Position numbers and translations under genes: made by a program. 64,000 nt of DNA, from NCBI RefSeq assembly GCF_000768705.1, contig NZ_AVPJ01000018.1:1-64000 (forward strand). The letters run 5' to 3'. Under the pieces are notes generated by a model. That model had not been told where the DNA came from. It worked only from the letters and a program-made list of their open reading frames with translations, and did not search any database. This DNA is from Knoellia sinensis KCTC 19936. Its GTDB lineage: Bacteria > Actinomycetota > Actinomycetes > Actinomycetales > Dermatophilaceae. Shown piece by piece: positions 1-64,000 of the stretch. The number at the start of each line of letters is the position of its first letter. The stretch's first letter is position 1.

Positions 1-36
1 GAGTGTCCGCGATGTCCTGAGACATCACAGGTCGCT
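1..36. other. Possible end of an insertion sequence
   Basis: The first bases contain the perfect hairpin GATGTC-CTGA-GACATC (11-26), next to GTGTCC and ending in CACAG. Ends of this kind, with a TGTCTCAGGACATC core, remind me of IS481-family termini in actinobacteria. No transposase is visible because the window begins here. It could equally be a small terminator hairpin downstream of metY. Confidence 0.25.
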
Positions 37-74
37 GTAGCAGCCGTTGACGCTGACGCTGCGAGATCCCAGAG

Positions 75-1400
<1,326 letters not shown>

Positions 1401-1449
1401 GGGGGAACTCCTTGTATGCCGTGTGCCGAGCTTGCGGACGCCGGTTGAC

Positions 1450-1537
1450 GTCGCGCCTGGTCTTCACCCGGGGCACCCCACCGCGGTTGGAGGGTTGCCG
1501 GCCAGCAAGCCGGGGCTTCGCGCTGGCACTCATGACC
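1450..1537 (-). promoter_or_regulatory. SAM-IV riboswitch
   Basis: On the minus strand the 150 bases before metY contain GGTCATGAGTGCCAGC, then the pair GCCCCGGCTTGCTGGCCGGC, the core GGCAACCCTCCAACCGCGG, GGGGTGCCCCGGG and finally GTGAAGACC. GGTC and GACC close the basal stem. This order matches the SAM-IV aptamer of actinobacteria almost base for base, as I remember the family. It lies just upstream of a methionine biosynthesis gene, which is the expected target. About 50 bases between aptamer and start codon could hold the expression platform. No clear terminator is seen there, so control of translation is possible. Confidence 0.92.
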
Positions 1538-1651
1538 AATGGTTGAAACGTTAAGCCCTCGCCCACATGGTGGTCACCTCTGTCTCGGGGGATGGACCCG
1601 AACAGCAGCTGGTTCCGCCTGGGTTGCCACGGCGGGCGGCATGATGGCGAC

Positions 1652-2698
1652 ATGACCTTCCACGTCGACGAGTACAAGGCGGCCGCGGGTCGCTACCGCG
1701 CAGGAATGCCGTTCCGTCGGGTCGGGCGGTCCGGTCTCGACCTCCCGGCGATCTCACTCGGCCTGTGGCACAACTTCGGTGATGACGTGCCGCTGGAGCG
1801 TCAGCAGGCGATCCTTCGCCGCGCGTTCGACAAGGGCATCACGCACTTCGACCTTGCCAACAACTACGGCCCGCCCTACGGATCGGCCGAACGCAACTTC
1901 GGGACGCTGTTCGCCCGCGACTTCCGCCCCTACCGCGACGAACTCGTCATCAGTTCCAAGGCCGGCTACGACATGTGGCCCGGTCCCTACGGCCAGGGCG
2001 GAGGCAGTCGCAAGTACATCCTGGCCAGCGCCGACCAGTCCCTGAAGCGCATGGGTCTGGACTACGTCGACATCTTCTACAGCCACCGCTTCGACGACGC
2101 GACACCGCTCGAGGAGACGATGGGCGCACTCGACTCGTTGGTGCGACAGGGCAAGGCCCTCTATGTCGGCATCTCGTCCTACTCCGGTCCGCGCACCCGG
2201 GAGGCCGTCGACATCCTGCGCGAGCTCGGCACTCCCCTGCTCATCCACCAGCCTTCGTACTCGATGCTCAACCGCTGGGTGGAAGAGGATCTGCTCGACG
2301 TCCTCGGCGAATCGGGCGTCGGCTGCATTGCGTTCTCGCCGCTCGCCCAGGGGATGCTCACCGACAAGTACCTCAAGGGCATTCCCGAAGGGTCGCGCGC
2401 CTCGCAGGGCAAGTCCCTCAGCCCGGACCTGCTCACGGAGGAGTCGCTCAAGCATGTCCGCGCACTCAACGCCTTGGCGAAGAAGCGCGGTCAATCACTC
2501 GCGCAGATGGCCATCGCGTGGCTCCTGCGGGACGACAGGGTGACGTCCGTCCTCGTCGGCGCATCGAGCGTCGAACAGCTCGACGACAACCTGCTCGCCG
2601 TGAAGAACCTGTCGTTCACAGATGAGGAACTCACAAAGATCGACAAGCATGCCGTCGACGCCGGCATCAACCTTTGGGCGAAGTCCTCAGGCGGCTGA
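1652..2698 (+). CDS. Aldo/keto reductase, YghZ-like
   Basis: This 348-residue NADPH-dependent oxidoreductase belongs to the aldo/keto reductase family. It is close to YghZ/Gpr, which reduces L-glyceraldehyde 3-phosphate and methylglyoxal. The catalytic tetrad is visible: Asp and Tyr in DLANNYGPPYGSAE, Lys in SSKAGY and His in YSHRFD. The C-terminal cofactor block is VLVGASSVEQLDDN. An upstream in-frame start at 1592 would add 20 residues before the conserved MTFHVDEYKAAAGRY. The ATG at 1652 gives the usual length of about 346 and is preferred. Its 3' end overlaps the convergent membrane-protein gene by 12 bases. The substrate is not fixed by the sequence. Confidence 0.88.
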   Translation: MTFHVDEYKAAAGRYRAGMPFRRVGRSGLDLPAISLGLWHNFGDDVPLERQQAILRRAFDKGITHFDLANNYGPPYGSAERNFGTLFARDFRPYRDELVISSKAGYDMWPGPYGQGGGSRKYILASADQSLKRMGLDYVDIFYSHRFDDATPLEETMGALDSLVRQGKALYVGISSYSGPRTREAVDILRELGTPLLIHQPSYSMLNRWVEEDLLDVLGESGVGCIAFSPLAQGMLTDKYLKGIPEGSRASQGKSLSPDLLTEESLKHVRALNALAKKRGQSLAQMAIAWLLRDDRVTSVLVGASSVEQLDDNLLAVKNLSFTDEELTKIDKHAVDAGINLWAKSSGG

Positions 2699-3106
2699 CG
2701 ACGTCTGCGTCGACCCGCGGCGCACTCGGTTGAGCCACCAGATGCCCAAGACCGGAAGGATCAGCGGCACATAGCCGTAGCCGGACCCGAAATGGGACCA
2801 CACGGTCTTGTCCGGGAAGGCGCTGGGAACGGCATACGAGAACGCCCCGACGACAAGGACACCGACAAGCTCGACGGTGCACGCAAGAAGCGCGATCCGG
2901 GTCGAGGACCTGTCGCCGCGAGCCATGCCCACCGTCGCGACGATGTAGATGACCGCCGCGAGCGCGGAGAGGATGTACGCGAGCGGCGCACGATCGAAGT
3001 ACTCGACGATCTGGAGGATCGAACGGCCGGTTGCCGCCAAGGCGAGGACGCCGTAGACCGCGACGAGGATGCGACCCGGTCCGTGGCCGGAGTGCGTCTC
3101 AGCCAT
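2687..3106 (-). CDS. Small integral membrane protein
   Basis: This 139-residue protein has four predicted membrane segments (about 13-30, 39-60, 70-90 and 105-127). The only charged stretches are the loop GMARGDRSSTR and the ends. I do not recognise a functional family. It follows, and overlaps by 8 bases, another small membrane-protein gene at 3099-3455 on the same strand, so the two are probably co-translated and may form one complex. The loop with SAFPDKTVWSHFGSGYGY between segments 3 and 4 is the most distinctive part. Confidence 0.75.
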   Translation of the reverse strand: MAETHSGHGPGRILVAVYGVLALAATGRSILQIVEYFDRAPLAYILSALAAVIYIVATVGMARGDRSSTRIALLACTVELVGVLVVGAFSYAVPSAFPDKTVWSHFGSGYGYVPLILPVLGIWWLNRVRRGSTQTSSAA

Positions 3107-3455
3107 GAAGGTCCCAGATCTGCTGCAGCCGGAGGGTCATCACCGCGACGGCGAACGCGCCGATCCCGATCGAGGCCATCGCCCAGCGGGTCTTGTCCTT
3201 GATCGCGCTCCACACCGTGATCGCGAGGACGAACGGCAAGGTGATCAGGTATGCCGTGAACGTCGCCTTGCTGCCGTCCAAGGAGGGGATGCCCGCGAGT
3301 CCCCGCACGAGCTGCACGATGACACCGAGTTCGACCAGGGCAGCCAGCCCCAGGACGACGTTGCCGATGACCCGGTCGAAGAGCGCATAGCCCAACGCCA
3401 CGACCGTGAGGAGCAGCGCGGCGGCGACGAGGACTTGGGTGAGCACGAGAATCAC
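3099..3455 (-). CDS. Small integral membrane protein
   Basis: This 118-residue protein has about four hydrophobic segments (4-22, 33-50, 67-85 and 93-108). It starts with GTG at 3453-3455 and has no obvious ribosome-binding site, so translation may be leaderless. It is the first gene of a two-gene unit with 2687-3106, overlapping that gene by 8 bases. Residues RGLAGIPSLDGSKATFTAYL between segments 2 and 3 probably form an outer loop. No known domain is recognised. The pair resembles the conserved small hypothetical membrane proteins common in actinobacteria. Confidence 0.75.
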   Translation of the reverse strand: MILVLTQVLVAAALLLTVVALGYALFDRVIGNVVLGLAALVELGVIVQLVRGLAGIPSLDGSKATFTAYLITLPFVLAITVWSAIKDKTRWAMASIGIGAFAVAVMTLRLQQIWDLHG

Positions 3456-3496
3456 GGCGGTCAGCCTACGTCGCGCCGATTTGGTTGGATGACGGC

Positions 3497-4387
3497 ATGA
3501 CCTCAGCGCGGATCGGGGACCAGGTCGTCGAGTACGTCATCGACGGCCCCGACGACGGCGAACCCATGCTCCTCATCATGGGGATGGGTGCGCAGCTGGT
3601 CGCGTGGCCACAGGACTTCGTGCAAGGGCTGGCGGATCGAGGGTTCCGGGTCATCCGCTACGACAACCGAGACCAGGGTCTGTCTGGCTACACCGACGCA
3701 CCGCGGCCGACGCGCGGCGCGATCGCCAAAGGGCTCGCGTCACGCCGACTGGCCACAGCCGACTACACGCTGATCGACCTCGCCGGTGACGCGAACGGCT
3801 TGCTCGAGCACCTCGGCATCGAGTCGGCACACCTCGTGGGCGCATCCATGGGCGGGATGATCGCGCAGGAGCTGACGCTCCAACGACCTGAGCGGGTGCG
3901 GTCGCTGTGCTCGATCATGTCCAACACGGGTCACCGGCTCTTTGGCAGGACGTCAGCGCGGCTGCTGGCTCCGTTCGTGAAGTTGCTGCGCGAGCCGGCC
4001 CCGACCACTCGGGACGAGGCGATTGCCAGGGGGCTCGCGTCGTTCAAACTCATCGCCGGCAGCGAGTTCGACGAGGCAGAGATGCGATCCCTGGCCGCAC
4101 TCCACCTCGATCGAGGCGGGATCACGACAGCGAGTCGGGATCGCCAACTCAACGCGATCAACGCTTCCCCCGACCGCACGCGGCGGCTCGCGGCGATCAC
4201 GGTTCCGACCCTCGTCATCCACGGGATGCGCGATCGTCTCGTCCTGCCGAGCGGGGGTGTAGCGACGGCGCGAGCGATCCCGGGAGCGCGCCTGCTCATG
4301 TTCCCGGAGATGGGCCACGACCTCCCCAGCAATCGCCGAGCCGAGATGGTCGAGGCCATCACCCAGAACGCTTGCCGCTCTTCCTGA
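3497..4387 (+). CDS. Alpha/beta hydrolase
   Basis: This cytosolic hydrolase of about 296 residues has an alpha/beta fold. The nucleophile is the Ser of GASMGGM (about residue 115). The acid is probably the Asp of HGMRDRLV, and the base the His of MGHDLP near the end. The oxyanion region MGMGAQLVAWPQDF and the strand RVIRYDNRDQGLS are typical of esterase and haloperoxidase-like members. A TTG at 3485 in the same frame would add four residues; the ATG at 3497 is preferred. The substrate cannot be inferred. The gene stands alone between membrane-protein genes and a secreted-protein gene. Confidence 0.88.
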   Translation: MTSARIGDQVVEYVIDGPDDGEPMLLIMGMGAQLVAWPQDFVQGLADRGFRVIRYDNRDQGLSGYTDAPRPTRGAIAKGLASRRLATADYTLIDLAGDANGLLEHLGIESAHLVGASMGGMIAQELTLQRPERVRSLCSIMSNTGHRLFGRTSARLLAPFVKLLREPAPTTRDEAIARGLASFKLIAGSEFDEAEMRSLAALHLDRGGITTASRDRQLNAINASPDRTRRLAAITVPTLVIHGMRDRLVLPSGGVATARAIPGARLLMFPEMGHDLPSNRRAEMVEAITQNACRSS

Positions 4388-4535
4388 CCCGGGTTGGGGT
4401 GATGAGCGGGTGATGAGTCATTTCCGTATGACGGCATCGGGCCATGTCCGCGGTGGCTCGGGAGCGGGACACTGGCGAGATCGGCGCAATGCGTGAGCCG
4501 GCCGCAGGTCGCCGCTACAACAGAGAGGCAGATCC

Positions 4536-5006
4536 ATGCGCATCTTCACTCGCCTCGCGACCGCGCTCTCCGTCGCCGCGTTCCTCGTCGTCGGGACAGG
4601 CCCCGCGCAAGCGGACGCGCCCACCATCGAACGGATCGAGTTCGAGGAGACCTTCCACGACGACTTCCTGACCGGGGAGTGCGGCGTCGACGTCACCACA
4701 ACGGTCAGGGGTTTCACGATTTTCAAGCAGTTCACGGGCGCCCAGCAGAACCTGTTGCAACTCACAACCGTCAACATCACGGGAACGGCAACATCAGATT
4801 TCGGAACGATGCGGTTCAAGAATGTCGGTGCCGACCACATGATGGTCGCTCCCGACGGCACGGTGACGCTGAGGGTCATCGGCCAGCTGCCGTTCGAATT
4901 CACGGGTGTCCTCGTCTTTGACCTCGGAACTGGCGAGGTCATCAAGGTGCCCCACTTCCGGGGCGAGGAGCAGGTCGGGAAGGCCTGCCGCTTCCTCGCG
5001 CCCTGA
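4536..5006 (+). CDS. Secreted protein of unknown function
   Basis: This 156-residue protein has a clear signal peptide: MRIF, a hydrophobic core to about residue 22, and a likely cut after AQA at about residue 25. The mature part is acidic and rich in beta-type residues, with two cysteines (one in GECGVD, one in GKACRF near the end) that could form a disulfide. Similar small exported proteins are common in actinobacteria, but I recognise no named family. The 148 bases upstream contain no gene and only the weak ribosome site GAGAGGC before the ATG. Confidence 0.75.
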   Translation: MRIFTRLATALSVAAFLVVGTGPAQADAPTIERIEFEETFHDDFLTGECGVDVTTTVRGFTIFKQFTGAQQNLLQLTTVNITGTATSDFGTMRFKNVGADHMMVAPDGTVTLRVIGQLPFEFTGVLVFDLGTGEVIKVPHFRGEEQVGKACRFLAP

Positions 5007-5094
5007 GCACTCCTCGCCAAGTCCAGCGCACACCACGAGAGCCGGCCCCTCACTGCGAGCAGTGATGGACCGGCTCCCGGCGTTCGGTGGCGGA

Positions 5095-6327
5095 TCAGGT
5101 GGAGAGGGACTCCGTCACGGCGGCGACGAGTTGGTCGACCTCGTCCTCGGTGATCACGAGCGGCGGCGCGAGGCGGATCGTCATACCGTGGGTGTCCTTG
5201 GCGAGGATGCCGCGCTCCATGAGGCGCTCGCACAGCTCACGTCCCGTGGGGCCACCGGGCGTGACGTCGAGGCCTGCCCAGAGGCCGCGCACGCGCACCT
5301 CGTCGAGGCCGTGCCCGACGAGCGGCTCGAGCCCGGCGAGCAGACGCTCACCCAGTCGACGCGCGCGGTCCTGGAATTCGCCCGTGGCGAGCAGACGGCA
5401 TACCTCGTGTCCGATCGCGGCAGCGAGCGGGTTTCCACCGAAGGTGGAGCCGTGGGACCCGGGGGTGATGACGCCGAGGACGTCGGTGTTCGCGGCCACG
5501 GCGGAGACGGGGTAGAGACCGCCACCGAGGGCCTTGCCCAGGATGTACATGTCCGGAACAACCTCCTCGAGGTCGCACGCGAACGTCGTGCCGGTGCGGG
5601 CCAGACCCGACTGGATCTCGTCCGCGACCATGAGCACGTTCTGCTCCGAGCACAGCGCACGCAGGTCACGCAGGAAGCCCTCGGGCGGGACGACGACGCC
5701 GCCCTCCCCCTGGATCGGCTCGAAGAGCACCGCCACGGTGAACTCGTCCATCGCGGCGCGCACCGACTCGATGTCGCCGTAGCGGACCGTGCGGAAGCCC
5801 GGCGTGTAGGGGCCGTAGTTGTCGTGCGCGACCTTGTCGTCAGAGAAGCTCACGATGGTCGTGGTGCGACCGTGGAAGTTGCCCTCCATGACGATGATGT
5901 TGGCCTGGTCCTCGGGGACGTTCTTGACCTCGTAGCCCCAGCGGCGGCTGACCTTGATGGCGGTCTCGACGGCCTCGGCTCCGGAGTTCATCGGGAGGAC
6001 CATGTCCTTGGCCGTGAGCTCAGCGAGGGCCTGTGAGAACGGGCCGAGCTGGTCGTTGAAGAACGCCCGGCTGGTCAGCGTCAGCGTGCCGAGTTGCTGG
6101 CGCGCGCGCTCGACGAGCTGCGGGTGCGAGTGGCCGAAGTTCAGGGCCGAGTAGCCGGCGAGGCAGTCGAGGTAGCGCTTGCCGTCGACATCGGTGACCC
6201 ACACGCCCTCACCGCTGGCGATGACGACCGGGAGCGGGTGGTAGTTGTGCGCCGCGTAGCGCTCCGTCGTCTCGATGTGCTGCTCGGTGCTGCCGGCATG
6301 GGTGGTGCCGGTGGTCTCGGGCGTCAT
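5095..6327 (-). CDS. rocD: Ornithine aminotransferase
   Basis: This 410-residue class III PLP aminotransferase would convert ornithine and 2-oxoglutarate to glutamate semialdehyde and glutamate, in arginine breakdown and proline formation. Visible blocks are LDCLAGYSALNFGHSHP, MNSGAEAVETAIK, EGNFHGRT, FEPIQGEGG, ADEIQSGLARTG and the cofactor lysine in LGKALGGGLYPVSA. The Tyr in CLAGYSALN is typical of ornithine rather than acetylornithine enzymes. The frame is open to 6387, but the ATG at 6325-6327 has AAGGAG nine bases upstream and is the better start. It sits 107 bases behind pdxH, the gene for its cofactor supply, on the same strand. No rocF or ddaH neighbour is seen. Confidence 0.9.
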   Translation of the reverse strand: MTPETTGTTHAGSTEQHIETTERYAAHNYHPLPVVIASGEGVWVTDVDGKRYLDCLAGYSALNFGHSHPQLVERARQQLGTLTLTSRAFFNDQLGPFSQALAELTAKDMVLPMNSGAEAVETAIKVSRRWGYEVKNVPEDQANIIVMEGNFHGRTTTIVSFSDDKVAHDNYGPYTPGFRTVRYGDIESVRAAMDEFTVAVLFEPIQGEGGVVVPPEGFLRDLRALCSEQNVLMVADEIQSGLARTGTTFACDLEEVVPDMYILGKALGGGLYPVSAVAANTDVLGVITPGSHGSTFGGNPLAAAIGHEVCRLLATGEFQDRARRLGERLLAGLEPLVGHGLDEVRVRGLWAGLDVTPGGPTGRELCERLMERGILAKDTHGMTIRLAPPLVITEDEVDQLVAAVTESLST

Positions 6328-6434
6328 TCTGGGCTCACTCCTTCGTCGTGTGGTCTCGCTCACTGTAGCGGCGCCCGGAAGTGGCACCGAACCGCCCGAG
6401 CGAGCCCCACGACGTGCAGGCTCAGGTCACCGGC

Positions 6435-7121
6435 TCAGGGTTGCCGGCGGCTCACCGTCCACGCGGATGCGTCGTCCAGCGACCCCTCGGCAACGCGGGT
6501 GAAGACGAGCCGGTCGTGGAGCCGGTTGCTGCGCCCACCCCAGAACTCGACCTCGTCGCATGTGATGCGGTAGCCGCCCCAGAAGTCGGGGACGGGGACG
6601 TCGTCCGGGCTCCCCGAGTCGGGCCACTGCGTCGCGTATTTTTCGTATGCCGTCTCGAGCTCGGCTCTCGACGTGGCCGGCTGCGACTGCATCGAGGCCC
6701 AGGCGGAGATGCGCGAACCGTAGGGGCGGGTGGCGAAGTAGGCCTCCACCTCGGCGCGGTCGAGCAGCACGGCTTGGCCGCGGAATCGAACGGCGCGGAA
6801 CATCGCGGGCCACGTGAGGGATGCGGCGATGCCCGGGTTGCCCGCGAGCTCAATTCCCTTGGTGGACAGCGTGTTCGTGAGGAAGCCGGGGCCTCGCTCG
6901 TCGAAGAAGCGCATGAGTACGGTGCGGACGTTGGGGACCCCATCGGCGTCGACCGTGGCGACGGACAGCGCGTGCGGCTCGGGCACGTCGGGCTGGACGC
7001 CCGAGCGTTCGACGGCCTCGTCGAGCCAGTGCTTGGCCTGCTGCCAGGGCGTCGCCGCGAGCTCGTCCTCGGACAAGCCCGTGCCGGTGTAGTCGATCCG
7101 CGTCACATCGTTCACACCCAC
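6435..7121 (-). CDS. pdxH: Pyridoxamine 5'-phosphate oxidase
   Basis: This 228-residue FMN enzyme oxidises pyridoxamine or pyridoxine 5'-phosphate to pyridoxal 5'-phosphate. Family blocks are NVRTVLMRFFDERG (FMN and substrate contacts), STKGIELAGNP, QVRFRG-like AVRFRGQAVLL, RPYGSRISAWASMQSQ, and the C-terminal dimerisation block FWGGYRITCDEVEFWGG followed by RLHDRLVFTR. Length and all motifs fit the family. The start is GTG at 7119-7121. It precedes rocD, a PLP enzyme, in the same direction, so shared transcription is possible. Confidence 0.95.
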   Translation of the reverse strand: MGVNDVTRIDYTGTGLSEDELAATPWQQAKHWLDEAVERSGVQPDVPEPHALSVATVDADGVPNVRTVLMRFFDERGPGFLTNTLSTKGIELAGNPGIAASLTWPAMFRAVRFRGQAVLLDRAEVEAYFATRPYGSRISAWASMQSQPATSRAELETAYEKYATQWPDSGSPDDVPVPDFWGGYRITCDEVEFWGGRSNRLHDRLVFTRVAEGSLDDASAWTVSRRQP

Positions 7122-7194
7122 GAGCCTACGGTCGGGAGGGACGACCCCGGGACTGGGCCATCGGGGCGGCGACCGCTATCCCACATCGGGTTGG

Positions 7195-7830
7195 ATGGCT
7201 CGCGTGCTGACGATCACTGACGCGGATTTCGCGGACCCAGCCTTGGTTGCGTTCCTCCAGGCGCACCTCGACGACATGGAGCCGACAGCTCCGCCCGAGA
7301 GCCGGCACGCGCTGGACCTCAGCGGGCTCCAAGGACCTGGAGTGCGGGTGTGGGTCGCACACGATGCTGCGAGATTGGTGGGGACCGTCGCCCTCGCCGA
7401 GCTGGAGCCGGGTCACGAGGAGCTCAAGAGCATGCGCACGGATCCCGCGTGCCGCGGGCAGGGCATCGGCACGCAACTCGTGAAGCACGCACTGGTGGAC
7501 GCCCGCGGGCGCCATGTGCAACGGGTGTCCCTTGAGACAGGGAGCATGGAGTTCTTCGATTCCGCTCGCAGGCTGTATGAGCGATCGGGCTTCGCGCAAT
7601 GCCCGCCGTTCGGGTCCTATGTCGAGGACCCGAACAGCACGTTCATGACGATGGACCTGACTACGCCTGCGTCCCCGGTCGGCTATACCGGCCCCTGGCG
7701 CACCGAACGACCGGAGAAGACCGCCAACCGGTCGTGGATCGACGCATCCGCGGCCGCCCCCACCTCGGGCTCGAAGGCTCCGACGCGATTCTCCGGCGTG
7801 AGGTTCGCGCTCATGAACTCCAGGGCATGA
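7195..7830 (+). CDS. GNAT-family N-acetyltransferase
   Basis: The first 155 residues form a GNAT fold. The acetyl-CoA loop is CRGQGIGTQLVKHAL (about 90-104), followed by SLETGSMEFFDSARRLYERSGF and PPFGSYVEDPNSTFM, as in the PhnO/YjaB-like group. The last 50 residues, from about TTPASPVGYTG, do not look like acetyltransferase and are read from DNA that is antisense to the end of the gene at 7683-8216. The 148-base convergent overlap is unusual, so either the extra tail is real but functionless or a stop has been lost. The substrate is unknown. Confidence 0.82.
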   Translation: MARVLTITDADFADPALVAFLQAHLDDMEPTAPPESRHALDLSGLQGPGVRVWVAHDAARLVGTVALAELEPGHEELKSMRTDPACRGQGIGTQLVKHALVDARGRHVQRVSLETGSMEFFDSARRLYERSGFAQCPPFGSYVEDPNSTFMTMDLTTPASPVGYTGPWRTERPEKTANRSWIDASAAAPTSGSKAPTRFSGVRFALMNSRA

Positions 7831-8216
7831 ACCGCCACTTCGTCATCCAGCTGCGCCTCACTGCCGATCGACCGCGCAAGGTCCCAGCTGTGCACGGCGA
7901 ACTCCGGGATCGCGGCGTTGGAGGACCCGCCCGAGGCATCAGCACGCACGTGCTCGACCAAGGTTGTCGCACCGGCTCGGAAGTCGGCCACTGGGTCGTC
8001 GCCCAACTCGGGAGGGTTGGCCCAGTCGACCTCCTTCCCGGAGAACATCGCGACGAAGTTCTGCGGCGAGGCCACGACATGCCGCACGAGGTCTCCCACC
8101 TTCCAGTCGGCGCAGGTCGACGGCTGGTCGTACTGGTCCGCTGACACTTCGCCCAGGAGACCCGCGGTCTGGTCGAGGGCGCGTGTGAGGAGCGAGACGT
8201 CTTGCTGGGCGTTCAT
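7683..8216 (-). CDS. TIGR03086-type metal-binding (DinB-like) protein
   Basis: This 177-residue protein belongs to the mycothiol-dependent maleylpyruvate isomerase N-terminal/DinB four-helix superfamily, members of which bind a divalent metal and often use mycothiol. The start MNAQQDVSLLTRALDQTAGLL, the block CADWKVGDLVRHVVAS with a metal histidine, and EFAVHSWDLARSIG with the second histidine are typical. The frame is open to 8534, but residues before the ATG at 8214-8216 have no family similarity. The 3' end overlaps the GNAT gene by 148 bases. The reaction is not known. Confidence 0.85.
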   Translation of the reverse strand: MNAQQDVSLLTRALDQTAGLLGEVSADQYDQPSTCADWKVGDLVRHVVASPQNFVAMFSGKEVDWANPPELGDDPVADFRAGATTLVEHVRADASGGSSNAAIPEFAVHSWDLARSIGSEAQLDDEVAVHALEFMSANLTPENRVGAFEPEVGAAADASIHDRLAVFSGRSVRQGPV

Positions 8217-8313
8217 GGTCGAACCTTCCGTGGGCGACATGCTGACTCGAACGACGCTAGGTGCCCCCACTGACATTGGCGACCGCAGGCAGCCGCGGCC
8301 CGGGCTCGACCCT

Positions 8314-9036
8314 TCAGCTCGCCAAGCGCTCGGCGACCTCAAGGACGTCGTTGGGCACGGCATACAACTCATCGCCGATCCGGACCTGGCTGCGGATCGA
8401 GAAGGCGGCCTCGACCTCCCCGACCACCCCGTGCATGGGCCCGGGCGCGACGATGCGCACCATGGCACCGATGGGGAATGACGTCGGAGCTGAAGGAGCT
8501 GGTGGCGCAGACTGCCGAACGGCTGAAGCGCCATGCCTGCTGACGATCGAGTCGAGTTCCTCGCGATAGACGTCGCCCATGTCGACTCGCCGCCCCTGGT
8601 AGGTCCACGTCAGAAGAGCGCTCGCGTCGAACTCCGGGTTGCAGGCAAGGCAACTCAGCACCCGGCCCGGTCGGCGATGCCGGGTGTAGGTGTGGCCGTC
8701 CGGGCAAACGCCGCTCCACGGACCGACGACCTGGGGAGCATCGGCGTCGAGCGTGCGGTCACCCGAGCAGCCGATGTCGAGAGCCTTGGAACGCCACACG
8801 GCATCGTGGCCGTGCTCCGGGCCGACGAGGGCGTGGGCAATCTCGTGAAGGATCGTGTCGCGCACCTCGACCTCGTCGTGGAGGCGAGTCAACGGAGCGC
8901 TGAGGGAGATCGTGCGGGTGGCGAAACGGCATACACCCGCTCTGGTCTTGGCCCGATCGCTGGTGACGGACCAGTGCTCCAGACCGTGCTCGCGCAGCAG
9001 GCGTCGCCCGAGGGCGAGGGCTGCGGTCATCTCCAT
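8314..9036 (-). CDS. SprT-like zinc metalloprotease-domain protein
   Basis: About 240 residues with a SprT-like N-terminal domain. The zinc motif is HEIAHALVG (HExxH) at about residue 65, with a further metal ligand likely in GHDAVWRSKA. A zinc-ribbon-like part follows: CPDGHTY, then SCLACNPEFD about 25 residues on. The C-terminal 60 residues (FPIGAMVRIVAPGPMHGVVGEV) look like a small beta barrel. Starts at 9036 (ATGGAGATG) or 9030 are both reasonable; a start at 9066 would add 10 residues. SprT-like proteins resemble Spartan, which digests DNA-protein crosslinks, but the substrate of bacterial members is not established. Confidence 0.82.
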   Translation of the reverse strand: MEMTAALALGRRLLREHGLEHWSVTSDRAKTRAGVCRFATRTISLSAPLTRLHDEVEVRDTILHEIAHALVGPEHGHDAVWRSKALDIGCSGDRTLDADAPQVVGPWSGVCPDGHTYTRHRRPGRVLSCLACNPEFDASALLTWTYQGRRVDMGDVYREELDSIVSRHGASAVRQSAPPAPSAPTSFPIGAMVRIVAPGPMHGVVGEVEAAFSIRSQVRIGDELYAVPNDVLEVAERLAS

Positions 9037-9147
9037 GTCTGCGATCGTGCCAGCCGCCACTGACAACGTGCTTCGCGTCCACTTCTTCGACGGATGTCAG
9101 CCCGGTCGTCTAGGTTGTCCGACATCGCGATCCAGACGATCGCGACC

Positions 9148-9262
9148 GGGTCCAGAGCACCACTTTCACGAGTGGTGGTTCGTCGGCCGCACGCCTCCGG
9201 ACGTGGCCGACCGGCAACCGCGTCTCCCGACACGGTGCCCTCCGGAGAAGACCCGGGTCGCA
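9148..9262 (+). promoter_or_regulatory. SAM-I/SAM-IV-type riboswitch
   Basis: A SAM-aptamer core is visible: CACGAGTGGTGG, then a stem GTCGGCC/GGCCGAC, then CCGGCAACC, a stem ACCGCGTC-TCCC-GACACGGT with one mismatch, GGTGCCCTCC and GGAGAAGACCCGGG. CCGGGTC at 9150-9156 can pair with GACCCGG at the 3' side to close P1. The last part closely matches the SAM-IV element at 1450-1537 (GGTGCCCCGGGTGAAGACC), although the two are unrelated in their other stems. The closest family I can name is the SAM-I/IV variant class. It lies on the + strand about 60 bases before the gene at 9323. Confidence 0.7.
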
Positions 9263-9322
9263 GCTGCGCCTGACCTCGCGGCTCGCGACCAAGACGGGAC
9301 ACCCTGAAAGGGTTGATGCTCC

Positions 9323-9664
9323 ATGTTGGTCAACTTCGAACCGGTCGAGTACCTCGGCCGCACCTACGACATCCGCGTCATCAACGCGCCGCTCGAGACA
9401 TTCATGCTCACCCGGGAGTTGCGGTTGGGAGGCAAGTCCACCGGGGCACAGATCGCTGCCCTGTTCCTCATGGACTACACGGCGATCCTCGATGCGTGGG
9501 AGCGCGGGGTGCACGCCGTCGCGTTCGAGAACAAGCCCTACGGGCGAGTGTGCACGTGCGGTCTCGTGACGGGCGCCCTTCCGCTGCATGAGGCTGATGG
9601 GCACCTTGACATGCGGACGTGGGAGCCAACCGAGGACGTGGTGTTCGCGCTGCCGACTGGCTGA
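9323..9664 (+). CDS. Uncharacterised protein behind a SAM riboswitch
   Basis: This 113-residue soluble protein matches no family I recognise. The sequence is evenly mixed, with no signal peptide or membrane segment. CTCG (near residue 75) is the only cysteine pair. Its start has the ribosome site AAAGGG nine bases before the ATG. The reading frame is supported by its codon-position GC pattern and by the upstream SAM aptamer in the same direction. That places it in the SAM, methionine or one-carbon regulon by inference only. It could be a small accessory or regulatory protein of sulfur amino acid metabolism. Confidence 0.6.
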   Translation: MLVNFEPVEYLGRTYDIRVINAPLETFMLTRELRLGGKSTGAQIAALFLMDYTAILDAWERGVHAVAFENKPYGRVCTCGLVTGALPLHEADGHLDMRTWEPTEDVVFALPTG

Positions 9665-9697
9665 CGCGCGAGGGCGCTCCACGACCTTGACACCGAG

Positions 9698-10441
9698 TCA
9701 GCCTCTCGCCTTCACCGTGGCAATGAGGCTGGCTCGGTGGGCATCGGTGAGGGCGGCGACGCCGGCGTGGGGTGCGCGTGACTGGAGCTCCACGAGAAGC
9801 GTTGGGGCGGAAGGGTCCTGGGGCTTGAGGGCAGCGACTCGTGCGGGCACCGTGCACGCCGGGGTGACGGCGTGCAGCCCGCGCTTGGCCGTCGCTGCCT
9901 CGGCGCGCGCCGACTCCATCTCGACGCGGTAGGTGGCCACTCCCCCGACGGTGAGTGGTGCGGCGTAGCCCTGTCTGATGACTTCCGCGCCCAGCATCCG
10001 TCCGTCGGCCAGCCACGCAGCGCCGAGGGTGCGGCCGAAGCGATCCTTGCCGTGCCGCACGATCCGGAGGGATGTGCCCTTCGGCGCGAGGTCGATGAGC
10101 ACCCCCGAGGCCTCGAAGTTCAGGCACTCGGCAGGGCGAGCCCCTGAGCGCTTCTCCGGGGCGTTGACGTTGAGGAGCCGCATCCTCTCGACGACCCCAT
10201 CGATCGAGATGTCGATCGTGTCGCCGTCGATCGTCCAATGCGCCTGTGCCGCAATCGCGTTCGCGGGCACGGAACCCGGTGGAGCAGGGGTCGCGGACGT
10301 CTGCGCTGAGGGCGAGGCACTGCCCGATGCCACTGGGCTCGTCGCGGTGTCCGACTCAAGCGGTCGGTTGAGCAACCACCAGGCCAGCGCGATCACGGCA
10401 ACGCCCGCGACGAGGCTCAGCCACGCGCGTCCTCGACCCAT
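9698..10441 (-). CDS. Membrane-anchored thermonuclease-like protein
   Basis: This 247-residue protein has an N-terminal signal anchor (about residues 8-25), then a Ser/Ala/Pro-rich linker (about 30-60), then a staphylococcal nuclease-like domain (about 62-200). Nuclease features are DGDTIDI (calcium site), RLLNVNAPEKRS (first arginine), and DRFGRTLGAAWLADGRML (second arginine) with EVIRQGYAAP. The C-terminal 50 residues carry no known domain. It is likely outside the membrane and may digest extracellular nucleic acid. The catalytic Glu and Arg positions look intact, so activity is plausible. Confidence 0.88.
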   Translation of the reverse strand: MGRGRAWLSLVAGVAVIALAWWLLNRPLESDTATSPVASGSASPSAQTSATPAPPGSVPANAIAAQAHWTIDGDTIDISIDGVVERMRLLNVNAPEKRSGARPAECLNFEASGVLIDLAPKGTSLRIVRHGKDRFGRTLGAAWLADGRMLGAEVIRQGYAAPLTVGGVATYRVEMESARAEAATAKRGLHAVTPACTVPARVAALKPQDPSAPTLLVELQSRAPHAGVAALTDAHRASLIATVKARG

Positions 10442-10473
10442 GGCGGACAGCGTAGGCGGATACGTTGGGGCAC

Positions 10474-11271
10474 ATGCGTATTGCCGAGCCGACCGGATCG
10501 CGGCGGAGCAGCGTTCCGCTGTGGCTCACCGTGGCCGCAGCGGTCGGGTCCGTCGTCCTGCTCGGTGCCGCTCTCGTCTTCGGCTGGCTCGGTCCCGACG
10601 TCGGACGCGGCGCGGAGTTCTGTGAAGCGGCCCGGGACGCTCTGATCAAACAACCCGCCAACACCTTCAGCAACCTCGGATTCGTCATCGCTGGGATCGC
10701 CGCCGCGTGGCACGTCTCCCGGCGGGGACCGGGCGCGATGAGCGTCGGTCTTGCCACGGCATACGCGATCGTCGTGGTGATGCTCGGACCCGGTAGTGCG
10801 GCCATGCACGCGTCACAGAGCGTCCTGGGCGGGCACCTCGACCTCTACAGCATGTATCTGCTGTCGAGCTTCGTCTTTGCGTATGCCGTGACGCGCCTTC
10901 TCGGACTCGCTGCACCCGGGTTCGTGGGCATCTTCGTCGGCTCGCTCGTGGTGTGCACCATCGCCGAGTTCGTCACGGTGCAGGTGCCTGTGATCCTGAC
11001 CGCCGGCAACGCGGTCTTTGGTGCGATGCTCCTGCTCGGGTTGCTCATCGAGTTGTGGTTGCGGGCGCGTGGTTCTCATCGCCTCGAGATGAGGTGGGGG
11101 CTGGCGTCCGTCATCACGCTCCTGGTGGCGTTCGCGATCTGGAACACGGGCATGGACGGCGGTCCTCTGTGTGATCCGCACTCGCTGCTGCAGCTGCACG
11201 CCGTGTGGCACGTGCTGGATGCGGGGGCCGCGTGGTTCCTGTTTCGCTACTACGCGAGCATGTCCCCGTGA
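10474..11271 (+). CDS. Ceramidase-like membrane hydrolase (CREST superfamily)
   Basis: This 265-residue protein has seven predicted membrane segments. The conserved hydrolase residues of the alkaline ceramidase/CREST group are visible: FCE near residue 48, QPANTFSNLGFVIAG, the His in GPGSAAMHAS, the Asp in HLDLYSMYL, and HxxxH in LQLHAVWHVLDAG near the C-terminus. Together these form a predicted metal site in the membrane. The ATG at 10474 is preferred over an upstream in-frame start at 10465. Its stop overlaps the GTG of the next gene (GTGA), so the two are coupled. The lipid substrate is unknown. Confidence 0.82.
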   Translation: MRIAEPTGSRRSSVPLWLTVAAAVGSVVLLGAALVFGWLGPDVGRGAEFCEAARDALIKQPANTFSNLGFVIAGIAAAWHVSRRGPGAMSVGLATAYAIVVVMLGPGSAAMHASQSVLGGHLDLYSMYLLSSFVFAYAVTRLLGLAAPGFVGIFVGSLVVCTIAEFVTVQVPVILTAGNAVFGAMLLLGLLIELWLRARGSHRLEMRWGLASVITLLVAFAIWNTGMDGGPLCDPHSLLQLHAVWHVLDAGAAWFLFRYYASMSP

Positions 11272-11918
11272 CTCCCATCCTTCGCGTGCTCGGTCTCGGG
11301 CTGCTCGAATCCTTGGCAGCGCGCCTGTCCCCTCAGACCGCTGTCGTGGTGCAGTTCATCCTCATCCTCTTTGGGTCGCTCCTGCCCATCGTCCCCATGC
11401 TCACGGGAGCTGTGCACCTCGCGGATCTCTTGGCGTACACGGTGCTGGCGATGGCGCTCTCGGTGGCGGGAACCTTGATCCGGTTGCGCACCATGGCTAC
11501 TCAGACCGAGACCACGCAGTTCTTCATGCTCCACTACGCGGCGATGATCGGCATCCTCAGCCTCGTCTGCGGGGTGTGGGCGGTGATCCTGCTGGTGCGG
11601 GCAGGGCCGAGTGGCGGATGGTTCGCGCTGGTGCCGATGGCGGTCGCATTGGTGTTGGCCCAAGGCTGGTCACTCGCGGACGGCTGGTTCACTCGCGGTG
11701 GTCGGCATGTCGCGCACGTGTGGCAGATCGTGCTACCCGGGTATCTGCGGTTCGCGCCCCTCCTGGTCGGCACCGTGTTTGGCGCCAGCGCGTACCTCGG
11801 CGAGTCGTCGGAAGGCACGCGGACCGCGATCGCGGTGGGGCTGGTTCTCGCGCAGGCAATCATCGATGTCGCTCTCGCCGTTGCGGCGCTGCGGCTCCGT
11901 CCGCGGGTGGCTGCCTGA
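11268..11918 (+). CDS. Membrane protein, DUF6498-like
   Basis: This 216-residue protein has about six membrane segments. It starts with GTG overlapping the stop of the ceramidase-like gene (GTGA at 11268-11271), so translation is coupled and a joint role at the membrane is likely. The pattern of alternating helices with FFMLHYAAMIGIL and HVWQIVLPGYLRFAPLLVGT fits the DUF6498 group of uncharacterised membrane proteins, although I assign this from memory. No catalytic motif is clear. Confidence 0.7.
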   Translation: MTPILRVLGLGLLESLAARLSPQTAVVVQFILILFGSLLPIVPMLTGAVHLADLLAYTVLAMALSVAGTLIRLRTMATQTETTQFFMLHYAAMIGILSLVCGVWAVILLVRAGPSGGWFALVPMAVALVLAQGWSLADGWFTRGGRHVAHVWQIVLPGYLRFAPLLVGTVFGASAYLGESSEGTRTAIAVGLVLAQAIIDVALAVAALRLRPRVAA

Positions 11919-11935
11919 CTGAACCGGCACGTGGG

Positions 11936-12037
11936 TGTGGATAAGTCTGCGGCCGCCTTCCGGGATCGCGGCACACTGCCGTCATGACGTCAACGCAGGC
12001 CATCACCACCTGGCTCAACCGGGTGATTGGCTCGTGA
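11936..12037 (+). promoter_or_regulatory. Conserved 48-base leader and tiny reading frame
   Basis: TGTGGATAAGTCTGCGGCCG begins at 11936, exactly 48 bases before an ATG at 11984. The same element (TGTGGATAACTCCGCGGCCG) begins at 25729, also exactly 48 bases before the ATG of the lipoprotein at 25777. Here the ATG opens only a 17-residue frame starting MTSTQ and ending at 12037. It may be the remnant of a gene that once matched the 25777 copy, or a leader peptide for the lipoprotein at 12159. The rest of 12038-12158 holds nothing I recognise apart from the ribosome site GGAGGGG. Confidence 0.4.
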
Positions 12038-12158
12038 CTCGGTTCACCCAGACCCAGGAGTGGCGAAGTCCCCCGATGTCTCTAGGCTGGGCTCCACATC
12101 ACGATGCTGCGTGCCCCGTCGAGCGGCCCGGCACCGGACAACGGAGGGGTTCCGCAGG

Positions 12159-12761
12159 ATGAGTTCACGCACGACGATGACGTATGCCGTCGCCTTGGGT
12201 TTGGCGTCCGCGCTCGCCTTGGCGGGGTGCGGGTCTGAAGACGGCCCGACGACGAACCCGACGGGGAGCAGTTCGTCCACTGGATCGGCCACGCCGAGTG
12301 GGTCCGCGACGCCGACCCCAACGGGGAGCGCCTCGGCATCGATCGAGATCCCTGCTGAAGCCCGAGCGAACACCGAAGACGGCGCGATCGCCTTCGTCCG
12401 CTTCTACTTCGAGCAACTGAATCTCGCCTACACAAAGCCAGACACCTCGCTGCTGCCACCTCTCGCCACCTCCGGCTGTCAAAGCTGCGTCGGGCTGCAG
12501 GACGGCGTCAAGGAGATCGATTCTGCCGGGCAACGGATGAAGTCCGACTTGGTCGCTCCGATCGCAGCGGCCGAGATCGCTTCTGAGGCCCCGGCCGGTC
12601 AAACATGGGTGAAGTTCACGCTCACGCAGATGGCTGTCCCCGTGATTGACAAGTCGGGCAAGGAACTCGAGGGCCAGAAGGCCAGTTCCGTCGAGAAGAT
12701 TGTTTCCGTGATCAGGGAGGGCGACCAGTGGCGAGTTCACGCCATCGCGGATCAGGCCTGA
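12159..12761 (+). CDS. DUF6318 lipoprotein
   Basis: This 200-residue lipoprotein has a signal peptide with lipobox LALAGC (cysteine at about residue 24), a Ser/Thr/Gly-rich linker (about 30-60) and a DUF6318 domain. The domain carries the hallmark AFVRFYFEQLNLAYTKPD and the paired cysteines in SGCQSC. It should sit on the outer face of the membrane. Function is unknown. It overlaps the next gene, a secreted protein starting at 12728, by 34 bases, so the two are very likely one unit. A longer frame from 12027 exists, but the signal peptide fixes the start at 12159. Confidence 0.85.
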   Translation: MSSRTTMTYAVALGLASALALAGCGSEDGPTTNPTGSSSSTGSATPSGSATPTPTGSASASIEIPAEARANTEDGAIAFVRFYFEQLNLAYTKPDTSLLPPLATSGCQSCVGLQDGVKEIDSAGQRMKSDLVAPIAAAEIASEAPAGQTWVKFTLTQMAVPVIDKSGKELEGQKASSVEKIVSVIREGDQWRVHAIADQA

Positions 12762-13648
12762 TCGCACTGATCGCGGCGGCGGCCCTGCTGTTCCCCGCAC
12801 AAGCATGGGCCTTCCCCCCGGATGTGAATGGGACCACCAAGAGGGATCGCATGGTGTTCGAAGGGCTGGGCGAACGAGCCATGCGTGGTCTTGCCGCCAA
12901 CACTCACAACGCGGTCAACGCTGCGCCGAAGCCTCCTTGGTACAAGTACGGATCGTCTTCGTACTGCACCGAGGCCCCTCCCGGAGGTGGTGGCGCCGAC
13001 CCCAGTTGCACCCGTGAGTTCTCGGTCTGCAGTCCCACTGGCCGCCCGGGCGTCGCCCCCTCCGGACCCGCTGTCCGCGTGTGGCGGATGGAAGTGGGCC
13101 GTACCGGCGAGCCCGTCCCCAATGCCGCGTGGGAGAACATCGGCTGGACCTGCCTGTCCGCGCTGGTGCCGGGTGCCAACAACGTCCTCACCATGCAGAT
13201 GATCATCAACGAGTTCCACGAGACCGTGTTCGCGAAGCCGACAGCGTCGATCCAACCCGTCGGTCTCAAGACCCTCGTGAACCTTCCGACGTACTACCAG
13301 CTCACGTGGCCCACCCAGGGCTTCGAACCGGGAGAAGCCGACACCACGACACTCGTCGGACGCCAGGTCGAGATCGAACCGGTCTTCAAGAGTGCCACCT
13401 ACATCTACGGAGACGGCGAGGCCAGCGGCCCGGTCGAGACCTTCGGCGGCCCCTATCCGACCGGCGACGTCATCCACACCTACCGCACAAAGATGGTGGC
13501 GCCCGTCCAGATCAACGCGACCTACGGCGGACGCTTCCGCGTCGACGGTGGCGCCTGGATCGACATCCCCGACACAGTGACCATCGAGGGCACGCCCGTC
13601 AACCTCACCGTCGCCGAGGCCAAGGCTCGACTCTACGAAAAGCAGTAG
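12728..13648 (+). CDS. Secreted protein co-transcribed with a DUF6318 lipoprotein
   Basis: This 306-residue protein begins with a signal peptide (hydrophobic core about 10-22, likely cut after AWA near residue 28). The GTG at 12728 lies inside the preceding gene and has AGGGAGGG six bases upstream. The first 100 mature residues hold three cysteine-containing patches (YCTEAPP, PSCTREFSVC, GWTC). The second half has a PKD-like beta pattern with THTYR-like VIHTYRTKM. In actinobacteria, DUF6318 lipoproteins are often followed by such an exported protein. The role is unknown, possibly envelope-associated. Confidence 0.8.
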   Translation: MASSRHRGSGLIALIAAAALLFPAQAWAFPPDVNGTTKRDRMVFEGLGERAMRGLAANTHNAVNAAPKPPWYKYGSSSYCTEAPPGGGGADPSCTREFSVCSPTGRPGVAPSGPAVRVWRMEVGRTGEPVPNAAWENIGWTCLSALVPGANNVLTMQMIINEFHETVFAKPTASIQPVGLKTLVNLPTYYQLTWPTQGFEPGEADTTTLVGRQVEIEPVFKSATYIYGDGEASGPVETFGGPYPTGDVIHTYRTKMVAPVQINATYGGRFRVDGGAWIDIPDTVTIEGTPVNLTVAEAKARLYEKQ

Positions 13649-13681
13649 TCCACGGCATCACAGCCACACGCGACCTGCCCG

Positions 13682-14956
13682 TCAGACAGCCTCGCCATCC
13701 GAGGGCCTGTCGGGCAGGTCGCCCACTCGGTCACCGGAACCGGCCGCCAGATACGTCGCATGATCACGGTTCTGGATCGCCTCACCCCAGCGTTCGAGTC
13801 GTACCCGGCCACCGGGGAGACGGCCCACCACCTGGTGACGCCAAAGATTGCCACCCAGTCGGGCGGCATACGCCCACGGTGGTCGCATGGGCAGACCGAG
13901 TTCGCGCATGCTGGCCGGCTGCAACAGCGTGGTCAACATGCTGAGCAAGCGCTCTTCCTCGTATCGCCCTCGAGCCCTGGATAGCCGCTGGTTGCGGATG
14001 CCGAATTGCCGCTCCCGTTGCACGCCGACGAGCGCCTGGGCGAGTTCCCGTCCAGCGTCCGTCTGGTCCGCTGCCGCCAGCAGGACGTGCAAGTTGAGCT
14101 TGTTGCGTTCCCTCTCATCGTCCGTCAGGAAGTCGGGATGGACGCCCATCAGCCAGCCGACGTACTTCCACAGGTGGAGCAACGCGCGTGAATCCTCCTG
14201 TGGCACAGGGACTCCCAGCCCACGGGACGCGACGATGACCGTGGCGTCGAAGAGCCCCAGGGTCCCTGCCTGATCGGCTTGGTTGATCGGCAGGCCCCAC
14301 CGTTCGATGTCCCAGATCGGCGACGTCTCGAAGGTCGCGTTGACCATGGCGTGCATGACACGAACGTGCAACGTCAGACGCCACGCCTCGGCTCCCGGCC
14401 TCAGGGCACCGGGGTTCATGAGGCTGAGAACCCAATGTTGCGTCTCCGCGAGGCGCCGCATGGTCGAGTCCCCTGTCAGGGCTCCGGTCGCGACGAGAAG
14501 GTCGGCCGGCCCGCCGAACCGGTATCCACCCGTGAGCGACAGCATGAGCAGCACGTCGCCGGCGTTGCGTCCCAGACGTCTGAACACTGCGGCCCCTCGA
14601 TCGACGAGGTCCCAGTCGACCCACTCCGGCGGCGCGCTCACCACACCGAAGAAATCACGAAGTGCCTGCGGCGCATCCGGTATGCCGTCCGCCCCCGTCT
14701 CCAGCGCGGCGCGTAGTTGCGCGTGCGTCACCTTGCCCGGACTCCCCACTGGCTGGCGCATAGCGGAGACCAGGTCCGAACCGAGTTCGTCGCGCTCCAT
14801 GAGCGCCTGACCGAGACGGTTCAGGAGTGCCTCGTCAGCGGGACCCCACTGCCGCGTCATGAGCCGCAGCGGGCGGGCGATCCGCTCACCTCGGGACTGA
14901 GCCTCACGGTGACGCGACGGAGTGACAGCTGCATCGACCTCGACGCCTGCGGTCAT
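13682..14956 (-). CDS. Oxygenase MpaB family protein (DUF2236)
   Basis: This 424-residue protein belongs to the DUF2236 family, which includes MpaB and the b-type haem latex-clearing oxygenase Lcp. The family block LTLHVRVMHAMVNATFE (about 175-190) carries the Arg and His near the haem. The preceding GYRFGGPADLLVATGAL and following LFDATVIVASRGLGVPV also fit. The ATG at 14954-14956 is preferred; the frame is open to 15076 without family similarity. No signal peptide is seen, unlike Lcp. Substrate is unknown. A hairpin with arms GCGACCTGCCCG and CGGGCAGGTCGC covers its last codons. It follows the HNH endonuclease gene by 28 bases. Confidence 0.85.
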   Translation of the reverse strand: MTAGVEVDAAVTPSRHREAQSRGERIARPLRLMTRQWGPADEALLNRLGQALMERDELGSDLVSAMRQPVGSPGKVTHAQLRAALETGADGIPDAPQALRDFFGVVSAPPEWVDWDLVDRGAAVFRRLGRNAGDVLLMLSLTGGYRFGGPADLLVATGALTGDSTMRRLAETQHWVLSLMNPGALRPGAEAWRLTLHVRVMHAMVNATFETSPIWDIERWGLPINQADQAGTLGLFDATVIVASRGLGVPVPQEDSRALLHLWKYVGWLMGVHPDFLTDDERERNKLNLHVLLAAADQTDAGRELAQALVGVQRERQFGIRNQRLSRARGRYEEERLLSMLTTLLQPASMRELGLPMRPPWAYAARLGGNLWRHQVVGRLPGGRVRLERWGEAIQNRDHATYLAAGSGDRVGDLPDRPSDGEAV

Positions 14957-14984
14957 GACCTGATTGTCGCCTGCCGAGATCCAG

Positions 14985-16595
14985 TCAGGCGACGTCGTCC
15001 CACGGCACGTCGTCCCATCCATCCTCGATCTGTTGGGCAGCGAGGTGCTCAGCCTCGAGGTCAGCGGCGATCGCATGGCTCAGCCAATCGGGGATCGCCA
15101 TCGCCCAGGCGTCCGGCGGACCGGTGTCGAGCCTTCGCAGGCGTGCAGTTGCGTCGTCGGGATCACGTTGTCTCCGGTGGGCAAACTCGGCGAGCCTCCG
15201 AGGCAGCTGTTCGTCGTAGCTTCCGGGCGTCAGGTCCCAGACCACACACCGGCCCCATTCGTCGGGCGGATGAACTGTCGCGATGAGTCGCCTGTCGTGC
15301 ACTTGCGTGTGGTGTCGCTGGCACAGCAGGGCTGCGTTCGAGAGGTCTGACGGTCCGCCGTCTGCCCAATGCACCAGGTGATGGGCCTGAGCCCAGGTTG
15401 CAGGTGCATCACATCCCGGGAAGGTGCACTGACGGTCACGGTGCCACAGCACTCGGCGCTGCCCGCGGCTGAACAGCCGGGTGGCGCGACCGAGGTCCAC
15501 CACCTCGCCGTGTGCGCCGAGAACGACCGGCAGGACGTCGGCATCGCAGGCCATCCGCCGCACGGTCGAGGGCGACAGCATGGTCTGCTGCGCGCGAGAA
15601 CCCATGACCCTCCCGCACCCCTGCAGGTCCATTCCACCCGCGCCAACCGCGCCACCTGCGCCCGCCAGTCCGGCGAGCAGGTCGGCCAAGGCCATCGAGA
15701 CGTGCAGGACCGTCGCGGCGCCTCCGGGGCCACCCTGACCCGCATCGCGAGAGGCGACCCCTCCCAGCACCGTTGTCAGAGCCTCCACTCGGCGTTGCCC
15801 TGCAGGGCGCAGGTCCGCCTCGCCGGTGTCGGCGTTCGGCGCCGGCTTGGACAACGGCCCGATGGATGCCTCCAGCCGCGCGGCCTGCTCTGGCGTCATC
15901 GCCATCCTGTACTCCGTCAGGTCGCCGTCGGCCACCACGGGGCTGGACAGGAACGCACCCCCGCGCAGCTTCTTTTCAGAGTCGTCGAACTCGCCCTCGA
16001 TCCCGTGCTCCGCCAACAGGCGTGGCCGTAGCTTGCGTGCCTCGGCCTGCCCCCACAGGACGCCGTGGTCAAGGATCGCCCCGGTGACGGTGGGCAGTGC
16101 CTCGGGTGTGAGCAGGTCCTTCATTCGCGCGGCCTCGCGCAAGGCGGTGAGAGCGAGGCCCACGCCGATCTCACCGGAGACGACTCGCGGCCACACGATC
16201 CCCTCGGGCCTGCTGTCATCGGCGTATGCCCCGGCGGTCGGACCGCCGTGCGACCACTCGCCGGCAGGAGTCGCGGCCGCTGCGTCCGAAGCAAACTGAG
16301 CCACCTGGCCCGCGCTTCCCTGCCGCAACGATGGGGCGTGCTCTCGCACCCACGCGTGGGCCGTGCCGACGCCCCGGCGGGCAGCGGTGAACTCGCCACG
16401 ATGGGCCGCCTCGGCCGTCACCCGAACCTGCGTTGCCGCAGCCTGAGCCTTGACCTTGTCGGCAAGCGTCATGAGTTCGGCCAACTCGGCAGCACTCAGA
16501 GACGCGAGCACGTCGCCCACGACGAGGAGCCTGTCGTGAGCAGCAGTGAGCGCCGCACGCAATGGCGTGCTCGGAGCCTCCTGCTGCTCACTCAT
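14985..16595 (-). CDS. DUF222 HNH endonuclease-like protein
   Basis: This 536-residue protein has an N-terminal DUF222 region (about 20-330) and a C-terminal HNH nuclease domain. The nuclease block reads WHRDRQCTFPGC, then AHHLVHWADGG and NAALLCQRHHTQVHD, giving the HNH histidines and a zinc cysteine set. Such proteins occur in many copies in Micrococcales and other actinobacteria and are often linked to mobile or group II intron-like DNA, though their role is unclear. The ATG at 16593-16595 has GGAGG upstream; earlier codons in the frame look noncoding. The C-terminal DDVPWDDVA tail is acidic. Confidence 0.9.
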   Translation of the reverse strand: MSEQQEAPSTPLRAALTAAHDRLLVVGDVLASLSAAELAELMTLADKVKAQAAATQVRVTAEAAHRGEFTAARRGVGTAHAWVREHAPSLRQGSAGQVAQFASDAAAATPAGEWSHGGPTAGAYADDSRPEGIVWPRVVSGEIGVGLALTALREAARMKDLLTPEALPTVTGAILDHGVLWGQAEARKLRPRLLAEHGIEGEFDDSEKKLRGGAFLSSPVVADGDLTEYRMAMTPEQAARLEASIGPLSKPAPNADTGEADLRPAGQRRVEALTTVLGGVASRDAGQGGPGGAATVLHVSMALADLLAGLAGAGGAVGAGGMDLQGCGRVMGSRAQQTMLSPSTVRRMACDADVLPVVLGAHGEVVDLGRATRLFSRGQRRVLWHRDRQCTFPGCDAPATWAQAHHLVHWADGGPSDLSNAALLCQRHHTQVHDRRLIATVHPPDEWGRCVVWDLTPGSYDEQLPRRLAEFAHRRQRDPDDATARLRRLDTGPPDAWAMAIPDWLSHAIAADLEAEHLAAQQIEDGWDDVPWDDVA

Positions 16596-16740
16596 CGGTC
16601 CTCCTTGAACGACTGGGACCAACCTATCGGCGAGCACTGACAGCCACCCTTTTCGTGGGCCGGGGCCAGCGAACACGGTCCTCCCCCAACGGAATTCACG
16701 AACCGCCGCAACAAGGCTCCGCGAACGGTCACAGCAGAAA

Positions 16741-16770
16741 GTCGCCCCCGGCCGTTCGGCCGGGGGCGAC
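16741..16770 (-). terminator. Intrinsic terminator after the M28 peptidase gene
   Basis: A perfect 13-base stem (GTCGCCCCCGGCC and its complement) with loop GTTC lies 17 bases beyond the stop of the peptidase gene at 16788. On the minus strand it is followed by TTTCTGC, a short U-rich run. No other gene end is close enough to explain it. Confidence 0.8.
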
Positions 16771-16787
16771 TTCAACAGGTCTCCGCG

Positions 16788-18314
16788 TCAGCGGATGCGG
16801 TGCGAACCCCGGAACTCGGACGCGTCAGACGACCCGCCAGCCTTCGCCGAGGCCTTGGCCGTGCCGTTGATCGACGAGTTCGACATGGCATAGGTCAAGG
16901 TCGCGTGGGCGGCCGCGTCGGACATCTGGTCCAGAGCGGTGGAACTCAGGTTGCTGATGTCGTCACACTCTGCGTGGTAGCACGGGTCGTAGGCGATGTC
17001 GGCCGTGCCGCCGTAGATCTCAGCCTGCTCCGCGGTCTTGATGCCTTCGGCGCCGGTGAAGAGGCCTCCGGCCGGGATGCCTGCGTTGATGAACGCGTCG
17101 TAGTCCGAACGACCGTCGAACTCCGTCGGCTCCGTGGCCAGGCTCTGACCCGAGAAGTACGAGTTGAACGTCTTCTCGATGTGCCCGCTTCCGCTGGGCC
17201 CGTTGACGCCGAACGCGCTGCCGTCACCGTCATAGACGAAGCGCACGAAGTTCGGCGATCCGACCATGTCGAAGTTGAGGTAGCCCTCAACAGTGTTGAG
17301 CTGCTGACGCGTCAGGGAGTCGACGTAGTGCTGCGAGCCGATGAGACCGGACTCCTCAGCACCCCAGAAGGTGAAACGGACGGCGTTCCTGAGCTTGAGG
17401 TCGGCCATTTGCTGGGCGATCTCGAGGATGGTCGCGCTGCCCGAGCCGTTGTCGTTGATGCCGGGACCCACGTCCACGGAGTCGAGGTGGGCACCCACGA
17501 CGATCGTGCGGTCCGTGCGGCCTGTGGCCGAGTCGGCGATGACGTTGGCCGTCGTGTTCTGGTCGACGTGGACGGCAGCGTTGACGTTGACGGTCAGCGG
17601 GCCCTGGGCGACCAAGCCAGCCAGCTGGTTGCCGATCGCGAAGGTGGTGTCCATAACCGGCACCGACACCTGCGTTGGGTCAAGCGTGCCGCTGATGAGG
17701 TCGGTGCGTCCCTCCTGGCCCTCGTTGAAGATGATGACGGCGCTCGCGCCAGCGGTGATCGCGTTGTCGGCCTTCTGCCGGAAGGTGCAGGTTCCGCGCT
17801 GGATGAGGGCGATGTTGCCGGCCGGGAACCCGGCGAAGTCGGCTGCCTCACAGCCACTCGACGAGCTCGGAGCAGCAGTCGGGGGCAGGACGAGGTCAAC
17901 GGCGGTGACCGGTGCCGTCACATTGCCGGCTCCGGAATACTCCATGACGCCCGCGTCGGCCCCGTTGATCCACGGATCCAGGTTCGGCGAGACGGCGTCG
18001 ATGACAGGCGGCCCGTCGACGACGAAGAATTCGTAGTCGAACGACTGCGACCGCACGGAGTAGCCCGCGGCCTCGAGCACCTCGGTGACGTAGGCCGCCG
18101 AGGCGTCATAACCGGGCGTGCCGCTGGCTCGGGTGCCACCGTTCGCGTCGGCGATCGCTTGGAAGGCTTCCGCATGCTCCATGACGCCGGCCGTGGTGAC
18201 GGCGGCGCGGAGCGCGCTGGTGTCCGTGCCGACGGCGGCACCAGCAGGAAGTGCCGCGCTCAGCCCAAGGGCAGAGACTGCGGCAGCAGTGATGAGCAGG
18301 GACGGTTTGCGCAC
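16788..18314 (-). CDS. Secreted M28 aminopeptidase with PA domain
   Basis: This 508-residue exported zinc aminopeptidase has a signal peptide (cut near AGA, residue 26), an N-terminal catalytic part, a PA lid domain (about 125-240, with RGTCTFRQKADNAITAGA), then the main catalytic domain. The two-zinc ligands are visible: His in GAHLDS, Asp in NDNGSG, the Glu pair in WGAEESG, Asp in FDMVGSP, and His in CYHAECDD. It resembles the Streptomyces griseus aminopeptidase and aminopeptidase Y. The GTG start at 18312-18314 has AGGAGG seven bases upstream. Its role is probably peptide scavenging outside the cell. Confidence 0.92.
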   Translation of the reverse strand: MRKPSLLITAAAVSALGLSAALPAGAAVGTDTSALRAAVTTAGVMEHAEAFQAIADANGGTRASGTPGYDASAAYVTEVLEAAGYSVRSQSFDYEFFVVDGPPVIDAVSPNLDPWINGADAGVMEYSGAGNVTAPVTAVDLVLPPTAAPSSSSGCEAADFAGFPAGNIALIQRGTCTFRQKADNAITAGASAVIIFNEGQEGRTDLISGTLDPTQVSVPVMDTTFAIGNQLAGLVAQGPLTVNVNAAVHVDQNTTANVIADSATGRTDRTIVVGAHLDSVDVGPGINDNGSGSATILEIAQQMADLKLRNAVRFTFWGAEESGLIGSQHYVDSLTRQQLNTVEGYLNFDMVGSPNFVRFVYDGDGSAFGVNGPSGSGHIEKTFNSYFSGQSLATEPTEFDGRSDYDAFINAGIPAGGLFTGAEGIKTAEQAEIYGGTADIAYDPCYHAECDDISNLSSTALDQMSDAAAHATLTYAMSNSSINGTAKASAKAGGSSDASEFRGSHRIR

Positions 18315-18465
18315 AGGGATCCTCCTGGGTCACGGACGACGTTGTCCGATCGGCGCCGGGCGAGCGCGAGGCGCCGGAGCCATCGTGCTCCTGCAAGACG
18401 CGTCATGGCGCGGGAATCCAAGAATGAATCCGACGAACCGGCGGTCGCCAACTCAGATCCAGCCC

Positions 18466-19116
18466 TCAGAGCAGGCCGGCACGATCCGCGAGGACGCCGA
18501 CCTGAACCCTGCTCTCCACCCCCAGCTTTTGCTGCGCACGTTGCAGGTGGGACTTCACCGTCGCCTCTCCGAGGAACAGCGCCGACGCCATCTGGGGGTT
18601 CGACATCCCTCGTCCGACGCAACGCACGACGTCGACCTCCCGTGGCGTGAGCGTCGCGACGAGTCCCTCTGCAGCCCGGCGCAGGTCACGCGCCGGATCC
18701 GACTGGAGGTGCTCGACCACCTGCCGCGCGCTTCGCGGGGACAGGGCCCCGTCACCCGCCGCGACCGACCGCACGGCCTCGAGGATCTCCCCCGGACTCG
18801 CACTCTTGAGCAGGAATCCGGCTGCACCGGCATGGACCGCGCGCAGGACCACGTCGTCGTGGTCCCACGTCGTGAGGACGATGACCTTCGGAGAGTCGGC
18901 CAGAGCCGACAGCGACGCCGTCGTGGTGATGCCGTCCTGACGAGCCATGCGCACGTCCATCAGCACGATGTCCGGTCGATGCCGATGGATGGCCCCCACG
19001 ACCTCGTCCCCGTCCTGGACACTCCCCACGACCGTCACGTCCTCGGCTGCATCCAGCATCAGCTCGAGCCCTCGACACACGAGTTGGTCATCGTCCACGA
19101 GCAGCACTCGCGTCAT
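18466..19116 (-). CDS. NarL-type response regulator
   Basis: This 216-residue two-component regulator has a receiver domain (about 1-120) with acid pocket DDD, phosphorylation Asp in VLMDVRMARQDG and Lys in LLKSASP. A LuxR-type helix-turn-helix follows (about 150-210), with LTPREVDVVRCVGRGMSNPQ and EATVKSHLQRAQQKLGV. It overlaps the histidine kinase gene upstream by 4 bases (19113-19116), so the two form a pair. Targets are unknown. The divergent membrane protein at 20669 or the peptidase at 16788 are candidates by position only. Confidence 0.93.
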   Translation of the reverse strand: MTRVLLVDDDQLVCRGLELMLDAAEDVTVVGSVQDGDEVVGAIHRHRPDIVLMDVRMARQDGITTTASLSALADSPKVIVLTTWDHDDVVLRAVHAGAAGFLLKSASPGEILEAVRSVAAGDGALSPRSARQVVEHLQSDPARDLRRAAEGLVATLTPREVDVVRCVGRGMSNPQMASALFLGEATVKSHLQRAQQKLGVESRVQVGVLADRAGLL

Positions 19117-20477
19117 CGCGTGCCTCCTTCGATGTTCGGGCCGGGAAGATTCGGGCCGGGCGCGTTCTGGTCAGGGTGCTGGCCGGGCGCCCAGGCCGCG
19201 CCGATGTCGGCGGCCCAGACCCACGGCATGCGGGATGCGACGCGGAAGACCCGACGATCGTCGACGACACAACGGAACTCGCCTCCCAGCGCCAGAACCC
19301 GATGACGTATGCCGGCCAGTCCACTTCCAGGGTCGAACGCGACGGGCGCGTGGGGTGGGAGGTGGTTGGCCACCTCGATCTGCACTCCCATCTCCGGGGA
19401 GGCACGCACCTCCACCCGCACCCCGATGCCGGGTGCGTGCCGGCGGGCGTTGGTGAGGAGCTCCTGGGTGATGCGGAACGCGCTGCGGCTCGTCGTCTCG
19501 TCGAGCCGCGCCAGCCCCTCCAGCTGCACGACGGACACGATGGTCACGCCCGTGGCGACCGTCTCGTCGATCAGGGCCGGCACATCGCGCAACGTCGGCA
19601 CGGCGGCTGCGACATCGGGAGCATCGGGCTGGCGGAGCATGGCGAGCAGCGACCGCAGGTCGGCCATCGACTGCTGCGCGTTGGCGCGCACGAGTGCGGC
19701 CGACTCGGCGACCCGCGAGTCCTCCCCCGCGTTCACCTCGAGGGCGCCCGCGTGCAGGGACAGCAACGACAGCCGGTGCCCGAGGGCGTCGTGGACCTCC
19801 TGGGCGAGACGCTCCCGCTCGGCCTGCCGACCCACCTCGTCACTCAGATGGTCGACCACGGCGCGTTGCTCCTGCACGACGCTCTGCGCCTCGGCCAGGG
19901 AACCACGGGAACGGATGAGGACGGCGACGCCGACAGCGATGCAGACGAGCACGGCGGTGATGAGGAGGACGACCCACACCGACAACGGTTCGAACCGAGC
20001 ACTGGGGTCCTGCGTGCGCAGGAACTGCCAGAACGACGTGTCCATCGACGTGCCACGCGAGTCACGCCAGGTCGAGGAGAACGTCGCCACCGTGACGAGA
20101 GCCCCCAGGCCGAGGGCGACCCGATCGAGGCGCCGCACGAGGAGCGACCCGAAGGCGATGAGCGCGGGCACCGGATCAAGTGGAAGGACCAGCGCCACAG
20201 CGCTCGTCGCGAGGACGACGATCTCCGGGAAGCGGCGTCGCCACCTGAGGGCAACTGCCGCGCCGATGCCGATGAAAAAGGCGATGGCCCCGAGATCCGA
20301 CATCGTCCCACCGGCCACGTAGCCGGGCTGACGGCCCTCGAACGAGTTCACCGCCAGTGACGTACTGATCAGGCAGATCGGGAGGTAGAGGAACCACGTG
20401 CGCTTGCGCACATGGGCCAGACGGGCACGCCAGACACCGATGCCCTGAGGGCGAAGGGGCGTCGCGTGCGTGGTCAT
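19113..20477 (-). CDS. Sensor histidine kinase (HisKA_3)
   Basis: This 454-residue membrane kinase has about six N-terminal membrane segments (to about residue 190). A HisKA_3 dimerisation region follows with the phospho-accepting His in QEVHDALGHRLSLLSLH, then an ATPase domain with N-box ITQELLTNARRHAP and G-box GSGLAGIRHRVLALGG. The final 40 residues (after VASRMPW) are Pro/Asn-rich and outside the fold. The ATG at 20475-20477 is preferred over 20537 because the extra 20 residues are not similar to the family. The signal is unknown. Confidence 0.92.
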   Translation of the reverse strand: MTTHATPLRPQGIGVWRARLAHVRKRTWFLYLPICLISTSLAVNSFEGRQPGYVAGGTMSDLGAIAFFIGIGAAVALRWRRRFPEIVVLATSAVALVLPLDPVPALIAFGSLLVRRLDRVALGLGALVTVATFSSTWRDSRGTSMDTSFWQFLRTQDPSARFEPLSVWVVLLITAVLVCIAVGVAVLIRSRGSLAEAQSVVQEQRAVVDHLSDEVGRQAERERLAQEVHDALGHRLSLLSLHAGALEVNAGEDSRVAESAALVRANAQQSMADLRSLLAMLRQPDAPDVAAAVPTLRDVPALIDETVATGVTIVSVVQLEGLARLDETTSRSAFRITQELLTNARRHAPGIGVRVEVRASPEMGVQIEVANHLPPHAPVAFDPGSGLAGIRHRVLALGGEFRCVVDDRRVFRVASRMPWVWAADIGAAWAPGQHPDQNAPGPNLPGPNIEGGTR

Positions 20478-20668
20478 GGCCTGAAAAGTAGAACCCGGCA
20501 CCGACAGGCACGTCCCCCGATCGGCTGGACACGGCATACGAGATCCCCTCCGATCGGCTCACGAAGGCGAGCCGCGCAGCGGCAGACCCGAGAGCGCCCG
20601 CCGCGATGAACTCTCTCCAACGCCAACCCGGCCGACCCAGAACCCGGCCACGAAGCAAGGAGAACGAC

Positions 20669-21310
20669 ATGAGCGACACCCAGCAGTACGCGCAGCAGAA
20701 CCCCTACGGACAGCAGCCTCCGCAACCGCCAATGCAGCCCGGGCAGTGGCAGCCGGTCAACCCGCCGGCGCCGCCGGTGAAGCAGCAGAACTGGTTCATG
20801 CGGCACAAGATCCTCACGGGGATCCTGGGGCTGTTCCTGTTCGGCATCATGGCGAGCGCACTCGGCGGTGGAGGGGACACGCCGAGCGCCGCGTCCAGCG
20901 AGCCGACGACCGCGACCTCGTCCGCGCCCCCCGCGGCAGCTGCGCCCGCTGCTCCTGCAGCTCCGGCAGAGCCCGAGGTCGACCCGGACGACGTCGGCAA
21001 CGAGGCCAACCCGGTGACGATCGTCGAGGGCAAGGCCTTCGACGTGCGGAAGTTCAGCTACGCCGCCGGGTGGAAGGTCTCGAGCAACTCCTTCGGCATG
21101 GAGATCACCAACCTCAAGGTGACGAACAACCGGGGCGAGCGGGATGGCGCGTTCGTGCAGATCAAGTACATGAAGGGCACCGAGGTCCTGGCGACGATCG
21201 ACTGCAACTCGGACCAGATCCTCCCCGGCCAGACCGTGACGCTCAGCTGCTTCTCGACGGACAAGAAGCCGAAGGGCTTCGACAAGGTCACGATCAACGA
21301 CACCTTCTGA
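20669..21310 (+). CDS. Membrane-anchored FxLYD-like protein
   Basis: This 213-residue protein has a Gln/Pro-rich cytoplasmic tail (about 1-40), one membrane segment (about 48-68), an Ala/Ser/Pro linker (about 70-105), and an exported beta domain of about 100 residues. The domain contains ITNLKVTNNRGERDGAFVQI, IDCNSDQILPGQTVTLSCF, with two cysteines, and resembles the FxLYD/DUF4352 telokin-like fold. The ATG at 20669 has AAGGAG seven bases upstream. It is transcribed divergently from the kinase/regulator pair at 18466-20477, so it may be its target. Function is unknown. Confidence 0.78.
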   Translation: MSDTQQYAQQNPYGQQPPQPPMQPGQWQPVNPPAPPVKQQNWFMRHKILTGILGLFLFGIMASALGGGGDTPSAASSEPTTATSSAPPAAAAPAAPAAPAEPEVDPDDVGNEANPVTIVEGKAFDVRKFSYAAGWKVSSNSFGMEITNLKVTNNRGERDGAFVQIKYMKGTEVLATIDCNSDQILPGQTVTLSCFSTDKKPKGFDKVTINDTF

Positions 21311-21343
21311 TCCGGGCTTCGCCCGACATCTCTCGTATGCCGG

Positions 21344-21370
21344 CCGCGCGGCTTCTCGTCCGCCGCGCGG
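21344..21370. terminator. GC-rich hairpin after the FxLYD-like gene
   Basis: A perfect 9-base inverted repeat, CCGCGCGGC and GCCGCGCGG, with a 9-base loop lies 34 bases beyond the stop codon at 21310. No T-run follows it. It is a plausible terminator, but could be a chance repeat in GC-rich DNA. Confidence 0.4.
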
Positions 21371-21485
21371 CTCGGGCATCGGCCCGCGAGCGACCGGGTG
21401 GCTGTCAGTGGTCACCCTCACAATGAACTCCGACCGGCTGGGGTACGCCGGTCACCCGTTGCACTGCGATCCTCAGGAGGACGCC

Positions 21486-22094
21486 ATGACCAACCCCGAC
21501 TACACCCACCTGACCCTCGTGGTCGACCGGTCCGGCAGCATGGACACCGACAGGGAGGAGGCGCAGGCGGGCATCAACACCCTTCTCGCAGAGCAGTTCT
21601 CGCTTGACGGCAAGCTCACGGTGACCCTCTCGCAGTTCGACAGCGCCTTCGAGACGGTCGAGCGGATGAGGGACACGCAGTTCACCTACGAGCTCGTGCC
21701 GCGCGGCATGACGGCTCTGCTCGACGCGGTCGGGATGGAGGTCGTCCGGACCGGCGAGGACCTCGCGGCTCTGCCCGAGGGCGAGCGGCCGGGACGGGTC
21801 CTGCTCGTGGTCGTCACGGACGGGCAAGAGAACTCGTCGCACGAGTACTCGCTGGACAAGGTCCGTGAGCTCCTCCGCGTTCAGCGTGAGGACTTCGCGT
21901 GGGAGGTGCAGTTCCTCGGCGCCGACGATGCGGCCTGGCAGGGCGCGTCGCTCGGTGTGAGGACGACCCGGTTCGCCAACACCGGCAAGGGCAAGACTGC
22001 GGTTTTCGCGTCGATGTCGGCGTCGCTGGCGACCTACCGCGGCGCTCCCCCGTCGGGCTCCTTCGAGATGCCCGAGGAAGTCACGACGGACTGA
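21486..22094 (+). CDS. von Willebrand factor A domain protein
   Basis: This 202-residue protein is made almost entirely of a vWA domain. The metal site DRSGSM is at about residue 13-18, with the further MIDAS Thr in PRGMTALLDAVG and Asp in VVTDGQEN. It lacks a signal peptide, so it acts in the cytoplasm, where such proteins often work with AAA ATPases. None lies next to it here. The ATG at 21486 has CAGGAGG six bases upstream. A hairpin terminator follows the stop directly. Confidence 0.88.
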   Translation: MTNPDYTHLTLVVDRSGSMDTDREEAQAGINTLLAEQFSLDGKLTVTLSQFDSAFETVERMRDTQFTYELVPRGMTALLDAVGMEVVRTGEDLAALPEGERPGRVLLVVVTDGQENSSHEYSLDKVRELLRVQREDFAWEVQFLGADDAAWQGASLGVRTTRFANTGKGKTAVFASMSASLATYRGAPPSGSFEMPEEVTTD

Positions 22095-22119
22095 GCCGCC
22101 CGTCGGGCTGACGGGCGGC
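22095..22119. terminator. Intrinsic terminator between convergent genes
   Basis: GCCGCCCGTC and GACGGGCGGC form a perfect 10-base stem with loop GGGCT, starting at the base after the stop of the vWA gene. The sortase gene ends 16 bases further on the other strand, so the hairpin can serve both. Confidence 0.75.
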
Positions 22120-22134
22120 ACCTGCCGGAGGGTG

Positions 22135-22707
22135 TCAGACGGCCTCCGCGACGACGACGTAGTTGGCGACGCGGTGGCCGTCCTTGCGGTAGCCGAGCTC
22201 GTCGTCACAGGTGATGAGGACGATCCTGCGCGTCGAGGTGTTCTCACCCCAGACGACGTCGTCCCCCGTGAGTGCGACCTTGTCGACGACCTGGGTCCGC
22301 TTGATCTCGAACGTCAGGTTCGCCTCTCCTGCAACGACGTCGAACTGTTGCCCGACGCGCAACTTCGGGAGCTTGGCGAAGATGTCGTCCTTGCCCGAGT
22401 GCTCAAGGTGACCCGCGACGATCGCCGTCCCCTCGGTTCCGGGCCGAACCCGGTCGAAACCCTGGAGCCACATCGCCGTGCCCGCAGGTGGATCGACCTT
22501 GCCTGCGGAGGTGACGCTGCCGCCCTTGAGATCGGCCGTCAGCCCGATCTCGGGGATCTCGAGGCGAGGTCCGGAGGCGCCCGTGAGCCTCGAGGCCTCC
22601 TCGTCGAAGGCTCCTCCTCCGTTCCCGGCGGTGAAGCCGAGGACGAGGAGGAGCGCTCCGACGAGGACTGCTCCGAAGGCGCCCAGGCGGAGTGGGCGCA
22701 GGGACAT
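22135..22707 (-). CDS. Class F sortase
   Basis: This 190-residue membrane-anchored transpeptidase attaches surface proteins to the cell wall or processes them. It has one N-terminal membrane segment (about 8-28) and a compact sortase barrel. The catalytic residues are His in IVAGHLEHS, Cys in VLITCDDE and Arg in GYRKDGHR. The short length and actinobacterial context fit class F. Its ATG overlaps the stop of the upstream gene by one base (22707), and that gene encodes a protein with a sortase-type C-terminus, so this is a dedicated pair. Confidence 0.9.
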   Translation of the reverse strand: MSLRPLRLGAFGAVLVGALLLVLGFTAGNGGGAFDEEASRLTGASGPRLEIPEIGLTADLKGGSVTSAGKVDPPAGTAMWLQGFDRVRPGTEGTAIVAGHLEHSGKDDIFAKLPKLRVGQQFDVVAGEANLTFEIKRTQVVDKVALTGDDVVWGENTSTRRIVLITCDDELGYRKDGHRVANYVVVAEAV

Positions 22708-23402
22708 CAGGAGTGCATGCCCCGGCGGCGGTTGAGCAGGACGAGCGCGGTGGTCCCGGTCAGGACCAGAGCCGATCCGGCGCCGATGAGCCTGAAGTCA
22801 ACACCGGCCGGGTCCACCCCGTCGGTCTCGACGACCGGCTTGGTGGGGGTCGGCGTGGCCGCAGGGCCCGTCGGCGTTCCCGTGGGGGTACCTGTGCCGG
22901 TCGGTGTGGGTGTGGCCGTCCCCGTGGGGGTGGCGGTGGACGTTGCCGTTGCCGTGGGCGTCGGCGTGGCCGTCGCGGTCGCCGTGGGAGTCGGGGTGGT
23001 GGGCGGTTCTTCCGGTGCCTCGCACATCTCGTCGTCCACCTCCTCGGTCGCAACGCCTTCACCGTCGGTGGTCCAGTTGTCGTTCCAGTTCAGGCCCTCG
23101 AACGACACGGTCTCGCCGGTCGCGTCCGAGACGAACTCGAAGGGCGGGATGACGTCGTTCTCGTGGGCGCCGTGGCCGCTGTCGCCGATGATCGAGTTGG
23201 CGTCGACCGTGATGACGTTGAACGGGTTCTGTTCGGAAGCCGTCGCGTGACAGATGGTGATGTTGTCGCCCGGGTCCGCGTGGGCCGCTCCGGCGAACCC
23301 GATGGTGGCCGCAGCCGTCAGGCCCAAGCCGAAGGTGGCACTCGCCATGCGGCGCGTCGTGTGTCGACCCTTCGCCCGCATCGTTGACTCGATCGTCTGC
23401 AT
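22707..23402 (-). CDS. Surface protein, likely sortase substrate
   Basis: This 231-residue exported protein has a signal peptide (cut near AHA, residue 41). A domain follows with ITICHATASEQNPFNVITVD and SGHGAHENDVIPPFEF, a block common in actinobacterial surface proteins. Then come a Thr/Pro/Ala linker (about 130-190) built from repeated TPT, TAT and TGT units, and a sorting-like tail: VETDGVDPAG, a hydrophobic helix and NRRRGMHS. A standard LPXTG is absent; VETDG is in its place. The ATG has GGAGGAG seven bases upstream. It probably stalks out of the wall. The partner or ligand is unknown. Confidence 0.8.
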   Translation of the reverse strand: MQTIESTMRAKGRHTTRRMASATFGLGLTAAATIGFAGAAHADPGDNITICHATASEQNPFNVITVDANSIIGDSGHGAHENDVIPPFEFVSDATGETVSFEGLNWNDNWTTDGEGVATEEVDDEMCEAPEEPPTTPTPTATATATPTPTATATSTATPTGTATPTPTGTGTPTGTPTGPAATPTPTKPVVETDGVDPAGVDFRLIGAGSALVLTGTTALVLLNRRRGMHS

Positions 23403-23507
23403 TGGACTGCTCCTCCATTGCCTCAGATGTGGGATGGAGAGTCGGCCAGCCGCGTCGCCGCGTCGTGGACCCCTGCGTCCTTCCCGCTGTCGCGAACGGA
23501 CGCTAGC

Positions 23508-23545
23508 ACCACATCAGTCACACAAATCACATTTGTCACATCAGC
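23508..23545 (-). promoter_or_regulatory. Repeated TGTGA operator ahead of the sortase operon
   Basis: On the minus strand TGTGAC, TGTGAT, TGTGAC and TGTGGT follow one another every 9 bases. Inside this run ACAAAT-CAC-ATTTGT (23522-23536) is a perfect inverted repeat. It lies about 110 bases before the substrate gene and is AT-rich compared with its surroundings. A CRP- or other dimeric-regulator site is possible. The divergent gene at 23691 could share it. Confidence 0.45.
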
Positions 23546-23690
23546 ACCACGGCGTGTCGCAGTCTCAACACGCCGAGCGGACGTGTGCCGGTGAGGCGAC
23601 TCACCGGCATACGCGAGGTCGTTCCGTGGTCGTACGGCGCACTTGTCCGTTTGCCTGCGGCAGCCCACGCCTCGGTGCGATCTTCTCCGT

Positions 23691-24488
23691 ATGCCGTCCG
23701 CGTCCCGGATGCCCATGGTCTCCCTTCCCGTCGTGCTTGCGTTGGTTCTGACGGGCGGGTTGCTGTGGGTGCGCCAGGCCGCGAAGGAGCCGATCGACCA
23801 GATTGCGGCGATCGTGACGGTGACCGAGCGGCCGCCCTTGCCCAACGACGTGGGGTCCGCTCCTGTCGCTGCCGGCCCGCGGCCCGTCGTGGGGTCGGGT
23901 GGGTACACGTTCATGACCGAGAACGGGCGGGGGCCTGCGGCCTACGACCCGTGCCGTCCCCTGCACGTGGTGATGAATCCGTCGTCAGCGCCCGCGGGTG
24001 CGGAAGCGTTGCTCGATGCCGCCATTGAGCAGATCGGCCCGGCTGCGGGCCTCCAGATCGTGGTGGATGGCCTCACCGATGAGCCGGCGGCCGAGTCGCG
24101 GCCACCCACGGACCGGGCGAGGTATGGCAATCGGTGGTCGCCGGTCCTCGTGGCGTGGACCGACCGGAACCAGAGCCCGGGGCTGGAGTCGGCTGTCGGG
24201 ATCGGCGGGAGCACCGCGACGGCGGACTCGACGGGTCGGCTGTGGAATGTCTCCGGGATCGTCCACCTCGACTCAGCCGAAGTGCAGGGAATCCTCACCA
24301 GGCGGGAAGGGCAGAAGCAGGCTGTCGCCGTGATCGCCCACGAACTCGGGCATGTGATCGGACTCGGTCACGCCGGTGTCGACGGGCAGCTGATGAGCGA
24401 CAACGGCCTCGGGAGCCTCACGCTGTCGGACGGCGACCGGCGTGGTCTCGCCGCATTGGCTAACGTCCCGTGCAACCGCCAGTTCTAA
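23691..24488 (+). CDS. Matrixin-type metalloprotease
   Basis: This 265-residue protein has an N-terminal signal anchor (about 8-25), a linker, and a zinc protease domain. The extended zinc site HELGHVIGLGHAG near residue 220 matches the matrixin/M10 pattern HExxHxxGxxH, followed by a LMSDNG Met-turn. A DPCRPLHVVMNPS block begins the domain. It probably acts outside the membrane. Start codons at 23691 and 23709 (MPMVSL) are both possible. It ends 8 bases before the convergent acetyltransferase gene. Substrate is unknown. Confidence 0.85.
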   Translation: MPSASRMPMVSLPVVLALVLTGGLLWVRQAAKEPIDQIAAIVTVTERPPLPNDVGSAPVAAGPRPVVGSGGYTFMTENGRGPAAYDPCRPLHVVMNPSSAPAGAEALLDAAIEQIGPAAGLQIVVDGLTDEPAAESRPPTDRARYGNRWSPVLVAWTDRNQSPGLESAVGIGGSTATADSTGRLWNVSGIVHLDSAEVQGILTRREGQKQAVAVIAHELGHVIGLGHAGVDGQLMSDNGLGSLTLSDGDRRGLAALANVPCNRQF

Positions 24489-24495
24489 TCTGGCC

Positions 24496-25272
24496 TCACG
24501 ACTCCACGTGGTCGCTGCGCAGCAGTGCGTAACCCAACGTGTCCATCCACTCCCCCGACCTGTGGAGCGCGTCGCGGACAGCGTGCAACTCGCGGCGCAT
24601 CCCCACCCGCTCCATGAGGCGCCACGACCTGTCGTTACCAGCGAAGCACTCTGCGACGATCCGGCGAATTCCCAGCTCGGAGAAGCAGATTCGGATGAGT
24701 TCGCGCACCGCCTCGGTCGCGTACCCGTTCCCCTCGCATGCCGGGTGCAGCGTCCAGGCAAGCTCTGCCTGAGTGCCCCGCGCGTCGTCCTGCACCTCCG
24801 CTTGGCCCCAGGCGTCCTGCACCCGCAGCATGAGGTCGCCGATGACCTCCCCGTCGAGTTCGACCACCAGGGTCACGGCGAGGGCATCTGGCTCGGCGAA
24901 GCGAGATCGGTGGTCCTCGAGGTCCATCGGCCCGTGGGTCTGCCACCTCCCCACAGAGTCGAGGCGTCGGAACTGCCACGTCGCCTCGGCATCGTCAGCG
25001 CGAGCCCGTCTCAGGCTGAGCCGCTCGGTGCGCTTCGGCCACGCCAGTCCGGCGAGCGGGTTCGGCTCCTCCTCGACCATCCGCACAGCCAACAGCCCCG
25101 CTCCGACATCGCGCAACCCGCTGAGGACCCCGTGGAGTTGGGACTGGTCGGCCAGGGCTCCCGTCAGCAGCGAGGTCCCGTCCCCGACGTGCCTCAGGGC
25201 AAGTCCGCCGAGGAACGCCGACCAGTGGTCGTCAAGGTGACCATCGACGACGAACTCATAGGTCGCGGTCAT
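24496..25272 (-). CDS. Two-domain GNAT acetyltransferase
   Basis: This 258-residue protein has two parts. Residues 1-65 (YEFVVDGHLDDHWSAFLGG, then GTSLLTGALADQSQLHGVL) match a small domain that in other actinobacteria is usually a free-standing protein. Residues 80-258 form a RimJ/RimL-type GNAT domain with LSLRRARADDAEATWQFRRL, the acetyl-CoA loop CEGNGYATEAVRELIRICFS, and RIVAECFAGNDRSWRLMERVGM. The ATG at 25270-25272 precedes the small domain; earlier codons look noncoding. Substrate is unknown, probably an amine on a protein or small molecule. Confidence 0.85.
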   Translation of the reverse strand: MTATYEFVVDGHLDDHWSAFLGGLALRHVGDGTSLLTGALADQSQLHGVLSGLRDVGAGLLAVRMVEEEPNPLAGLAWPKRTERLSLRRARADDAEATWQFRRLDSVGRWQTHGPMDLEDHRSRFAEPDALAVTLVVELDGEVIGDLMLRVQDAWGQAEVQDDARGTQAELAWTLHPACEGNGYATEAVRELIRICFSELGIRRIVAECFAGNDRSWRLMERVGMRRELHAVRDALHRSGEWMDTLGYALLRSDHVES

Positions 25273-25346
25273 CCTCGCTCCCCCGCGAGCGCGAGAGCCC
25301 CGTTCCCTCGGCTCCGGCCGAACTCTCGCGGACACGGATCAACCTC

Positions 25347-25664
25347 ATGCGCTCCGGCTATCTCGTCATGGTCGTCGGCCTGGCCGTGGTCAAGTGGCCG
25401 CTGTTGCCATCTGCCCACTCGCTTCCACTCTTCGAGGGGGTGGTGCTCCACCCAGTCAAGCTGTTGCCGGTGTTGCTCTTCGAGTCGGCGTGGAAGCTGT
25501 TGTGGCTGGGCCTGGTCGCCCTCCCCCGCGCCATGTCGGGTCCGCTCGACGAGGCGACGACGGAACTGCTGATCAAGAACTCGCTGGTCGTGATCATCCT
25601 TGCCGTCACGCCGTGGCGATACGTCTGGCGAACCTACGCGCGGCGCGGTGACTCCCATGGCTGA
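25347..25664 (+). CDS. Small membrane protein
   Basis: This 105-residue protein has three membrane segments (about 4-20, 38-60 and 75-92). A motif VKLLPVLLFESAWKLLWLGL lies in the middle, and the C-terminus is basic and cytoplasmic (RYVWRTYARRGD). I recognise no family. It is transcribed divergently from the acetyltransferase at 24496-25272, with 74 bases between the starts. Confidence 0.65.
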   Translation: MRSGYLVMVVGLAVVKWPLLPSAHSLPLFEGVVLHPVKLLPVLLFESAWKLLWLGLVALPRAMSGPLDEATTELLIKNSLVVIILAVTPWRYVWRTYARRGDSHG

Positions 25665-25776
25665 CGCTCGGCGCGCAACTCGCCAAAGACCCCTGCAACC
25701 ACCATTCTTGACCAACCGCGAGCATCACTGTGGATAACTCCGCGGCCGGTTTCGTGATTTTGGCGAGACTCCCGGC

Positions 25777-26487
25777 ATGACTTCACGCAGATCGTATGCC
25801 GTTGCCGCCCTCGTCATTGCCGCCTCCCTGCCGCTCGGCGCATGTTCTCCGTCCGTCCCCGCTGATCGTGAGGTGGAGGTGCGGGCTAGCAGGCCGGCAT
25901 ACCCGCTGCCTGCGCACCCAGTGGCCCACGAACAGGCGAAAGGGATCGCTGCTGCGGGACAGCGATTCGCGGACGGCAGGACGAAAGAGGCGATCACGGA
26001 ACGCGTGCACGCCATCGACTTCTGTTACTCCGCGTCCGCAATCACAGCCGACGTGACAACGGCGTGGTCCACGGCAAGTACCGCCCAGACATCGATCGCG
26101 GGCGGACCGAGCGACCCTGCGACGCGGCATTCCGAACGGATCGGCTGGACCTTCTCGCAGGTCGAGGTTCTCGAGCCCTCCCAAGAAGGCGTGGGACGGG
26201 TCGAGGAGGAGTTCACCCGGTGGGCGGCGTGCTCGGAATACGACGGCCTGCCGGTGAAAACGCACAACGCCGAGATCCCTGGGGCAGCCACCACCATGGT
26301 GCGCAGCGTGGAGCACGTGTCCACTCTCGGATCTGGCGCGCACTCGGCGATGGGGGCGGCGCGAGTCGAGAACCTGCTCCTGGCCTGCTACGCGGACGCG
26401 GCGACGGCACGACTCGCCCTGGAGACTGTCACGTCCTGCCTGACCGACATGGCTCGAGCGGTGCCCGAGGCGGCCGATCCGGCCTGA
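25777..26487 (+). CDS. Lipoprotein of unknown function
   Basis: This 236-residue protein has a lipobox signal peptide: a basic start MTSRRS, a hydrophobic core, then LPLGACS with the lipid cysteine at about residue 23. The mature part has four further cysteines (in DFCYS, AACSEY, LLACYAD and TSCLTD), possibly paired. No domain is recognised, but the layout resembles sensor-like exported domains of about 200 residues in actinobacteria. The 48-base leader (from 25729) matches one at 11936, so the two may share regulation. It ends 33 bases before a convergent operon. Confidence 0.75.
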   Translation: MTSRRSYAVAALVIAASLPLGACSPSVPADREVEVRASRPAYPLPAHPVAHEQAKGIAAAGQRFADGRTKEAITERVHAIDFCYSASAITADVTTAWSTASTAQTSIAGGPSDPATRHSERIGWTFSQVEVLEPSQEGVGRVEEEFTRWAACSEYDGLPVKTHNAEIPGAATTMVRSVEHVSTLGSGAHSAMGAARVENLLLACYADAATARLALETVTSCLTDMARAVPEAADPA

Positions 26488-26520
26488 CCTCGCCAGCACT
26501 GGCTCTGCCTGCTGTATAGC

Positions 26521-26988
26521 TCAGCGCGCCGCAGCCTCGAGCTCCCAGAAGATGATCTTGAGGTCACGTGGACTGGGTGACCCGGCACCGTGCTCTATGA
26601 GCTCCTTGAGGCTCAACAGGAATGTCGCCCACTTGGTGCTGCAGTGGTGCATGAACGGGATCGGCTCCTTCCAGCCGCGGTGGCCGAAGTTGACGACAGT
26701 CCAGTCGCCGACTTTGTCGTCCTGGAACATGACCCAGTCGATCGTGGTCCCGATCCACTCCTCGGGTCCGCCGACGACCTCCCAGACGACGCGCTCGCCG
26801 GGCACCGACTCGAGCACGCGCATGTCGAATCCACCTGACGGGAAGCGGAACTGGATCACGCCGCCCACGTCCGTGGAGCCAGTGGTGTCTTCGGTCCACC
26901 ACCCACTGAGTCCGTCGATGGTGGTGAGGGCGTCGAAGACCTTGTCCGGAGTCGCGCGGACTCCCACCTGATGCAGGATGTCAACCAT
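26521..26988 (-). CDS. SRPBCC (AHSA1-like) domain protein
   Basis: This 155-residue START/Bet v1-like protein is of the SRPBCC superfamily, which binds hydrophobic ligands in a deep cavity. It opens HQVGVRATPDKVFDALTTID, then GLSGWWTEDT, WEVVGGPEEWIG and the end STKWATFLLSLKELIEHG. It overlaps the upstream ArsR regulator gene by 8 bases and is the last of three genes (27858 to 26521) read together. Such ArsR plus SRPBCC units are frequent; the ligand is unknown. Confidence 0.87.
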   Translation of the reverse strand: MVDILHQVGVRATPDKVFDALTTIDGLSGWWTEDTTGSTDVGGVIQFRFPSGGFDMRVLESVPGERVVWEVVGGPEEWIGTTIDWVMFQDDKVGDWTVVNFGHRGWKEPIPFMHHCSTKWATFLLSLKELIEHGAGSPSPRDLKIIFWELEAAAR

Positions 26989-27406
26989 GGTTCTTTCCCT
27001 TCTCTGATGCGTGCTTCTCTGATGCGTCCTTGTGTGATGTGTCGTGAGTGTTGTTCTTGGCGCGTTCGATGGATTCGGCGATGCGCTTGATGTGCTGCAG
27101 TCGGGCGTCCCAGGCGTTGCCCACGGCGGACAGCTGTGCGACCGCTCGGGCGAGCTGCGCCTCATCCACCTGGTAGTGGCGCTCTCTCCCGACTTGGGTG
27201 CTGTGCACCAGTCCGACTCGGTCGAGTACCGACAGGTGTTTGGCCACCGCCTGCCGCGTGACCGGCAGGACCTCGCTGAGGCTCGTGGCCGTCCCCGGGC
27301 CGGCGATGAGCGCGTCGAGCATCCGCCGACGGGTGGGGTCACCCACCGCGGACCAGAGGTCGTCGTCGACGGGGGCGCTCGTCGCGACGTTCGGCGCCGG
27401 GCTCAT
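26981..27406 (-). CDS. ArsR-family repressor
   Basis: This 141-residue regulator has a winged helix-turn-helix: WSAVGDPTRRRMLDALIAGP, then SLSEVLPVTRQAVAKHLSVLDRVGLV (recognition helix) and the wing REVGRERHYQVD-like VGRERHYQVDE. There is no metal-binding cysteine pair, so it is not a classic arsenic sensor. The C-terminal tail (about 115-141) is rich in Lys, Glu and His. It overlaps SRPBCC genes on both sides. Two inverted repeats with core GCAAC-N5-GTTGC before the first gene are likely its operators. Confidence 0.9.
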   Translation of the reverse strand: MSPAPNVATSAPVDDDLWSAVGDPTRRRMLDALIAGPGTATSLSEVLPVTRQAVAKHLSVLDRVGLVHSTQVGRERHYQVDEAQLARAVAQLSAVGNAWDARLQHIKRIAESIERAKNNTHDTSHKDASEKHASEKGKNHG

Positions 27407-27858
27407 GCCGCCACGGTCGCCGCGTGCGCAACCAACCGCGGCAGGAACAAGTCCCAGCCACGCTCGTGGTCGCGGTAGGCCTCCTCGAGGACCGCGACCT
27501 CCCAGCCCTTCTCTCGGAAGCCGGTCTCGGTGAGCCGCAAGGTCGTTCCCGTGGCGGACGGCTCGAGGTCGAAGGTCACCAACAGGGAGTTGCCCTCCTT
27601 GGCCGTCTCACCCTCAGATGTGACCCAACGAAACGAGAACCGACGCGGCGGGTCCACGTCGACGACCGTGAAGGACTCGACCTGGGAGTCAACACCGTCA
27701 CGCCAGACCAACTCCCCCACGGCACCTGGCGCCACGGCGTCGAGGCTCGCGTCGTCCGACCACCACTCTCGGATGTGCTCCGGGCGGCTCACGACCTCGA
27801 AGACCACCTCGGGTGAAGCCTCGACGTGCACTTGTCGCTCCAGCGTTCCGAACTCCAT
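27403..27858 (-). CDS. SRPBCC domain protein, first gene of ArsR operon
   Basis: This 151-residue ligand-binding SRPBCC protein opens VHVEASPEVVFEVVSRPEHI and continues IREWWSDDASLD, RRFSFRWV and LTETGFREKGWEVA. Its stop overlaps the ArsR start by 4 bases. The ATG at 27856-27858 has AGGAGG four bases upstream and directly follows an operator repeat. Two different SRPBCC proteins around one ArsR regulator suggests that they sense or bind related ligands. Confidence 0.87.
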   Translation of the reverse strand: MEFGTLERQVHVEASPEVVFEVVSRPEHIREWWSDDASLDAVAPGAVGELVWRDGVDSQVESFTVVDVDPPRRFSFRWVTSEGETAKEGNSLLVTFDLEPSATGTTLRLTETGFREKGWEVAVLEEAYRDHERGWDLFLPRLVAHAATVAA

Positions 27859-27871
27859 GACCAACCTCCTG

Positions 27872-27951
27872 ATGTGCAACCTGTTGTTGCGAATCACCGT
27901 ACGCACGACAACGGCAATGCGCAACCCTTAGTTGCACATTGCCGTTGTCGT
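27872..27951 (-). promoter_or_regulatory. Two inverted-repeat operators for the ArsR operon
   Basis: ATGTGCAAC-N5-GTTGCGAAT covers 27872-27894. ATGCGCAAC-CCTTA-GTTGCACAT covers 27917-27939, with centres 45 bases apart. The second lies within a 21-base inverted repeat (27905-27925 and 27931-27951, one mismatch), which can also act as the terminator for the membrane-protein gene ending at 27957. The shared GCAAC-N5-GTTGC core fits binding by one dimeric repressor at both, the neighbouring ArsR protein being the obvious candidate. Confidence 0.7.
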
Positions 27952-27956
27952 GGGCC

Positions 27957-28634
27957 CTACTGGAGAACGGCTGACGGCGCCCCCATCGGTACAGCTTCCG
28001 GCGCCGGTGCCAACCGACGCAGAGCCGCGATGGCCCAACCCCACATGAGCGGCAGCAGGGCGTTGCCCATGGACGTGACGGTCGTGATCGCGAAGAACAG
28101 TGGGAGGAACGCGATGAGCAACCAGGGAGTCACCCGCGGCCGGAAACCGTTGCGCAGCAACAGGATCCCCAACCACACGCCACCGAAGGCGATGAGCGGC
28201 AGCGCCACGAGACCGACGATGAAGAACTGGTCCATCCATGGCGTGTAGTAGTCGCCAGCCACGGAGACGGTGAGCAGCGCGTAGGCCGCGAACTGGACCC
28301 GCCACGCCCATTGCTCCGCCCCCTGCGGCTGCCGACGTCGATACACGAGCCACGCCGCGGCGACGAACGCGAGGCAGATCGGGAGCCAGATCTTGCCGTA
28401 GGTCCAGTAGACGAAGTACGGGTCACCCCACTCGAGCAGCGGCCGGAGAGCGTCGATGGCAGGGGGCGCCCATGCGGCTCCGAGACCTCCCTCTGCCAGG
28501 TCTTCGGGGTGGCTGTTGAAGCGAGACAGCGCGTGCAACTGCCCCGCGACGGTGCCGAAGGCCGCCATGGCCCAGGCCGTGATCGTGATGCGCCGTGCCG
28601 TGGCCGACGAGACGTCCTTCGGTGTCGTGTCCAT
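27957..28634 (-). CDS. Polytopic membrane protein
   Basis: This 225-residue protein has about five or six membrane segments. Conserved-looking aromatic loops are WGDPYFVYWTYGKIWLP and DYYTPWMDQFFI. I recognise no family. It lies alone between the ArsR operon and a divergent kinase gene. The ATG at 28632-28634 is the only good start. Its stop is followed within 6 bases by the long inverted repeat at 27905-27951, which may end its transcript. Confidence 0.7.
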   Translation of the reverse strand: MDTTPKDVSSATARRITITAWAMAAFGTVAGQLHALSRFNSHPEDLAEGGLGAAWAPPAIDALRPLLEWGDPYFVYWTYGKIWLPICLAFVAAAWLVYRRRQPQGAEQWAWRVQFAAYALLTVSVAGDYYTPWMDQFFIVGLVALPLIAFGGVWLGILLLRNGFRPRVTPWLLIAFLPLFFAITTVTSMGNALLPLMWGWAIAALRRLAPAPEAVPMGAPSAVLQ

Positions 28635-28739
28635 GTCTTCGAATGTAGGAATCCGGCGATGTCGCGATCGTCGTGCTGGCGGGCGGCTCCGGTGGACCTC
28701 AGAAGGATTTTCGCGTCCTCCCCAAGGAGGACGTGGACG

Positions 28740-28769
28740 ATGTCCGTCGGGCGTACCGTCGAAGAGTGA
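28740..28769 (+). CDS. Possible nine-residue leader peptide
   Basis: AAGGAGG (28724-28730) lies 9 bases before an ATG that opens the frame MSVGRTVEE and stops at TGA 28767-28769. That stop overlaps the likely GTG start of the histidine kinase gene as GTGA. The kinase itself has no ribosome site of its own at this GTG. The arrangement suggests that translation of the short frame delivers ribosomes to the kinase. Confidence 0.45.
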   Translation: MSVGRTVEE

Positions 28770-29914
28770 GCCGCCGCAACTGGGCCTTCGACATCACCGT
28801 CGCGTTGCTCGTCGGTGTGCTCGGTCAACTCGAGGCGTGGCTGGGTTTCGGGGAGTCGCACCGTCAGGGACCGCTCTGGGCACAAGCCTTGTTGTATGCC
28901 GTGACTGCCGTTCTGCTTGTCGCTCGCCGGGTGCGTCCCTTGGCTGTCTTGGCGGCCATGGGCGTGGCGTCGATCATCGAATTCGTCGCCGCCGGCTCGC
29001 CGGAGGGGAATGCCGTGGCGTTGGCCCCGGTGATTGCGACGTACACGTGCGCGCGCTACCTCGAACGGAAGCAGGCGCTGATCGGGCTGGGACTCATCGT
29101 CGTCATCATTTCCTGCTGGGCGACGTTCGACCCGATGAACCCGACGTGGACCGAACGCTTGGTCGCGATGGTCTGGCTCGCGCCAGCGATTATCGCGTGG
29201 CTGCTCGGGATGCTGGTTCGCGTCACCAACCTCAATCGGGAGCAGCGTCGTGCGATGGCCGAACAGCAGGCCTCGCGGGCCGTGGCCGAAGAGCGCAACC
29301 GGATCGCGCGCGAACTTCACGACGTCATCGGGCACAGCGTGTCGGTCATGACCGTGCAGGCGTCGGCGGTGCGTCGGCGGCTGGACGCGTCGCAGGGCGT
29401 GGAGCGCGAGGCCCTCGAGACCGTCGAGGCGACCGGACGCCAGGCCCTGGCGGAGATGCGGCGCATGGTGGGAGTGCTCCGGGAGGGGTCTGGTGGCCCT
29501 GATGACGAAACGCCAGACCTCCAGCCTGCGGCCGGGCTGGCGCAGGTGGGTCAGCTCGCGGAGACCTTCCGTGCGGCGGGGTTGCCTGTGTCTGTGCAGG
29601 TGAGCGGCTCGGAACGGGAGTTGGCTCCGGGACTGGACCTCACGGCATACAGGCTCGTCCAGGAAGGACTGACGAACACGCTGAAGCATGCGCGCTCGCC
29701 GGAAGGTGCGGAGGTGTCGATCGCCTACGGAGACAGCGCGATCGAGCTGGCGGTGCGTGACGACGGTGTGGCGGCTGCCGCGCCGAACGGAGTCGGGAAC
29801 GGGCTGACGGGGATGCGCGAACGTGTTGCGGTGTATGGCGGTTCGCTCGTCGCGCGGCCGCGGAGCGAGGGCGGGTTCGAGCTGGTGGCGACGTTACCGT
29901 TGGAGCCGGTATGA
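28766..29914 (+). CDS. Sensor histidine kinase (HisKA_3)
   Basis: This 382-residue kinase has about five membrane segments (to about residue 135). A short coiled region (NLNREQRRAMAEQQASRAVA) leads to HisKA_3 with the phosphorylated His in ARELHDVIGHSVSVM. The ATPase domain has NTLKHA (N-box), ELAVRDDG and GNGLTGMRERVAVYGG (G-box). The GTG at 28766 overlaps a leader frame. An in-frame start at 28673 would add 31 residues with no similarity. The stop overlaps the response regulator (ATGA, 29911-29914). The signal is unknown. Confidence 0.9.
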   Translation: MSRRNWAFDITVALLVGVLGQLEAWLGFGESHRQGPLWAQALLYAVTAVLLVARRVRPLAVLAAMGVASIIEFVAAGSPEGNAVALAPVIATYTCARYLERKQALIGLGLIVVIISCWATFDPMNPTWTERLVAMVWLAPAIIAWLLGMLVRVTNLNREQRRAMAEQQASRAVAEERNRIARELHDVIGHSVSVMTVQASAVRRRLDASQGVEREALETVEATGRQALAEMRRMVGVLREGSGGPDDETPDLQPAAGLAQVGQLAETFRAAGLPVSVQVSGSERELAPGLDLTAYRLVQEGLTNTLKHARSPEGAEVSIAYGDSAIELAVRDDGVAAAAPNGVGNGLTGMRERVAVYGGSLVARPRSEGGFELVATLPLEPV

Positions 29915-30627
29915 GCGCGGATCCGGTTGTGGGACAGCCGATTCGGGTGCTCGTCGTCGACGACCAGGCGTTGGTGCGCGCGGGGTTCCGGATGATCCTC
30001 GAGATCGAGCCGGACCTTGAGGTCGTGGGTGAGGCGGCCGATGGTGAGGAGGCGGTGCTTCTGGCGGCGGAGTTGGCGCCGGACGTCGTTCTGATGGATG
30101 TGCGGATGCCGGGCGTCGATGGGATCGAGGCGACGCGGCGTGTGGTGGGCGGTGTGGGCGAGGACGGCCCGAGCGGAGGGGCGCGGGTCGTCATGCTCAC
30201 GACGTTCGACATGGACAAGTACGTGTATGCCGCGCTGCAGGCGGGCGCGAGCGGCTTCCTGCTCAAGGACGTGCCGCCCGAGACGCTCGTGGCGGGGATC
30301 CGGGCGGTGCATGCGGGTGAGTCGTTGCTCGCGCCCTCGGTGACGCGACGGATGATCGAGTCGTTCATCGACCGTGGGCCAGCGTCGGCAGGTGCGGTGG
30401 ATCCGGCTGTGGCGCAACGGCTTGCGTTGCTGACGGCGCGTGAGCAGGAGGTGTTGGGGCTCGTGGCTCGAGGGTTGTCGAACGGCGAGATCGCTACGGA
30501 ATTGTTCGTGTCGGAGACGACGGTGAAGACCCACGTGGGGCGAATGCTCATGAAGCTCGGCCTCCGCGACCGGGTTCAGGCCGTGATCTTCGCCTACGAA
30601 GCCGGCCTCACCGCCCGCGACGTGTGA
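29911..30627 (+). CDS. NarL-type response regulator
   Basis: This 238-residue regulator has a receiver domain with acid pair DDQ, phosphorylation Asp in VVLMDVRMPGVDG (about residue 59) and Lys in FLLKDVPPE. The C-terminal LuxR helix-turn-helix contains LTAREQEVLGLVARGLSNGE and ETTVKTHVGRMLMKLGL. Overlap with the kinase gene indicates a coupled pair. Its target genes are not evident. The divergent membrane protein at 27957 is one positional candidate. Confidence 0.94.
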   Translation: MSADPVVGQPIRVLVVDDQALVRAGFRMILEIEPDLEVVGEAADGEEAVLLAAELAPDVVLMDVRMPGVDGIEATRRVVGGVGEDGPSGGARVVMLTTFDMDKYVYAALQAGASGFLLKDVPPETLVAGIRAVHAGESLLAPSVTRRMIESFIDRGPASAGAVDPAVAQRLALLTAREQEVLGLVARGLSNGEIATELFVSETTVKTHVGRMLMKLGLRDRVQAVIFAYEAGLTARDV

Positions 30628-30688
30628 GGCATCGAGCAGTCCGCACTCTCACAGGGTGCCTGGTGTTGGTGTCTTCGGCACGGGCGAC

Positions 30689-32023
30689 TCATGAGCTCGC
30701 GTTGGCCGCCACGGCAATCGATGTGGCCATCGCGCGTGCCCGATCGTCGCTCACCTTGAGTTCTTGAGTCGCAATGGCGACATGCGTGGCACGCGTGGCC
30801 ACAAAGGGTCGCTTGCCCGTGCCGATCGGCTGACCGACCGCCACCCACAACCCCGTGGCCGGCTTCCAGTTCACGTAGGCAGACCCAAACACCGTGCGGC
30901 GCTGCGCGGCGGAAGTATCGAACTTTGAACCCAGGGCCGCGCGCTCGGCTGTCTGCAGCGTCACCAGAATCGTGTCTGGGTCGTCCAAGCGTGTGCCCCA
31001 CGCGCACGAGCCAGACACCGCGACCGGCTTGACTGTTCGACGCACGATCTTGCCTACTTGTGCGGCGGTGAGGTTGCCGCAGGTGCTGACAGCGGTCTTG
31101 CTGGGCGCCGGTGGAGGCACCTTCTTTCCCGCTGGCTTCGGTGCCACGGTCGGCGTGCCTGCCTTCGTCGCAGGCGCGGCCACTGGTCGCGCAGAGTTGT
31201 CGGCTACCGCGTCGGCTAGGCCTCCGGCCATGAAGTCGGGGAGCTCCTGAGCAGCGAAGCTCAAAGCGGCCACCCCGAAGGTCGCCACGACGACGAACCG
31301 CAAAACCTGCCCGAAGACGCGCCGAGGCTTCATCGTGCTGTGCGCGAGGGACCGTGTGGGCGGGCCTGCGCTGCTGGTTCGCCGGGCCTTGCGGCGCGGC
31401 TTGGCTGCAGCAGCCGTCCCCATCGCTGACAACAGTTGGGGGTCGGTCGTCGTGGACGGGAAGCTCGTCATCAGCGTCATGGCCGCTCGTTCCACGGTCA
31501 TGCGGTCCATGGTCGTTGGTTGGGCCCTGAGCCACTCCTTCAGACCGGAGACTGGAACGACCCACACGCCCTTGATGAGTTGCGGTTCACCGAAGCCGGC
31601 CTCATGCTGCCCAGCCAGACAGATCACTGGAGTGACCGGGAGTCCAGTCTCCGCGGCCATGTAGGCCGCCATCCCGTGAACTTTCGCGACCTCCTGGTGC
31701 TTGCTGACGCTTTGTCGAGAATCCGCCGCGCCGGTGTGCTGGAAGAGGTTGCCCTGCCAGGCGGTGACCGCGCCTCTCCAGTTCTTCGCGTCGATGAACA
31801 GCACCCCGCCAGGCCCCAGAACCACGTGGTCGAGATTGACGGGCGACAGCCCCGGGGACAGGAGTCGGTCGTGTAGAACAGTCCAAGCTTCCGAGAGTCC
31901 GGAGAGTTCGACGGCAACGCGACGCTCACCCTCCGCACCGGCAGCCCACGCTCCAGCCCCCTGATCGCCGGCGGCCGCCAACTCCTCGGCCCTCCGGTCC
32001 GCACTGCCTCCGCCGGCAGCCAC
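30689..32023 (-). CDS. NERD-domain membrane protein
   Basis: This 444-residue protein has an N-terminal NERD (nuclease-related) domain (about 28-140). The conserved parts are AGAEGERRVA, NLDHVVLGPGGVLFIDAKNWRG and GNLFQHTG. The DAK block is the PD-(D/E)XK-like core. After a basic Ser/Arg-rich region (about 205-235) there is one membrane helix (about 245-262), a Pro/Lys/Ala linker, and an exported C-terminal domain of about 110 residues with two cysteines, similar in layout to DUF3558. The start is GTG. It lies downstream of the NERD-helicase gene in the same direction but 214 bases away. Confidence 0.8.
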   Translation of the reverse strand: MAAGGGSADRRAEELAAAGDQGAGAWAAGAEGERRVAVELSGLSEAWTVLHDRLLSPGLSPVNLDHVVLGPGGVLFIDAKNWRGAVTAWQGNLFQHTGAADSRQSVSKHQEVAKVHGMAAYMAAETGLPVTPVICLAGQHEAGFGEPQLIKGVWVVPVSGLKEWLRAQPTTMDRMTVERAAMTLMTSFPSTTTDPQLLSAMGTAAAAKPRRKARRTSSAGPPTRSLAHSTMKPRRVFGQVLRFVVVATFGVAALSFAAQELPDFMAGGLADAVADNSARPVAAPATKAGTPTVAPKPAGKKVPPPAPSKTAVSTCGNLTAAQVGKIVRRTVKPVAVSGSCAWGTRLDDPDTILVTLQTAERAALGSKFDTSAAQRRTVFGSAYVNWKPATGLWVAVGQPIGTGKRPFVATRATHVAIATQELKVSDDRARAMATSIAVAANASS

Positions 32024-32206
32024 TAGCGAACTCGTGTCGTCGAGGCGGAGACTGTGGGCACGGGCCGAGCGTAAATTGCTCGCGTATTCCTACGAGGCAA
32101 AATGGCGAATGTCGCGGCCGCCGATTCATGACCGCCCCACCAGTCGCATGGCCTGCTGGTCGACATTGCGAACTGCCATCGGTTCGCGGACGAGACTGCG
32201 TTTAGC

Positions 32207-32240
32207 GGTCAGTGGTCAGTGGTCAGTGGTCAGTGGTCAG
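32207..32240. repeat. Five-copy 7-base tandem repeat
   Basis: GGTCAGT is repeated four times exactly, and a fifth time as GGTCAG. The fifth unit contains the stop codon of the helicase gene (TGA on the minus strand, 32237-32239). Copy-number change is expected by slippage and would move the repeat tail, but not the reading frame before the stop. The remaining bases of 32024-32206 show no gene. Confidence 0.95.
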
Positions 32241-33910
32241 GATGAGATGCCGAGTCGTTTGGCGACCTCGCTCCCGCCCATCTCGTGGATCAGGCCCGGC
32301 TCCCCGACTACGACCAATTTATGCGTCGCTCGCGACAGCCCGACATAGATCCGCTCCCGACTGCGCTCCCCCGCCCTCTTGTCGTTGACGCACAACACCA
32401 CAACCTTGCGCTCGAGTCCCTTGCACCCGAGAACGTGCCCATAGAACACGGAATCCTTGTCCCAGAACGTGTCCCAGTAGCCCTCCTGCCCCAATAGGTT
32501 CTGCAGGTTCGTCTGCTCGTCGTGCCGAGCACCCGTCGTTAGCAGGCAAATGTCCTCCGGACGCCACCCCTCCTCGAGCAGCATGTCGATCTGGTCATCC
32601 GCCACCTCGACGGCATCCTCAGGTGCACACGGCAGATACGTCACTTCCGGCCCATCCCCACCGCGAGAAATCATCCGCGTCGGTGTGAGCGACCCGAACG
32701 TCTCCGCGATCTGCCGAGTGTTCCGCAGGTTGTGGTCGAGGATCAGCGGCACGAGCGGCACCGGCGGTCGGCCGAAGCGAGCAAACACCCTTTGGTTCTC
32801 GTCCGAATACACATAGAGCCCGCTCTCCTCCTCGTCCCGCAGCGCCCGCACGATCGGCGTCCACCACAGGTCGGCGAAGTCCTGCGCCTCGTCCACGACA
32901 ATCGCATCGAACTTCTTCCCCGGCGGCAACGCATCGACGAGCTCGGCCATCTGCTCCGGCAGCCGCGACTCCCAGAACTCGGGGTCGTCCCGCGTCCCGA
33001 ACTCCTCGACCCCGAGGAACTTCGCGAACTCCTCGAACCGCCCCACGAAAGCCGGCCGGTTCTTCCGGTTCTCCCCATCGAAGTACCGCTGGAACCACGA
33101 CGCCAAACCGATCGAGTAGCAGAGCAGCGCCACCCGCTGCGGCTTCACACCCTGCCCGCCACGGGTAAGCGACTTCGCCTGGGTCATCGCAAGCAGGGTC
33201 TTGCCGCTGCCCGCGCCCCCACGCACCTCGACCCGGTTGATCAGTCGAGTGACCTTGAGGATCGTCGCCTGCTCGACAGTCAGCCGATCGGCGCGATCCT
33301 CCAACTCCTGCGCCTCCGCCAGGACACTGCGCTGGGGCAGCCCGCGCCCCTTGAGGATCTCGACGATGAGCTCGCAGTCCTCCTGTGTCGGCACCCGATG
33401 GCCGGTCTCCTGCTTCATCGGGACGTCCCACAGTCGCCCGACGAGGTCCTTCACGTCGGCCCTGTCGTGGATGCTCCACCGAGGACAATCCGGCGTCTCG
33501 AAGTCATCGGCAAGATCGGTGTACGGCACCACCACCGAGTGACCGAACCGCACCCGCGTCCGGCTTGAGTTCCGCCACCGTGGGTCACGCTCGATGTACT
33601 CCCGAACCGCGTATTTCCCGTCACGCGCCTGATCCACCGGATGGATGTACCGATCTTCGCCCTTTTGCGCGAGGCGCCACTGGCCGTCCCCGTCCACATA
33701 GACAGCCCCACCCTTGACCTCCACCACGACGATCCCGACGTCGGGGATGAGCACGATGAGGTCGAGCTCATGGTCCTTCTTCGGGTCCGTCAACCGAACG
33801 TTCGCAAGGACGGTCCAGTCCTCGCGCCCGTGCTTGACGATGTTCTCCCAGACCTCCCGCTCCGATCCGGTCGAGAACTCAGGCGATTCCGGTATGCCGT
33901 GTGCGCTCAC
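32237..33910 (-). CDS. NERD-domain superfamily 1 helicase
   Basis: This 557-residue protein has an N-terminal NERD domain (about 15-120; ELDLIVLIPDVGIVVVEVKGG) and a UvrD/Rep-like helicase: Walker A GGAGSGKTLLAM (about 232), DEAQDF (motif II), SDENQRVFARF (III), LDHNLRNTRQIAE (IV), GCKGLERKVVVLCV (V) and IYVGLSRATHKLVVV (VI). It is a likely DNA helicase/nuclease that guides to or cleaves foreign DNA, as NERD helicases in defence islands are thought to do. The start is GTG. A small gene at 34001 precedes it by 90 bases. A decayed second copy of its middle lies at 41725-42100. Confidence 0.88.
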   Translation of the reverse strand: MSAHGIPESPEFSTGSEREVWENIVKHGREDWTVLANVRLTDPKKDHELDLIVLIPDVGIVVVEVKGGAVYVDGDGQWRLAQKGEDRYIHPVDQARDGKYAVREYIERDPRWRNSSRTRVRFGHSVVVPYTDLADDFETPDCPRWSIHDRADVKDLVGRLWDVPMKQETGHRVPTQEDCELIVEILKGRGLPQRSVLAEAQELEDRADRLTVEQATILKVTRLINRVEVRGGAGSGKTLLAMTQAKSLTRGGQGVKPQRVALLCYSIGLASWFQRYFDGENRKNRPAFVGRFEEFAKFLGVEEFGTRDDPEFWESRLPEQMAELVDALPPGKKFDAIVVDEAQDFADLWWTPIVRALRDEEESGLYVYSDENQRVFARFGRPPVPLVPLILDHNLRNTRQIAETFGSLTPTRMISRGGDGPEVTYLPCAPEDAVEVADDQIDMLLEEGWRPEDICLLTTGARHDEQTNLQNLLGQEGYWDTFWDKDSVFYGHVLGCKGLERKVVVLCVNDKRAGERSRERIYVGLSRATHKLVVVGEPGLIHEMGGSEVAKRLGISS

Positions 33911-34000
33911 CTTCGCATCGTGGCAGAGCGCACCGACTCAGGCTGGCGCACAGCACCTTCAGCCCAGTCGACGTGCGGCTCTGAACCCGCGAGAGACGCA

Positions 34001-34423
34001 CTAATCTGAGTCATCGCCGTACCTGTCGCGCAAATTGGCCAGCATCTGATCCGCTCCTGCCTCAGAGGCGGCCTTCTCGCGCTCCAGATCAATCGAAGCC
34101 ACACGTGGATCCTTCGGATCGACTGCAATCGGAGACAGGTAGGGCAACGCAGGATTGCAGATGCATCTGACGTAGTTGTCGCCCGTGTTCCAGGGTTCCT
34201 CGTCCACGCACTCGTGCGGGCCGACGTCAGGCTCATCCCACTGGGTGCCCCAGACATCAGGGTCCGGCACCCTCATGCAGTGCTCGATCATGGTGACGTC
34301 GCAGTCATGGTGCTCCGAGTACACCTCTTGGGCGTCCGTATGCGACTCGGCATCTATCAGGAACAAGCCGTGAAAACCCCACACGTAGTAGAGGTACCCC
34401 GCGTACTCAATACCGCCTGTCAT
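34001..34423 (-). CDS. Uncharacterised protein upstream of NERD helicase
   Basis: This 140-residue soluble acidic protein has no family I recognise. It opens EYAGYLYYVWGFHGLFLIDA, has four cysteines (two in CICNP), and ends with an Ala/Glu/Asp-rich helix. The ATG at 34421-34423 has AAGGAG six bases upstream; the open frame beyond it (to 34654) is a remnant of other coding DNA. Same-strand position 90 bases before the helicase suggests co-transcription, so it may be a partner or regulator of it. Confidence 0.65.
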   Translation of the reverse strand: MTGGIEYAGYLYYVWGFHGLFLIDAESHTDAQEVYSEHHDCDVTMIEHCMRVPDPDVWGTQWDEPDVGPHECVDEEPWNTGDNYVRCICNPALPYLSPIAVDPKDPRVASIDLEREKAASEAGADQMLANLRDRYGDDSD

Positions 34424-34596
34424 CAAATCTCCTTCGCAGGGTTGTACGCATCTGGCTCGTCGGGAGATCGCCGAGTCGCGCCCACGAGAGATCCCGCAGG
34501 GATATCGCGTGGAGTCTGCGTCAGTATGAAGGACGCTGTCGGCTCGACGTCCGCGATTCGCAGATCTGTCCACGGCCTCTCGGACGCATCGGCCGC

Positions 34597-34654
34597 TTCT
34601 ACTCTCAGACCCACCCATCTCGCGGATCAGCACGAGGTCACGGACCGAGTTCAC
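34597..34654 (-). pseudogene. 3' fragment of a second NERD-helicase copy
   Basis: Read on the minus strand this stretch encodes LVLIREMGGSES. It matches GLIHEMGGSEV near the helicase C-terminus (32237-33910). Over 19 bases the two agree at 17 (CACCCATCTCGCGGATCAG against CGCCCATCTCGTGGATCAG). A middle piece of the same gene lies at 41725-42100 on the same strand. The match is short, so chance is not excluded. Confidence 0.4.
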
Positions 34655-34685
34655 TACTCGAGCCCCTCAACCCGAGCTTCGTCCG

Positions 34686-35384
34686 TCAGTCCCGAAGAAT
34701 CGGGGGGTTGAGCCGAGCGCGAGGACTACCGCGAAAGAGTTTCGCCGGTCGCCCTCCCCCACGAGTCGTGTTCTCCCCCGTCTCGGACAAGAACCCTTCG
34801 GCGCGCGTGACCTTGCGATGGAAGTTCGCCGGATCAAGCTCGACGCCCCACACGGCCTCGTACACCGACCGCAGTTCACCCACCGTGAACTCCGGAGGGC
34901 AATAGTTCGCGGCCGCTCCGGTGTACTCGAGTTTCGACCGGGCACGCTCGACCCCCACGCTGAGGATGTCCGCGTGATCGAACGCCAAGGGCGACGCCGA
35001 CCCCAGCACCTCGTCCACCGGCCTGAACTCCGCCGCTGCCGCATCACTCCCAGCGACCGGATCGGGCAGGTCCGCGCCCAGCGCCAGCCACGCGACTGAC
35101 ACCACTCGTGAACGGGGATCCCGACGAGGAGCGCCGAAGGTCTGCAACTGCTCGAGATGCACGTCGCCTTTGCCGATCCCCGCCTCCTCCTTCAGCTCGC
35201 GATAAGCCGCGTCCTCGATGTCCTCACGCTCCTGGGTGAAGCCGCCCGGGAGAGCCAGGCGGCCGGCATACGGCTTCTCACCACGGCGAATCACCAAGAC
35301 AGAGAAGACGCCGTCACGGATCGTCAGGACCACCAGGTCCACGGTGACGGAGAAGATCGGGAACTCGCTGACAAACTTCGGCAT
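34686..35384 (-). CDS. nrtR: NrtR-type Nudix repressor of NAD metabolism
   Basis: This 232-residue protein has a Nudix domain (about 12-140) and a winged helix (about 150-225). The Nudix box is GGFTQEREDIEDAAYRELKEEAG, with the catalytic REL-x-EE intact. Proteins of this kind sense ADP-ribose and repress NAD salvage genes. The next genes, divergently read, encode ADP-ribosylglycohydrolase, PnuC and NadR, which fits NrtR well. The last 20 residues are basic and may be disordered. The binding site is probably the palindrome at 35406-35417. Confidence 0.85.
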   Translation of the reverse strand: MPKFVSEFPIFSVTVDLVVLTIRDGVFSVLVIRRGEKPYAGRLALPGGFTQEREDIEDAAYRELKEEAGIGKGDVHLEQLQTFGAPRRDPRSRVVSVAWLALGADLPDPVAGSDAAAAEFRPVDEVLGSASPLAFDHADILSVGVERARSKLEYTGAAANYCPPEFTVGELRSVYEAVWGVELDPANFHRKVTRAEGFLSETGENTTRGGGRPAKLFRGSPRARLNPPILRD

Positions 35385-35404
35385 AGGTCCATCTTATCGT
35401 CATC

Positions 35405-35434
35405 TTGACAATTGTCACCACAGGAACTTATGGT
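35405..35434 (+). promoter_or_regulatory. Promoter and putative NrtR operator
   Basis: TTGACA (35405-35410), 18 bases, then TATGGT (35429-35434) form a fair sigma-70-type promoter for the operon starting at 35466. The perfect palindrome TGACAATTGTCA (35406-35417) covers the -35 box. A related half-site TTGACTGACAA begins at 35435. A repressor bound here would block both the operon and its own divergent gene. Confidence 0.6.
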
Positions 35435-35465
35435 TTGACTGACAAGAAGCCATCAGGAGGTCGCC

Positions 35466-36965
35466 ATGCAGCTCACACCACAGCAGGAAGACCGCGCAGC
35501 AGGCGTGCTGCTCGGACAGGCCATCGGAGACGCGCTGGGCGTGCCGTACGAGTTCGCTGCGCCCCCGTCCGGCGAGCCGGGGATGGTGGGTGGCGGTCTG
35601 GGTGGCTTCGCGCCAGGCGAATGGAGCGACGACACCCAGATGGCCGCCTGCATCGCCCGGGTCTCCACAGGAGGCCGGGACCTCACGAGCGCGAGCGCGC
35701 TCGATGAGATCGCCACCGCCTTCGAGGATTGGTATGCCGGCCGACCGGCAGACGTCGGAAACCAGACTCGCGCGGTGCTGACCGGTGCGAAGCAGCGTGC
35801 GGGCACGCCTGCCGAGCGCCTGCGTGCCGCGAGTGCTGCGTTCACGGCACGCACGGCACACGCAGCAGGCAACGGCGCGCTCATGCGCACCGGCATCGTG
35901 GGACTGACTCGACTCCACGACCCTGCTGCCACTGCTGCCGCCGCACGCGCCATCGCCGAGCTCACTCACCCCGATCCCCTCGCGGTCGAGACCTGCATCC
36001 TCTGGGCGGAGGCGGTCCGTGTCGCCGTGCTGGAAGGGCGCTTCGACCTCGCCGCTGGCGTCCGCCTTCTGGCGCCGGAACGTCGCGACGATTGGCTCGC
36101 CAGGATCGAGGGTGCGACTGGTGCTGAACCGAAGGTCTTCTCCCCCAACGGGTTCACCGTGCCGGCCATGCTGTGCGCGTGGGCAGCCATCACGTCAACC
36201 GAGGACGCAAGTGGGTCTCCTGAGCACGTGCAGCGCGCATTCACGGCTGCGGTGCACGCAGGCAACGACACGGACACGGTGGCGGCGATTGCTGGCGCGC
36301 TGCTCGGCGCCCGCTATGGGGTGACGGGGCTGCCGGCGCGCTGGCGCCGGAGCGTTCACGGCTGGCCCGGACTTCGGGGAGCCAACCTGCTGGCGATGGC
36401 GCTCACGACTGCGCGCCGTGACAACGATGAATCGCGCTGGCCGTCCGCGGCCCAGATGGACTACCGCGGCGATTTCGGTTCATCCGTCGCGATGGCCGTC
36501 CCCCACCCGTTCGACGAGGGCGTCCTGCTCGGCACCTGGCAGGACTTCCGGCACGTGGACCAGCTCGGCGTTGACGCAGTGGTCAGCCTCTGCCGCGTCG
36601 GCACCGATGACCTCCAAGCCGGTGTGGTGGCGCCCGAGAACCACGTGAGGGTCTGGCTCATCGACAGCGACGACCCCAAGGCGAACCAGCACCTCGATTT
36701 CGTCCTCGACGACACGGCCGACGTCGTCAGGAGACTTCGCGCGGAGGGCAAGCGGGTGCTCCTCCACTGCGTCGCAGCCCAACAACGCACGCCCAGCGTG
36801 GCAGTCCGGTACGCAACGAAACTCGGCGTGGACGCGACCGTTGCCGCACGAGCGATCACATCCGGCCTGCCCAGTGTTCGCGGATTCGGACTCGTGTGGA
36901 GCACCGCGCTGGGAGGCTCACCAGCCAGAACGATCTCATCGACGAACAACGGGAGGCCCGAATGA
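35466..36965 (+). CDS. ADP-ribosylglycohydrolase fused to a phosphatase-like domain
   Basis: This 499-residue protein has an N-terminal ADP-ribosylglycohydrolase domain (about 5-300): GVLLGQAIGDALGVPYE, WSDDTQMA (first metal site), GNGALMRTG, and AGNDTDTVAAIAGALLGA (second metal site). The C-terminal part (about 335-480) has HCVAAQQRTPSVAV, the HCX5R signature of dual-specificity phosphatases. The nearby Asp in LDFVLDD could be the general acid. It would free ADP-ribose from proteins, RNA or DNA, supplying the NrtR signal. Ribosome site AGGAGG lies 6 bases before the ATG. Its stop overlaps the next gene. Confidence 0.85.
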   Translation: MQLTPQQEDRAAGVLLGQAIGDALGVPYEFAAPPSGEPGMVGGGLGGFAPGEWSDDTQMAACIARVSTGGRDLTSASALDEIATAFEDWYAGRPADVGNQTRAVLTGAKQRAGTPAERLRAASAAFTARTAHAAGNGALMRTGIVGLTRLHDPAATAAAARAIAELTHPDPLAVETCILWAEAVRVAVLEGRFDLAAGVRLLAPERRDDWLARIEGATGAEPKVFSPNGFTVPAMLCAWAAITSTEDASGSPEHVQRAFTAAVHAGNDTDTVAAIAGALLGARYGVTGLPARWRRSVHGWPGLRGANLLAMALTTARRDNDESRWPSAAQMDYRGDFGSSVAMAVPHPFDEGVLLGTWQDFRHVDQLGVDAVVSLCRVGTDDLQAGVVAPENHVRVWLIDSDDPKANQHLDFVLDDTADVVRRLRAEGKRVLLHCVAAQQRTPSVAVRYATKLGVDATVAARAITSGLPSVRGFGLVWSTALGGSPARTISSTNNGRPE

Positions 36966-38449
36966 ATGTGATTGCCTCGACGGACCGTGTGGTCCTGATC
37001 AAGGTCCCCAAGACCGCTGACACGGCGTCCTCAAACGAGCAGCTCTATGAGGCGACCCGGAAATGGTGGAAGGTGGCGGCGGCGCGCCGGGACGGTAGTG
37101 AGCAAAGCCCCACGCACGCCCTGGCCGTGCTGGCGAATCACGTGGTGGCTGCCTTCACGATCGATCGGTGGGAGGGTCCCGACAATGCCGGGCGCTGGGC
37201 CTTCGTCGGCGAGATGGATTCCCGGATGTCGCGACGTTACAAAGCGGTGGACGTGAGCGCCTATTTCCCCAAGGGGGCGCAGAATCCGGTGCGCTACGTC
37301 AACTGTCCGCCACCTGCGGTCATCGAGCGCCCCAGCGACAGCAAGGCCGACCACACCGACTTCGAGCGCGCCTTGGAGTTGCTGGATCAGGAGCCTCTTG
37401 CCGCCATCATGATGGGCCAGCGCGAGCTCTTCCACAGCAACTTCATCGCGTGGTACTTCCGCCACTTCCCGCGGGAGGCGGACTCGATCTTCCACAGCGG
37501 GCCGAATCACGGGACGGGTTCGAAGGACCGCGAAGTCTTGCGCGAATACCTGAACATCGACGTCTGGATGGACTGGGCCAACGGCAGCTCAATGGCGATC
37601 GAGAACAAGGTCTTCGCCCTGCCGGATCGCAAACAACTGTCGGAGTACGCCACCAAGATCCAGTCGCGGCGGCCCGGTGCTCGGATGATCCTGCTCAGCC
37701 TCCTGAACCCGCAGTGGGAGTACGACACGTTAGAGACGCGTGACGGGATTTGGGACTACTGGTCCTACGCTCGCCTCGCAACGCACCTCCGCGAGTGCCA
37801 CATCGGGAGAGCCGAATACGCCTCGCAGATCGTCCTGCACTACGCGGACATGGTGGACGCTCTGGCCACTGTGGTCAGCACGTGCACAACGGTGAGCGCT
37901 GACGAACCTCTGGACCTTCCGAACGAACTCGCCGAGCGCATCTCGTCGACGCAGCTGCGGGCGACCTTGCGCAAAATGCGCACCCGCCAGGTGGCTGCCC
38001 GGCTTCAGCACGATCTCGCGGGGTTCCTCGATACCGATGTGGCAGTGGGCAGCAGCTTCGGGACTGCAGGCCCCATCGTCACAGGGTGGATTCCCCTCGA
38101 CGTTCCGAACCCGACGAGCCCGTGGGTGGGATTCCAGTTCCAAGGTGACCAGTTCCGGCGGGTCGCGGTGCTCCCCCACCTCGACACACGCAAGGGCGGG
38201 TCCGCCGCTGCCCGTCAGGAGTGGGCGCAGCACAACGAGCGGCTCTTCGAGTTCTCGAAGGACCTGCAGGCCGAGCTGGGCGCCACTGGACCCGTGATGC
38301 CGTCCGGTCCCGGTGCATTCAACAAGTACGAGCCGGACTTCGTTTACCGCTACGTCAAGACGCCAGGACTCACGTACCGTCAGTTGTTCGCGGCGGCGTC
38401 GACCGTGATCAGCACCCTCTTGGCCCACCAACTCGGCGGAACGCAGTGA
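36962..38449 (+). CDS. PD-(D/E)XK nuclease-like protein
   Basis: This 495-residue protein's middle (about 150-230) resembles PD-(D/E)XK family PF14281. GQRELFHSNFIAWYF is followed by REVLREYLNIDVWMDWANG and IENKVFALPDRKQLSEYATK, with the catalytic D, E and K in place. The N-terminal 110 residues end in AYFPKGAQNPVRYVNC, a block I recall from small RNA/DNA-binding (EVE/PUA-like) domains, but I cannot name it firmly. The C-terminal 200 residues are unrecognised. ATGA overlap with the glycohydrolase and GTGA overlap with pnuC tie it to the NAD operon. A role in NAD-linked defence is inferred. Confidence 0.8.
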   Translation: MNVIASTDRVVLIKVPKTADTASSNEQLYEATRKWWKVAAARRDGSEQSPTHALAVLANHVVAAFTIDRWEGPDNAGRWAFVGEMDSRMSRRYKAVDVSAYFPKGAQNPVRYVNCPPPAVIERPSDSKADHTDFERALELLDQEPLAAIMMGQRELFHSNFIAWYFRHFPREADSIFHSGPNHGTGSKDREVLREYLNIDVWMDWANGSSMAIENKVFALPDRKQLSEYATKIQSRRPGARMILLSLLNPQWEYDTLETRDGIWDYWSYARLATHLRECHIGRAEYASQIVLHYADMVDALATVVSTCTTVSADEPLDLPNELAERISSTQLRATLRKMRTRQVAARLQHDLAGFLDTDVAVGSSFGTAGPIVTGWIPLDVPNPTSPWVGFQFQGDQFRRVAVLPHLDTRKGGSAAARQEWAQHNERLFEFSKDLQAELGATGPVMPSGPGAFNKYEPDFVYRYVKTPGLTYRQLFAAASTVISTLLAHQLGGTQ

Positions 38450-39057
38450 ACTGGACCGAGGTCGCAGGCTTCGTCACCGGCGGGTTGTGCGTCTGGCTCG
38501 TCGTCCGACGCAACATCTGGAACTTCCCCGTCGGCATCGCCAACAACATCTTCTTCATCGTCCTGTTCGTGCAGGCTGGGCTCTACGCCGACGCCGGCCT
38601 GCAGGTCGTCTACATCGGACTCGGGCTTCTCGGTTGGTACTGGTGGCTCCACGGCGGTGACCGTCGAACGAAACTGCGCGTACGGCATACGCCGAAAGAA
38701 GCGTGGATCGCGGCGGCGGTCACCATTGGCGTGGGGACGTTGTTCCTGCATTGGCTGCTGACCAACCACACGGACTCGACCGTCGCCGGCTGGGATGCAC
38801 TGACAACGACCATGAGCCTCGTCGCGCAGGTCATGTTGAACCGCAAGTGGATCGGCACCTGGTTCGTGTGGATCGCTGCCGACGTCATGTACATCGGGCT
38901 GTATGCCGCGAAGGGTCTGTGGCTCACCAGCCTCCTGTATGCCGTGTTCCTGGGTCTGTGCCTCGCCGGCCTTCGCCAGTGGCGGGCGGAACTCGAGACC
39001 GAGGCGGACGAGATGGGAGTGGTGGGCGAAGCGGCCCCGGTCGAGGTGCGGATCTGA
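38446..39057 (+). CDS. pnuC: Nicotinamide riboside transporter PnuC
   Basis: This 203-residue protein has seven predicted membrane segments. It shows the PnuC pattern: WNFPVGIANNIFFIVLFVQAGLYADAGLQ, then YIGLGLLGWYWWLHGG near the substrate path, WIGTWFVWIAADVMYI and LYAAKGLWLTSLLYAVFL. It imports nicotinamide riboside (or related) for NAD salvage. The GTG start overlaps the nuclease gene stop and its TGA overlaps the NadR start (TGATG). The neighbouring NadR kinase would phosphorylate and trap the substrate, the usual partner arrangement. Confidence 0.92.
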   Translation: MNWTEVAGFVTGGLCVWLVVRRNIWNFPVGIANNIFFIVLFVQAGLYADAGLQVVYIGLGLLGWYWWLHGGDRRTKLRVRHTPKEAWIAAAVTIGVGTLFLHWLLTNHTDSTVAGWDALTTTMSLVAQVMLNRKWIGTWFVWIAADVMYIGLYAAKGLWLTSLLYAVFLGLCLAGLRQWRAELETEADEMGVVGEAAPVEVRI

Positions 39058-40076
39058 TGACGAAGCGGTTCAGGCACGCGCTGGTGCTCGGCAAGTTCTA
39101 TCCGCTGCATGCGGGGCACTCGGCCCTGATTCGAGCGGCCAACGCCCAGTCGGCGCGGACGACCGTGCAAGTGCTCGCATCGTCCGTTGAGTCGATTCCG
39201 CTCGATGTCAGAGCCGAGTGGGTGCAGCAGGAGCATCCCGAGGTTCGCGTGGAAGCGGCCATGGACGAGGCCGAGGTCGACTTCGAGTCTGCGGCCGCGT
39301 GGGACGCCCACATGGCGTTGATCGTTTCCTTGTTGGACGAGCCCGTCGACGCGGTCTTCACGTCGGACGAGTACGGCGTCGAGTTGGCGCGACGGCTCGA
39401 CGCGACGTGGGTGCAGCTCGACCCGGGCCGGGTTGCCACGCCGGTGTCCGGGACGGCGGTGAGGGCTGATGTCGCCGGCCATTGGTGGGCACTGTCAGCG
39501 GCCGTGCGCTCGTGGTTCGTTCGTCGCGTGGTCGTACTCGGGGCTGAATCGACGGGGACCACCACGTTGGCCTTGGCTCTTGCCGATCGGTTCGCCACGA
39601 GTTGGGTTCCAGAGTTCGGGCGAGAGTGGTCCGAGGTCAGGCCAGGCGGGTTGGCAGCGCCTTGGCACACGGCCGAGTTCGACCTTGTCGCCCGCGAACA
39701 GGCGCGGGTGGAAGATGCCGAAGCCGCGAAAACACCTGTGCCGCTTCTGATCTGTGACACCGACGTGCTAGCAACCGCTGTCTGGCATGAGCGCTACGTC
39801 GGGTCACTCTCGCCCACGGTGGAGGCTCTCGCGAAGTCGCGCGTCCCGGACCTGTACATCCTCACGGGTGACGAGATCCCCTTCGTTCAGGACGGGCTGC
39901 GCGATGGCGAACACGTGCGCCCGTGGATGACCGAGCGGTTCCGTGAGGTCTTGTCGGGCCAGCCTGCACCGTGGATCGAGGTGCGCGGCAGCCGGGCTGA
40001 ACGGCTCGATATCTCGGCGGATGCCGTCTCAAAGCTCGTCAACGGTGGCTGGCATCTCAACGATCCACTCGGCTGA
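39057..40076 (+). CDS. nadR: NadR-type NMN adenylyltransferase / NR kinase
   Basis: This 339-residue protein lacks the N-terminal helix-turn-helix of enterobacterial NadR. Residues 1-150 form a nucleotidyltransferase: ALVLGKFYPLHAGH with HxGH, then SGTAVRADV. Residues 160-320 form a P-loop nucleoside kinase with VVLGAESTGTTTLALALADR (Walker A) and ICDTDVLATAVWHERY. Together they convert imported nicotinamide riboside to NMN and then NAD. It is the last gene of the NrtR-linked operon. Its 3' end overlaps the convergent macro-SIR2 gene by 20 bases. Confidence 0.9.
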   Translation: MTKRFRHALVLGKFYPLHAGHSALIRAANAQSARTTVQVLASSVESIPLDVRAEWVQQEHPEVRVEAAMDEAEVDFESAAAWDAHMALIVSLLDEPVDAVFTSDEYGVELARRLDATWVQLDPGRVATPVSGTAVRADVAGHWWALSAAVRSWFVRRVVVLGAESTGTTTLALALADRFATSWVPEFGREWSEVRPGGLAAPWHTAEFDLVAREQARVEDAEAAKTPVPLLICDTDVLATAVWHERYVGSLSPTVEALAKSRVPDLYILTGDEIPFVQDGLRDGEHVRPWMTERFREVLSGQPAPWIEVRGSRAERLDISADAVSKLVNGGWHLNDPLG

Positions 40077-41679
40077 CGGTGTTCTCGGCGTCAGGGAAGT
40101 GCGCCGATCGCCCGACGCCGCCATTGAGACTTGCTGGGTCAGCTCCAAGTTCCTCCAGAGTTCGGCGCAGATGTTCCCAGCCGACACTCGCCTTGTGGGT
40201 TGGGCTGAGGGAGGCGAGCCAATCCATGACCGACTCCCGCAGTGCTGCGTCCTCCTCTGAATGCCCGGAGGCGTACCGGTCGTCGAGGAGGAACTCTGCT
40301 GAGAGTTCGGTTGCGGTGTGCGCCTTCCACGCCACCCGATCCAGGAAGATCTCCAGCTGTCTTGCGGCGGTCTCGTTGCTGGGGTCGTCCGTCATCCAGA
40401 CCGCCTTGATCTCGTCCTGCAGGGGTGCCGCCTGGATGGCTTGGGGGTGAAGCGCCAAGGCCGTTCCAGCCGTGGGAAGGGCTTCATCAGACTCGGCCTG
40501 CCTGCGGACGTTTCGAACGTCATCGATCAGAGCGAGGAAGTCGGCATCGCGGAGACTGAACCCGACGAAGACCAGATGGCTCGTCAGGAGGAGGGCCTGA
40601 ATTACCCCGTATAGAGCCCGCCCATCGGCCCCCAACCTGTCGTAGTCAGACTGAGTGAGGACCAGTGTGCGCGGCCTAGCGATGTCACCGTGGAGTTTGA
40701 GTAGCCACGGGCTCGCCCCGTCTGCCAAGGCCCGGGTCAGGACTCGATAGCCGCCCTCGGTCTGGAGTGGATCGAGTGCCAACTCCAAGCAGTTGTCAAA
40801 GTTGGTCGTGACGAGTTGGCGGGTCCTGAGCATGGCCAGGAGGGCGTGGCTCAGCCCGTGTTGCTCCCGGTGGAACTCGCGCACCATGACGGACTCGTAG
40901 GCGTCCGCGCCCAGGACCGCACGCAAGGACTCCGCGGAATCTTCCAAACGCTCTGGGTCCACGAGGTCACGCCTGCCGGCCTCTTCGGCGAGGCGCTCAA
41001 TCAGTCCGTCCCAATGCGGCAGTCCCACAGGCACGGAAACTCCCGCACCGACGAAGAGCGAGACCTGACCCTGAGCGGCGAGCAATCCGAGACGATCTGC
41101 CTCGGACAACAAGGACTCAGGCAGTCCCCACTCACTCTGGTCGTGGCGCTCGCTCTGGACTGCGGCGAGATCCTGTCGGCTCCAGAGCGTGAGAGCCACG
41201 TCGACCTCGCATTCCTGCACCAGAGCCCGAAGCGCTGGGACAAGCGCCGCGACCACCTCTCGCCTACGCCCGGCGAGGGTGCCCTCTCCAGTGCCTGGGA
41301 GTGGAAGTCCCACAAGAGGAAGCTTCCGACCGTCATGTCGCCTGCTGTCCTCAGCGGCTCGACGGACTGCGGAAACGACCATGTCCACCATCGTGGTGAC
41401 GTCACCCGACTGGCTGACCGTATCGACGAGCACCACCGGTCGGCCGCCGCGGCCCGAAACTTCGAGAATCCCGTCCCGAGGGCGCTGATGTCCGCCGAGC
41501 CGCCGCCACGACGGCACCGCTGCGGGGAGCCACTCGAGATCAGGCATGAGCGTCGCCCAGACACCGGTGACATTCAGATCACCATCACAGGGGACGACAA
41601 CCGCGTCGCAACTGAGTCGCATCAAGTCGCCCTGAATGACGAACAGATGGCCTGGATGATGCATCACTCGCGTCCTCAC
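40057..41679 (-). CDS. Macro-SIR2 fusion protein
   Basis: This 540-residue protein has an N-terminal macro-like domain (about 8-170). It includes LFVIQGDLMRLSCDAVVVPC and the later LPLVGLPLPGTGEGTLAG (phosphate loop). A SIR2-type domain follows (about 195-420). Its NAD site is VSLFVGAGVSVPVGLPHWDGL, then LVTTNFDNCLE, LLKLHGDIARP with the catalytic His, and VFVGFSLRDADF. The C-terminal 100 residues are unassigned. SIR2 domains of this kind (PF13289-like) are NADases in antiphage systems, and macro domains bind ADP-ribose. Start may be GTG 41679 or ATG 41664. Confidence 0.85.
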   Translation of the reverse strand: MRTRVMHHPGHLFVIQGDLMRLSCDAVVVPCDGDLNVTGVWATLMPDLEWLPAAVPSWRRLGGHQRPRDGILEVSGRGGRPVVLVDTVSQSGDVTTMVDMVVSAVRRAAEDSRRHDGRKLPLVGLPLPGTGEGTLAGRRREVVAALVPALRALVQECEVDVALTLWSRQDLAAVQSERHDQSEWGLPESLLSEADRLGLLAAQGQVSLFVGAGVSVPVGLPHWDGLIERLAEEAGRRDLVDPERLEDSAESLRAVLGADAYESVMVREFHREQHGLSHALLAMLRTRQLVTTNFDNCLELALDPLQTEGGYRVLTRALADGASPWLLKLHGDIARPRTLVLTQSDYDRLGADGRALYGVIQALLLTSHLVFVGFSLRDADFLALIDDVRNVRRQAESDEALPTAGTALALHPQAIQAAPLQDEIKAVWMTDDPSNETAARQLEIFLDRVAWKAHTATELSAEFLLDDRYASGHSEEDAALRESVMDWLASLSPTHKASVGWEHLRRTLEELGADPASLNGGVGRSAHFPDAENTVSRVDR

Positions 41680-41724
41680 CGTCGTGCCAGCCAGTCGCTG
41701 GGTGCGTGCTCTGGGTGGACCCTA

Positions 41725-42100
41725 TGTCTCTGGCCCCAAGCGAGCGGCAGAGTTGCGACAGCTGCTCCGGTTCCATGCACCGTGCCTGGCGCGGTTCAGC
41801 GAGTTCGCCTGGACTATGGCAAGAAGGGTCATGCCGCTGCCCACTCCCCCACGCACCTCGACCCGGTTGATCAGTCGAGTGACCTTGAGGATCGTCGCCT
41901 GCTCCACAGTCAGCCGGTCGGCGCGATCCTGCTGTTCGCGCGCCTCGGCCAGGACGCTGCGCTGCAGGAGTCCACGCCCCGTGAGGATGTCGATGATGAG
42001 GTCGCAGTCCTCCTCCTGCGACGGCACGCGGTGGCCACTCTCCTACATCTTCGGTATGTCCAACGGCACGCCCGACATGTCCTACACCTTGGATTCCGGG
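41725..42100 (-). pseudogene. Decayed middle part of a second NERD helicase
   Basis: The minus strand encodes sequence matching residues about 150-250 of the helicase at 32237-33910, such as RADRLTVEQATILKVTRLIN and then RVEVRGG. About 50 bases (cacctcgacccggttgatca and on) are identical. Damage is clear. A TAG (42043-42045) replaces a Gln codon, a codon is inserted in PSQEEDC, and Walker A GGAGSGKT has become GGVGSGMT. It lies directly between the macro-SIR2 gene and the large operon at 42189. Confidence 0.85.
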
Positions 42101-42188
42101 ATCCCGAGCGATGTTGCCCATTCAACTGTCGGCACCTCGCTTTAGTGTCAGGATCAACCCGAGTTAACGGGACCCGAACGACGTAGGG

Positions 42189-45100
42189 ATGGGAATGCAG
42201 GGCTGGACCCGAAGTGACAGCACGCTCGCGGCCGTTGTCGAGGAGCAGACCGAGGTCTGTCTTAACGTGTACCGGGAGGACCCGAGCCGTGTCGTTCAAG
42301 ACGCCAACAATGAACGACGCATCTCACAGGGGGGTTACGCCACTCGACAACTTGAGGAACTGCTGCAGAACGCCGTCGATGCCGCGCGCAGGGGCGGGTC
42401 GCAAGTGGAGGTGCTGCTAACTCCGGCGGCGCTGTACGTGGCCAACGATGGCGAGCCCTTCGATGCGGCCGGGATTCGCTCCGTCATGGCCTCGGACATG
42501 TCAGCCAAGGACGACGACCGCATCGGCAAGTTCGGCATTGGATTCAAGTCGATTCTGGCCGTGTCTAGCGAGCCGAAAGTGTTCAGCCGCTCAGTCTCCT
42601 TCGCCTTCGACAAAGACTGGGCGGAGAAGCAACTTCAAGCAGCGGGATTCGAGGCAGCGCACTATCCCACGATGCGCCTGGCCAAGGTGCTCGATCCGGT
42701 CCAAGACGGTTCCGCGCGGGACGCGTACCTGAAAGAACTCATGCAGTGGGCGACCACGGTCGTGGTCGCACCGCTTTCAATCGATGCAATGCCCTTGGCC
42801 AAGCGGCTGAACGACTTCCCTCCTGAGTTCGTACTGTTCTCCGCTCACATCGAACGAGCCCGACTTCGTAATGAGGTCGAGTCCGCCGACGGCGAGCGCA
42901 AGGTCGCCCCTTCGGACCGGACTGTCACCCGAGAAGTCGCGGATGATGGGTTCGTCACCCTCCGCGGCGGGCAGATGCCGACAGTCTGGTCGTTGGCACG
43001 CACGATGGTTCACCCGACTGCTGCGGCACTTAAGGAAGCGGGTCACGTCGCTGCCCGAGAGGCAGTCGAAGTTCAGTACGCCGTCAAGTTCCCACCAGGC
43101 GTTGGCCTCGGTCGCTTCTGGGCCTACTTCCCCACGCAGTTCGTCACGACAATGTCGGGGATCGTCAACGCACCTTGGAAACTGAGCGACGACCGGCTGG
43201 GGCTACTTGAGGGAAGATTCAACGACGAGTTGCTGGCAGTGGTCCCTCGACTTGTCGCCGAGGCGCTGGCCAGATTCAGCGGAACCGAGCATGTGGTGGA
43301 GGCCCTGGACGCTCTGCCCTCACGTGGTGGTGAACTGGGGCGCAAGGAGGCTCGAAATTGGGTCGATGAGGCGTTGAACAAGCCGGTCTTCGAGCACATG
43401 CGCACGGTTCCCAGTCTGCCGAACGGAATGGGGGTCCTTCGACGGCCAAGCGATCTCGACTGGATCGGCGAGGGGCCCGGCGAGTGGCTCACTGCGTGGT
43501 CTCAGATCCCCGGAGCTCCCGTCGAAGATTGGCTGCACCCCGACGCGTACAAGACGCAGGAGCAGCGAGTCAAGGTGTCGCGGCTGATGGGCTCGGGCGT
43601 GGGAGCCGACCTACCGGCCGGGGCTGCTGGCGTCGACGAGTGGCTCGAGGCGCTGGTCCGCGACCGCACCGTGGAGTCCTCGGCCCACGCTATTCACCTC
43701 GCTGCGCGGATGTTCCGGGACGCCAAGGCAATGTCGACTCTCGAGGCAGGCACCAGATTCGTTGCAGAGATCGAGAGGGCCAAGATCATTCGTCTCGACG
43801 ACGGCGACCTCAAGGCCCCCCTGCGTGGCCGGGTCTTTGTGCGAGTCGAGGGACAGGTGGAGTCGGACGTCGCGTTCGTCGACCCTGAACTGGCCCGGAT
43901 GCCTGGCATCGTGGAGGACTTGGCGACCCTAGGTGTCGTCCTGATGGACAAGAGCGGGGAGCTCCGCAAGCTCCTTACTCGCTGGAAGTCGTCCAGTGGG
44001 CGGATCCGTCCCGAGCAGGCTTGGCCGGAGATCTGGAGGGCGCTTCGACCCCTGCCCCTCGAGGCGGGAATAGACATCCTGCGCGAGGACTTGGGCAACG
44101 ACCTCACGGCCGACATGCACGTACGCACAGCCTCGGGCAAATGGGTGGCCGCAGACCAAGCATTTCTGGGGGGGCGGGTGGTTCCTGCTGACGGATCGCG
44201 CGATCGTGACTTCCTGATCGATCCACGGGAGCACTTCCACGACGAGCCTCTACTCAAGGCCATTGGCGCAGTCGATGCGCCGTCGTATCGGGCGGATGCG
44301 CCGATTGAGGCATGGTTCAAGGCTTGGATCGGCAAGGCAGAGCAGTCCTTCATCGAGCACGCTGGGGCACGGATCGATCCTGACAATGTCTCAGTCGACA
44401 TCCCCGCCACCCTCCCTTGGCCGTTGGACGTGGTGAGGCGCATGAGTGACCAAGCCAAGGCGGCCGTCACGAAGTTGCTGCTTACTGCCGGGCTACCCCA
44501 CGGGGTGCTCGTGCGACACCGTTCGGTGGCCACCTACGGGCGCATTCATGTGATTGCGCCAGAGACTCACTTCCTGAGTTTGCACGGTCGGTTCGAGACC
44601 ACGTTCGGCTGTTTGCCTCCTAGTGAGACGCTCCTTGCGAGTGACGACCTCGACCCTCGATTTTTTCCGACCGTTGAGTTGAGCACCGACGTGGCCGAGA
44701 AGCTGGGGGTCCCAACTGAGCTGGATGCCTTCCCCGAGGAAGCGTGGGTGAATTGGAAGGCGGTCGTAGACCGGCGTCGGACTCTCGAGGACGACGCTCT
44801 CAGGGCGTCCTTTTACGCGTGGCTGCCGGGACACCACGAGGCCGAGAGCCTCGTGGTTCGGGTCGGTCGGCAACGAATGGACGTGCCCGTCGGGAACATC
44901 GGGGTCACCTCCAGCCAAGTCACGTACGAGTCCTTGGTCGACGCCGCGATTCCTGCCCTCCTCGTGGAGGACTCCGAGGATCTCGAGCGCTTCGTCACAT
45001 CTTGGGCGATGCCGCGAGGTGAGGACCTCCTCCAGGAGGAGATCATCTCTGAGCCCGCGGGAGAGCCTGTTTATCTCACTGATGCCTTCCCACCACTCAA

Positions 45101-46931
45101 ACTTCGCTTGGACCCAACGGACCAAGACCTGCTGATCCAACCCGTGGCGCGACTCGTCCGGATGACAGCTACACCCGAGGGTCAGGTGGCTCGTCCCCTT
45201 CGATGTCGGCGGGACGGTGGCACCCTGTTCCTGACCGCTGACGAGCCCCACCAGCGGCTCGCGCAGGTGTCCGAACTGTTGAGACTCGAACTTGATTCCG
45301 CCGAGATCCAGGAAGTGCTCGGGTCTATGGAGCGCGCTGCCTCGGACAAGCTGCGTACCAAGATCAAGCGCTGTCGGGACGAGAACGAACGCTTGGTGAC
45401 TGCAGTCGGGATCGACGCGTTGAGACGGAGCGTTCCCGCCCAGGCTCTTGCAGTCCTCGAGGAGAGAGACGGAGGCGTCGCTGCGGAGGAGGTCGCCGAG
45501 CTGGCTCGTGCCGTTCATGGCGTAGGCATCCTCAAGCAACTGCGGCCTGCTTTGGACGAGAACGGTCTAGAACCCCCACGGGAGTGGTCGGGGCGTCGCG
45601 TGACCCGGGTATGGGTGGACGGTTTGGGATTCCCGGCCGACTGGGCCGGTTTCCCCGGCAGCCAGAGGGCAGCCGTGGAGATGATCGATGGCCCTGCGGT
45701 GCTCAAGCCACTGCATGACTATCAAGAATTCGTCACCGAACGGATCGAAGCATTGCTCAAGGGGGTGGGTGCCGATCGTGGCATGGTCTCGCTGCCCACC
45801 GGAGCGGGCAAGACCCGCGTGACGGTGGAGGCCTTGGTGAAGGCTGTCCGAATTGATCTGCTAGGACACGATCGGCCCTTGGTATGGATAGCCCAGACCG
45901 ACGAACTGTGTGAGCAAGCGGCGGAAACGTGGAGCTACGTGTGGCGCGCAATCGGACCCCAAGTGCCCATGCGGCTGGGACGACTATGGGGAGGAAACGA
46001 GGTCCCTGAGGAACCCGGCACATTCCAGGTGGTCATCGCCACGATTGACAAACTCCATTCGGTGCAGAAGCGAGCGTCCGACGAGTACGGCTGGCTGCGG
46101 GAGCCGTCAGTGGTGGTCATCGACGAAGCGCATGGATCAGTGTCGACGTCCTATACGCAGGTGCTCGAATGGATGGGACGCTCCGGCCGAGGACGCAGCA
46201 AGGAGGGGCGCAGACCACTTCTCGGCTTGACCGCCACGCCGTTCCGTGGCAACTCCGAGGGAGAGACGGAACGACTCGTCGGCCGGTACGACGGCAATCG
46301 TTTGGACCGAGGGGCCTTCCGAAAGGAGGATCCCTACGAGGAACTACAGGAGATGGGGGTTCTCGCCCAAGTTCGACACGAGATATTGGATGGTGTCGAT
46401 GTCCAGCTCAGCGCCGACGATAAGTCGGAGATTCAGAAGATGGGGCGCCTACCCGCATCGGTCTCCGAACGGCTCGGCGCCGACGCAGCTCGTACCCGAC
46501 GCGTCGTGGAATCCATTGCCTCGCTTCCCGATGACTGGACCGTGCTGGCATTCGCACCATCGGTCGAGAACGCGCGCGTATTGGCTGCTCTGCTCGCTCA
46601 CCGGGGCGTACCTGCAGTGGCGATCTCGGCAGACACGGAGCCTGCTGCACGCCGTCACTATGTTGAGGAGTTCAAGGCTGGGCGGATCCGGGTACTCACG
46701 AACTTCAACGTTCTGACCCAGGGCTTCGATGCCCCCAAGGTGCAGGCCGTGTACGTCGCCCGGCCCACCTTCAGCCCAAACGTCTACCAACAGATGATCG
46801 GGCGAGGACTGCGCGGACAGCTCAACGGTGGCTCCGAGGAGGTGCTGATTGTGAATGTGCGAGACAACTTCGATCAGTACGGCGACCTCTTGGCGTTCAA
46901 CGCGTTCGAATACCTCTGGACCAAACGATGA
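42189..46931 (+). CDS. Hsp90-like ATPase fused to SF2 helicase
   Basis: This 1580-residue protein has an N-terminal GHKL/sacsin-like ATPase (about 45-200): EELLQNAVDAARRGG (N-box), VANDGEPFDAAG, and DDRIGKFGIGFKSILAVS (G-box). The C-terminal 410 residues are an SF2 DEAH helicase: MVSLPTGAGKTRVTVEAL (Walker A, about 1199), VVIDEAHGSVS, LLGLTATPFRG, VLTNFNVLTQGFDAPKVQAV and MIGRGLRG. The 900 residues between are unassigned. It is the first gene of four overlapping genes; its stop overlaps the next as ATGA. Such fusions occur in antiphage islands; the role is inferred. Confidence 0.85.
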   Translation: MGMQGWTRSDSTLAAVVEEQTEVCLNVYREDPSRVVQDANNERRISQGGYATRQLEELLQNAVDAARRGGSQVEVLLTPAALYVANDGEPFDAAGIRSVMASDMSAKDDDRIGKFGIGFKSILAVSSEPKVFSRSVSFAFDKDWAEKQLQAAGFEAAHYPTMRLAKVLDPVQDGSARDAYLKELMQWATTVVVAPLSIDAMPLAKRLNDFPPEFVLFSAHIERARLRNEVESADGERKVAPSDRTVTREVADDGFVTLRGGQMPTVWSLARTMVHPTAAALKEAGHVAAREAVEVQYAVKFPPGVGLGRFWAYFPTQFVTTMSGIVNAPWKLSDDRLGLLEGRFNDELLAVVPRLVAEALARFSGTEHVVEALDALPSRGGELGRKEARNWVDEALNKPVFEHMRTVPSLPNGMGVLRRPSDLDWIGEGPGEWLTAWSQIPGAPVEDWLHPDAYKTQEQRVKVSRLMGSGVGADLPAGAAGVDEWLEALVRDRTVESSAHAIHLAARMFRDAKAMSTLEAGTRFVAEIERAKIIRLDDGDLKAPLRGRVFVRVEGQVESDVAFVDPELARMPGIVEDLATLGVVLMDKSGELRKLLTRWKSSSGRIRPEQAWPEIWRALRPLPLEAGIDILREDLGNDLTADMHVRTASGKWVAADQAFLGGRVVPADGSRDRDFLIDPREHFHDEPLLKAIGAVDAPSYRADAPIEAWFKAWIGKAEQSFIEHAGARIDPDNVSVDIPATLPWPLDVVRRMSDQAKAAVTKLLLTAGLPHGVLVRHRSVATYGRIHVIAPETHFLSLHGRFETTFGCLPPSETLLASDDLDPRFFPTVELSTDVAEKLGVPTELDAFPEEAWVNWKAVVDRRRTLEDDALRASFYAWLPGHHEAESLVVRVGRQRMDVPVGNIGVTSSQVTYESLVDAAIPALLVEDSEDLERFVTSWAMPRGEDLLQEEIISEPAGEPVYLTDAFPPLKLRLDPTDQDLLIQPVARLVRMTATPEGQVARPLRCRRDGGTLFLTADEPHQRLAQVSELLRLELDSAEIQEVLGSMERAASDKLRTKIKRCRDENERLVTAVGIDALRRSVPAQALAVLEERDGGVAAEEVAELARAVHGVGILKQLRPALDENGLEPPREWSGRRVTRVWVDGLGFPADWAGFPGSQRAAVEMIDGPAVLKPLHDYQEFVTERIEALLKGVGADRGMVSLPTGAGKTRVTVEALVKAVRIDLLGHDRPLVWIAQTDELCEQAAETWSYVWRAIGPQVPMRLGRLWGGNEVPEEPGTFQVVIATIDKLHSVQKRASDEYGWLREPSVVVIDEAHGSVSTSYTQVLEWMGRSGRGRSKEGRRPLLGLTATPFRGNSEGETERLVGRYDGNRLDRGAFRKEDPYEELQEMGVLAQVRHEILDGVDVQLSADDKSEIQKMGRLPASVSERLGADAARTRRVVESIASLPDDWTVLAFAPSVENARVLAALLAHRGVPAVAISADTEPAARRHYVEEFKAGRIRVLTNFNVLTQGFDAPKVQAVYVARPTFSPNVYQQMIGRGLRGQLNGGSEEVLIVNVRDNFDQYGDLLAFNAFEYLWTKR

Positions 46932-48709
46932 CGGAATGCGTGCTCGACCATGCTCAGTCCACCGCCGCGGCGGTTGATCCAGATCAACGACAGATCGTGT
47001 TGGCGGGACCGGGCGCCGGGAAGACTCAGGTGGTGTCCGCCCTCGTGGAGAACCTCGTCCTCGACGCGCAGGTCGACCCTTTGCACGGGCTGCTCGTTCT
47101 CAGCTTCTCCAACGCGGCAGTGCACGCCGTCGACGCTCGCTTGCGGGCACGCGACGTTCCGCCCGTCAGCGTCAGAACGATCGACTCGTTGGCGGCACGG
47201 ATCGTCGGCGACGCCGGCGATGACGACCTAGCGCAGATGGGGTTCGACGCACGCATAGCGCGAGCGACCGAGCTGATTCGGGAAGACGAGTGGCAGGACT
47301 GCGAAGACCTCGAGCACGTGGTGATCGATGAGGTTCAGGACGTGGTCGGACCCCGGGCCGACTTCGCAGCAGCGTTGATTCGCGCCCTCCCCGCGGACGC
47401 CGGATTCACCCTACTGGGCGACCCTGCCCAAGCGATCTACGACTTCCAGTTGCGGGAGGGCGAGGACTCACGCCCGTCCAGCACCACGTCGTCGGATTTG
47501 TTGGACGCAGCGAGGGCTCTTGGGGCCGCGACCGTCGCGCTGACAGGGCAATACCGAGCACAGTCGCGAGACGCACTTGGGGCGGCGGCCCTGCGCTTAC
47601 CATCCGGCGAGCCACCAGATCCCGAGGACGTCGATGACTTCTGGGATGACGTCGTCCACGTCGGTGGCCTCGACTCAGTCGTGGGGCACATGGAACGAAC
47701 AGACGGCAGCGTGGCCATGCTCACCCACACCAACGGTCAGGCAATGCTTGCTGCCGGCGAACTACGCAGGCGCGGAATCGCCGCCGAGGTTCGCAGGAGT
47801 GCTCGCCAACGAGTCCTCGACGCCTGGATCGCGAACGCCCTCGCCACCGCCGACGCGAGCTCCGTGGGCAAGAAGGACTTCATGAAGCTGCTCGACGAGC
47901 AGGAGGTCGAGCTGGACGGGCACGCTGCTTGGCGCGCGCTTCGCCATGCGGCCGGCGCGAAGGGACGAGAGATGGACATCCCGTCCCTGGTATCAAGGCT
48001 GCGGGCCCGCGGCGTCGTTCCACCCGATCTGTTGGACAAGCCGGGCGGTCGGGCAACCGTATCGACCACCCACCGCGCGAAGGGGCTGGAGTACGACGAC
48101 GTGGTTCTGATGGAGTTCCCTTCGCGCCGCCAGGAATCACAGGATCCTGAGGACCGCGCGAGGGTTCGATTCGTCGCGCTCACCCGTGCTCGCAGGTTCC
48201 TGCTTCGAGCGGATGGACCCGACGACCGGGGTCTGCGCAAGGTCTGGGCGCCGGGATCTTCCGGACCGCGTTGGATCGTGGGGGGATGGAAGCAGTGGCA
48301 AACACGCAGTTTCGAGATGCGCGTCGACGACGTGGACGTCTCTACCCCTCCGGGCGACGAGTCACAGCTGGTACAGCAGTTTCTCCGGCACGAAAACGTG
48401 GCGGGCGCCGAGGTGACTCTTCGACCCCACCCACGGTTGTCCACCCTGACGACCCCCGTGTTCTCCGTGCTTATGGGATCCACCGAGGTGGCGCGGACCT
48501 CACACCAGTTCGGAGTCGATTTCGCGGCGCGTGTCGGTTCACTGGAAAGAAAGCGTCGTGGGTGGCCCACCCTCAGCGGTGGGTACGTGGAGTGTGTCGC
48601 AACTGCCGTGGGAGAGCGGACCGGCAAGGGCGCTGGGCGCAATGGCCTCTGGCTGATCCCGGTGATCTCCGGCCTACTGACGATCGAATGGAGCGACCTC
48701 GATGACTGA
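46928..48709 (+). CDS. UvrD/Rep-like SF1 helicase
   Basis: This 593-residue helicase shows motif I LAGPGAGKTQVVSALVE, DEVQDVV (II), GDPAQAIYDFQ (III), LTGQYRAQSRD (IV), STTHRAKGLEYDDVVLMEF (V) and RFVALTRARRFLL (VI), spread over the first 420 residues. The C-terminal 170 residues have no recognised domain and may bind partners. It is short for UvrD and lacks most of the 1B/2B insertions. Its ATG overlaps the previous stop by 4 bases, and it overlaps the DrmA gene by 8, so it is made with both. Confidence 0.9.
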   Translation: MTECVLDHAQSTAAAVDPDQRQIVLAGPGAGKTQVVSALVENLVLDAQVDPLHGLLVLSFSNAAVHAVDARLRARDVPPVSVRTIDSLAARIVGDAGDDDLAQMGFDARIARATELIREDEWQDCEDLEHVVIDEVQDVVGPRADFAAALIRALPADAGFTLLGDPAQAIYDFQLREGEDSRPSSTTSSDLLDAARALGAATVALTGQYRAQSRDALGAAALRLPSGEPPDPEDVDDFWDDVVHVGGLDSVVGHMERTDGSVAMLTHTNGQAMLAAGELRRRGIAAEVRRSARQRVLDAWIANALATADASSVGKKDFMKLLDEQEVELDGHAAWRALRHAAGAKGREMDIPSLVSRLRARGVVPPDLLDKPGGRATVSTTHRAKGLEYDDVVLMEFPSRRQESQDPEDRARVRFVALTRARRFLLRADGPDDRGLRKVWAPGSSGPRWIVGGWKQWQTRSFEMRVDDVDVSTPPGDESQLVQQFLRHENVAGAEVTLRPHPRLSTLTTPVFSVLMGSTEVARTSHQFGVDFAARVGSLERKRRGWPTLSGGYVECVATAVGERTGKGAGRNGLWLIPVISGLLTIEWSDLDD

Positions 48710-51700
48710 TCTGAATCCTTGGTATGCAGCCAGGGAGATCATGGTGGACGCCCTCGTGGCGGACCTTCACGGCTCTGAGGATGACGAACTCCTTACCGAG
48801 AATCCCCTCCGTCGCTTTCTTGTGGGGATCCTTCATCCTCGCAGCGGGGACGCGGTGGAGGTCGATCGAGTTGGCGACGACGCAGATCAGGATGCTGGCA
48901 CCGCGCCTGACGCCGACTTCGATCCAGGCGTGTCCTTCTCGCATATGCGCTATCCCTCGACGATCGGCTTGACGGCCGGCATCAAGCGCGGGACCACTGG
49001 GATCCAAGTAAGCGTCCAGACGGATAGGTACGAGGAGGTGGACGAGGGCGAAAGTAAGCTTTGGAAGCGACGTCCGTTCGGCCCCTTCGAGGTCGACATC
49101 TCGACCAGTGCCCCAGCCGTTGGCGAGACCCTACTGTGCGAAGGTCTCGCGCTTCGCCATGTCGTGCGCGCTCCCCACGATGGCGTGCAAAGCGTCACCC
49201 TCGTGCTCGTGAACACCCTCGCCTCGCCCACAGAGGGCGGTCGGGATAGGCACTGTTGGTTCCGGCCATCGATCGTCGTACGTACGCTTGACGGCGAGTT
49301 TGTGGACCGACGACCTGAGCACCTGCTGGAACACATGGACGCCGACGCACTCAGTGCTGAACTGCTGCATCGGGCCCAGCGCCACTTGGCCGTCGGCCAC
49401 GGGGTGGCCGTCGATTGGCAGGAGACCGTATCGGTGCGGGCGATCCGCACCACGTTCTTCCCAAGGCACGATCTTCCACTGGCGGAAGCCAGCCGCCCGG
49501 ACCTCTCAGCCATCGCGATGACCGAGCTTGCAGACGGCTCTCTCTCTCCATTGCATGGTTTGGTCGACGCATACGAGACCTGGATCACGGACAAGGAAGT
49601 TCGCGATGTGCCCTCACTGAGCGGCGTGCACTTGGAGACGGCGCAGCGCCACCTCAACGAGGCTCGTGGTGCAGCACACCGCATGCGCCGCGGAATCGGA
49701 ATCATCGAGTCCGAGCCACTCGTGGGGCGTTCCTTCCGTGTCATGAACGCCGTGATGCAGATGCAGCGAGAGCACCAGGAGATGCTGCGCGGGGTCCTTG
49801 ACACCCCCGGGACGCCCGTCGTTGGTGAATGGCGTCCGTTTCAAATGGCCTTCATCCTGATGAACATCGAGGGTTTGAGCGATCCTGGCAGTGACGAACG
49901 GGATCTGGCCGACGTGCTGTGGTTCCCGACAGGTGGTGGGAAGACCGAGGCTTATCTGGGTCTCATCGCCCTCGCCATGGTCCACCGGCGGCTACGTGGT
50001 GCCGGCGCCGACGGTCGAGGTGCCGGCGTCGCAGTCATCATGCGCTACACACTTCGCCTGCTCACACTGCAGCAGTTCGAACGCGCTGCTGGACTCATCT
50101 GTGCCTTGGAGGTGTGGCGACGCGCGGAGCCGGACATGCAGGAGAAGGAACCCTTCACGATCGGTCTCTGGGTCGGTCAAGGCGCAACCCCGAACTCGAT
50201 CGCCGACGCGGCCAAGGCACTGCGCCGACGCCGAGGGAACGATGACCCAGGGGACCTTGGTGATCCCGTTCAGCTGCTCCGTTGCCCATGGTGCGGATCT
50301 CGGCTGACGGAGGACCACTACGAGGTGGACAGGAGGGCCAACCGCCTCACCGTCAGGTGTCCCGGCACCGATTGCGTTTTCCGGTTAGGCGATGGGCTCC
50401 CAGTCGCATTGGTCGACAGCGACGTCTACTCAGTGAGGCCCTCGCTAGTCATCGGCACTGTGGACAAGTTCGCCATGCTGGCCTGGCGTGGCGAAGCAGG
50501 CAGCCTGTTTGGTCGCGGAACTGACGCTCCTCCGGACCTCGTGGTCCAGGACGAGCTCCATCTCATCAGTGGGCCTTTGGGCACCTTGGTGGGGCTGTAC
50601 GAAACTGCCATCGACCATTTGGCGACCGATCGGACCACCGGAACCCGCCCGAAGGTCATTGCATCAACAGCCACCATCCGCAGAGCCAAAGAGCAGGTTC
50701 GGTCCGTCTTCGCGCGAGAGGCGCGCCAGTTTCCACCGCCCGGCATTGACGCGTCCGACTCCTTCTTCGCGGTCGATGCCCCGCGCGAGTCCAAGGGGAC
50801 CCGGCTATACGTCGGCGTGATGGCCCCGGGCACCAGCCATGCAACTCTGACCGTCCGCACGTACGCCGCGCTGCTGCAGGCCGCCTTGGCATCGGAGATG
50901 GACGATGCCGTGCGTGATGCGTATTGGACGCTTCTCGGATACTTCAACAGTCTGCGCGTCCTGGGTGCCGCCTTCATCGCGACGATCGATGACGTTCGAG
51001 ACCGTATCAAGGTAGTCGCAGGCCGCCGTGAGGAGGTGCCCCGCGTGACCCGGGATCCCCGCGAGTTGACCTCACGCAAGAAGTCGAGTGAGATCCCGGT
51101 GGAGCTCGAAGCTCTCCAGACTGCCTATCCGTCACCGCTCAGCCCCGATACGGTGCTGGCCACGAACATGATCTCGGTGGGGGTCGACGTCGACCGTTTG
51201 GGTCTGATGGTCGTATCGGGCCAACCCCAGACGACATCGGAGTACATCCAAGCGACGAGCCGGGTGGGACGGCGTCACCCCGGGCTGGTCGTAACGCTCT
51301 TCAACGCCGGGCGGTCGCGTGACCTCTCGCACTACGAAGCGTTCACCACCTACCACCGCTCGCTCTATCAACAGGTTGAGGCGACGGGGGCAACACCGTT
51401 CGCGTCTCGGGCTCTGGACCGTGGCCTGCACGGGCTTCTCGCAGTCTTGGCCCGCCATCTCGTACCCGGCGCCGCCTCGGACGACGCGGCGGTGGTGCCC
51501 GTCCAAGGTGGGAGGAAAGATCTCGATGCCGTATCGCAGACCATCTTGGATCGTGTTCGCTCCGTTTCCCCCGACGCTGAGGAGGACGTGGAGGACGCTT
51601 TGGAAGCGCTGATCGGAGCGTGGGAGGACGCCGTTGCCTCTGGCGAGGTGACGAAGTACGCCGGTTGGAGATCCTCCCTAGATGCGCTCCTGGTACCGGC

Positions 51701-51860
51701 AGGAGCGTCTCTGAGCGACGAGTTGGGTGAACCCCTTACGGAGATCTTCCCTCCCGGCCGACCGGCTTGGGCCACATTGACCAGTCTGCGGAACGTGGAC
51801 CGGGAATGCAGCCTGAGGTTGGTGTCAGCTCAGAGGAGAGCCAGGAGGGACGAGAAATGA
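48702..51860 (+). CDS. drmA: DrmA-type helicase (DISARM-related)
   Basis: This 1052-residue helicase has a DrmA-like layout. An N-terminal 370 residues without known fold is followed by ADVLWFPTGGGKTEAYLGLI (Walker A, about 408), then VVQDELHLISGPLG with DELH in place of DEAH, IASTATIRRA (III), and SRVGRRHPGLVVTLFNAGRS (VI). MQREHQEMLRGVL and EWRPFQMAFILMNIEGL are also DrmA-like. In DISARM this protein contacts DNA with DrmB and restricts phage. Overlaps with the helicase before (8 bases) and DrmB after (ATGA) show co-translation. Confidence 0.88.
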   Translation: MTDLNPWYAAREIMVDALVADLHGSEDDELLTENPLRRFLVGILHPRSGDAVEVDRVGDDADQDAGTAPDADFDPGVSFSHMRYPSTIGLTAGIKRGTTGIQVSVQTDRYEEVDEGESKLWKRRPFGPFEVDISTSAPAVGETLLCEGLALRHVVRAPHDGVQSVTLVLVNTLASPTEGGRDRHCWFRPSIVVRTLDGEFVDRRPEHLLEHMDADALSAELLHRAQRHLAVGHGVAVDWQETVSVRAIRTTFFPRHDLPLAEASRPDLSAIAMTELADGSLSPLHGLVDAYETWITDKEVRDVPSLSGVHLETAQRHLNEARGAAHRMRRGIGIIESEPLVGRSFRVMNAVMQMQREHQEMLRGVLDTPGTPVVGEWRPFQMAFILMNIEGLSDPGSDERDLADVLWFPTGGGKTEAYLGLIALAMVHRRLRGAGADGRGAGVAVIMRYTLRLLTLQQFERAAGLICALEVWRRAEPDMQEKEPFTIGLWVGQGATPNSIADAAKALRRRRGNDDPGDLGDPVQLLRCPWCGSRLTEDHYEVDRRANRLTVRCPGTDCVFRLGDGLPVALVDSDVYSVRPSLVIGTVDKFAMLAWRGEAGSLFGRGTDAPPDLVVQDELHLISGPLGTLVGLYETAIDHLATDRTTGTRPKVIASTATIRRAKEQVRSVFAREARQFPPPGIDASDSFFAVDAPRESKGTRLYVGVMAPGTSHATLTVRTYAALLQAALASEMDDAVRDAYWTLLGYFNSLRVLGAAFIATIDDVRDRIKVVAGRREEVPRVTRDPRELTSRKKSSEIPVELEALQTAYPSPLSPDTVLATNMISVGVDVDRLGLMVVSGQPQTTSEYIQATSRVGRRHPGLVVTLFNAGRSRDLSHYEAFTTYHRSLYQQVEATGATPFASRALDRGLHGLLAVLARHLVPGAASDDAAVVPVQGGRKDLDAVSQTILDRVRSVSPDAEEDVEDALEALIGAWEDAVASGEVTKYAGWRSSLDALLVPAGASLSDELGEPLTEIFPPGRPAWATLTSLRNVDRECSLRLVSAQRRARRDEK

Positions 51861-53575
51861 AAGCCTTCGATGCAAGGGTTCGACAGAGTCAACTGATCTC
51901 GACATTCGGCGTGGGCTCGATCATGCCGGCCGGAGACAAAAGCTACGTGGTGTGTGGGCTCGACGAGTGGGACGAGCGCCTCTGTGCCCCGGTCGAGGAA
52001 CCGCGACTGGCACGATCGCTCGGCGTCCACGTCTTCAGGGCGCCCGCGAGTGGGAGCAGGCGAGGTGACGTACCTGTGGCACGCTTTCCCACCTTCCATT
52101 ATTGCCCCGATTGCAGGCGCTTGGACTCGTTCTGGAAGTTCGACGCCACGCGGATGGTCTGCCCGGACTGCGTGCGTGAACTGACCCCGTCGAGGTTCGT
52201 CGCCTGTTGCGAGAACGGCCACATGGAGGACTTCCCGTACTTCAACTGGGTGCACCGACCGGTAGATGGCGTCATCACATGGAAGGAGGGAAGCACGCAC
52301 AAGATGTCGTTGAGTACACGCGGGACCTCCTCGTCCCTAGGCGACATCATCGTGTCGTGCTCGTGCGGCGTTCGACCCCGCGATCTCGAGGGCGCATTCT
52401 CACGGCACGCTGTGGCCGAGGTGAAGTCATGTAGTGGCGCGCGACCGTGGCTCCCTGGTGCGGAGCCTGAAACCTGCGCCCAGCCCCTGCGCGCACTGCA
52501 GCGTGGGTCCTCGAACGTGTGGTTCGGAGCGGTCCGTTCCAGCATCTCAATTCCGCCGTGGTCGAGTCCCAGCGCTCGATACGTGACACGGCATTGGGAC
52601 GTGTTCCAGCATCAGACAGACGACCAGATTCGAGCCGCAGCCATCGGGTCCGCCGCACGTGACCGCACGATAGATGTCGAGGCAGTGCTGCAGGTGACCC
52701 GGCAGCGTCGCGACGTCGAGGCCGCCTCTGTCCCCACCGAGGCAGAACTACGTGCAGAGGAGTACATGGCGCTGAGGGACGGCAACGTTGGCGGAGCCAC
52801 CGACGCGTTCCACTGCCAGCAGGTCGATGTGGATCCGTCGATTTCGGACGTGGTGGCCCAAGTCTCCAAGGTGAGCAGGCTGCGAGAGGTACGCGCCCTA
52901 CACGGCTTCGCACGCGTGTCACCAACAGGCTCCTCTTCCGATGCGCCCCGGCTCGCCTCGTTGAGCATCAAGCGCTTGCACTGGCTGCCCGCCGTGGAGG
53001 TCTTTGGCGAAGGCGTCTTCGTGAGGCTTGACCCCGATGCGCTGCAACGTTGGGAGGAGACCCCCTTTGCCTCCCAACGCATCGGAGCATTGACGGAGGC
53101 CGTCCGGCGCCGCGCGCAGGAGTCGGGGGCGAACGCAATCGAGCCGCCCAGTCCCAGATTCGTCGCGGTTCACACGGTCGCCCATGCGGTCCTCAAAGAA
53201 CTGAGCCTCGATGCCGGCTACCCGACCGGCGCCTTGCGTGAGCGCATCTTTGCGGATGGGAGCCAGGCCGGGTTCCTGATTTACACGGCGTCCTCGGATG
53301 CAGCCGGAAGCCTGGGAGGTCTCGCAGCTCTTGCCGAGGAGGCGCGCTTTGCCGCGGTGTTCGAGTCGGCCACATCGAGGTCCGGCTGGTGCTCCAACGA
53401 TCCAGTGTGCGCGGAGTCTGGTCCGTCAGGAAGTGACGGACTGAACTTGGCTGCCTGCCACGCGTGCCTCTTGTTGCCCGAGACAAGTTGCGAGGAGCGC
53501 AACATGTATCTGGACCGCGTCTCTCTGGTGGGCGACCCGCGCGACTCCTCCGGAGGTCTCCTAACCGGGATCTGA
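51857..53575 (+). CDS. drmB: DrmB-type DUF1998 protein (DISARM-related)
   Basis: This 572-residue protein opens VRQSQLISTFGVGSIMPAGD, as DrmB proteins do. It has a zinc-finger-like part (FHYCPDCRRLDSF, MVCPDCVRELTP, ACCENGHMEDFPYFNWVH). The DUF1998 domain at the C-terminus is clear: FVAVHTVAHAVLKELSLDAG, IYTASSDAAGSLGGL, then CSNDPVC and ACHACLLLPETSCEERN. DrmB binds DrmA and DNA in DISARM. The ATG at 51857 overlaps the drmA stop. It ends the operon, 38 bases before a convergent vsr-like gene. Confidence 0.88.
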   Translation: MKAFDARVRQSQLISTFGVGSIMPAGDKSYVVCGLDEWDERLCAPVEEPRLARSLGVHVFRAPASGSRRGDVPVARFPTFHYCPDCRRLDSFWKFDATRMVCPDCVRELTPSRFVACCENGHMEDFPYFNWVHRPVDGVITWKEGSTHKMSLSTRGTSSSLGDIIVSCSCGVRPRDLEGAFSRHAVAEVKSCSGARPWLPGAEPETCAQPLRALQRGSSNVWFGAVRSSISIPPWSSPSARYVTRHWDVFQHQTDDQIRAAAIGSAARDRTIDVEAVLQVTRQRRDVEAASVPTEAELRAEEYMALRDGNVGGATDAFHCQQVDVDPSISDVVAQVSKVSRLREVRALHGFARVSPTGSSSDAPRLASLSIKRLHWLPAVEVFGEGVFVRLDPDALQRWEETPFASQRIGALTEAVRRRAQESGANAIEPPSPRFVAVHTVAHAVLKELSLDAGYPTGALRERIFADGSQAGFLIYTASSDAAGSLGGLAALAEEARFAAVFESATSRSGWCSNDPVCAESGPSGSDGLNLAACHACLLLPETSCEERNMYLDRVSLVGDPRDSSGGLLTGI

Positions 53576-53612
53576 CAGCCAGTCCTCGATGCAACGCCAT
53601 GCCCCATCCCAC

Positions 53613-54044
53613 CTACCTCGTCCGCGCGCGTAAGGCGCGCTCGACTCGGTCTGCCGCCTCGCGAATTGCCTCGTGCTCCCAAACGCGGACGACTTGCCAG
53701 CCGAGGTTCTCGAGGTGCTGAGTCGTCTCAGCATCGCGCTGACGGTTCGTGTCCAGTTTCTGCGCCCACCACTTGGCGTTGGTCTTCGACGGGACACAGT
53801 GCTCGGGACAGCCATGCCAGAAGCAACCGTCTATGAACACGGCCACCCTCTGACGGGGGAAGGCAACGTCAATCGAACGTCGCGTGAGGCCAGGCACGGG
53901 GACGCCAATCCTGAATCTACGACCACGGCTGTGCAGCAATCGCCGCAACGCGACTTCCGGCGTGGTGTCCCGAACGCGCTGCCTCGACATCCGACTCCGA
54001 ACCGCAGCACTCCTCGGGCGGGGCATGCCACAAGTATCGAACAC
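53613..54044 (-). CDS. Very short patch repair endonuclease (Vsr-like)
   Basis: This 143-residue protein nicks 5' of T in T:G mismatches left by deamination of 5-methylcytosine. Vsr motifs: SRQRVRDTTPEVALRRLLHSRG, RSIDVAFPRQRVAVFIDGCFWHGC (catalytic Asp, zinc Cys and His) and PEHCVPSKTNAKWWAQKL. An ATG at 54026 is another possible start. It is divergent from the cytosine methyltransferase at 54107, its usual partner, which suggests that the two came together with the restriction gene. Confidence 0.9.
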   Translation of the reverse strand: MFDTCGMPRPRSAAVRSRMSRQRVRDTTPEVALRRLLHSRGRRFRIGVPVPGLTRRSIDVAFPRQRVAVFIDGCFWHGCPEHCVPSKTNAKWWAQKLDTNRQRDAETTQHLENLGWQVVRVWEHEAIREAADRVERALRARTR

Positions 54045-54106
54045 GATGTCAGACCCCCGCCGTAGCGTGCGTGTCAGATCAAGGACCGCGTACGCAGGCG
54101 TGCAGA

Positions 54107-55231
54107 ATGGAGCAACACACCCATGGCAAGGACGGACCAGACGTGAGCGACCGGCACAGTTTCACCTTCATTGACCTCTTCGCCGGCATCGGTGGCACAC
54201 GCCTTGGATTCGAAGCTGCAGGCGGTCAGTGTGTGTTCACATCGGAATGGAACAGCTTCGCCCAGCGAACTTACGCGGCGAACTTTCCCGACAGCCAGCC
54301 CGGCCCGGCCTCCGTGGTCGATGCAAACATCGTTGGCCATTCACTCGTAGGCGATATCACTGAGATCCGCAACCCGCAAAAAGAGATCCCGCCGCACGAC
54401 GTCCTCCTCGCGGGATTCCCTTGCCAACCCTTTAGTATCGCCGGCGTCTCCAAGAAGAATTCGCTCGGCCGCCCGCATGGGTTTCAAGACCCTACTCAAG
54501 GAACGCTGTTCTTCGAGATTAAGCGCATCTTGGAGGCTCACCGGCCGCGCGCCTTTCTCTTGGAGAACGTCAGAAACCTGGTCTCGCACGACCGCGGACG
54601 CACCTTTGACGTCATCCGTCACGCGCTCGAAGACGAGCTCGGATACAACGTGCAGTGGCGCATATTGGATGCCAGTGCGTGGGTGCCCCAAGGCCGTCGG
54701 CGCATCTACATCGTCGGCTTCGACGGTGCCACCGACTTCGACTTTGAGACCCTTACACCACCGGACGCGCACCCAACCATGTCGTCCGTGCTGCACCCCG
54801 AGGACGGTTCGGAGAGATCTGAGGAGCCGTTTACCCTCGGGCCAAGTGCACTTGTCAATCCCAAATACACACTCAGTCCCAAGCTTTGGAATTACCTACA
54901 AGGATATGCGCGTAAACATCGCGAAGCTGGAAACGGGTTCGGTTTTGGACTTGTCTCCGGACAGGACGTCTCCCGCACCCTCTCCGCCCGGTACTATAAG
55001 GACGGATCAGAGATCTTGGTCTCGCAAGGCGACGGTCACCTGCCACGACGGCTAACGCCCCGCGAGTGCGCTCGCCTCATGGGATTCCCTGAGGACTACA
55101 AAATCCCCGTGAGCGACACCCAAGCTTACAAGCAATTCGGTAACAGCGTCGTAGTCCCTGTGGTCGAGTCGATAGCCCGCCACATGGCGCCCCACGTCAC
55201 AACGACGATCCAACGAGCGGCGGCCAGTTGA
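54107..55231 (+). CDS. C5 cytosine DNA methyltransferase
   Basis: This 374-residue methylase contains motif I FIDLFAGIGGTRLGFEAAGG, motif IV AGFPCQPFSIAG (catalytic Cys), motif VI LLENVRNLV, motif VIII WVPQGRRRIYIVGF, motif IX RRLTPRECARLMGFPEDY and motif X KQFGNSVVVPVVESIARHM. The target-recognition region lies about 240-300. Vsr and an EcoRII-like nuclease next door suggest methylation in a CCWGG-like site, as does DrmMII of class 2 DISARM. ATG 54107 or GTG 54143 may start it. The GC content drops here. Confidence 0.93.
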   Translation: MEQHTHGKDGPDVSDRHSFTFIDLFAGIGGTRLGFEAAGGQCVFTSEWNSFAQRTYAANFPDSQPGPASVVDANIVGHSLVGDITEIRNPQKEIPPHDVLLAGFPCQPFSIAGVSKKNSLGRPHGFQDPTQGTLFFEIKRILEAHRPRAFLLENVRNLVSHDRGRTFDVIRHALEDELGYNVQWRILDASAWVPQGRRRIYIVGFDGATDFDFETLTPPDAHPTMSSVLHPEDGSERSEEPFTLGPSALVNPKYTLSPKLWNYLQGYARKHREAGNGFGFGLVSGQDVSRTLSARYYKDGSEILVSQGDGHLPRRLTPRECARLMGFPEDYKIPVSDTQAYKQFGNSVVVPVVESIARHMAPHVTTTIQRAAAS

Positions 55232-55232
55232 C

Positions 55233-56435
55233 GTGGACGGGCGCCTTCGCGAAACGTTCAGTGGAGTGGCCGCGAAACGTCTGAGTGCGGTCGAAGCCGA
55301 TCGGCTCGTTTCCAACCAGCACGAATTCAACGGAGTCCAGGCTCTCAAGGATCTGCTAGGGACAAGCGAACGACGCTTTCCCACACGCTATGTCTACCTT
55401 CACGACGACGAAGACGGGCCATCGATCGTCGAATTCGTAAGCACGTCGCTATGGTACGACGCACGCGCGGCGCACCCCACGCGCAGCGAGTTTCGTCTGT
55501 ATTTTCCTGAGAACGAGCCCATGGGCCTAGCATCGGAGAGTGACTTCTGCTTCTTAGCGCTTGGGCACGACGGTCTTCTCACGATTGTTATCGCTCCCGA
55601 GGATAGCCAAGCGGCCCAGCGCCTGGACATCCTCTTCCAAACGCACCTGACCAGCTCGAAACCACAAGCCTTCCGGGTAGTCACAATGGGTTCAGCGCGT
55701 GATCGTGGGATCGACATGATTGACGTTACGCTGATCGAAGCGCTTGGGGGAACGCCTGAGCCGGAGAACCCCAGCGCGCTCGCTCGCCTCATTGAACAAT
55801 TTGGTGGCAACTATCCGTTGCCAAGCACCATGGCCTTCACTGGATTCACTCGGGAGCTCTGCATTGACGCTGACCCCGTCAGCGAGCCGGATGCGACGCT
55901 CAGCCTATGGTTCTCGACCACAAACGATCTCTTTCTCACCTATGAACGACATGTACTTCAACCAATTCTCGACCAAGAGTTTGCAAATCTCTCACATATA
56001 GATGTCGACAGATTCTTCTCCGTAGCGACGCGCTTTAAGAACTCGCGGTTCAGTCGTTCGGGCGCTAGTTTCGAGCATCACTTGGCGGCTCTCTTCACAG
56101 CAAATCAGGTTTCCTTCCATCAGCCGCGGCATAAATATCCAGACGGGGCCAAGCCAGACTTCATTGTCCCCTCGGACGATGCGTACAGAGCAATGAACAG
56201 TTCAGTCGCTCTGGTGGCAGCCAAGACGTCCGTGAAGGAGCGCTGGCGCCAGATCGCAACTGAGGCCCGCCACGTGCCAACCCGATACCTAGCAACAATG
56301 GACCCCGCAATATCCGTATCTGCCGCCGATGACATGGCAAAGAACAATCTCCAGTTGGTTCTGCCAAAACCGTTGAACGTAAGACTAGCGACCCTGTCCT
56401 ACGCAGAATTGATCAACCGGCTCAAAGTTCTGTGA
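55233..56435 (+). CDS. EcoRII-like type II restriction endonuclease
   Basis: This 400-residue protein has an EcoRII C-terminal type catalytic domain (about 265-390). RFKNSRFSRSGASFEHHLAA, then KYPDGAKPDFIVPSDDAY and VALVAAKTSVKERWRQIATE carry the PD...(D/E)xK catalytic residues. The N-terminal half (about 1-200) would be the effector/DNA-binding domain. EcoRII recognises CCWGG and needs two sites. The GTG start lies 1 base after the methylase stop. Base composition is AT-richer than the rest of the window, a sign of separate arrival. Confidence 0.85.
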   Translation: MDGRLRETFSGVAAKRLSAVEADRLVSNQHEFNGVQALKDLLGTSERRFPTRYVYLHDDEDGPSIVEFVSTSLWYDARAAHPTRSEFRLYFPENEPMGLASESDFCFLALGHDGLLTIVIAPEDSQAAQRLDILFQTHLTSSKPQAFRVVTMGSARDRGIDMIDVTLIEALGGTPEPENPSALARLIEQFGGNYPLPSTMAFTGFTRELCIDADPVSEPDATLSLWFSTTNDLFLTYERHVLQPILDQEFANLSHIDVDRFFSVATRFKNSRFSRSGASFEHHLAALFTANQVSFHQPRHKYPDGAKPDFIVPSDDAYRAMNSSVALVAAKTSVKERWRQIATEARHVPTRYLATMDPAISVSAADDMAKNNLQLVLPKPLNVRLATLSYAELINRLKVL

Positions 56436-56468
56436 ACTGTGCGGAGACCCATCACGAAAGGACCCCGT

Positions 56469-57092
56469 CTACTGTGACGCGGCCCACGCCATAGTGTCCA
56501 GTTCGTGGGCCCATCGGACCAGTACCGGAGCCCCAGCCAACGTCATGGCCGTGATGTGCTTGTGCGTGAGAGCATCCGTGGGGCGCACAGACAAGTATGG
56601 CTGGAGACGATCAGAGGACTGCTGGCCTCGATGCGCGAAATAGTTTCGAACGGCACGAAGTTCATCCAAGGGCGATGGAGTCAGACCGATACCCGCCGAA
56701 ACGGCAGCTAGGTTGGAGATCCCCAAGCGGCCAGCTGCGTCGATCGACTCCAATGGGTCGAACCACTTTGGTTCCCAATTAGCTGACTTCTTCGAACGGC
56801 CCGCGAACGTGGCGCGCAGCTGATTCATCGCTTCTGAATAGGAATTGTTTCCGGCACGCCTGGGAAGAGCAACGCCCCCTAACGTCGTTGCACCTCCCCG
56901 CCAAGAAGCCACCACGAGGTCGCGGCAGAATGAAGCCCATTGGTCCTGCATCTGAATAGTTGCATTTTCACGAGCCAACGAATGGCTCTCTTGGCAAGCC
57001 GGATCCATTGGAATGATGGAAGCATGCTCAAAGGCCGTCGCAATGATTCCGATCTTCCTGCTGAAGCGCCAGTATCTTGCCCCTAGGTTCAC
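56469..57092 (-). CDS. HEPN-like RNase-family protein
   Basis: This 207-residue helical protein contains RAVRNYFAHRG near residue 155. This is an R-x4-H motif, the mark of HEPN ribonucleases. It is preceded by a helix LTPSPLDELRAV. Residues 30-70 form another helix bundle. It overlaps the DUF262 gene by 4 bases (GTGA, 57089-57092) and follows it in the same direction. DUF262/HEPN pairs (MAE_28990-type) are known in defence islands, and this fits that pattern. Whether it cleaves RNA is not shown. Confidence 0.75.
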   Translation of the reverse strand: MNLGARYWRFSRKIGIIATAFEHASIIPMDPACQESHSLARENATIQMQDQWASFCRDLVVASWRGGATTLGGVALPRRAGNNSYSEAMNQLRATFAGRSKKSANWEPKWFDPLESIDAAGRLGISNLAAVSAGIGLTPSPLDELRAVRNYFAHRGQQSSDRLQPYLSVRPTDALTHKHITAMTLAGAPVLVRWAHELDTMAWAASQ

Positions 57093-58243
57093 CAGGGCAG
57101 CGGCCTTCCCTGAACGGCGGACAGATAGACCGGAAAGCGGACGAGCCTGCTTGCGATCCTTTGCGTACTGGAGGCGGATGCGGACTTGAACCGGTTGGCC
57201 CCGGTCGGCGGCTCCTCCGCCTCTAGCACCGCACTGATTTCAAAAAGGGCAGGTCTAACGACTTCTGGATCTGCCGGGGGTCCTGGATCAGGACGATTAG
57301 GTAGTTCACCTTGTGGTATGCCGATAAGGGCGTGCGCCGTTGCCGCAAACAGCATCAAGAAGTGCGGGGCATTCGATAGGGTTGTTTGCTTCAGGACATC
57401 GTCAAAGTGATCCACTATGTACCGCAAAGACTTGTTCACAATCGCCTCTGTCGGGTCGCGTTGAAACTCCTTGTCGACGCGCTCATACAATTTTGTGATC
57501 TTGGGCTGCCCGCCGTCGCGAACGCCCTCGAGGACTATGCCGTACATCTCAGCAACCAGCGAGTCGGACAGCAGGCGTACTGCGTCCCGGGCGCCTATTA
57601 CTCTGTATGTCTCCCAGAGTTCGGTCCATTCCGCCGCCATCTCATGGACTGACCACTTGAACTCACCCTGGAACTTTGCGTGGCGCAACTCAGGAGGGTT
57701 TACGGGGACCGTATAGGAATTCAGGCGGGAAAAGACCTCCAGCACATCTGCGTCAGATGCGTTTATGAGCTGGTCCGTGGCTATGGAGTACGCCAAGAAG
57801 CGTTCTTGCTCGACTGGGTCCAAATCTGAGTAGCGCTTGCCTGCCCATTCCTGGGCTCGCGGGCCGAGTGCAAACCGGTCGTTGCCAAAGTCCAGTATTG
57901 CGCGCAACCTCTGTTGGCCATCAACCACCTCGCGAAAGGACCGCTTTGTCTGGAGGTCGACTTTGGTCCGGACATAGATCTTGGGGACCGGTAGTCGGCG
58001 CAGGATCGTGTCAATCAGGTAGGTGCGGGCCGCCGGCGGCCAGACGCTGCCACGCTGAAACTCTGGATTCAGTAGCAGTTGCTTCTTCTCATCCCATTCC
58101 ATGAAGTCAGCCACAGTGTACTGCTGGAGATCAGACGAGACCGGCACGTGTTGTTCCTTAACGTCGTGGAATCGGGAACTGGAGTCTAACGCCGGTTCCT
58201 CCCAGATCAAGGACCGTGCGTAACCGTCATGGGGCCTGGTCAT
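57089..58243 (-). CDS. DUF262 (ParB/GmrS-like) protein
   Basis: This 384-residue protein opens its DUF262 domain with YTVADFMEWDEKKQLLLNPEFQRGSVWP. DTILRRLPVPKIYV and the NTPase/nuclease motif VVDGQQRLRAILDF follow. The family includes the GmrS half of the GmrSD enzyme that cuts glucosylated phage DNA, and ParB-like nucleases. The frame is open to 58369, but the hairpin at 58357-58393 lies inside that extension; the ATG at 58241-58243 is chosen. It is the first gene of a pair with the HEPN gene. Confidence 0.85.
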   Translation of the reverse strand: MTRPHDGYARSLIWEEPALDSSSRFHDVKEQHVPVSSDLQQYTVADFMEWDEKKQLLLNPEFQRGSVWPPAARTYLIDTILRRLPVPKIYVRTKVDLQTKRSFREVVDGQQRLRAILDFGNDRFALGPRAQEWAGKRYSDLDPVEQERFLAYSIATDQLINASDADVLEVFSRLNSYTVPVNPPELRHAKFQGEFKWSVHEMAAEWTELWETYRVIGARDAVRLLSDSLVAEMYGIVLEGVRDGGQPKITKLYERVDKEFQRDPTEAIVNKSLRYIVDHFDDVLKQTTLSNAPHFLMLFAATAHALIGIPQGELPNRPDPGPPADPEVVRPALFEISAVLEAEEPPTGANRFKSASASSTQRIASRLVRFPVYLSAVQGRPLPW

Positions 58244-58356
58244 GTTGACTAAACGGCCCGTGGTCGGCAGAGTCGCTTGACGCAATCTGCACTCCACTTG
58301 GGCCCCAGTGGCGACGTTCACCAACCTTCGAAGGAACGTGGTCACGTCTGGACGTA

Positions 58357-58393
58357 GCCAGCGGCCCAACTCGGCTGGAGTCGGGCCGCTGGC
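58357..58393. terminator. Hairpin after nrdJ
   Basis: GCCAGCGGCCC and GGGCCGCTGGC form a perfect 11-base stem with a 15-base loop, 16 bases beyond the nrdJ stop at 58409. It is a likely transcription end for nrdJ on the minus strand, although no long T-run follows. It also argues against the longest frame of the DUF262 gene. Confidence 0.65.
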
Positions 58394-58408
58394 TTTGCAC
58401 GCGTTGAT

Positions 58409-61369
58409 TCAGCTGCAGCCGCTGGTGCTTCCGCAGCCTTCGCAGACGTAGCAGCTACCGGCGGGGCGCATCTTCGTGCCGCAGGTCATGCACATCGGCG
58501 CGTCCGCGGAGACGCCCTGGAACTTCTCGAGCAGCTCAGCCGAGGAGTGCACGTCGTCGGACACCTTGCGAGCCGAAGCCGCACCAGCACCGGACTTGTC
58601 CTCCACCGCGTCACCGACCTCGTCGGCCGCCTTGTCCGCAGCAGGCGCAGCCGCAGCCGTCTTCTTCGGTGAGGTCGCACCGACACCCTGCGAGTACGAC
58701 TCGATCTCGTCCTCGATCGCCTCGGCGTCATCGTCCTCGACCGTCGACGGGGCATACGACCCAGTCTCCAGCTGACGCTGACGCTCCTCTGCCGTGTGGA
58801 TGCCCATGAACGACCGGGTCTCGAAGTCGAGGTGGTCGAGCGCCAGGCGACGGAAGACGTAGTCGACGAGCGACTGACCCATCCGGATGTCCTGGTCGTC
58901 GGTCATGCCGGCCGGCTCGAAGCGCATGTTCGAGTACTTCTCGACGAACGTCTCGAGCGGCACGCCGTATTGCAGACCGACCGACACCGCGATCGAGAAG
59001 GCATCCATGACACCGGCGAGGGTCGAGCCCTGCTTGCCGAACTTGAGGAAGACCTCACCGAGGCGGCCGTCCTCGTAGGTGCCAGCCGTGAGGTAGCCCT
59101 CAGCTCCACCGATCGCGAACGACGTCGTCTGCGAGGAGCGGCGCTTCGGCAGACGCTCACGCGTCGGGCGGTAGACGACCTTCTCGACAACCTTGGTCTC
59201 GCCGGCATCGGCCGCGGCACCAGCAGCCTTGCCAGCCTCAGCGTCCTTGGCCGTGGAGCCACCGTCGGACAGCGGCTGGCCGACCTTGCACGAATCGCGG
59301 TAGACCGCGAGCGCCTTGAGGCCCATCTTCCAACCCTGGATGTAGACATCCTCGATCTCCTCGACCGTGGCGTCCTCCGGCAGGTTGACCGTCTTGGAGA
59401 TCGCGCCGGACAGGAACGGCTGGGTCGCCGCCATCATCCGCACGTGACCCATCGGGGAGATCGCGCGGGCACCCATGGCGGTGTCGAAGATCTCGTAGTG
59501 CTCGGTCTTGAGACCGGGAGCGTCGATGACGTGACCCTTGTCGGCGATGTACTCGACGATCGCCTCGACCGTCTCCTCGGTGTAGCCGAGCTTGCGCAGG
59601 GCCCGCGGGATGGTGAGGTTGACGATCTGCATCGAGCCGCCACCGACGAGCTTCTTGAACTTCACCAGCGAGAAGTCCGGCTCGATGCCCGTGGTGTCGC
59701 AGTCCATCATGAAGCCGATGGTCCCGGTCGGCGCCAAGACGCTCGCCTGGGCGTTGCGGTAGCCGTTCTTCTCCCCCACCTTGACGACGGCGTCCCACGC
59801 CTTCGTCGCGGCGCGGTGGATGTCCTTGTCCATCGTGTGCATCGTGCGGATCGCGTCGTTCGCAGCAGCGTGCTTGCGCATGACCCGCTTGTGGGCGTCC
59901 GCGTTGCGGGCGTAGCCGTTGTACGCACCGACGACACCGGCGAGCTCAGCGGAGCGCTTGTAGGCAGCACCGGTGAGCAGCGACGTGATCGACGCGGCGA
60001 GCGCGCGGCCACCGTCGGAGTCGTAGCCGTGACCGGTCGCCATGAGCAGCGCGCCGAGGTTGGCGTAGCCGATGCCGAGCTGGCGGTAGTTGCGGGTCGT
60101 CTCACCGATGGGCTCGGTCGGGAAGTCGGCGAAGCAGATGGAGATGTCCATCGCCGTGATGACGAGCTCGGCCACCTTCTGGAACGTCGCGACGTCGAAC
60201 GTGTCGTCGTCCTTGAGGAACTTCAGCAGGTTGAGCGACGCGAGGTTGCACGACGAGTTGTCGAGCGACATGTACTCCGAGCACGGGTTCGACGCGGTGA
60301 TGCGGCCCGTCTCCGGGTTGGTGTGCCAGTCGTTGATCGTGTCGTCGTACTGGATGCCCGGGTCGGCGCACTCCCACGCGGCCTTGGCGATCTTGCCCAT
60401 GAGCTCGCGGGCGTCGACGGTCTCGATGACCGAACCGTCCTTGCGCGAGCGCAGACCGAACTCGGTGCCCTCCTCGACGGCGCGCATGAACTCGTCGTTG
60501 ACGCGCACGGAGTTGTTGGCGTTCTGGTACTGCACGGACACGATGTCCTTGCCGCCCAGGTCCATGTCGAAGCCGGCGTCACGCAGCGCGCGGATCTTGT
60601 CCTCCTCGCGCGCCTTCGTCTCGACGAACTCCTCGATGTCGGGGTGGTCGACGTCGAGCACGACCATCTTGGCTGCGCGACGGGTCGCGCCACCGGACTT
60701 GATCGTCCCCGCGGACGCGTCGGCGCCACGCATGAACGACACCGGACCGGAGGCGGTGCCACCGGAGGACAGGAGCTCCTTCGACGAACGGATGCGCGAC
60801 AGGTTGAGACCCGCGCCCGAGCCGCCCTTGAAGATGAAGCCCTCTTCCTTGTACCAGTTGAGGATCGAGTCCATCGAGTCGTCAACGGCGAGGATGAAGC
60901 AGGCCGAGACCTGCTGCGGGGACTTGGTGCCGACGTTGAACCAGACCGGCGAGTTGAAGCTGAACACCTGGTGCAGCAGGGCGTAGGTCAGCTCGTGCTC
61001 GAAGATCTCGGCGTCGGAGTCAGTCCCGAAGTAGCCGTGCTCCTTGCCCGCCTTGACGTAGGTCAGGACGACACGGTCGATGAGCTGCTTGAGCCCCTGC
61101 TCGCGTTCGGGCGTGCCGACGGCGCCGCGGAAGTACTTCGTCGTGACGATCGTGGAGGCGTTGACGCTCCAGAAGTCGGGGAACTCGACACCGCGCTGCT
61201 CGAAGATCGTCTCGCCCGTCTTCCAGTTCTGCTGGACGACGTCGCGCTTCTCCCAGGTCACCTCGTCATAGGGATGGACACCAGGGGTGGTGTAGATGCG
61301 CTCCACAGCGACACCCTTGCCCTTGGCGGACTTGCGGGCACCTGCACGTGCACCGGCGGTCTCGGTCAT
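58409..61369 (-). CDS. nrdJ: Vitamin B12-dependent ribonucleotide reductase (class II)
   Basis: This 986-residue adenosylcobalamin enzyme reduces ribonucleotides to deoxyribonucleotides and works with or without oxygen. Landmarks: SACFILAVDDSMDSIL (about 155, active-site Cys), FKGGSGAGLNLSRIRS, PCSEYMSLDNSSCNLASLNLL (catalytic Cys), GTIGFMMDCDTTGIEPDFSLV, and the C-terminal tail with MCMTCGTKMRPAGSCYVCEGC, a zinc or redox Cys set. A 70-residue Ala/Asp linker precedes the tail. The ATG has AAGGAG upstream. It lies 150 bases behind nrdR, and the two are likely co-regulated. Confidence 0.96.
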   Translation of the reverse strand: MTETAGARAGARKSAKGKGVAVERIYTTPGVHPYDEVTWEKRDVVQQNWKTGETIFEQRGVEFPDFWSVNASTIVTTKYFRGAVGTPEREQGLKQLIDRVVLTYVKAGKEHGYFGTDSDAEIFEHELTYALLHQVFSFNSPVWFNVGTKSPQQVSACFILAVDDSMDSILNWYKEEGFIFKGGSGAGLNLSRIRSSKELLSSGGTASGPVSFMRGADASAGTIKSGGATRRAAKMVVLDVDHPDIEEFVETKAREEDKIRALRDAGFDMDLGGKDIVSVQYQNANNSVRVNDEFMRAVEEGTEFGLRSRKDGSVIETVDARELMGKIAKAAWECADPGIQYDDTINDWHTNPETGRITASNPCSEYMSLDNSSCNLASLNLLKFLKDDDTFDVATFQKVAELVITAMDISICFADFPTEPIGETTRNYRQLGIGYANLGALLMATGHGYDSDGGRALAASITSLLTGAAYKRSAELAGVVGAYNGYARNADAHKRVMRKHAAANDAIRTMHTMDKDIHRAATKAWDAVVKVGEKNGYRNAQASVLAPTGTIGFMMDCDTTGIEPDFSLVKFKKLVGGGSMQIVNLTIPRALRKLGYTEETVEAIVEYIADKGHVIDAPGLKTEHYEIFDTAMGARAISPMGHVRMMAATQPFLSGAISKTVNLPEDATVEEIEDVYIQGWKMGLKALAVYRDSCKVGQPLSDGGSTAKDAEAGKAAGAAADAGETKVVEKVVYRPTRERLPKRRSSQTTSFAIGGAEGYLTAGTYEDGRLGEVFLKFGKQGSTLAGVMDAFSIAVSVGLQYGVPLETFVEKYSNMRFEPAGMTDDQDIRMGQSLVDYVFRRLALDHLDFETRSFMGIHTAEERQRQLETGSYAPSTVEDDDAEAIEDEIESYSQGVGATSPKKTAAAAPAADKAADEVGDAVEDKSGAGAASARKVSDDVHSSAELLEKFQGVSADAPMCMTCGTKMRPAGSCYVCEGCGSTSGCS

Positions 61370-61519
61370 GACTCGACTCCTTCTGCCCGGCTCATACCCC
61401 GGGCGGTTGTGTGACCTGGATTCAATTCAATAGGTGACCACTGACAGCGGTCGGGTGATGCGTGATGCCGTCGCCAAATTTCGACGACACTGTCGGCCGT
61501 TCCTTGCTTTGTATGCCGG

Positions 61520-62041
61520 TCAGCTGGGACCGGCGGGGACGTCACCTTCGGGACCGGCCGGCATACCCCTCGCCGGTTCTTCACCCGTCCCGGCGTCACG
61601 TTCGACGCGAAGCAAGGTGATGGCCTGCTCGAAGTCCTCGAGACTGTCGAAGGCCTGGTAGACGGAGGCGAACCGCAGGTAGGCCACCTCGTCGAGGCAT
61701 CGCAGCGGCTCGAGGATGGCGAGGCCGACCTCGTGGGCGTCGACCTCGGCCTGGCCCAGACCCCGGATCGTCTCCTCCACCTTGTGGGCGAGGAGTGCGA
61801 GCTGGTCCTCGGTGACCGGTCGGCCCTGGCAGGCCTTGCGGACGCCGACGAGGACCTTGGCCCGACTGAACGGCTCGGCCGCCCCGGACCTCTTGACCAC
61901 GGACAGGGCCGCAGTCTCGACGGTCGTGAAGCGCTTGCCGCACTCGGGGCACTGGCGACGCCGGCGGATGCTCGAGCCGTCGTCGGTGGCGCGTGAGTCC
62001 ATGACGCGGGAGTCGCTGTGGCGACAGAACGGACAGTGCAT
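61520..62041 (-). CDS. nrdR: Transcriptional repressor NrdR
   Basis: This 173-residue protein has an N-terminal zinc ribbon ([11 protein letters not shown] and CPECGKRF, four Cys) and an ATP-cone domain (about 45-140; [28 protein letters not shown]). It senses dATP/ATP and represses ribonucleotide reductase genes. The ATG at 62039-62041 starts MHCPFC as in other NrdR proteins. A Pro/Gly/Glu tail of about 25 residues follows. It is read in front of nrdJ, and two NrdR boxes lie upstream. Confidence 0.96.
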
Positions 62042-62136
62042 GTGCCTGACTCCTCTCACGCTGGATTTGACGCACGTTGGGGACGAATCTGGGGACCACT
62101 TGGGGACAACGTGTGGAGAACCCCTGCGCCCCTGTG

Positions 62137-62180
62137 AACCATATGTGGATGAACTACATCGCTGTAACCACTAGATGTAG
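62137..62180 (-). promoter_or_regulatory. Pair of NrdR boxes
   Basis: CTACATCTAGTG (minus strand, 62180-62169) and CCACATATGGTT (62148-62137) start 32 bases apart, that is, three helical turns, the spacing typical of NrdR sites. They share 8 of 12 bases. They lie about 100 bases before nrdR and would make the nrdR-nrdJ unit self-regulated. The other bases of 62042-62136 show no gene. Confidence 0.65.
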
Positions 62181-62251
62181 TAGCCAGTATGCGCTTCTGT
62201 GACCAGCGCCGCAAGCCCTTCCAGAAACGTCCGCGTGTCGCGCCACAACCA

Positions 62252-62388
62252 CGCGACTTTGTGCCCAGTTGGACACCACACGCCCCGACTTTGTGCCCGA
62301 TTGGGACACCAAGCCCCCCGACTTTGTCGCCCATTGGGACGGCGAGCGCCAGCGAGTTGTCCCAATGGGGCACAAAGTCGCGCTGGCG
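62252..62388. repeat. Four-unit dispersed repeat with inverted last copy
   Basis: A unit of about 25 bases resembling GCGACTTTGTGCCC-N2-TTGGGACA occurs directly at about 62252, 62285 and 62318, and inverted at 62355-62380. The inverted copy is framed by CGCCAGCG (62347-62354) and CGCTGGCG (62381-62388). Spacing between direct copies is about 33 bases. No reading frame accounts for it. Three direct units are too few and too uneven for a CRISPR array. Confidence 0.85.
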
Positions 62389-62413
62389 TGTCAGTCAGGC
62401 CTAGCGTTCGGGC

Positions 62414-62767
62414 ATGACTCTGAAACTGGGAATGGTCACTGCCGACACGACGGACGCACTTGAGTTGGGCACCTGGTGGGCCGAGCAGACCGGCGCCGAA
62501 GTCGCCGAAGAGAACGACGGGCACTACGTCATGGTCAGGGGCGGTGGACTGCCCGTCGTCCTCGCCTTCCAGAAGGTCGACGAGGTGACACCCGGCAAGA
62601 ACCGCCTCCACCTCGACCTGACCACCGATGACCTCGAGGCGGAGACGGAGCGACTCCTCGCAGCCGGCGCGAGTTTGGTGGGCCGCCGCGGCGACGAGAA
62701 CTTCCGATGGCACACGCTGGCCGACCCGCAGGGCAACGAGTTCTGCATCGCCACCCAGCAAGCCTGA
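62414..62767 (+). CDS. VOC/glyoxalase-family protein
   Basis: This 117-residue protein has two beta-alpha-beta-beta-beta units of the VOC fold. It opens MVTADTTDALELGTWWAEQTG and continues HYVMVRGGGLPVVLAFQKV, HLDLTTDDLEAETERLLAAG and TLADPQGNEFCIA. The last block is typical of the PF18029 glyoxalase-like subgroup. A metal-site His (HLDL) and Glu (NEFC) are in place. Function could be metal-dependent small-molecule chemistry or binding; it cannot be refined. It ends 16 bases before a long hairpin. Confidence 0.87.
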   Translation: MTLKLGMVTADTTDALELGTWWAEQTGAEVAEENDGHYVMVRGGGLPVVLAFQKVDEVTPGKNRLHLDLTTDDLEAETERLLAAGASLVGRRGDENFRWHTLADPQGNEFCIATQQA

Positions 62768-62783
62768 CCGCAACCACAGACGC

Positions 62784-62822
62784 AGGTATGCCGTCCGCGA
62801 ACCTGTCGCGGACGGCATACCT
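62784..62822. terminator. Terminator hairpin built from two GTATGCCG motifs
   Basis: AGGTATGCCGTCCGCGA and its perfect complement (62806-62822) form a 17-base stem with loop ACCTG. It lies just after the VOC gene and 80 bases before the end of the convergent gene, so it can serve both. Its arms are two opposed copies of the heptamer overrepresented in this window. A 10-base inverted repeat GCAACGTCAG/CTGACGTTGC (62837-62886) follows. Confidence 0.8.
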
Positions 62823-62901
62823 CTGTCTTGGCTTGCGCAACGTCAGTGTCAACGGCACCTAGAGCGACCGTCAGCGCTGACGTTGCGAGCCGGGGCCGGA
62901 G

Positions 62902-63552
62902 TCAGAGGCCGGGGCCCTGGGAGCGGAGCTTGTCGACCTCGCTCATCGCCTCACGGAGCTGACCGAGCCATTCGTCGGCGTGCTGACCGACGAGCCGGAC
63001 CGACCACGCGAGCGCGTCACTGCGTGAACGGGCCACACCGGCATCCACGAGCGTGTCGAGCACCTGGCGCTCCGGTTGGCGCAGGCGCGTCATGACCGGC
63101 GCGGCGAGGTGGGTGAAGAGCGCCTCGGTGTCACCGAGCCGCACACCCCACGACACCTTGCGTTCGTAGCGAGCCTCGGCCTCGAGGGCGATCCTGATGC
63201 GCGCCTCCTTGGTGTCGGCGCGCCATCGGCTGATCCGACCCTCTGCTTCGGCTCCGGTGAGCTTCTCGTCGGGGAGGGTTCCGATCACGGTGATCTCGTC
63301 GCGGTCGACGCGGACGTCGACATCCGCGAACCACTCGTCGGGAAGGCGCCCGGCGAACCAGTCGCGTGCGTCGTCCGCGTTGGGGACGTCGGCCTGCTGC
63401 CAGCCGCCGGGGCGGCCCATGCCGCGCCCCCGACCGCCGCCGGGACCGCGACCGTGACCACCAGGACCGCGACCGGGCATTCCCCGACGCTGACCGCGGT
63501 CTGTGGGACGGGGGCTGTCGTCTGAACTGAAGTTGGTGTGGTGGGACCTCAT
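62902..63552 (-). CDS. Gly/Arg-rich protein of unknown function
   Basis: This 216-residue protein has a disordered Gly/Arg/Pro-rich N-terminus (about 1-50, repeats of GRGPGGGRGRG). A folded middle (about 60-140; DWFAGRLPDEWFADVDVRVD and ITVIGTLPDEKL) follows. The C-terminal helical part (about 155-216) resembles ribbon-helix or small DNA-binding regions (QPERQVLDTLVDAGVARSRS). The ATG has GGAGAC upstream. No function is known. The leader carries a hairpin (63581-63599) and the tandem 8-mer TTGTGTAA twice (63600-63615), possible regulatory sites. Homologues in actinobacteria are usually uncharacterised. Confidence 0.75.
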   Translation of the reverse strand: MRSHHTNFSSDDSPRPTDRGQRRGMPGRGPGGHGRGPGGGRGRGMGRPGGWQQADVPNADDARDWFAGRLPDEWFADVDVRVDRDEITVIGTLPDEKLTGAEAEGRISRWRADTKEARIRIALEAEARYERKVSWGVRLGDTEALFTHLAAPVMTRLRQPERQVLDTLVDAGVARSRSDALAWSVRLVGQHADEWLGQLREAMSEVDKLRSQGPGL

Positions 63553-63940
63553 GGTGGGTCTCCTTCTTCCTGGTGCTGCTGCACTGCGGCTTGCAGTGCT
63601 TACACAATTACACAACTGCAGACGAAAGGGAATTGTTCCCGTCTGGGCACGGCGATCGCGCGCGCTTCTTAAGTCTGCGACTTCGGTGGCTAGAGCGACG
63701 GAATCCGCAGACGCAACGGGAGGAATGCGTGGGCTCGGGTCAGAGACCGGGACCTGGGAACGGAACCGGGCCCTGGGAACGGCACCGGGCCCTTGGCAAC
63801 GGAGCTGTCGACCTACTGGACTGTGCAGTGCTGCACCCGGGCGCAGCAATGCACAGCGCGATCGGGGACCACACAGGGACCAGGAGCCAGCCTCGGAAAC
63901 CTCGTGACACGGCATACATATTGGGATTAATCTGATTGAC
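63553..63940. other. Gene-poor 388-base interval with repeats
   Basis: No convincing gene is seen. It holds the hairpin GCACTGC-GGCTT-GCAGTGC (63581-63599); TTACACAA twice in tandem (63600-63615); a degenerate copy of the last bases of the gene at 62902, with ACCGGGCCCTGGGAACGG-like units about three times (63748-63800); and a 14-base inverted repeat (63821-63856, one mismatch). Near 63911-63935 an AT-rich stretch (CATACATATTGGGATTAATC) may be a promoter for the next gene. Confidence 0.7.
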
Positions 63941-64000
63941 ATGAAAACGCGCTCGTACAACATGACCGCCCGCGCGGACGCCGCGGCGGCCACGGGCGAG
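63941..64000 (+). CDS. Start of a probable TetR-family regulator (cut by window)
   Basis: Only the first 20 codons are in the window. They read MKTRSYNMTARADAAAATGE, which resembles the start of TetR/AcrR regulators (RAxAAAxTxERIL). An AT-rich promoter-like stretch precedes the ATG. Identity rests on very little sequence. Confidence 0.45.
   Translation, partial: MKTRSYNMTARADAAAATGE

Follow-up and report, generated by a model that had tools for sequence, protein, structure and literature searches.

Four overlapping genes of Knoellia sinensis KCTC 19936, two of them encoding DrmA and DrmB and two encoding other motor proteins, raise the question of whether they form an undescribed DISARM-like class of anti-phage system. 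We analyzed the first 64,000 nucleotides of contig NZ_AVPJ01000018.1 (the window), in which this cassette spans positions 42189-53575 on the + strand:

42189..46931, + strand: giant protein, 1580 aa, with a GHKL ATPase module, a middle part and a RadD-like SF2 helicase
46928..48709, + strand: UvrD/GajB-like SF1 helicase, 593 aa (Pfam UvrD-helicase, PADLOC GajB)
48702..51860, + strand: DrmA, YprA-type SF2 helicase, 1052 aa, short form (NCBIfam DISARM_DrmAS, PADLOC DrmA)
51857..53575, + strand: DrmB, DUF1998/MZB zinc-domain partner, 572 aa (NCBIfam DrmB_fam, Pfam MZB)

The cassette encodes DrmA, DrmB and two further motor proteins

All four frames were found at the positions given in a preliminary description of this DNA, with the overlaps it reported of 4 bases (46928-46931), 8 bases (48702-48709) and 4 bases (51857-51860). 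For DrmB, we used the ATG at 51857 as the start and not the longer TTG frame in the program-made list of open reading frames. A scan for promoters and terminators returned 0 promoter-like and 2 terminator-like sites, both counts lower than in shuffled sequence. The domain calls of that description likewise held: the giant has ResIII/Helicase_C together with a sacsin N-terminal ATPase domain, and the other three proteins are a UvrD-helicase, DrmA, and DrmB with MZB.

The N-terminal ~350 residues of the giant are a sacsin/Hsp90-type GHKL ATPase module, the outer limit of which is our reading of conserved motifs. NCBIfam P_loop_sacsin matches residues 53-131 (74.3 bits; cut-off 50), and a profile of 22 giant sequences matched sacsin in the PDB (5v47, E 8.7e-9). 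The RadD-like SF2 helicase occupies residues ~1130-1580; the NCBIfam RadD match (1195-1558) is far under its cut-off, and RadD (6jde, E 8e-40) was the best solved match of the C-terminus with the same profile. The N-box, G2 box, Walker A, DE-H and motif VI are retained across the 22 aligned giants. The middle of the protein (~380-1130), described as unassigned at the outset, stayed so when residues 381-1130 were scanned alone, with no PADLOC match at E 0.1. We considered internal repeats in this region, but hhalign comparison of six segments (15 pairs) was only suggestive, with a best E of 0.0012 at 7.9% probability.

The UvrD-like protein matches Pfam UvrD-helicase (E 1.9e-17) and, among the best 25 of 40 models, PADLOC GajB (E 1.2e-21); a profile of 12 sequences has DNA helicase II (4c2u) as its best match. 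Its last 169 aa had no Pfam or PADLOC match. Predicted structures of this protein (2 sequences; mean pLDDT 47.6) and of giant residues 1-1175 (3 sequences; mean pLDDT 40.2) were too poor to lend support to the clamp idea set out below.

DrmA scores narrowly above the curated cut-off of DISARM_DrmAS (NF038325; 959 bits vs 950) and matches PADLOC DrmA at E 2.6e-235, and a profile of 13 DrmA sequences aligns with residues 132-1305 of Serratia DrmA (7s9v). In this alignment, Serratia V1296 corresponds to V1032 of the window protein, a valine that is invariant in the 13 DrmA sequences. DrmB exceeds its cut-off widely (DrmB_fam, NF038324; 463.9 bits vs 240), and its 13-sequence profile matches chain B of 7s9v at E 2e-131. 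We considered whether one other DrmB (L078) ends in a Vsr-like nuclease and do not claim it: there was no Pfam match, and the best BLAST hit outside itself was weak (E 0.002), to the C-terminus of an ARMADA-like YprA of genome G278.

The four genes are kept together and diverge together

The preliminary description had proposed that its reading would fail if relatives of the first two genes were not linked to drmA and drmB elsewhere. We found DrmA-DrmB one gene behind the giant in 21/22 loci analyzed, with a helicase directly between them that was a UvrD relative in 19 of these 21 loci and a NERD-type helicase in the other 2. The same order surrounds whole-giant relatives in genomes of 7 family codes and is thus no accident. 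Two more giants lie outside the 22: one in a frameshifted record (L041), where UvrD and DrmA pieces adjoin the giant, and one at a contig end (L085). In three genomes (G182, G608, G690) UvrD was missing from the called-gene clusters and present in the tblastn rows, an omission we ascribe to the simple gene caller. A scan of genome contigs with one protein as query yielded 2 loci, and no plasmid or phage record covered 80% of the giant.

Pairwise distances among the giant, UvrD, DrmA and DrmB were highly correlated (r 0.83-0.96, 20-22 loci), with 0/2000 permutations as high, a correlation computed without correction for host phylogeny that may partly reflect it. In a quick tree, 20/22 cassette DrmA proteins fell in one branch (SH-aLRT 99). 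The giants of G704 and G779 are joined to a DrmA from another branch; thus, the giant is not bound to one DrmA lineage. The outside rows L114 and L115 (branch 6.3), which lie outside the cassette branches, are probably in the wrong frame, since the longest open frame of each locus was taken. In a class sample of 394 genomes, the 18 top DrmA matches (at least 1303 bits; next 1066), about half of which were part of the query model, occurred in the 17 genomes with a full-length giant, and the giant was absent from 45/63 DrmA-bearing genomes.

We considered that the locus might instead hold two adjacent systems, such that the giant and UvrD act alone, in the manner of TmtA (of the system we take to be Tiamat) or Gabija, with DrmAB as a separate neighbor. 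Matches of TmtA models to giant residues 10-566 and of GajB models to UvrD would fit this arrangement, as would the one exception to the gene order, G278, in which UvrD, DrmA and DrmB lie together and the giant is ~27 kb off beside ARMADA-II-like genes that include another UvrD. In this same genome, however, the cassette-type UvrD stays with DrmAB, and no GajA model was among the matches listed for the ten window proteins scanned. Given also the overlapping genes, the retained order and the correlated distances, we regard two separate systems as quite unlikely.

A methylase, Vsr and a restriction enzyme lie downstream

Directly downstream of the cassette are three further genes:

53613..54044, - strand: Vsr-type nicking endonuclease (TIGR00632, 106.4 bits; cut-off 97.85)
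54071..55231, + strand: cytosine-5 DNA methyltransferase (Pfam DNA_methylase, E 6.6e-80)
55233..56435, + strand: EcoRII-type restriction endonuclease (Pfam EcoRII-C, E 3.8e-36)

The EcoRII-type enzyme is the probable partner of the adjacent methylase, which, among the best 25 of 61 models, matches PADLOC MTase_II (E 3.9e-144) better than DrmMII (E 3e-133). The preliminary description was incomplete without these three genes: no adenine methylase model was seen for the ten proteins scanned (among the best 25 of 61 for the methylase and 25 of 40 for UvrD), in line with the absence it gave, but the locus does have a cytosine methylase. SIR2 and GmrSD-type genes are other neighbors in the window.

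If the methylase and Vsr were true parts of the system, the cassette would be a restriction-modification-linked DISARM with Vsr as its nuclease. In 19/22 loci a C5-methylase match lies within 10 kb, and in 15/20 genomes Vsr is no more than 10 kb from the cassette; 18/19 Vsr-bearing genomes have a single Vsr, for which chance proximity is ~0.45% per genome (assuming a 7 Mb genome). Among genomes that lack the giant, a smaller share have Vsr close to DrmA (15/45; Fisher p 0.0028, with no correction for kinship and a narrower window around DrmA than around the cassette). Moreover, MutL, another GHKL ATPase, interacts with UvrD in mismatch repair (PMC2292703). In contrast, distances of the core proteins correlated weakly with those of Dcm or Vsr (0.14-0.39), and the 15/45 other DrmA genomes show that the Vsr link is not specific to the cassette. 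Because Vsr corrects mispairs arising from deaminated 5-methylcytosine (PMC8011034), it may simply accompany the methylase. In 6 loci the neighbor of the methylase carries a restriction-enzyme domain, which favors independent restriction-modification units. We therefore consider membership of the methylase and Vsr in the system unlikely.

The cassette is probably defensive

RadD, UvrD and YprA/MrfA relatives have roles in DNA repair, and RadD gives the best solved match to the C-terminal part of the giant, so the four genes could be a repair or stress operon. This reading appears very improbable: DrmA is above the DISARM equivalog cut-off, and the neighbors include SIR2, EcoRII-type and GmrSD-type genes. 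Furthermore, the giant was not found in 8/8 same-genus genomes searched, and sequence similarity stops sharply at nrdJ in 4/4 comparisons, as expected for an acquired defense. A NadR-like gene was also not found in the 8 same-genus genomes searched, a null that carries no weight alone.

Thus, we conclude that the cassette is probably defensive. Comparison of the sequences establishes the gene order, the correlated divergence, the intact ATPase and helicase motifs and the DrmA valine aligned with Serratia V1296. We found no paper naming this four-gene composition; this and the gene order in 21/22 loci support the earlier suggestion of an undescribed DISARM relative. On this evidence we favor, with some reservation, a four-gene core that makes up a so far undescribed class of DISARM-like anti-phage system, and we infer the following mechanism.

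As in Serratia DISARM, DrmA-DrmB would sense incoming unmethylated phage DNA that is single-stranded or has a 5' overhang and would then travel along it. The Hsp90-like ATPase of the giant may shut as a clamp on the DNA or the complex and power the RadD-like motor, while unwinding by UvrD would start at nicks or ends. Jointly, the giant, UvrD and DrmAB would strip the replication intermediates of the phage and block them. Any cutting might come from exchangeable neighbors (Vsr, restriction enzyme, NERD domain) or from nucleases of the host. Self DNA may be marked by the linked C5-methylase, which could equally belong to an independent restriction-modification unit. More tentatively, the giant could itself be the effector of a non-nucleolytic defense, an Hsp90/sacsin-type ATP clamp fused to a RadD motor that DrmAB would load onto replication intermediates of the phage, blocking its DNA by remodeling; it would then be a module joined to two DrmAB branches (that of most loci and that of G704 and G779) and placed beside an ARMADA-like cluster in G278.

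The DrmC nuclease appears dispensable for DISARM activity (PMC9142583). A class that keeps DrmAB with two added motors, and beside which no DrmC was seen, would permit a direct test of the killing step of DISARM. It also places a sacsin/Hsp90-type ATPase and a DNA helicase on one polypeptide in an apparent immune operon. Finally, PMC12458937 speaks of "many uncharacterized DISARM-like" classes, to which the cassette is a defined addition.

Comparison with known systems

The cassette resembles DISARM in that DrmA and DrmB are above curated cut-offs, the OB-CON-DUF1998 part is on its own gene (a separate DrmB) and methylases are nearby. It differs in its short-form DrmA and in the two other ATPase/helicase genes that precede drmA, the giant helicase and the UvrD-like helicase, which appear to stand in place of the usual partners, as first described. 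Consistent with the reported lack of drmC and drmD, no DrmC, DrmD or DrmMI model was seen for the ten window proteins, the models listed being the top 25 of 40 for UvrD and the top 25 of 61 for the methylase. No DrmE model was among those listed either, and separate scans of UvrD residues 170-375 and 425-593 and of giant residues 381-1130 had no match at all. The PLD-domain matches of the genome sit on other contigs.

Likeness to TmtA is confined to the N-terminal matches, individual ones extending up to residues 12-566, and the best model spans only 6-411 of the 1538 profile positions; the helicase part lies outside them, and giant residues 381-1130 alone had no TmtA match. With Gabija, the cassette shares the GajB-like helicase, but GajA was not among the matches listed for the ten window proteins.

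The GHKL ATPase, SF2 helicase and Vsr and C5-methylase neighbors recall the MORC/paraMORC restriction-modification systems (PMC2292703), in which the MORC-specific motif sits in the S5 domain; the cassette ATPase instead resembles sacsin and shares its polypeptide with a RadD-like helicase, and DrmAB is present. ARMADA type II (PMC12458937) likewise has a YprA-type helicase and a GajB-like UvrD helicase sharing an operon, and relatives of ARMADA-like genes are found ~4 kb or less from the cassette at 3 loci, while G278 has them on the contig that carries its cassette genes. However, no BrxHII-like or PglX-like gene was present among the ten window proteins (DrmA itself weakly matches a BrxHI model, E 0.0011). 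Gene content thus rejects ARMADA as the identity of the cassette, which has DrmA and DrmB as separate genes where ARMADA has a fused YprA, and which includes the GHKL-RadD giant.

Organization of the core cassette

The preliminary description proposed a DISARM-related operon whose four genes overlap by 4, 8 and 4 bases, an arrangement that is borne out on the forward strand; it omitted the last three of the genes below, which lie immediately 3' of the cassette.

42189-46931 (+), giant: 1580-residue protein with a sacsin/Hsp90-type GHKL ATPase and a RadD-like SF2 helicase
46928-48709 (+), UvrD-like helicase
48702-51860 (+), DrmA
51857-53575 (+), DrmB
53613-54044 (-), Vsr
54071-55231 (+), cytosine (C5) methylase
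55233-56435 (+), EcoRII-type endonuclease

The DrmA-like and DrmB-like identities also hold: DrmA narrowly passes its NCBIfam cut-off (959 bits vs 950), and DrmB scores 463.9 bits against a cut-off of 240. A sacsin-type ATP-binding domain opens the giant, and the closest relative of its C-terminus is the repair helicase RadD; compared to solved structures, a profile of 22 sequences matches lizard sacsin (5v47) and RadD (6jde). Both ATPase and helicase motifs are conserved across the 22 aligned sequences. Separate PADLOC scans of giant residues 381-1130 and of two pieces of the UvrD protein, which is similar to PcrA/UvrD/Rep and GajB, gave zero matches. Among the matches listed for ten window proteins (the best 25 of 40 for UvrD and the best 25 of 61 for the methylase), we found no model for DrmC, DrmD, DrmE, DrmMI, GajA or PglX, and the sole BrxH match was a weak one to DrmA itself (E 0.0011).

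Gene order in other genomes

With one protein query, 396 phylum genomes yielded three full-length giants besides the window's own, while a profile run against 394 class genomes yielded 18 in 17 genomes, including the window. A search of 58 relatives returned the window copy, a full-length giant in genome G781 and a giant split over two frames in G779; a scan of genome contigs gave two loci and a viral scan one full-length match. We read neighbourhoods at 22 loci from seven family codes and one metagenome-assembled genome, outside which stand L041 (a frameshifted record whose end the cassette overruns) and L085 (a contig that stops 200 bases past the giant). The proposed linkage of the giant to drmA and drmB extends to these genomes, with the order giant, helicase, DrmA, DrmB in 21 of the 22 loci. 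The UvrD-like assignment of the second gene applies to 19 loci, but not to G704 and G779, where the helicase is NERD-type (L079:9204-10721 and L081:9306-10844). The G704 protein carries a Pfam NERD nuclease domain, seen in L079, and the G779 protein clusters with it; the best PADLOC model for both is the NERD-Hel model RTasNERD-Hel, and both accompany a DrmA of another branch.

The exception is G278, in which UvrD, DrmA and DrmB adjoin and the giant lies ~27 kb away. There (L036, L084, L117) the giant adjoins an ARMADA-II-like cluster of a DrmD/BrxH-model helicase, a type IIG methylase, a DruE-like YprA and another UvrD. Relatives of these ARMADA-like genes, identified by clustering of called genes, lie within ~4 kb of the cassette in G481 (L075/L159), G648 (L077/L161) and G639 (L078/L162).

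An extra SF1 helicase gene follows DrmB at L034:15386-17299, with a NERD domain, and at L066:16208-18289, matching a NERD+UvrD model. An opposite-strand upstream block recurs in L065, L066, L067, L069, L070, L071 and L072; its first gene encodes an HTH protein of ~700 residues, the L065 copy of which matches PDC-M33A, and L118 has a PDC-M33A-matching protein with sigma-70 domains. Plasmids L032 and L172 carry a stand-alone helicase resembling the giant C-terminus, with a phospholipase-D gene and an ATP-binding protein next to it; adjoining genes resemble, from their annotation, a phosphorothioation system.

Probable co-inheritance of the four proteins

Pairwise protein distances among the four core genes correlate at 0.83-0.96 (20-22 loci), with none of 2000 permutations equally high; distances to the neighbouring methylase (0.30-0.39) and to Vsr (0.14-0.27) correlate weakly with those of the core. 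By these distances, which are uncorrected for host phylogeny, the four core genes behave as a single inherited unit. In a quick-method DrmA tree of 42 rows, 20 of 22 cassette DrmA fall in one branch (SH-aLRT 99), and those of G704 and G779 fall in a separate branch shared with DrmA genes lacking a giant. Thus, the giant has become associated with DrmAB on at least two occasions, or else it has been exchanged.

Conversely, DrmA is accompanied by the giant in only some genomes. Among the 63 class genomes that match DrmA at E 1e-60 or better, a full-length giant is present in 17, 45 have neither giant nor helicase at the same threshold, and one (G128) has a stand-alone helicase resembling the giant C-terminus and no giant. 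Class genomes also hold further DISARM-like sets that include NERD or UvrD helicases.

Methylase, Vsr and restriction neighbours

A C5-methylase match by tblastn lies within 10 kb of the cassette at 19/22 loci, although matches in G639, G704 and G278 are weak and partial (29-31% identity); with TIGR00675 at E 1e-10, a methylase is present within this distance in 17/20 genomes, the exceptions being G182, G639 and G704. Vsr lies within 10 kb in 15/20 genomes, and is single-copy in 18 of the 19 genomes bearing it. Of 45 DrmA genomes without the giant, 15 likewise carry Vsr no more than 10 kb from DrmA (Fisher P = 0.0028 for the difference, uncorrected for kinship and with the latter genomes measured around DrmA, a shorter stretch than the cassette). 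Thus, the Vsr link is tighter for this cassette, yet not special to it.

Among the selected neighbours scanned, a gene with a restriction-enzyme domain adjoins the methylase at at least six loci. The window has EcoRII; Pfam identifies NgoMIV-type neighbours in G177, G599 and G781, with which the G648 neighbour clusters; and G481 carries an AspBHI N-terminal domain. Thus, these genes are linked to the cassette but exchangeable.

Genomic context of the window

In each of the four same-genus genomes compared, sequence similarity breaks off where nrdJ ends (58409), and this sharp edge suggests an insertion hotspot. The left edge of the insertion was not found, nor was the giant found in any of eight same-genus genomes searched. 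Upstream of the cassette are SIR2, PD-(D/E)XK and ADP-ribosylglycohydrolase genes, the last of which (35466-36965) has a weak dual-specificity phosphatase-like match at its C-terminus. Window segments 41822-42061 and 33198-33436 align to the same region of L176, where their matches overlap, and may be remnants of one gene.

Proposed mechanism and comparison with DISARM

We found no description of this gene set in the literature searched, which mostly excludes subscription journals. We propose that DrmAB would sense DNA structure first, after which the giant and UvrD would clamp and unwind the DNA, driven by ATP. Since PADLOC, Pfam and NCBIfam models recognised no nuclease domain in the window's four core proteins, cutting would be supplied by neighbour genes or the host.

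The window DrmA aligns with Serratia DrmA only from Serratia residue 132 onward, and thus lacks the class 1 N-terminal part. In our reading of the alignment, an acidic stretch of the window DrmA occupies the position of the Serratia trigger loop, given as residues 176-232 in PMC9142583. The methylation sensor proposed in that paper, Serratia V1296, aligns with window V1032, which is invariant among 13 DrmA.
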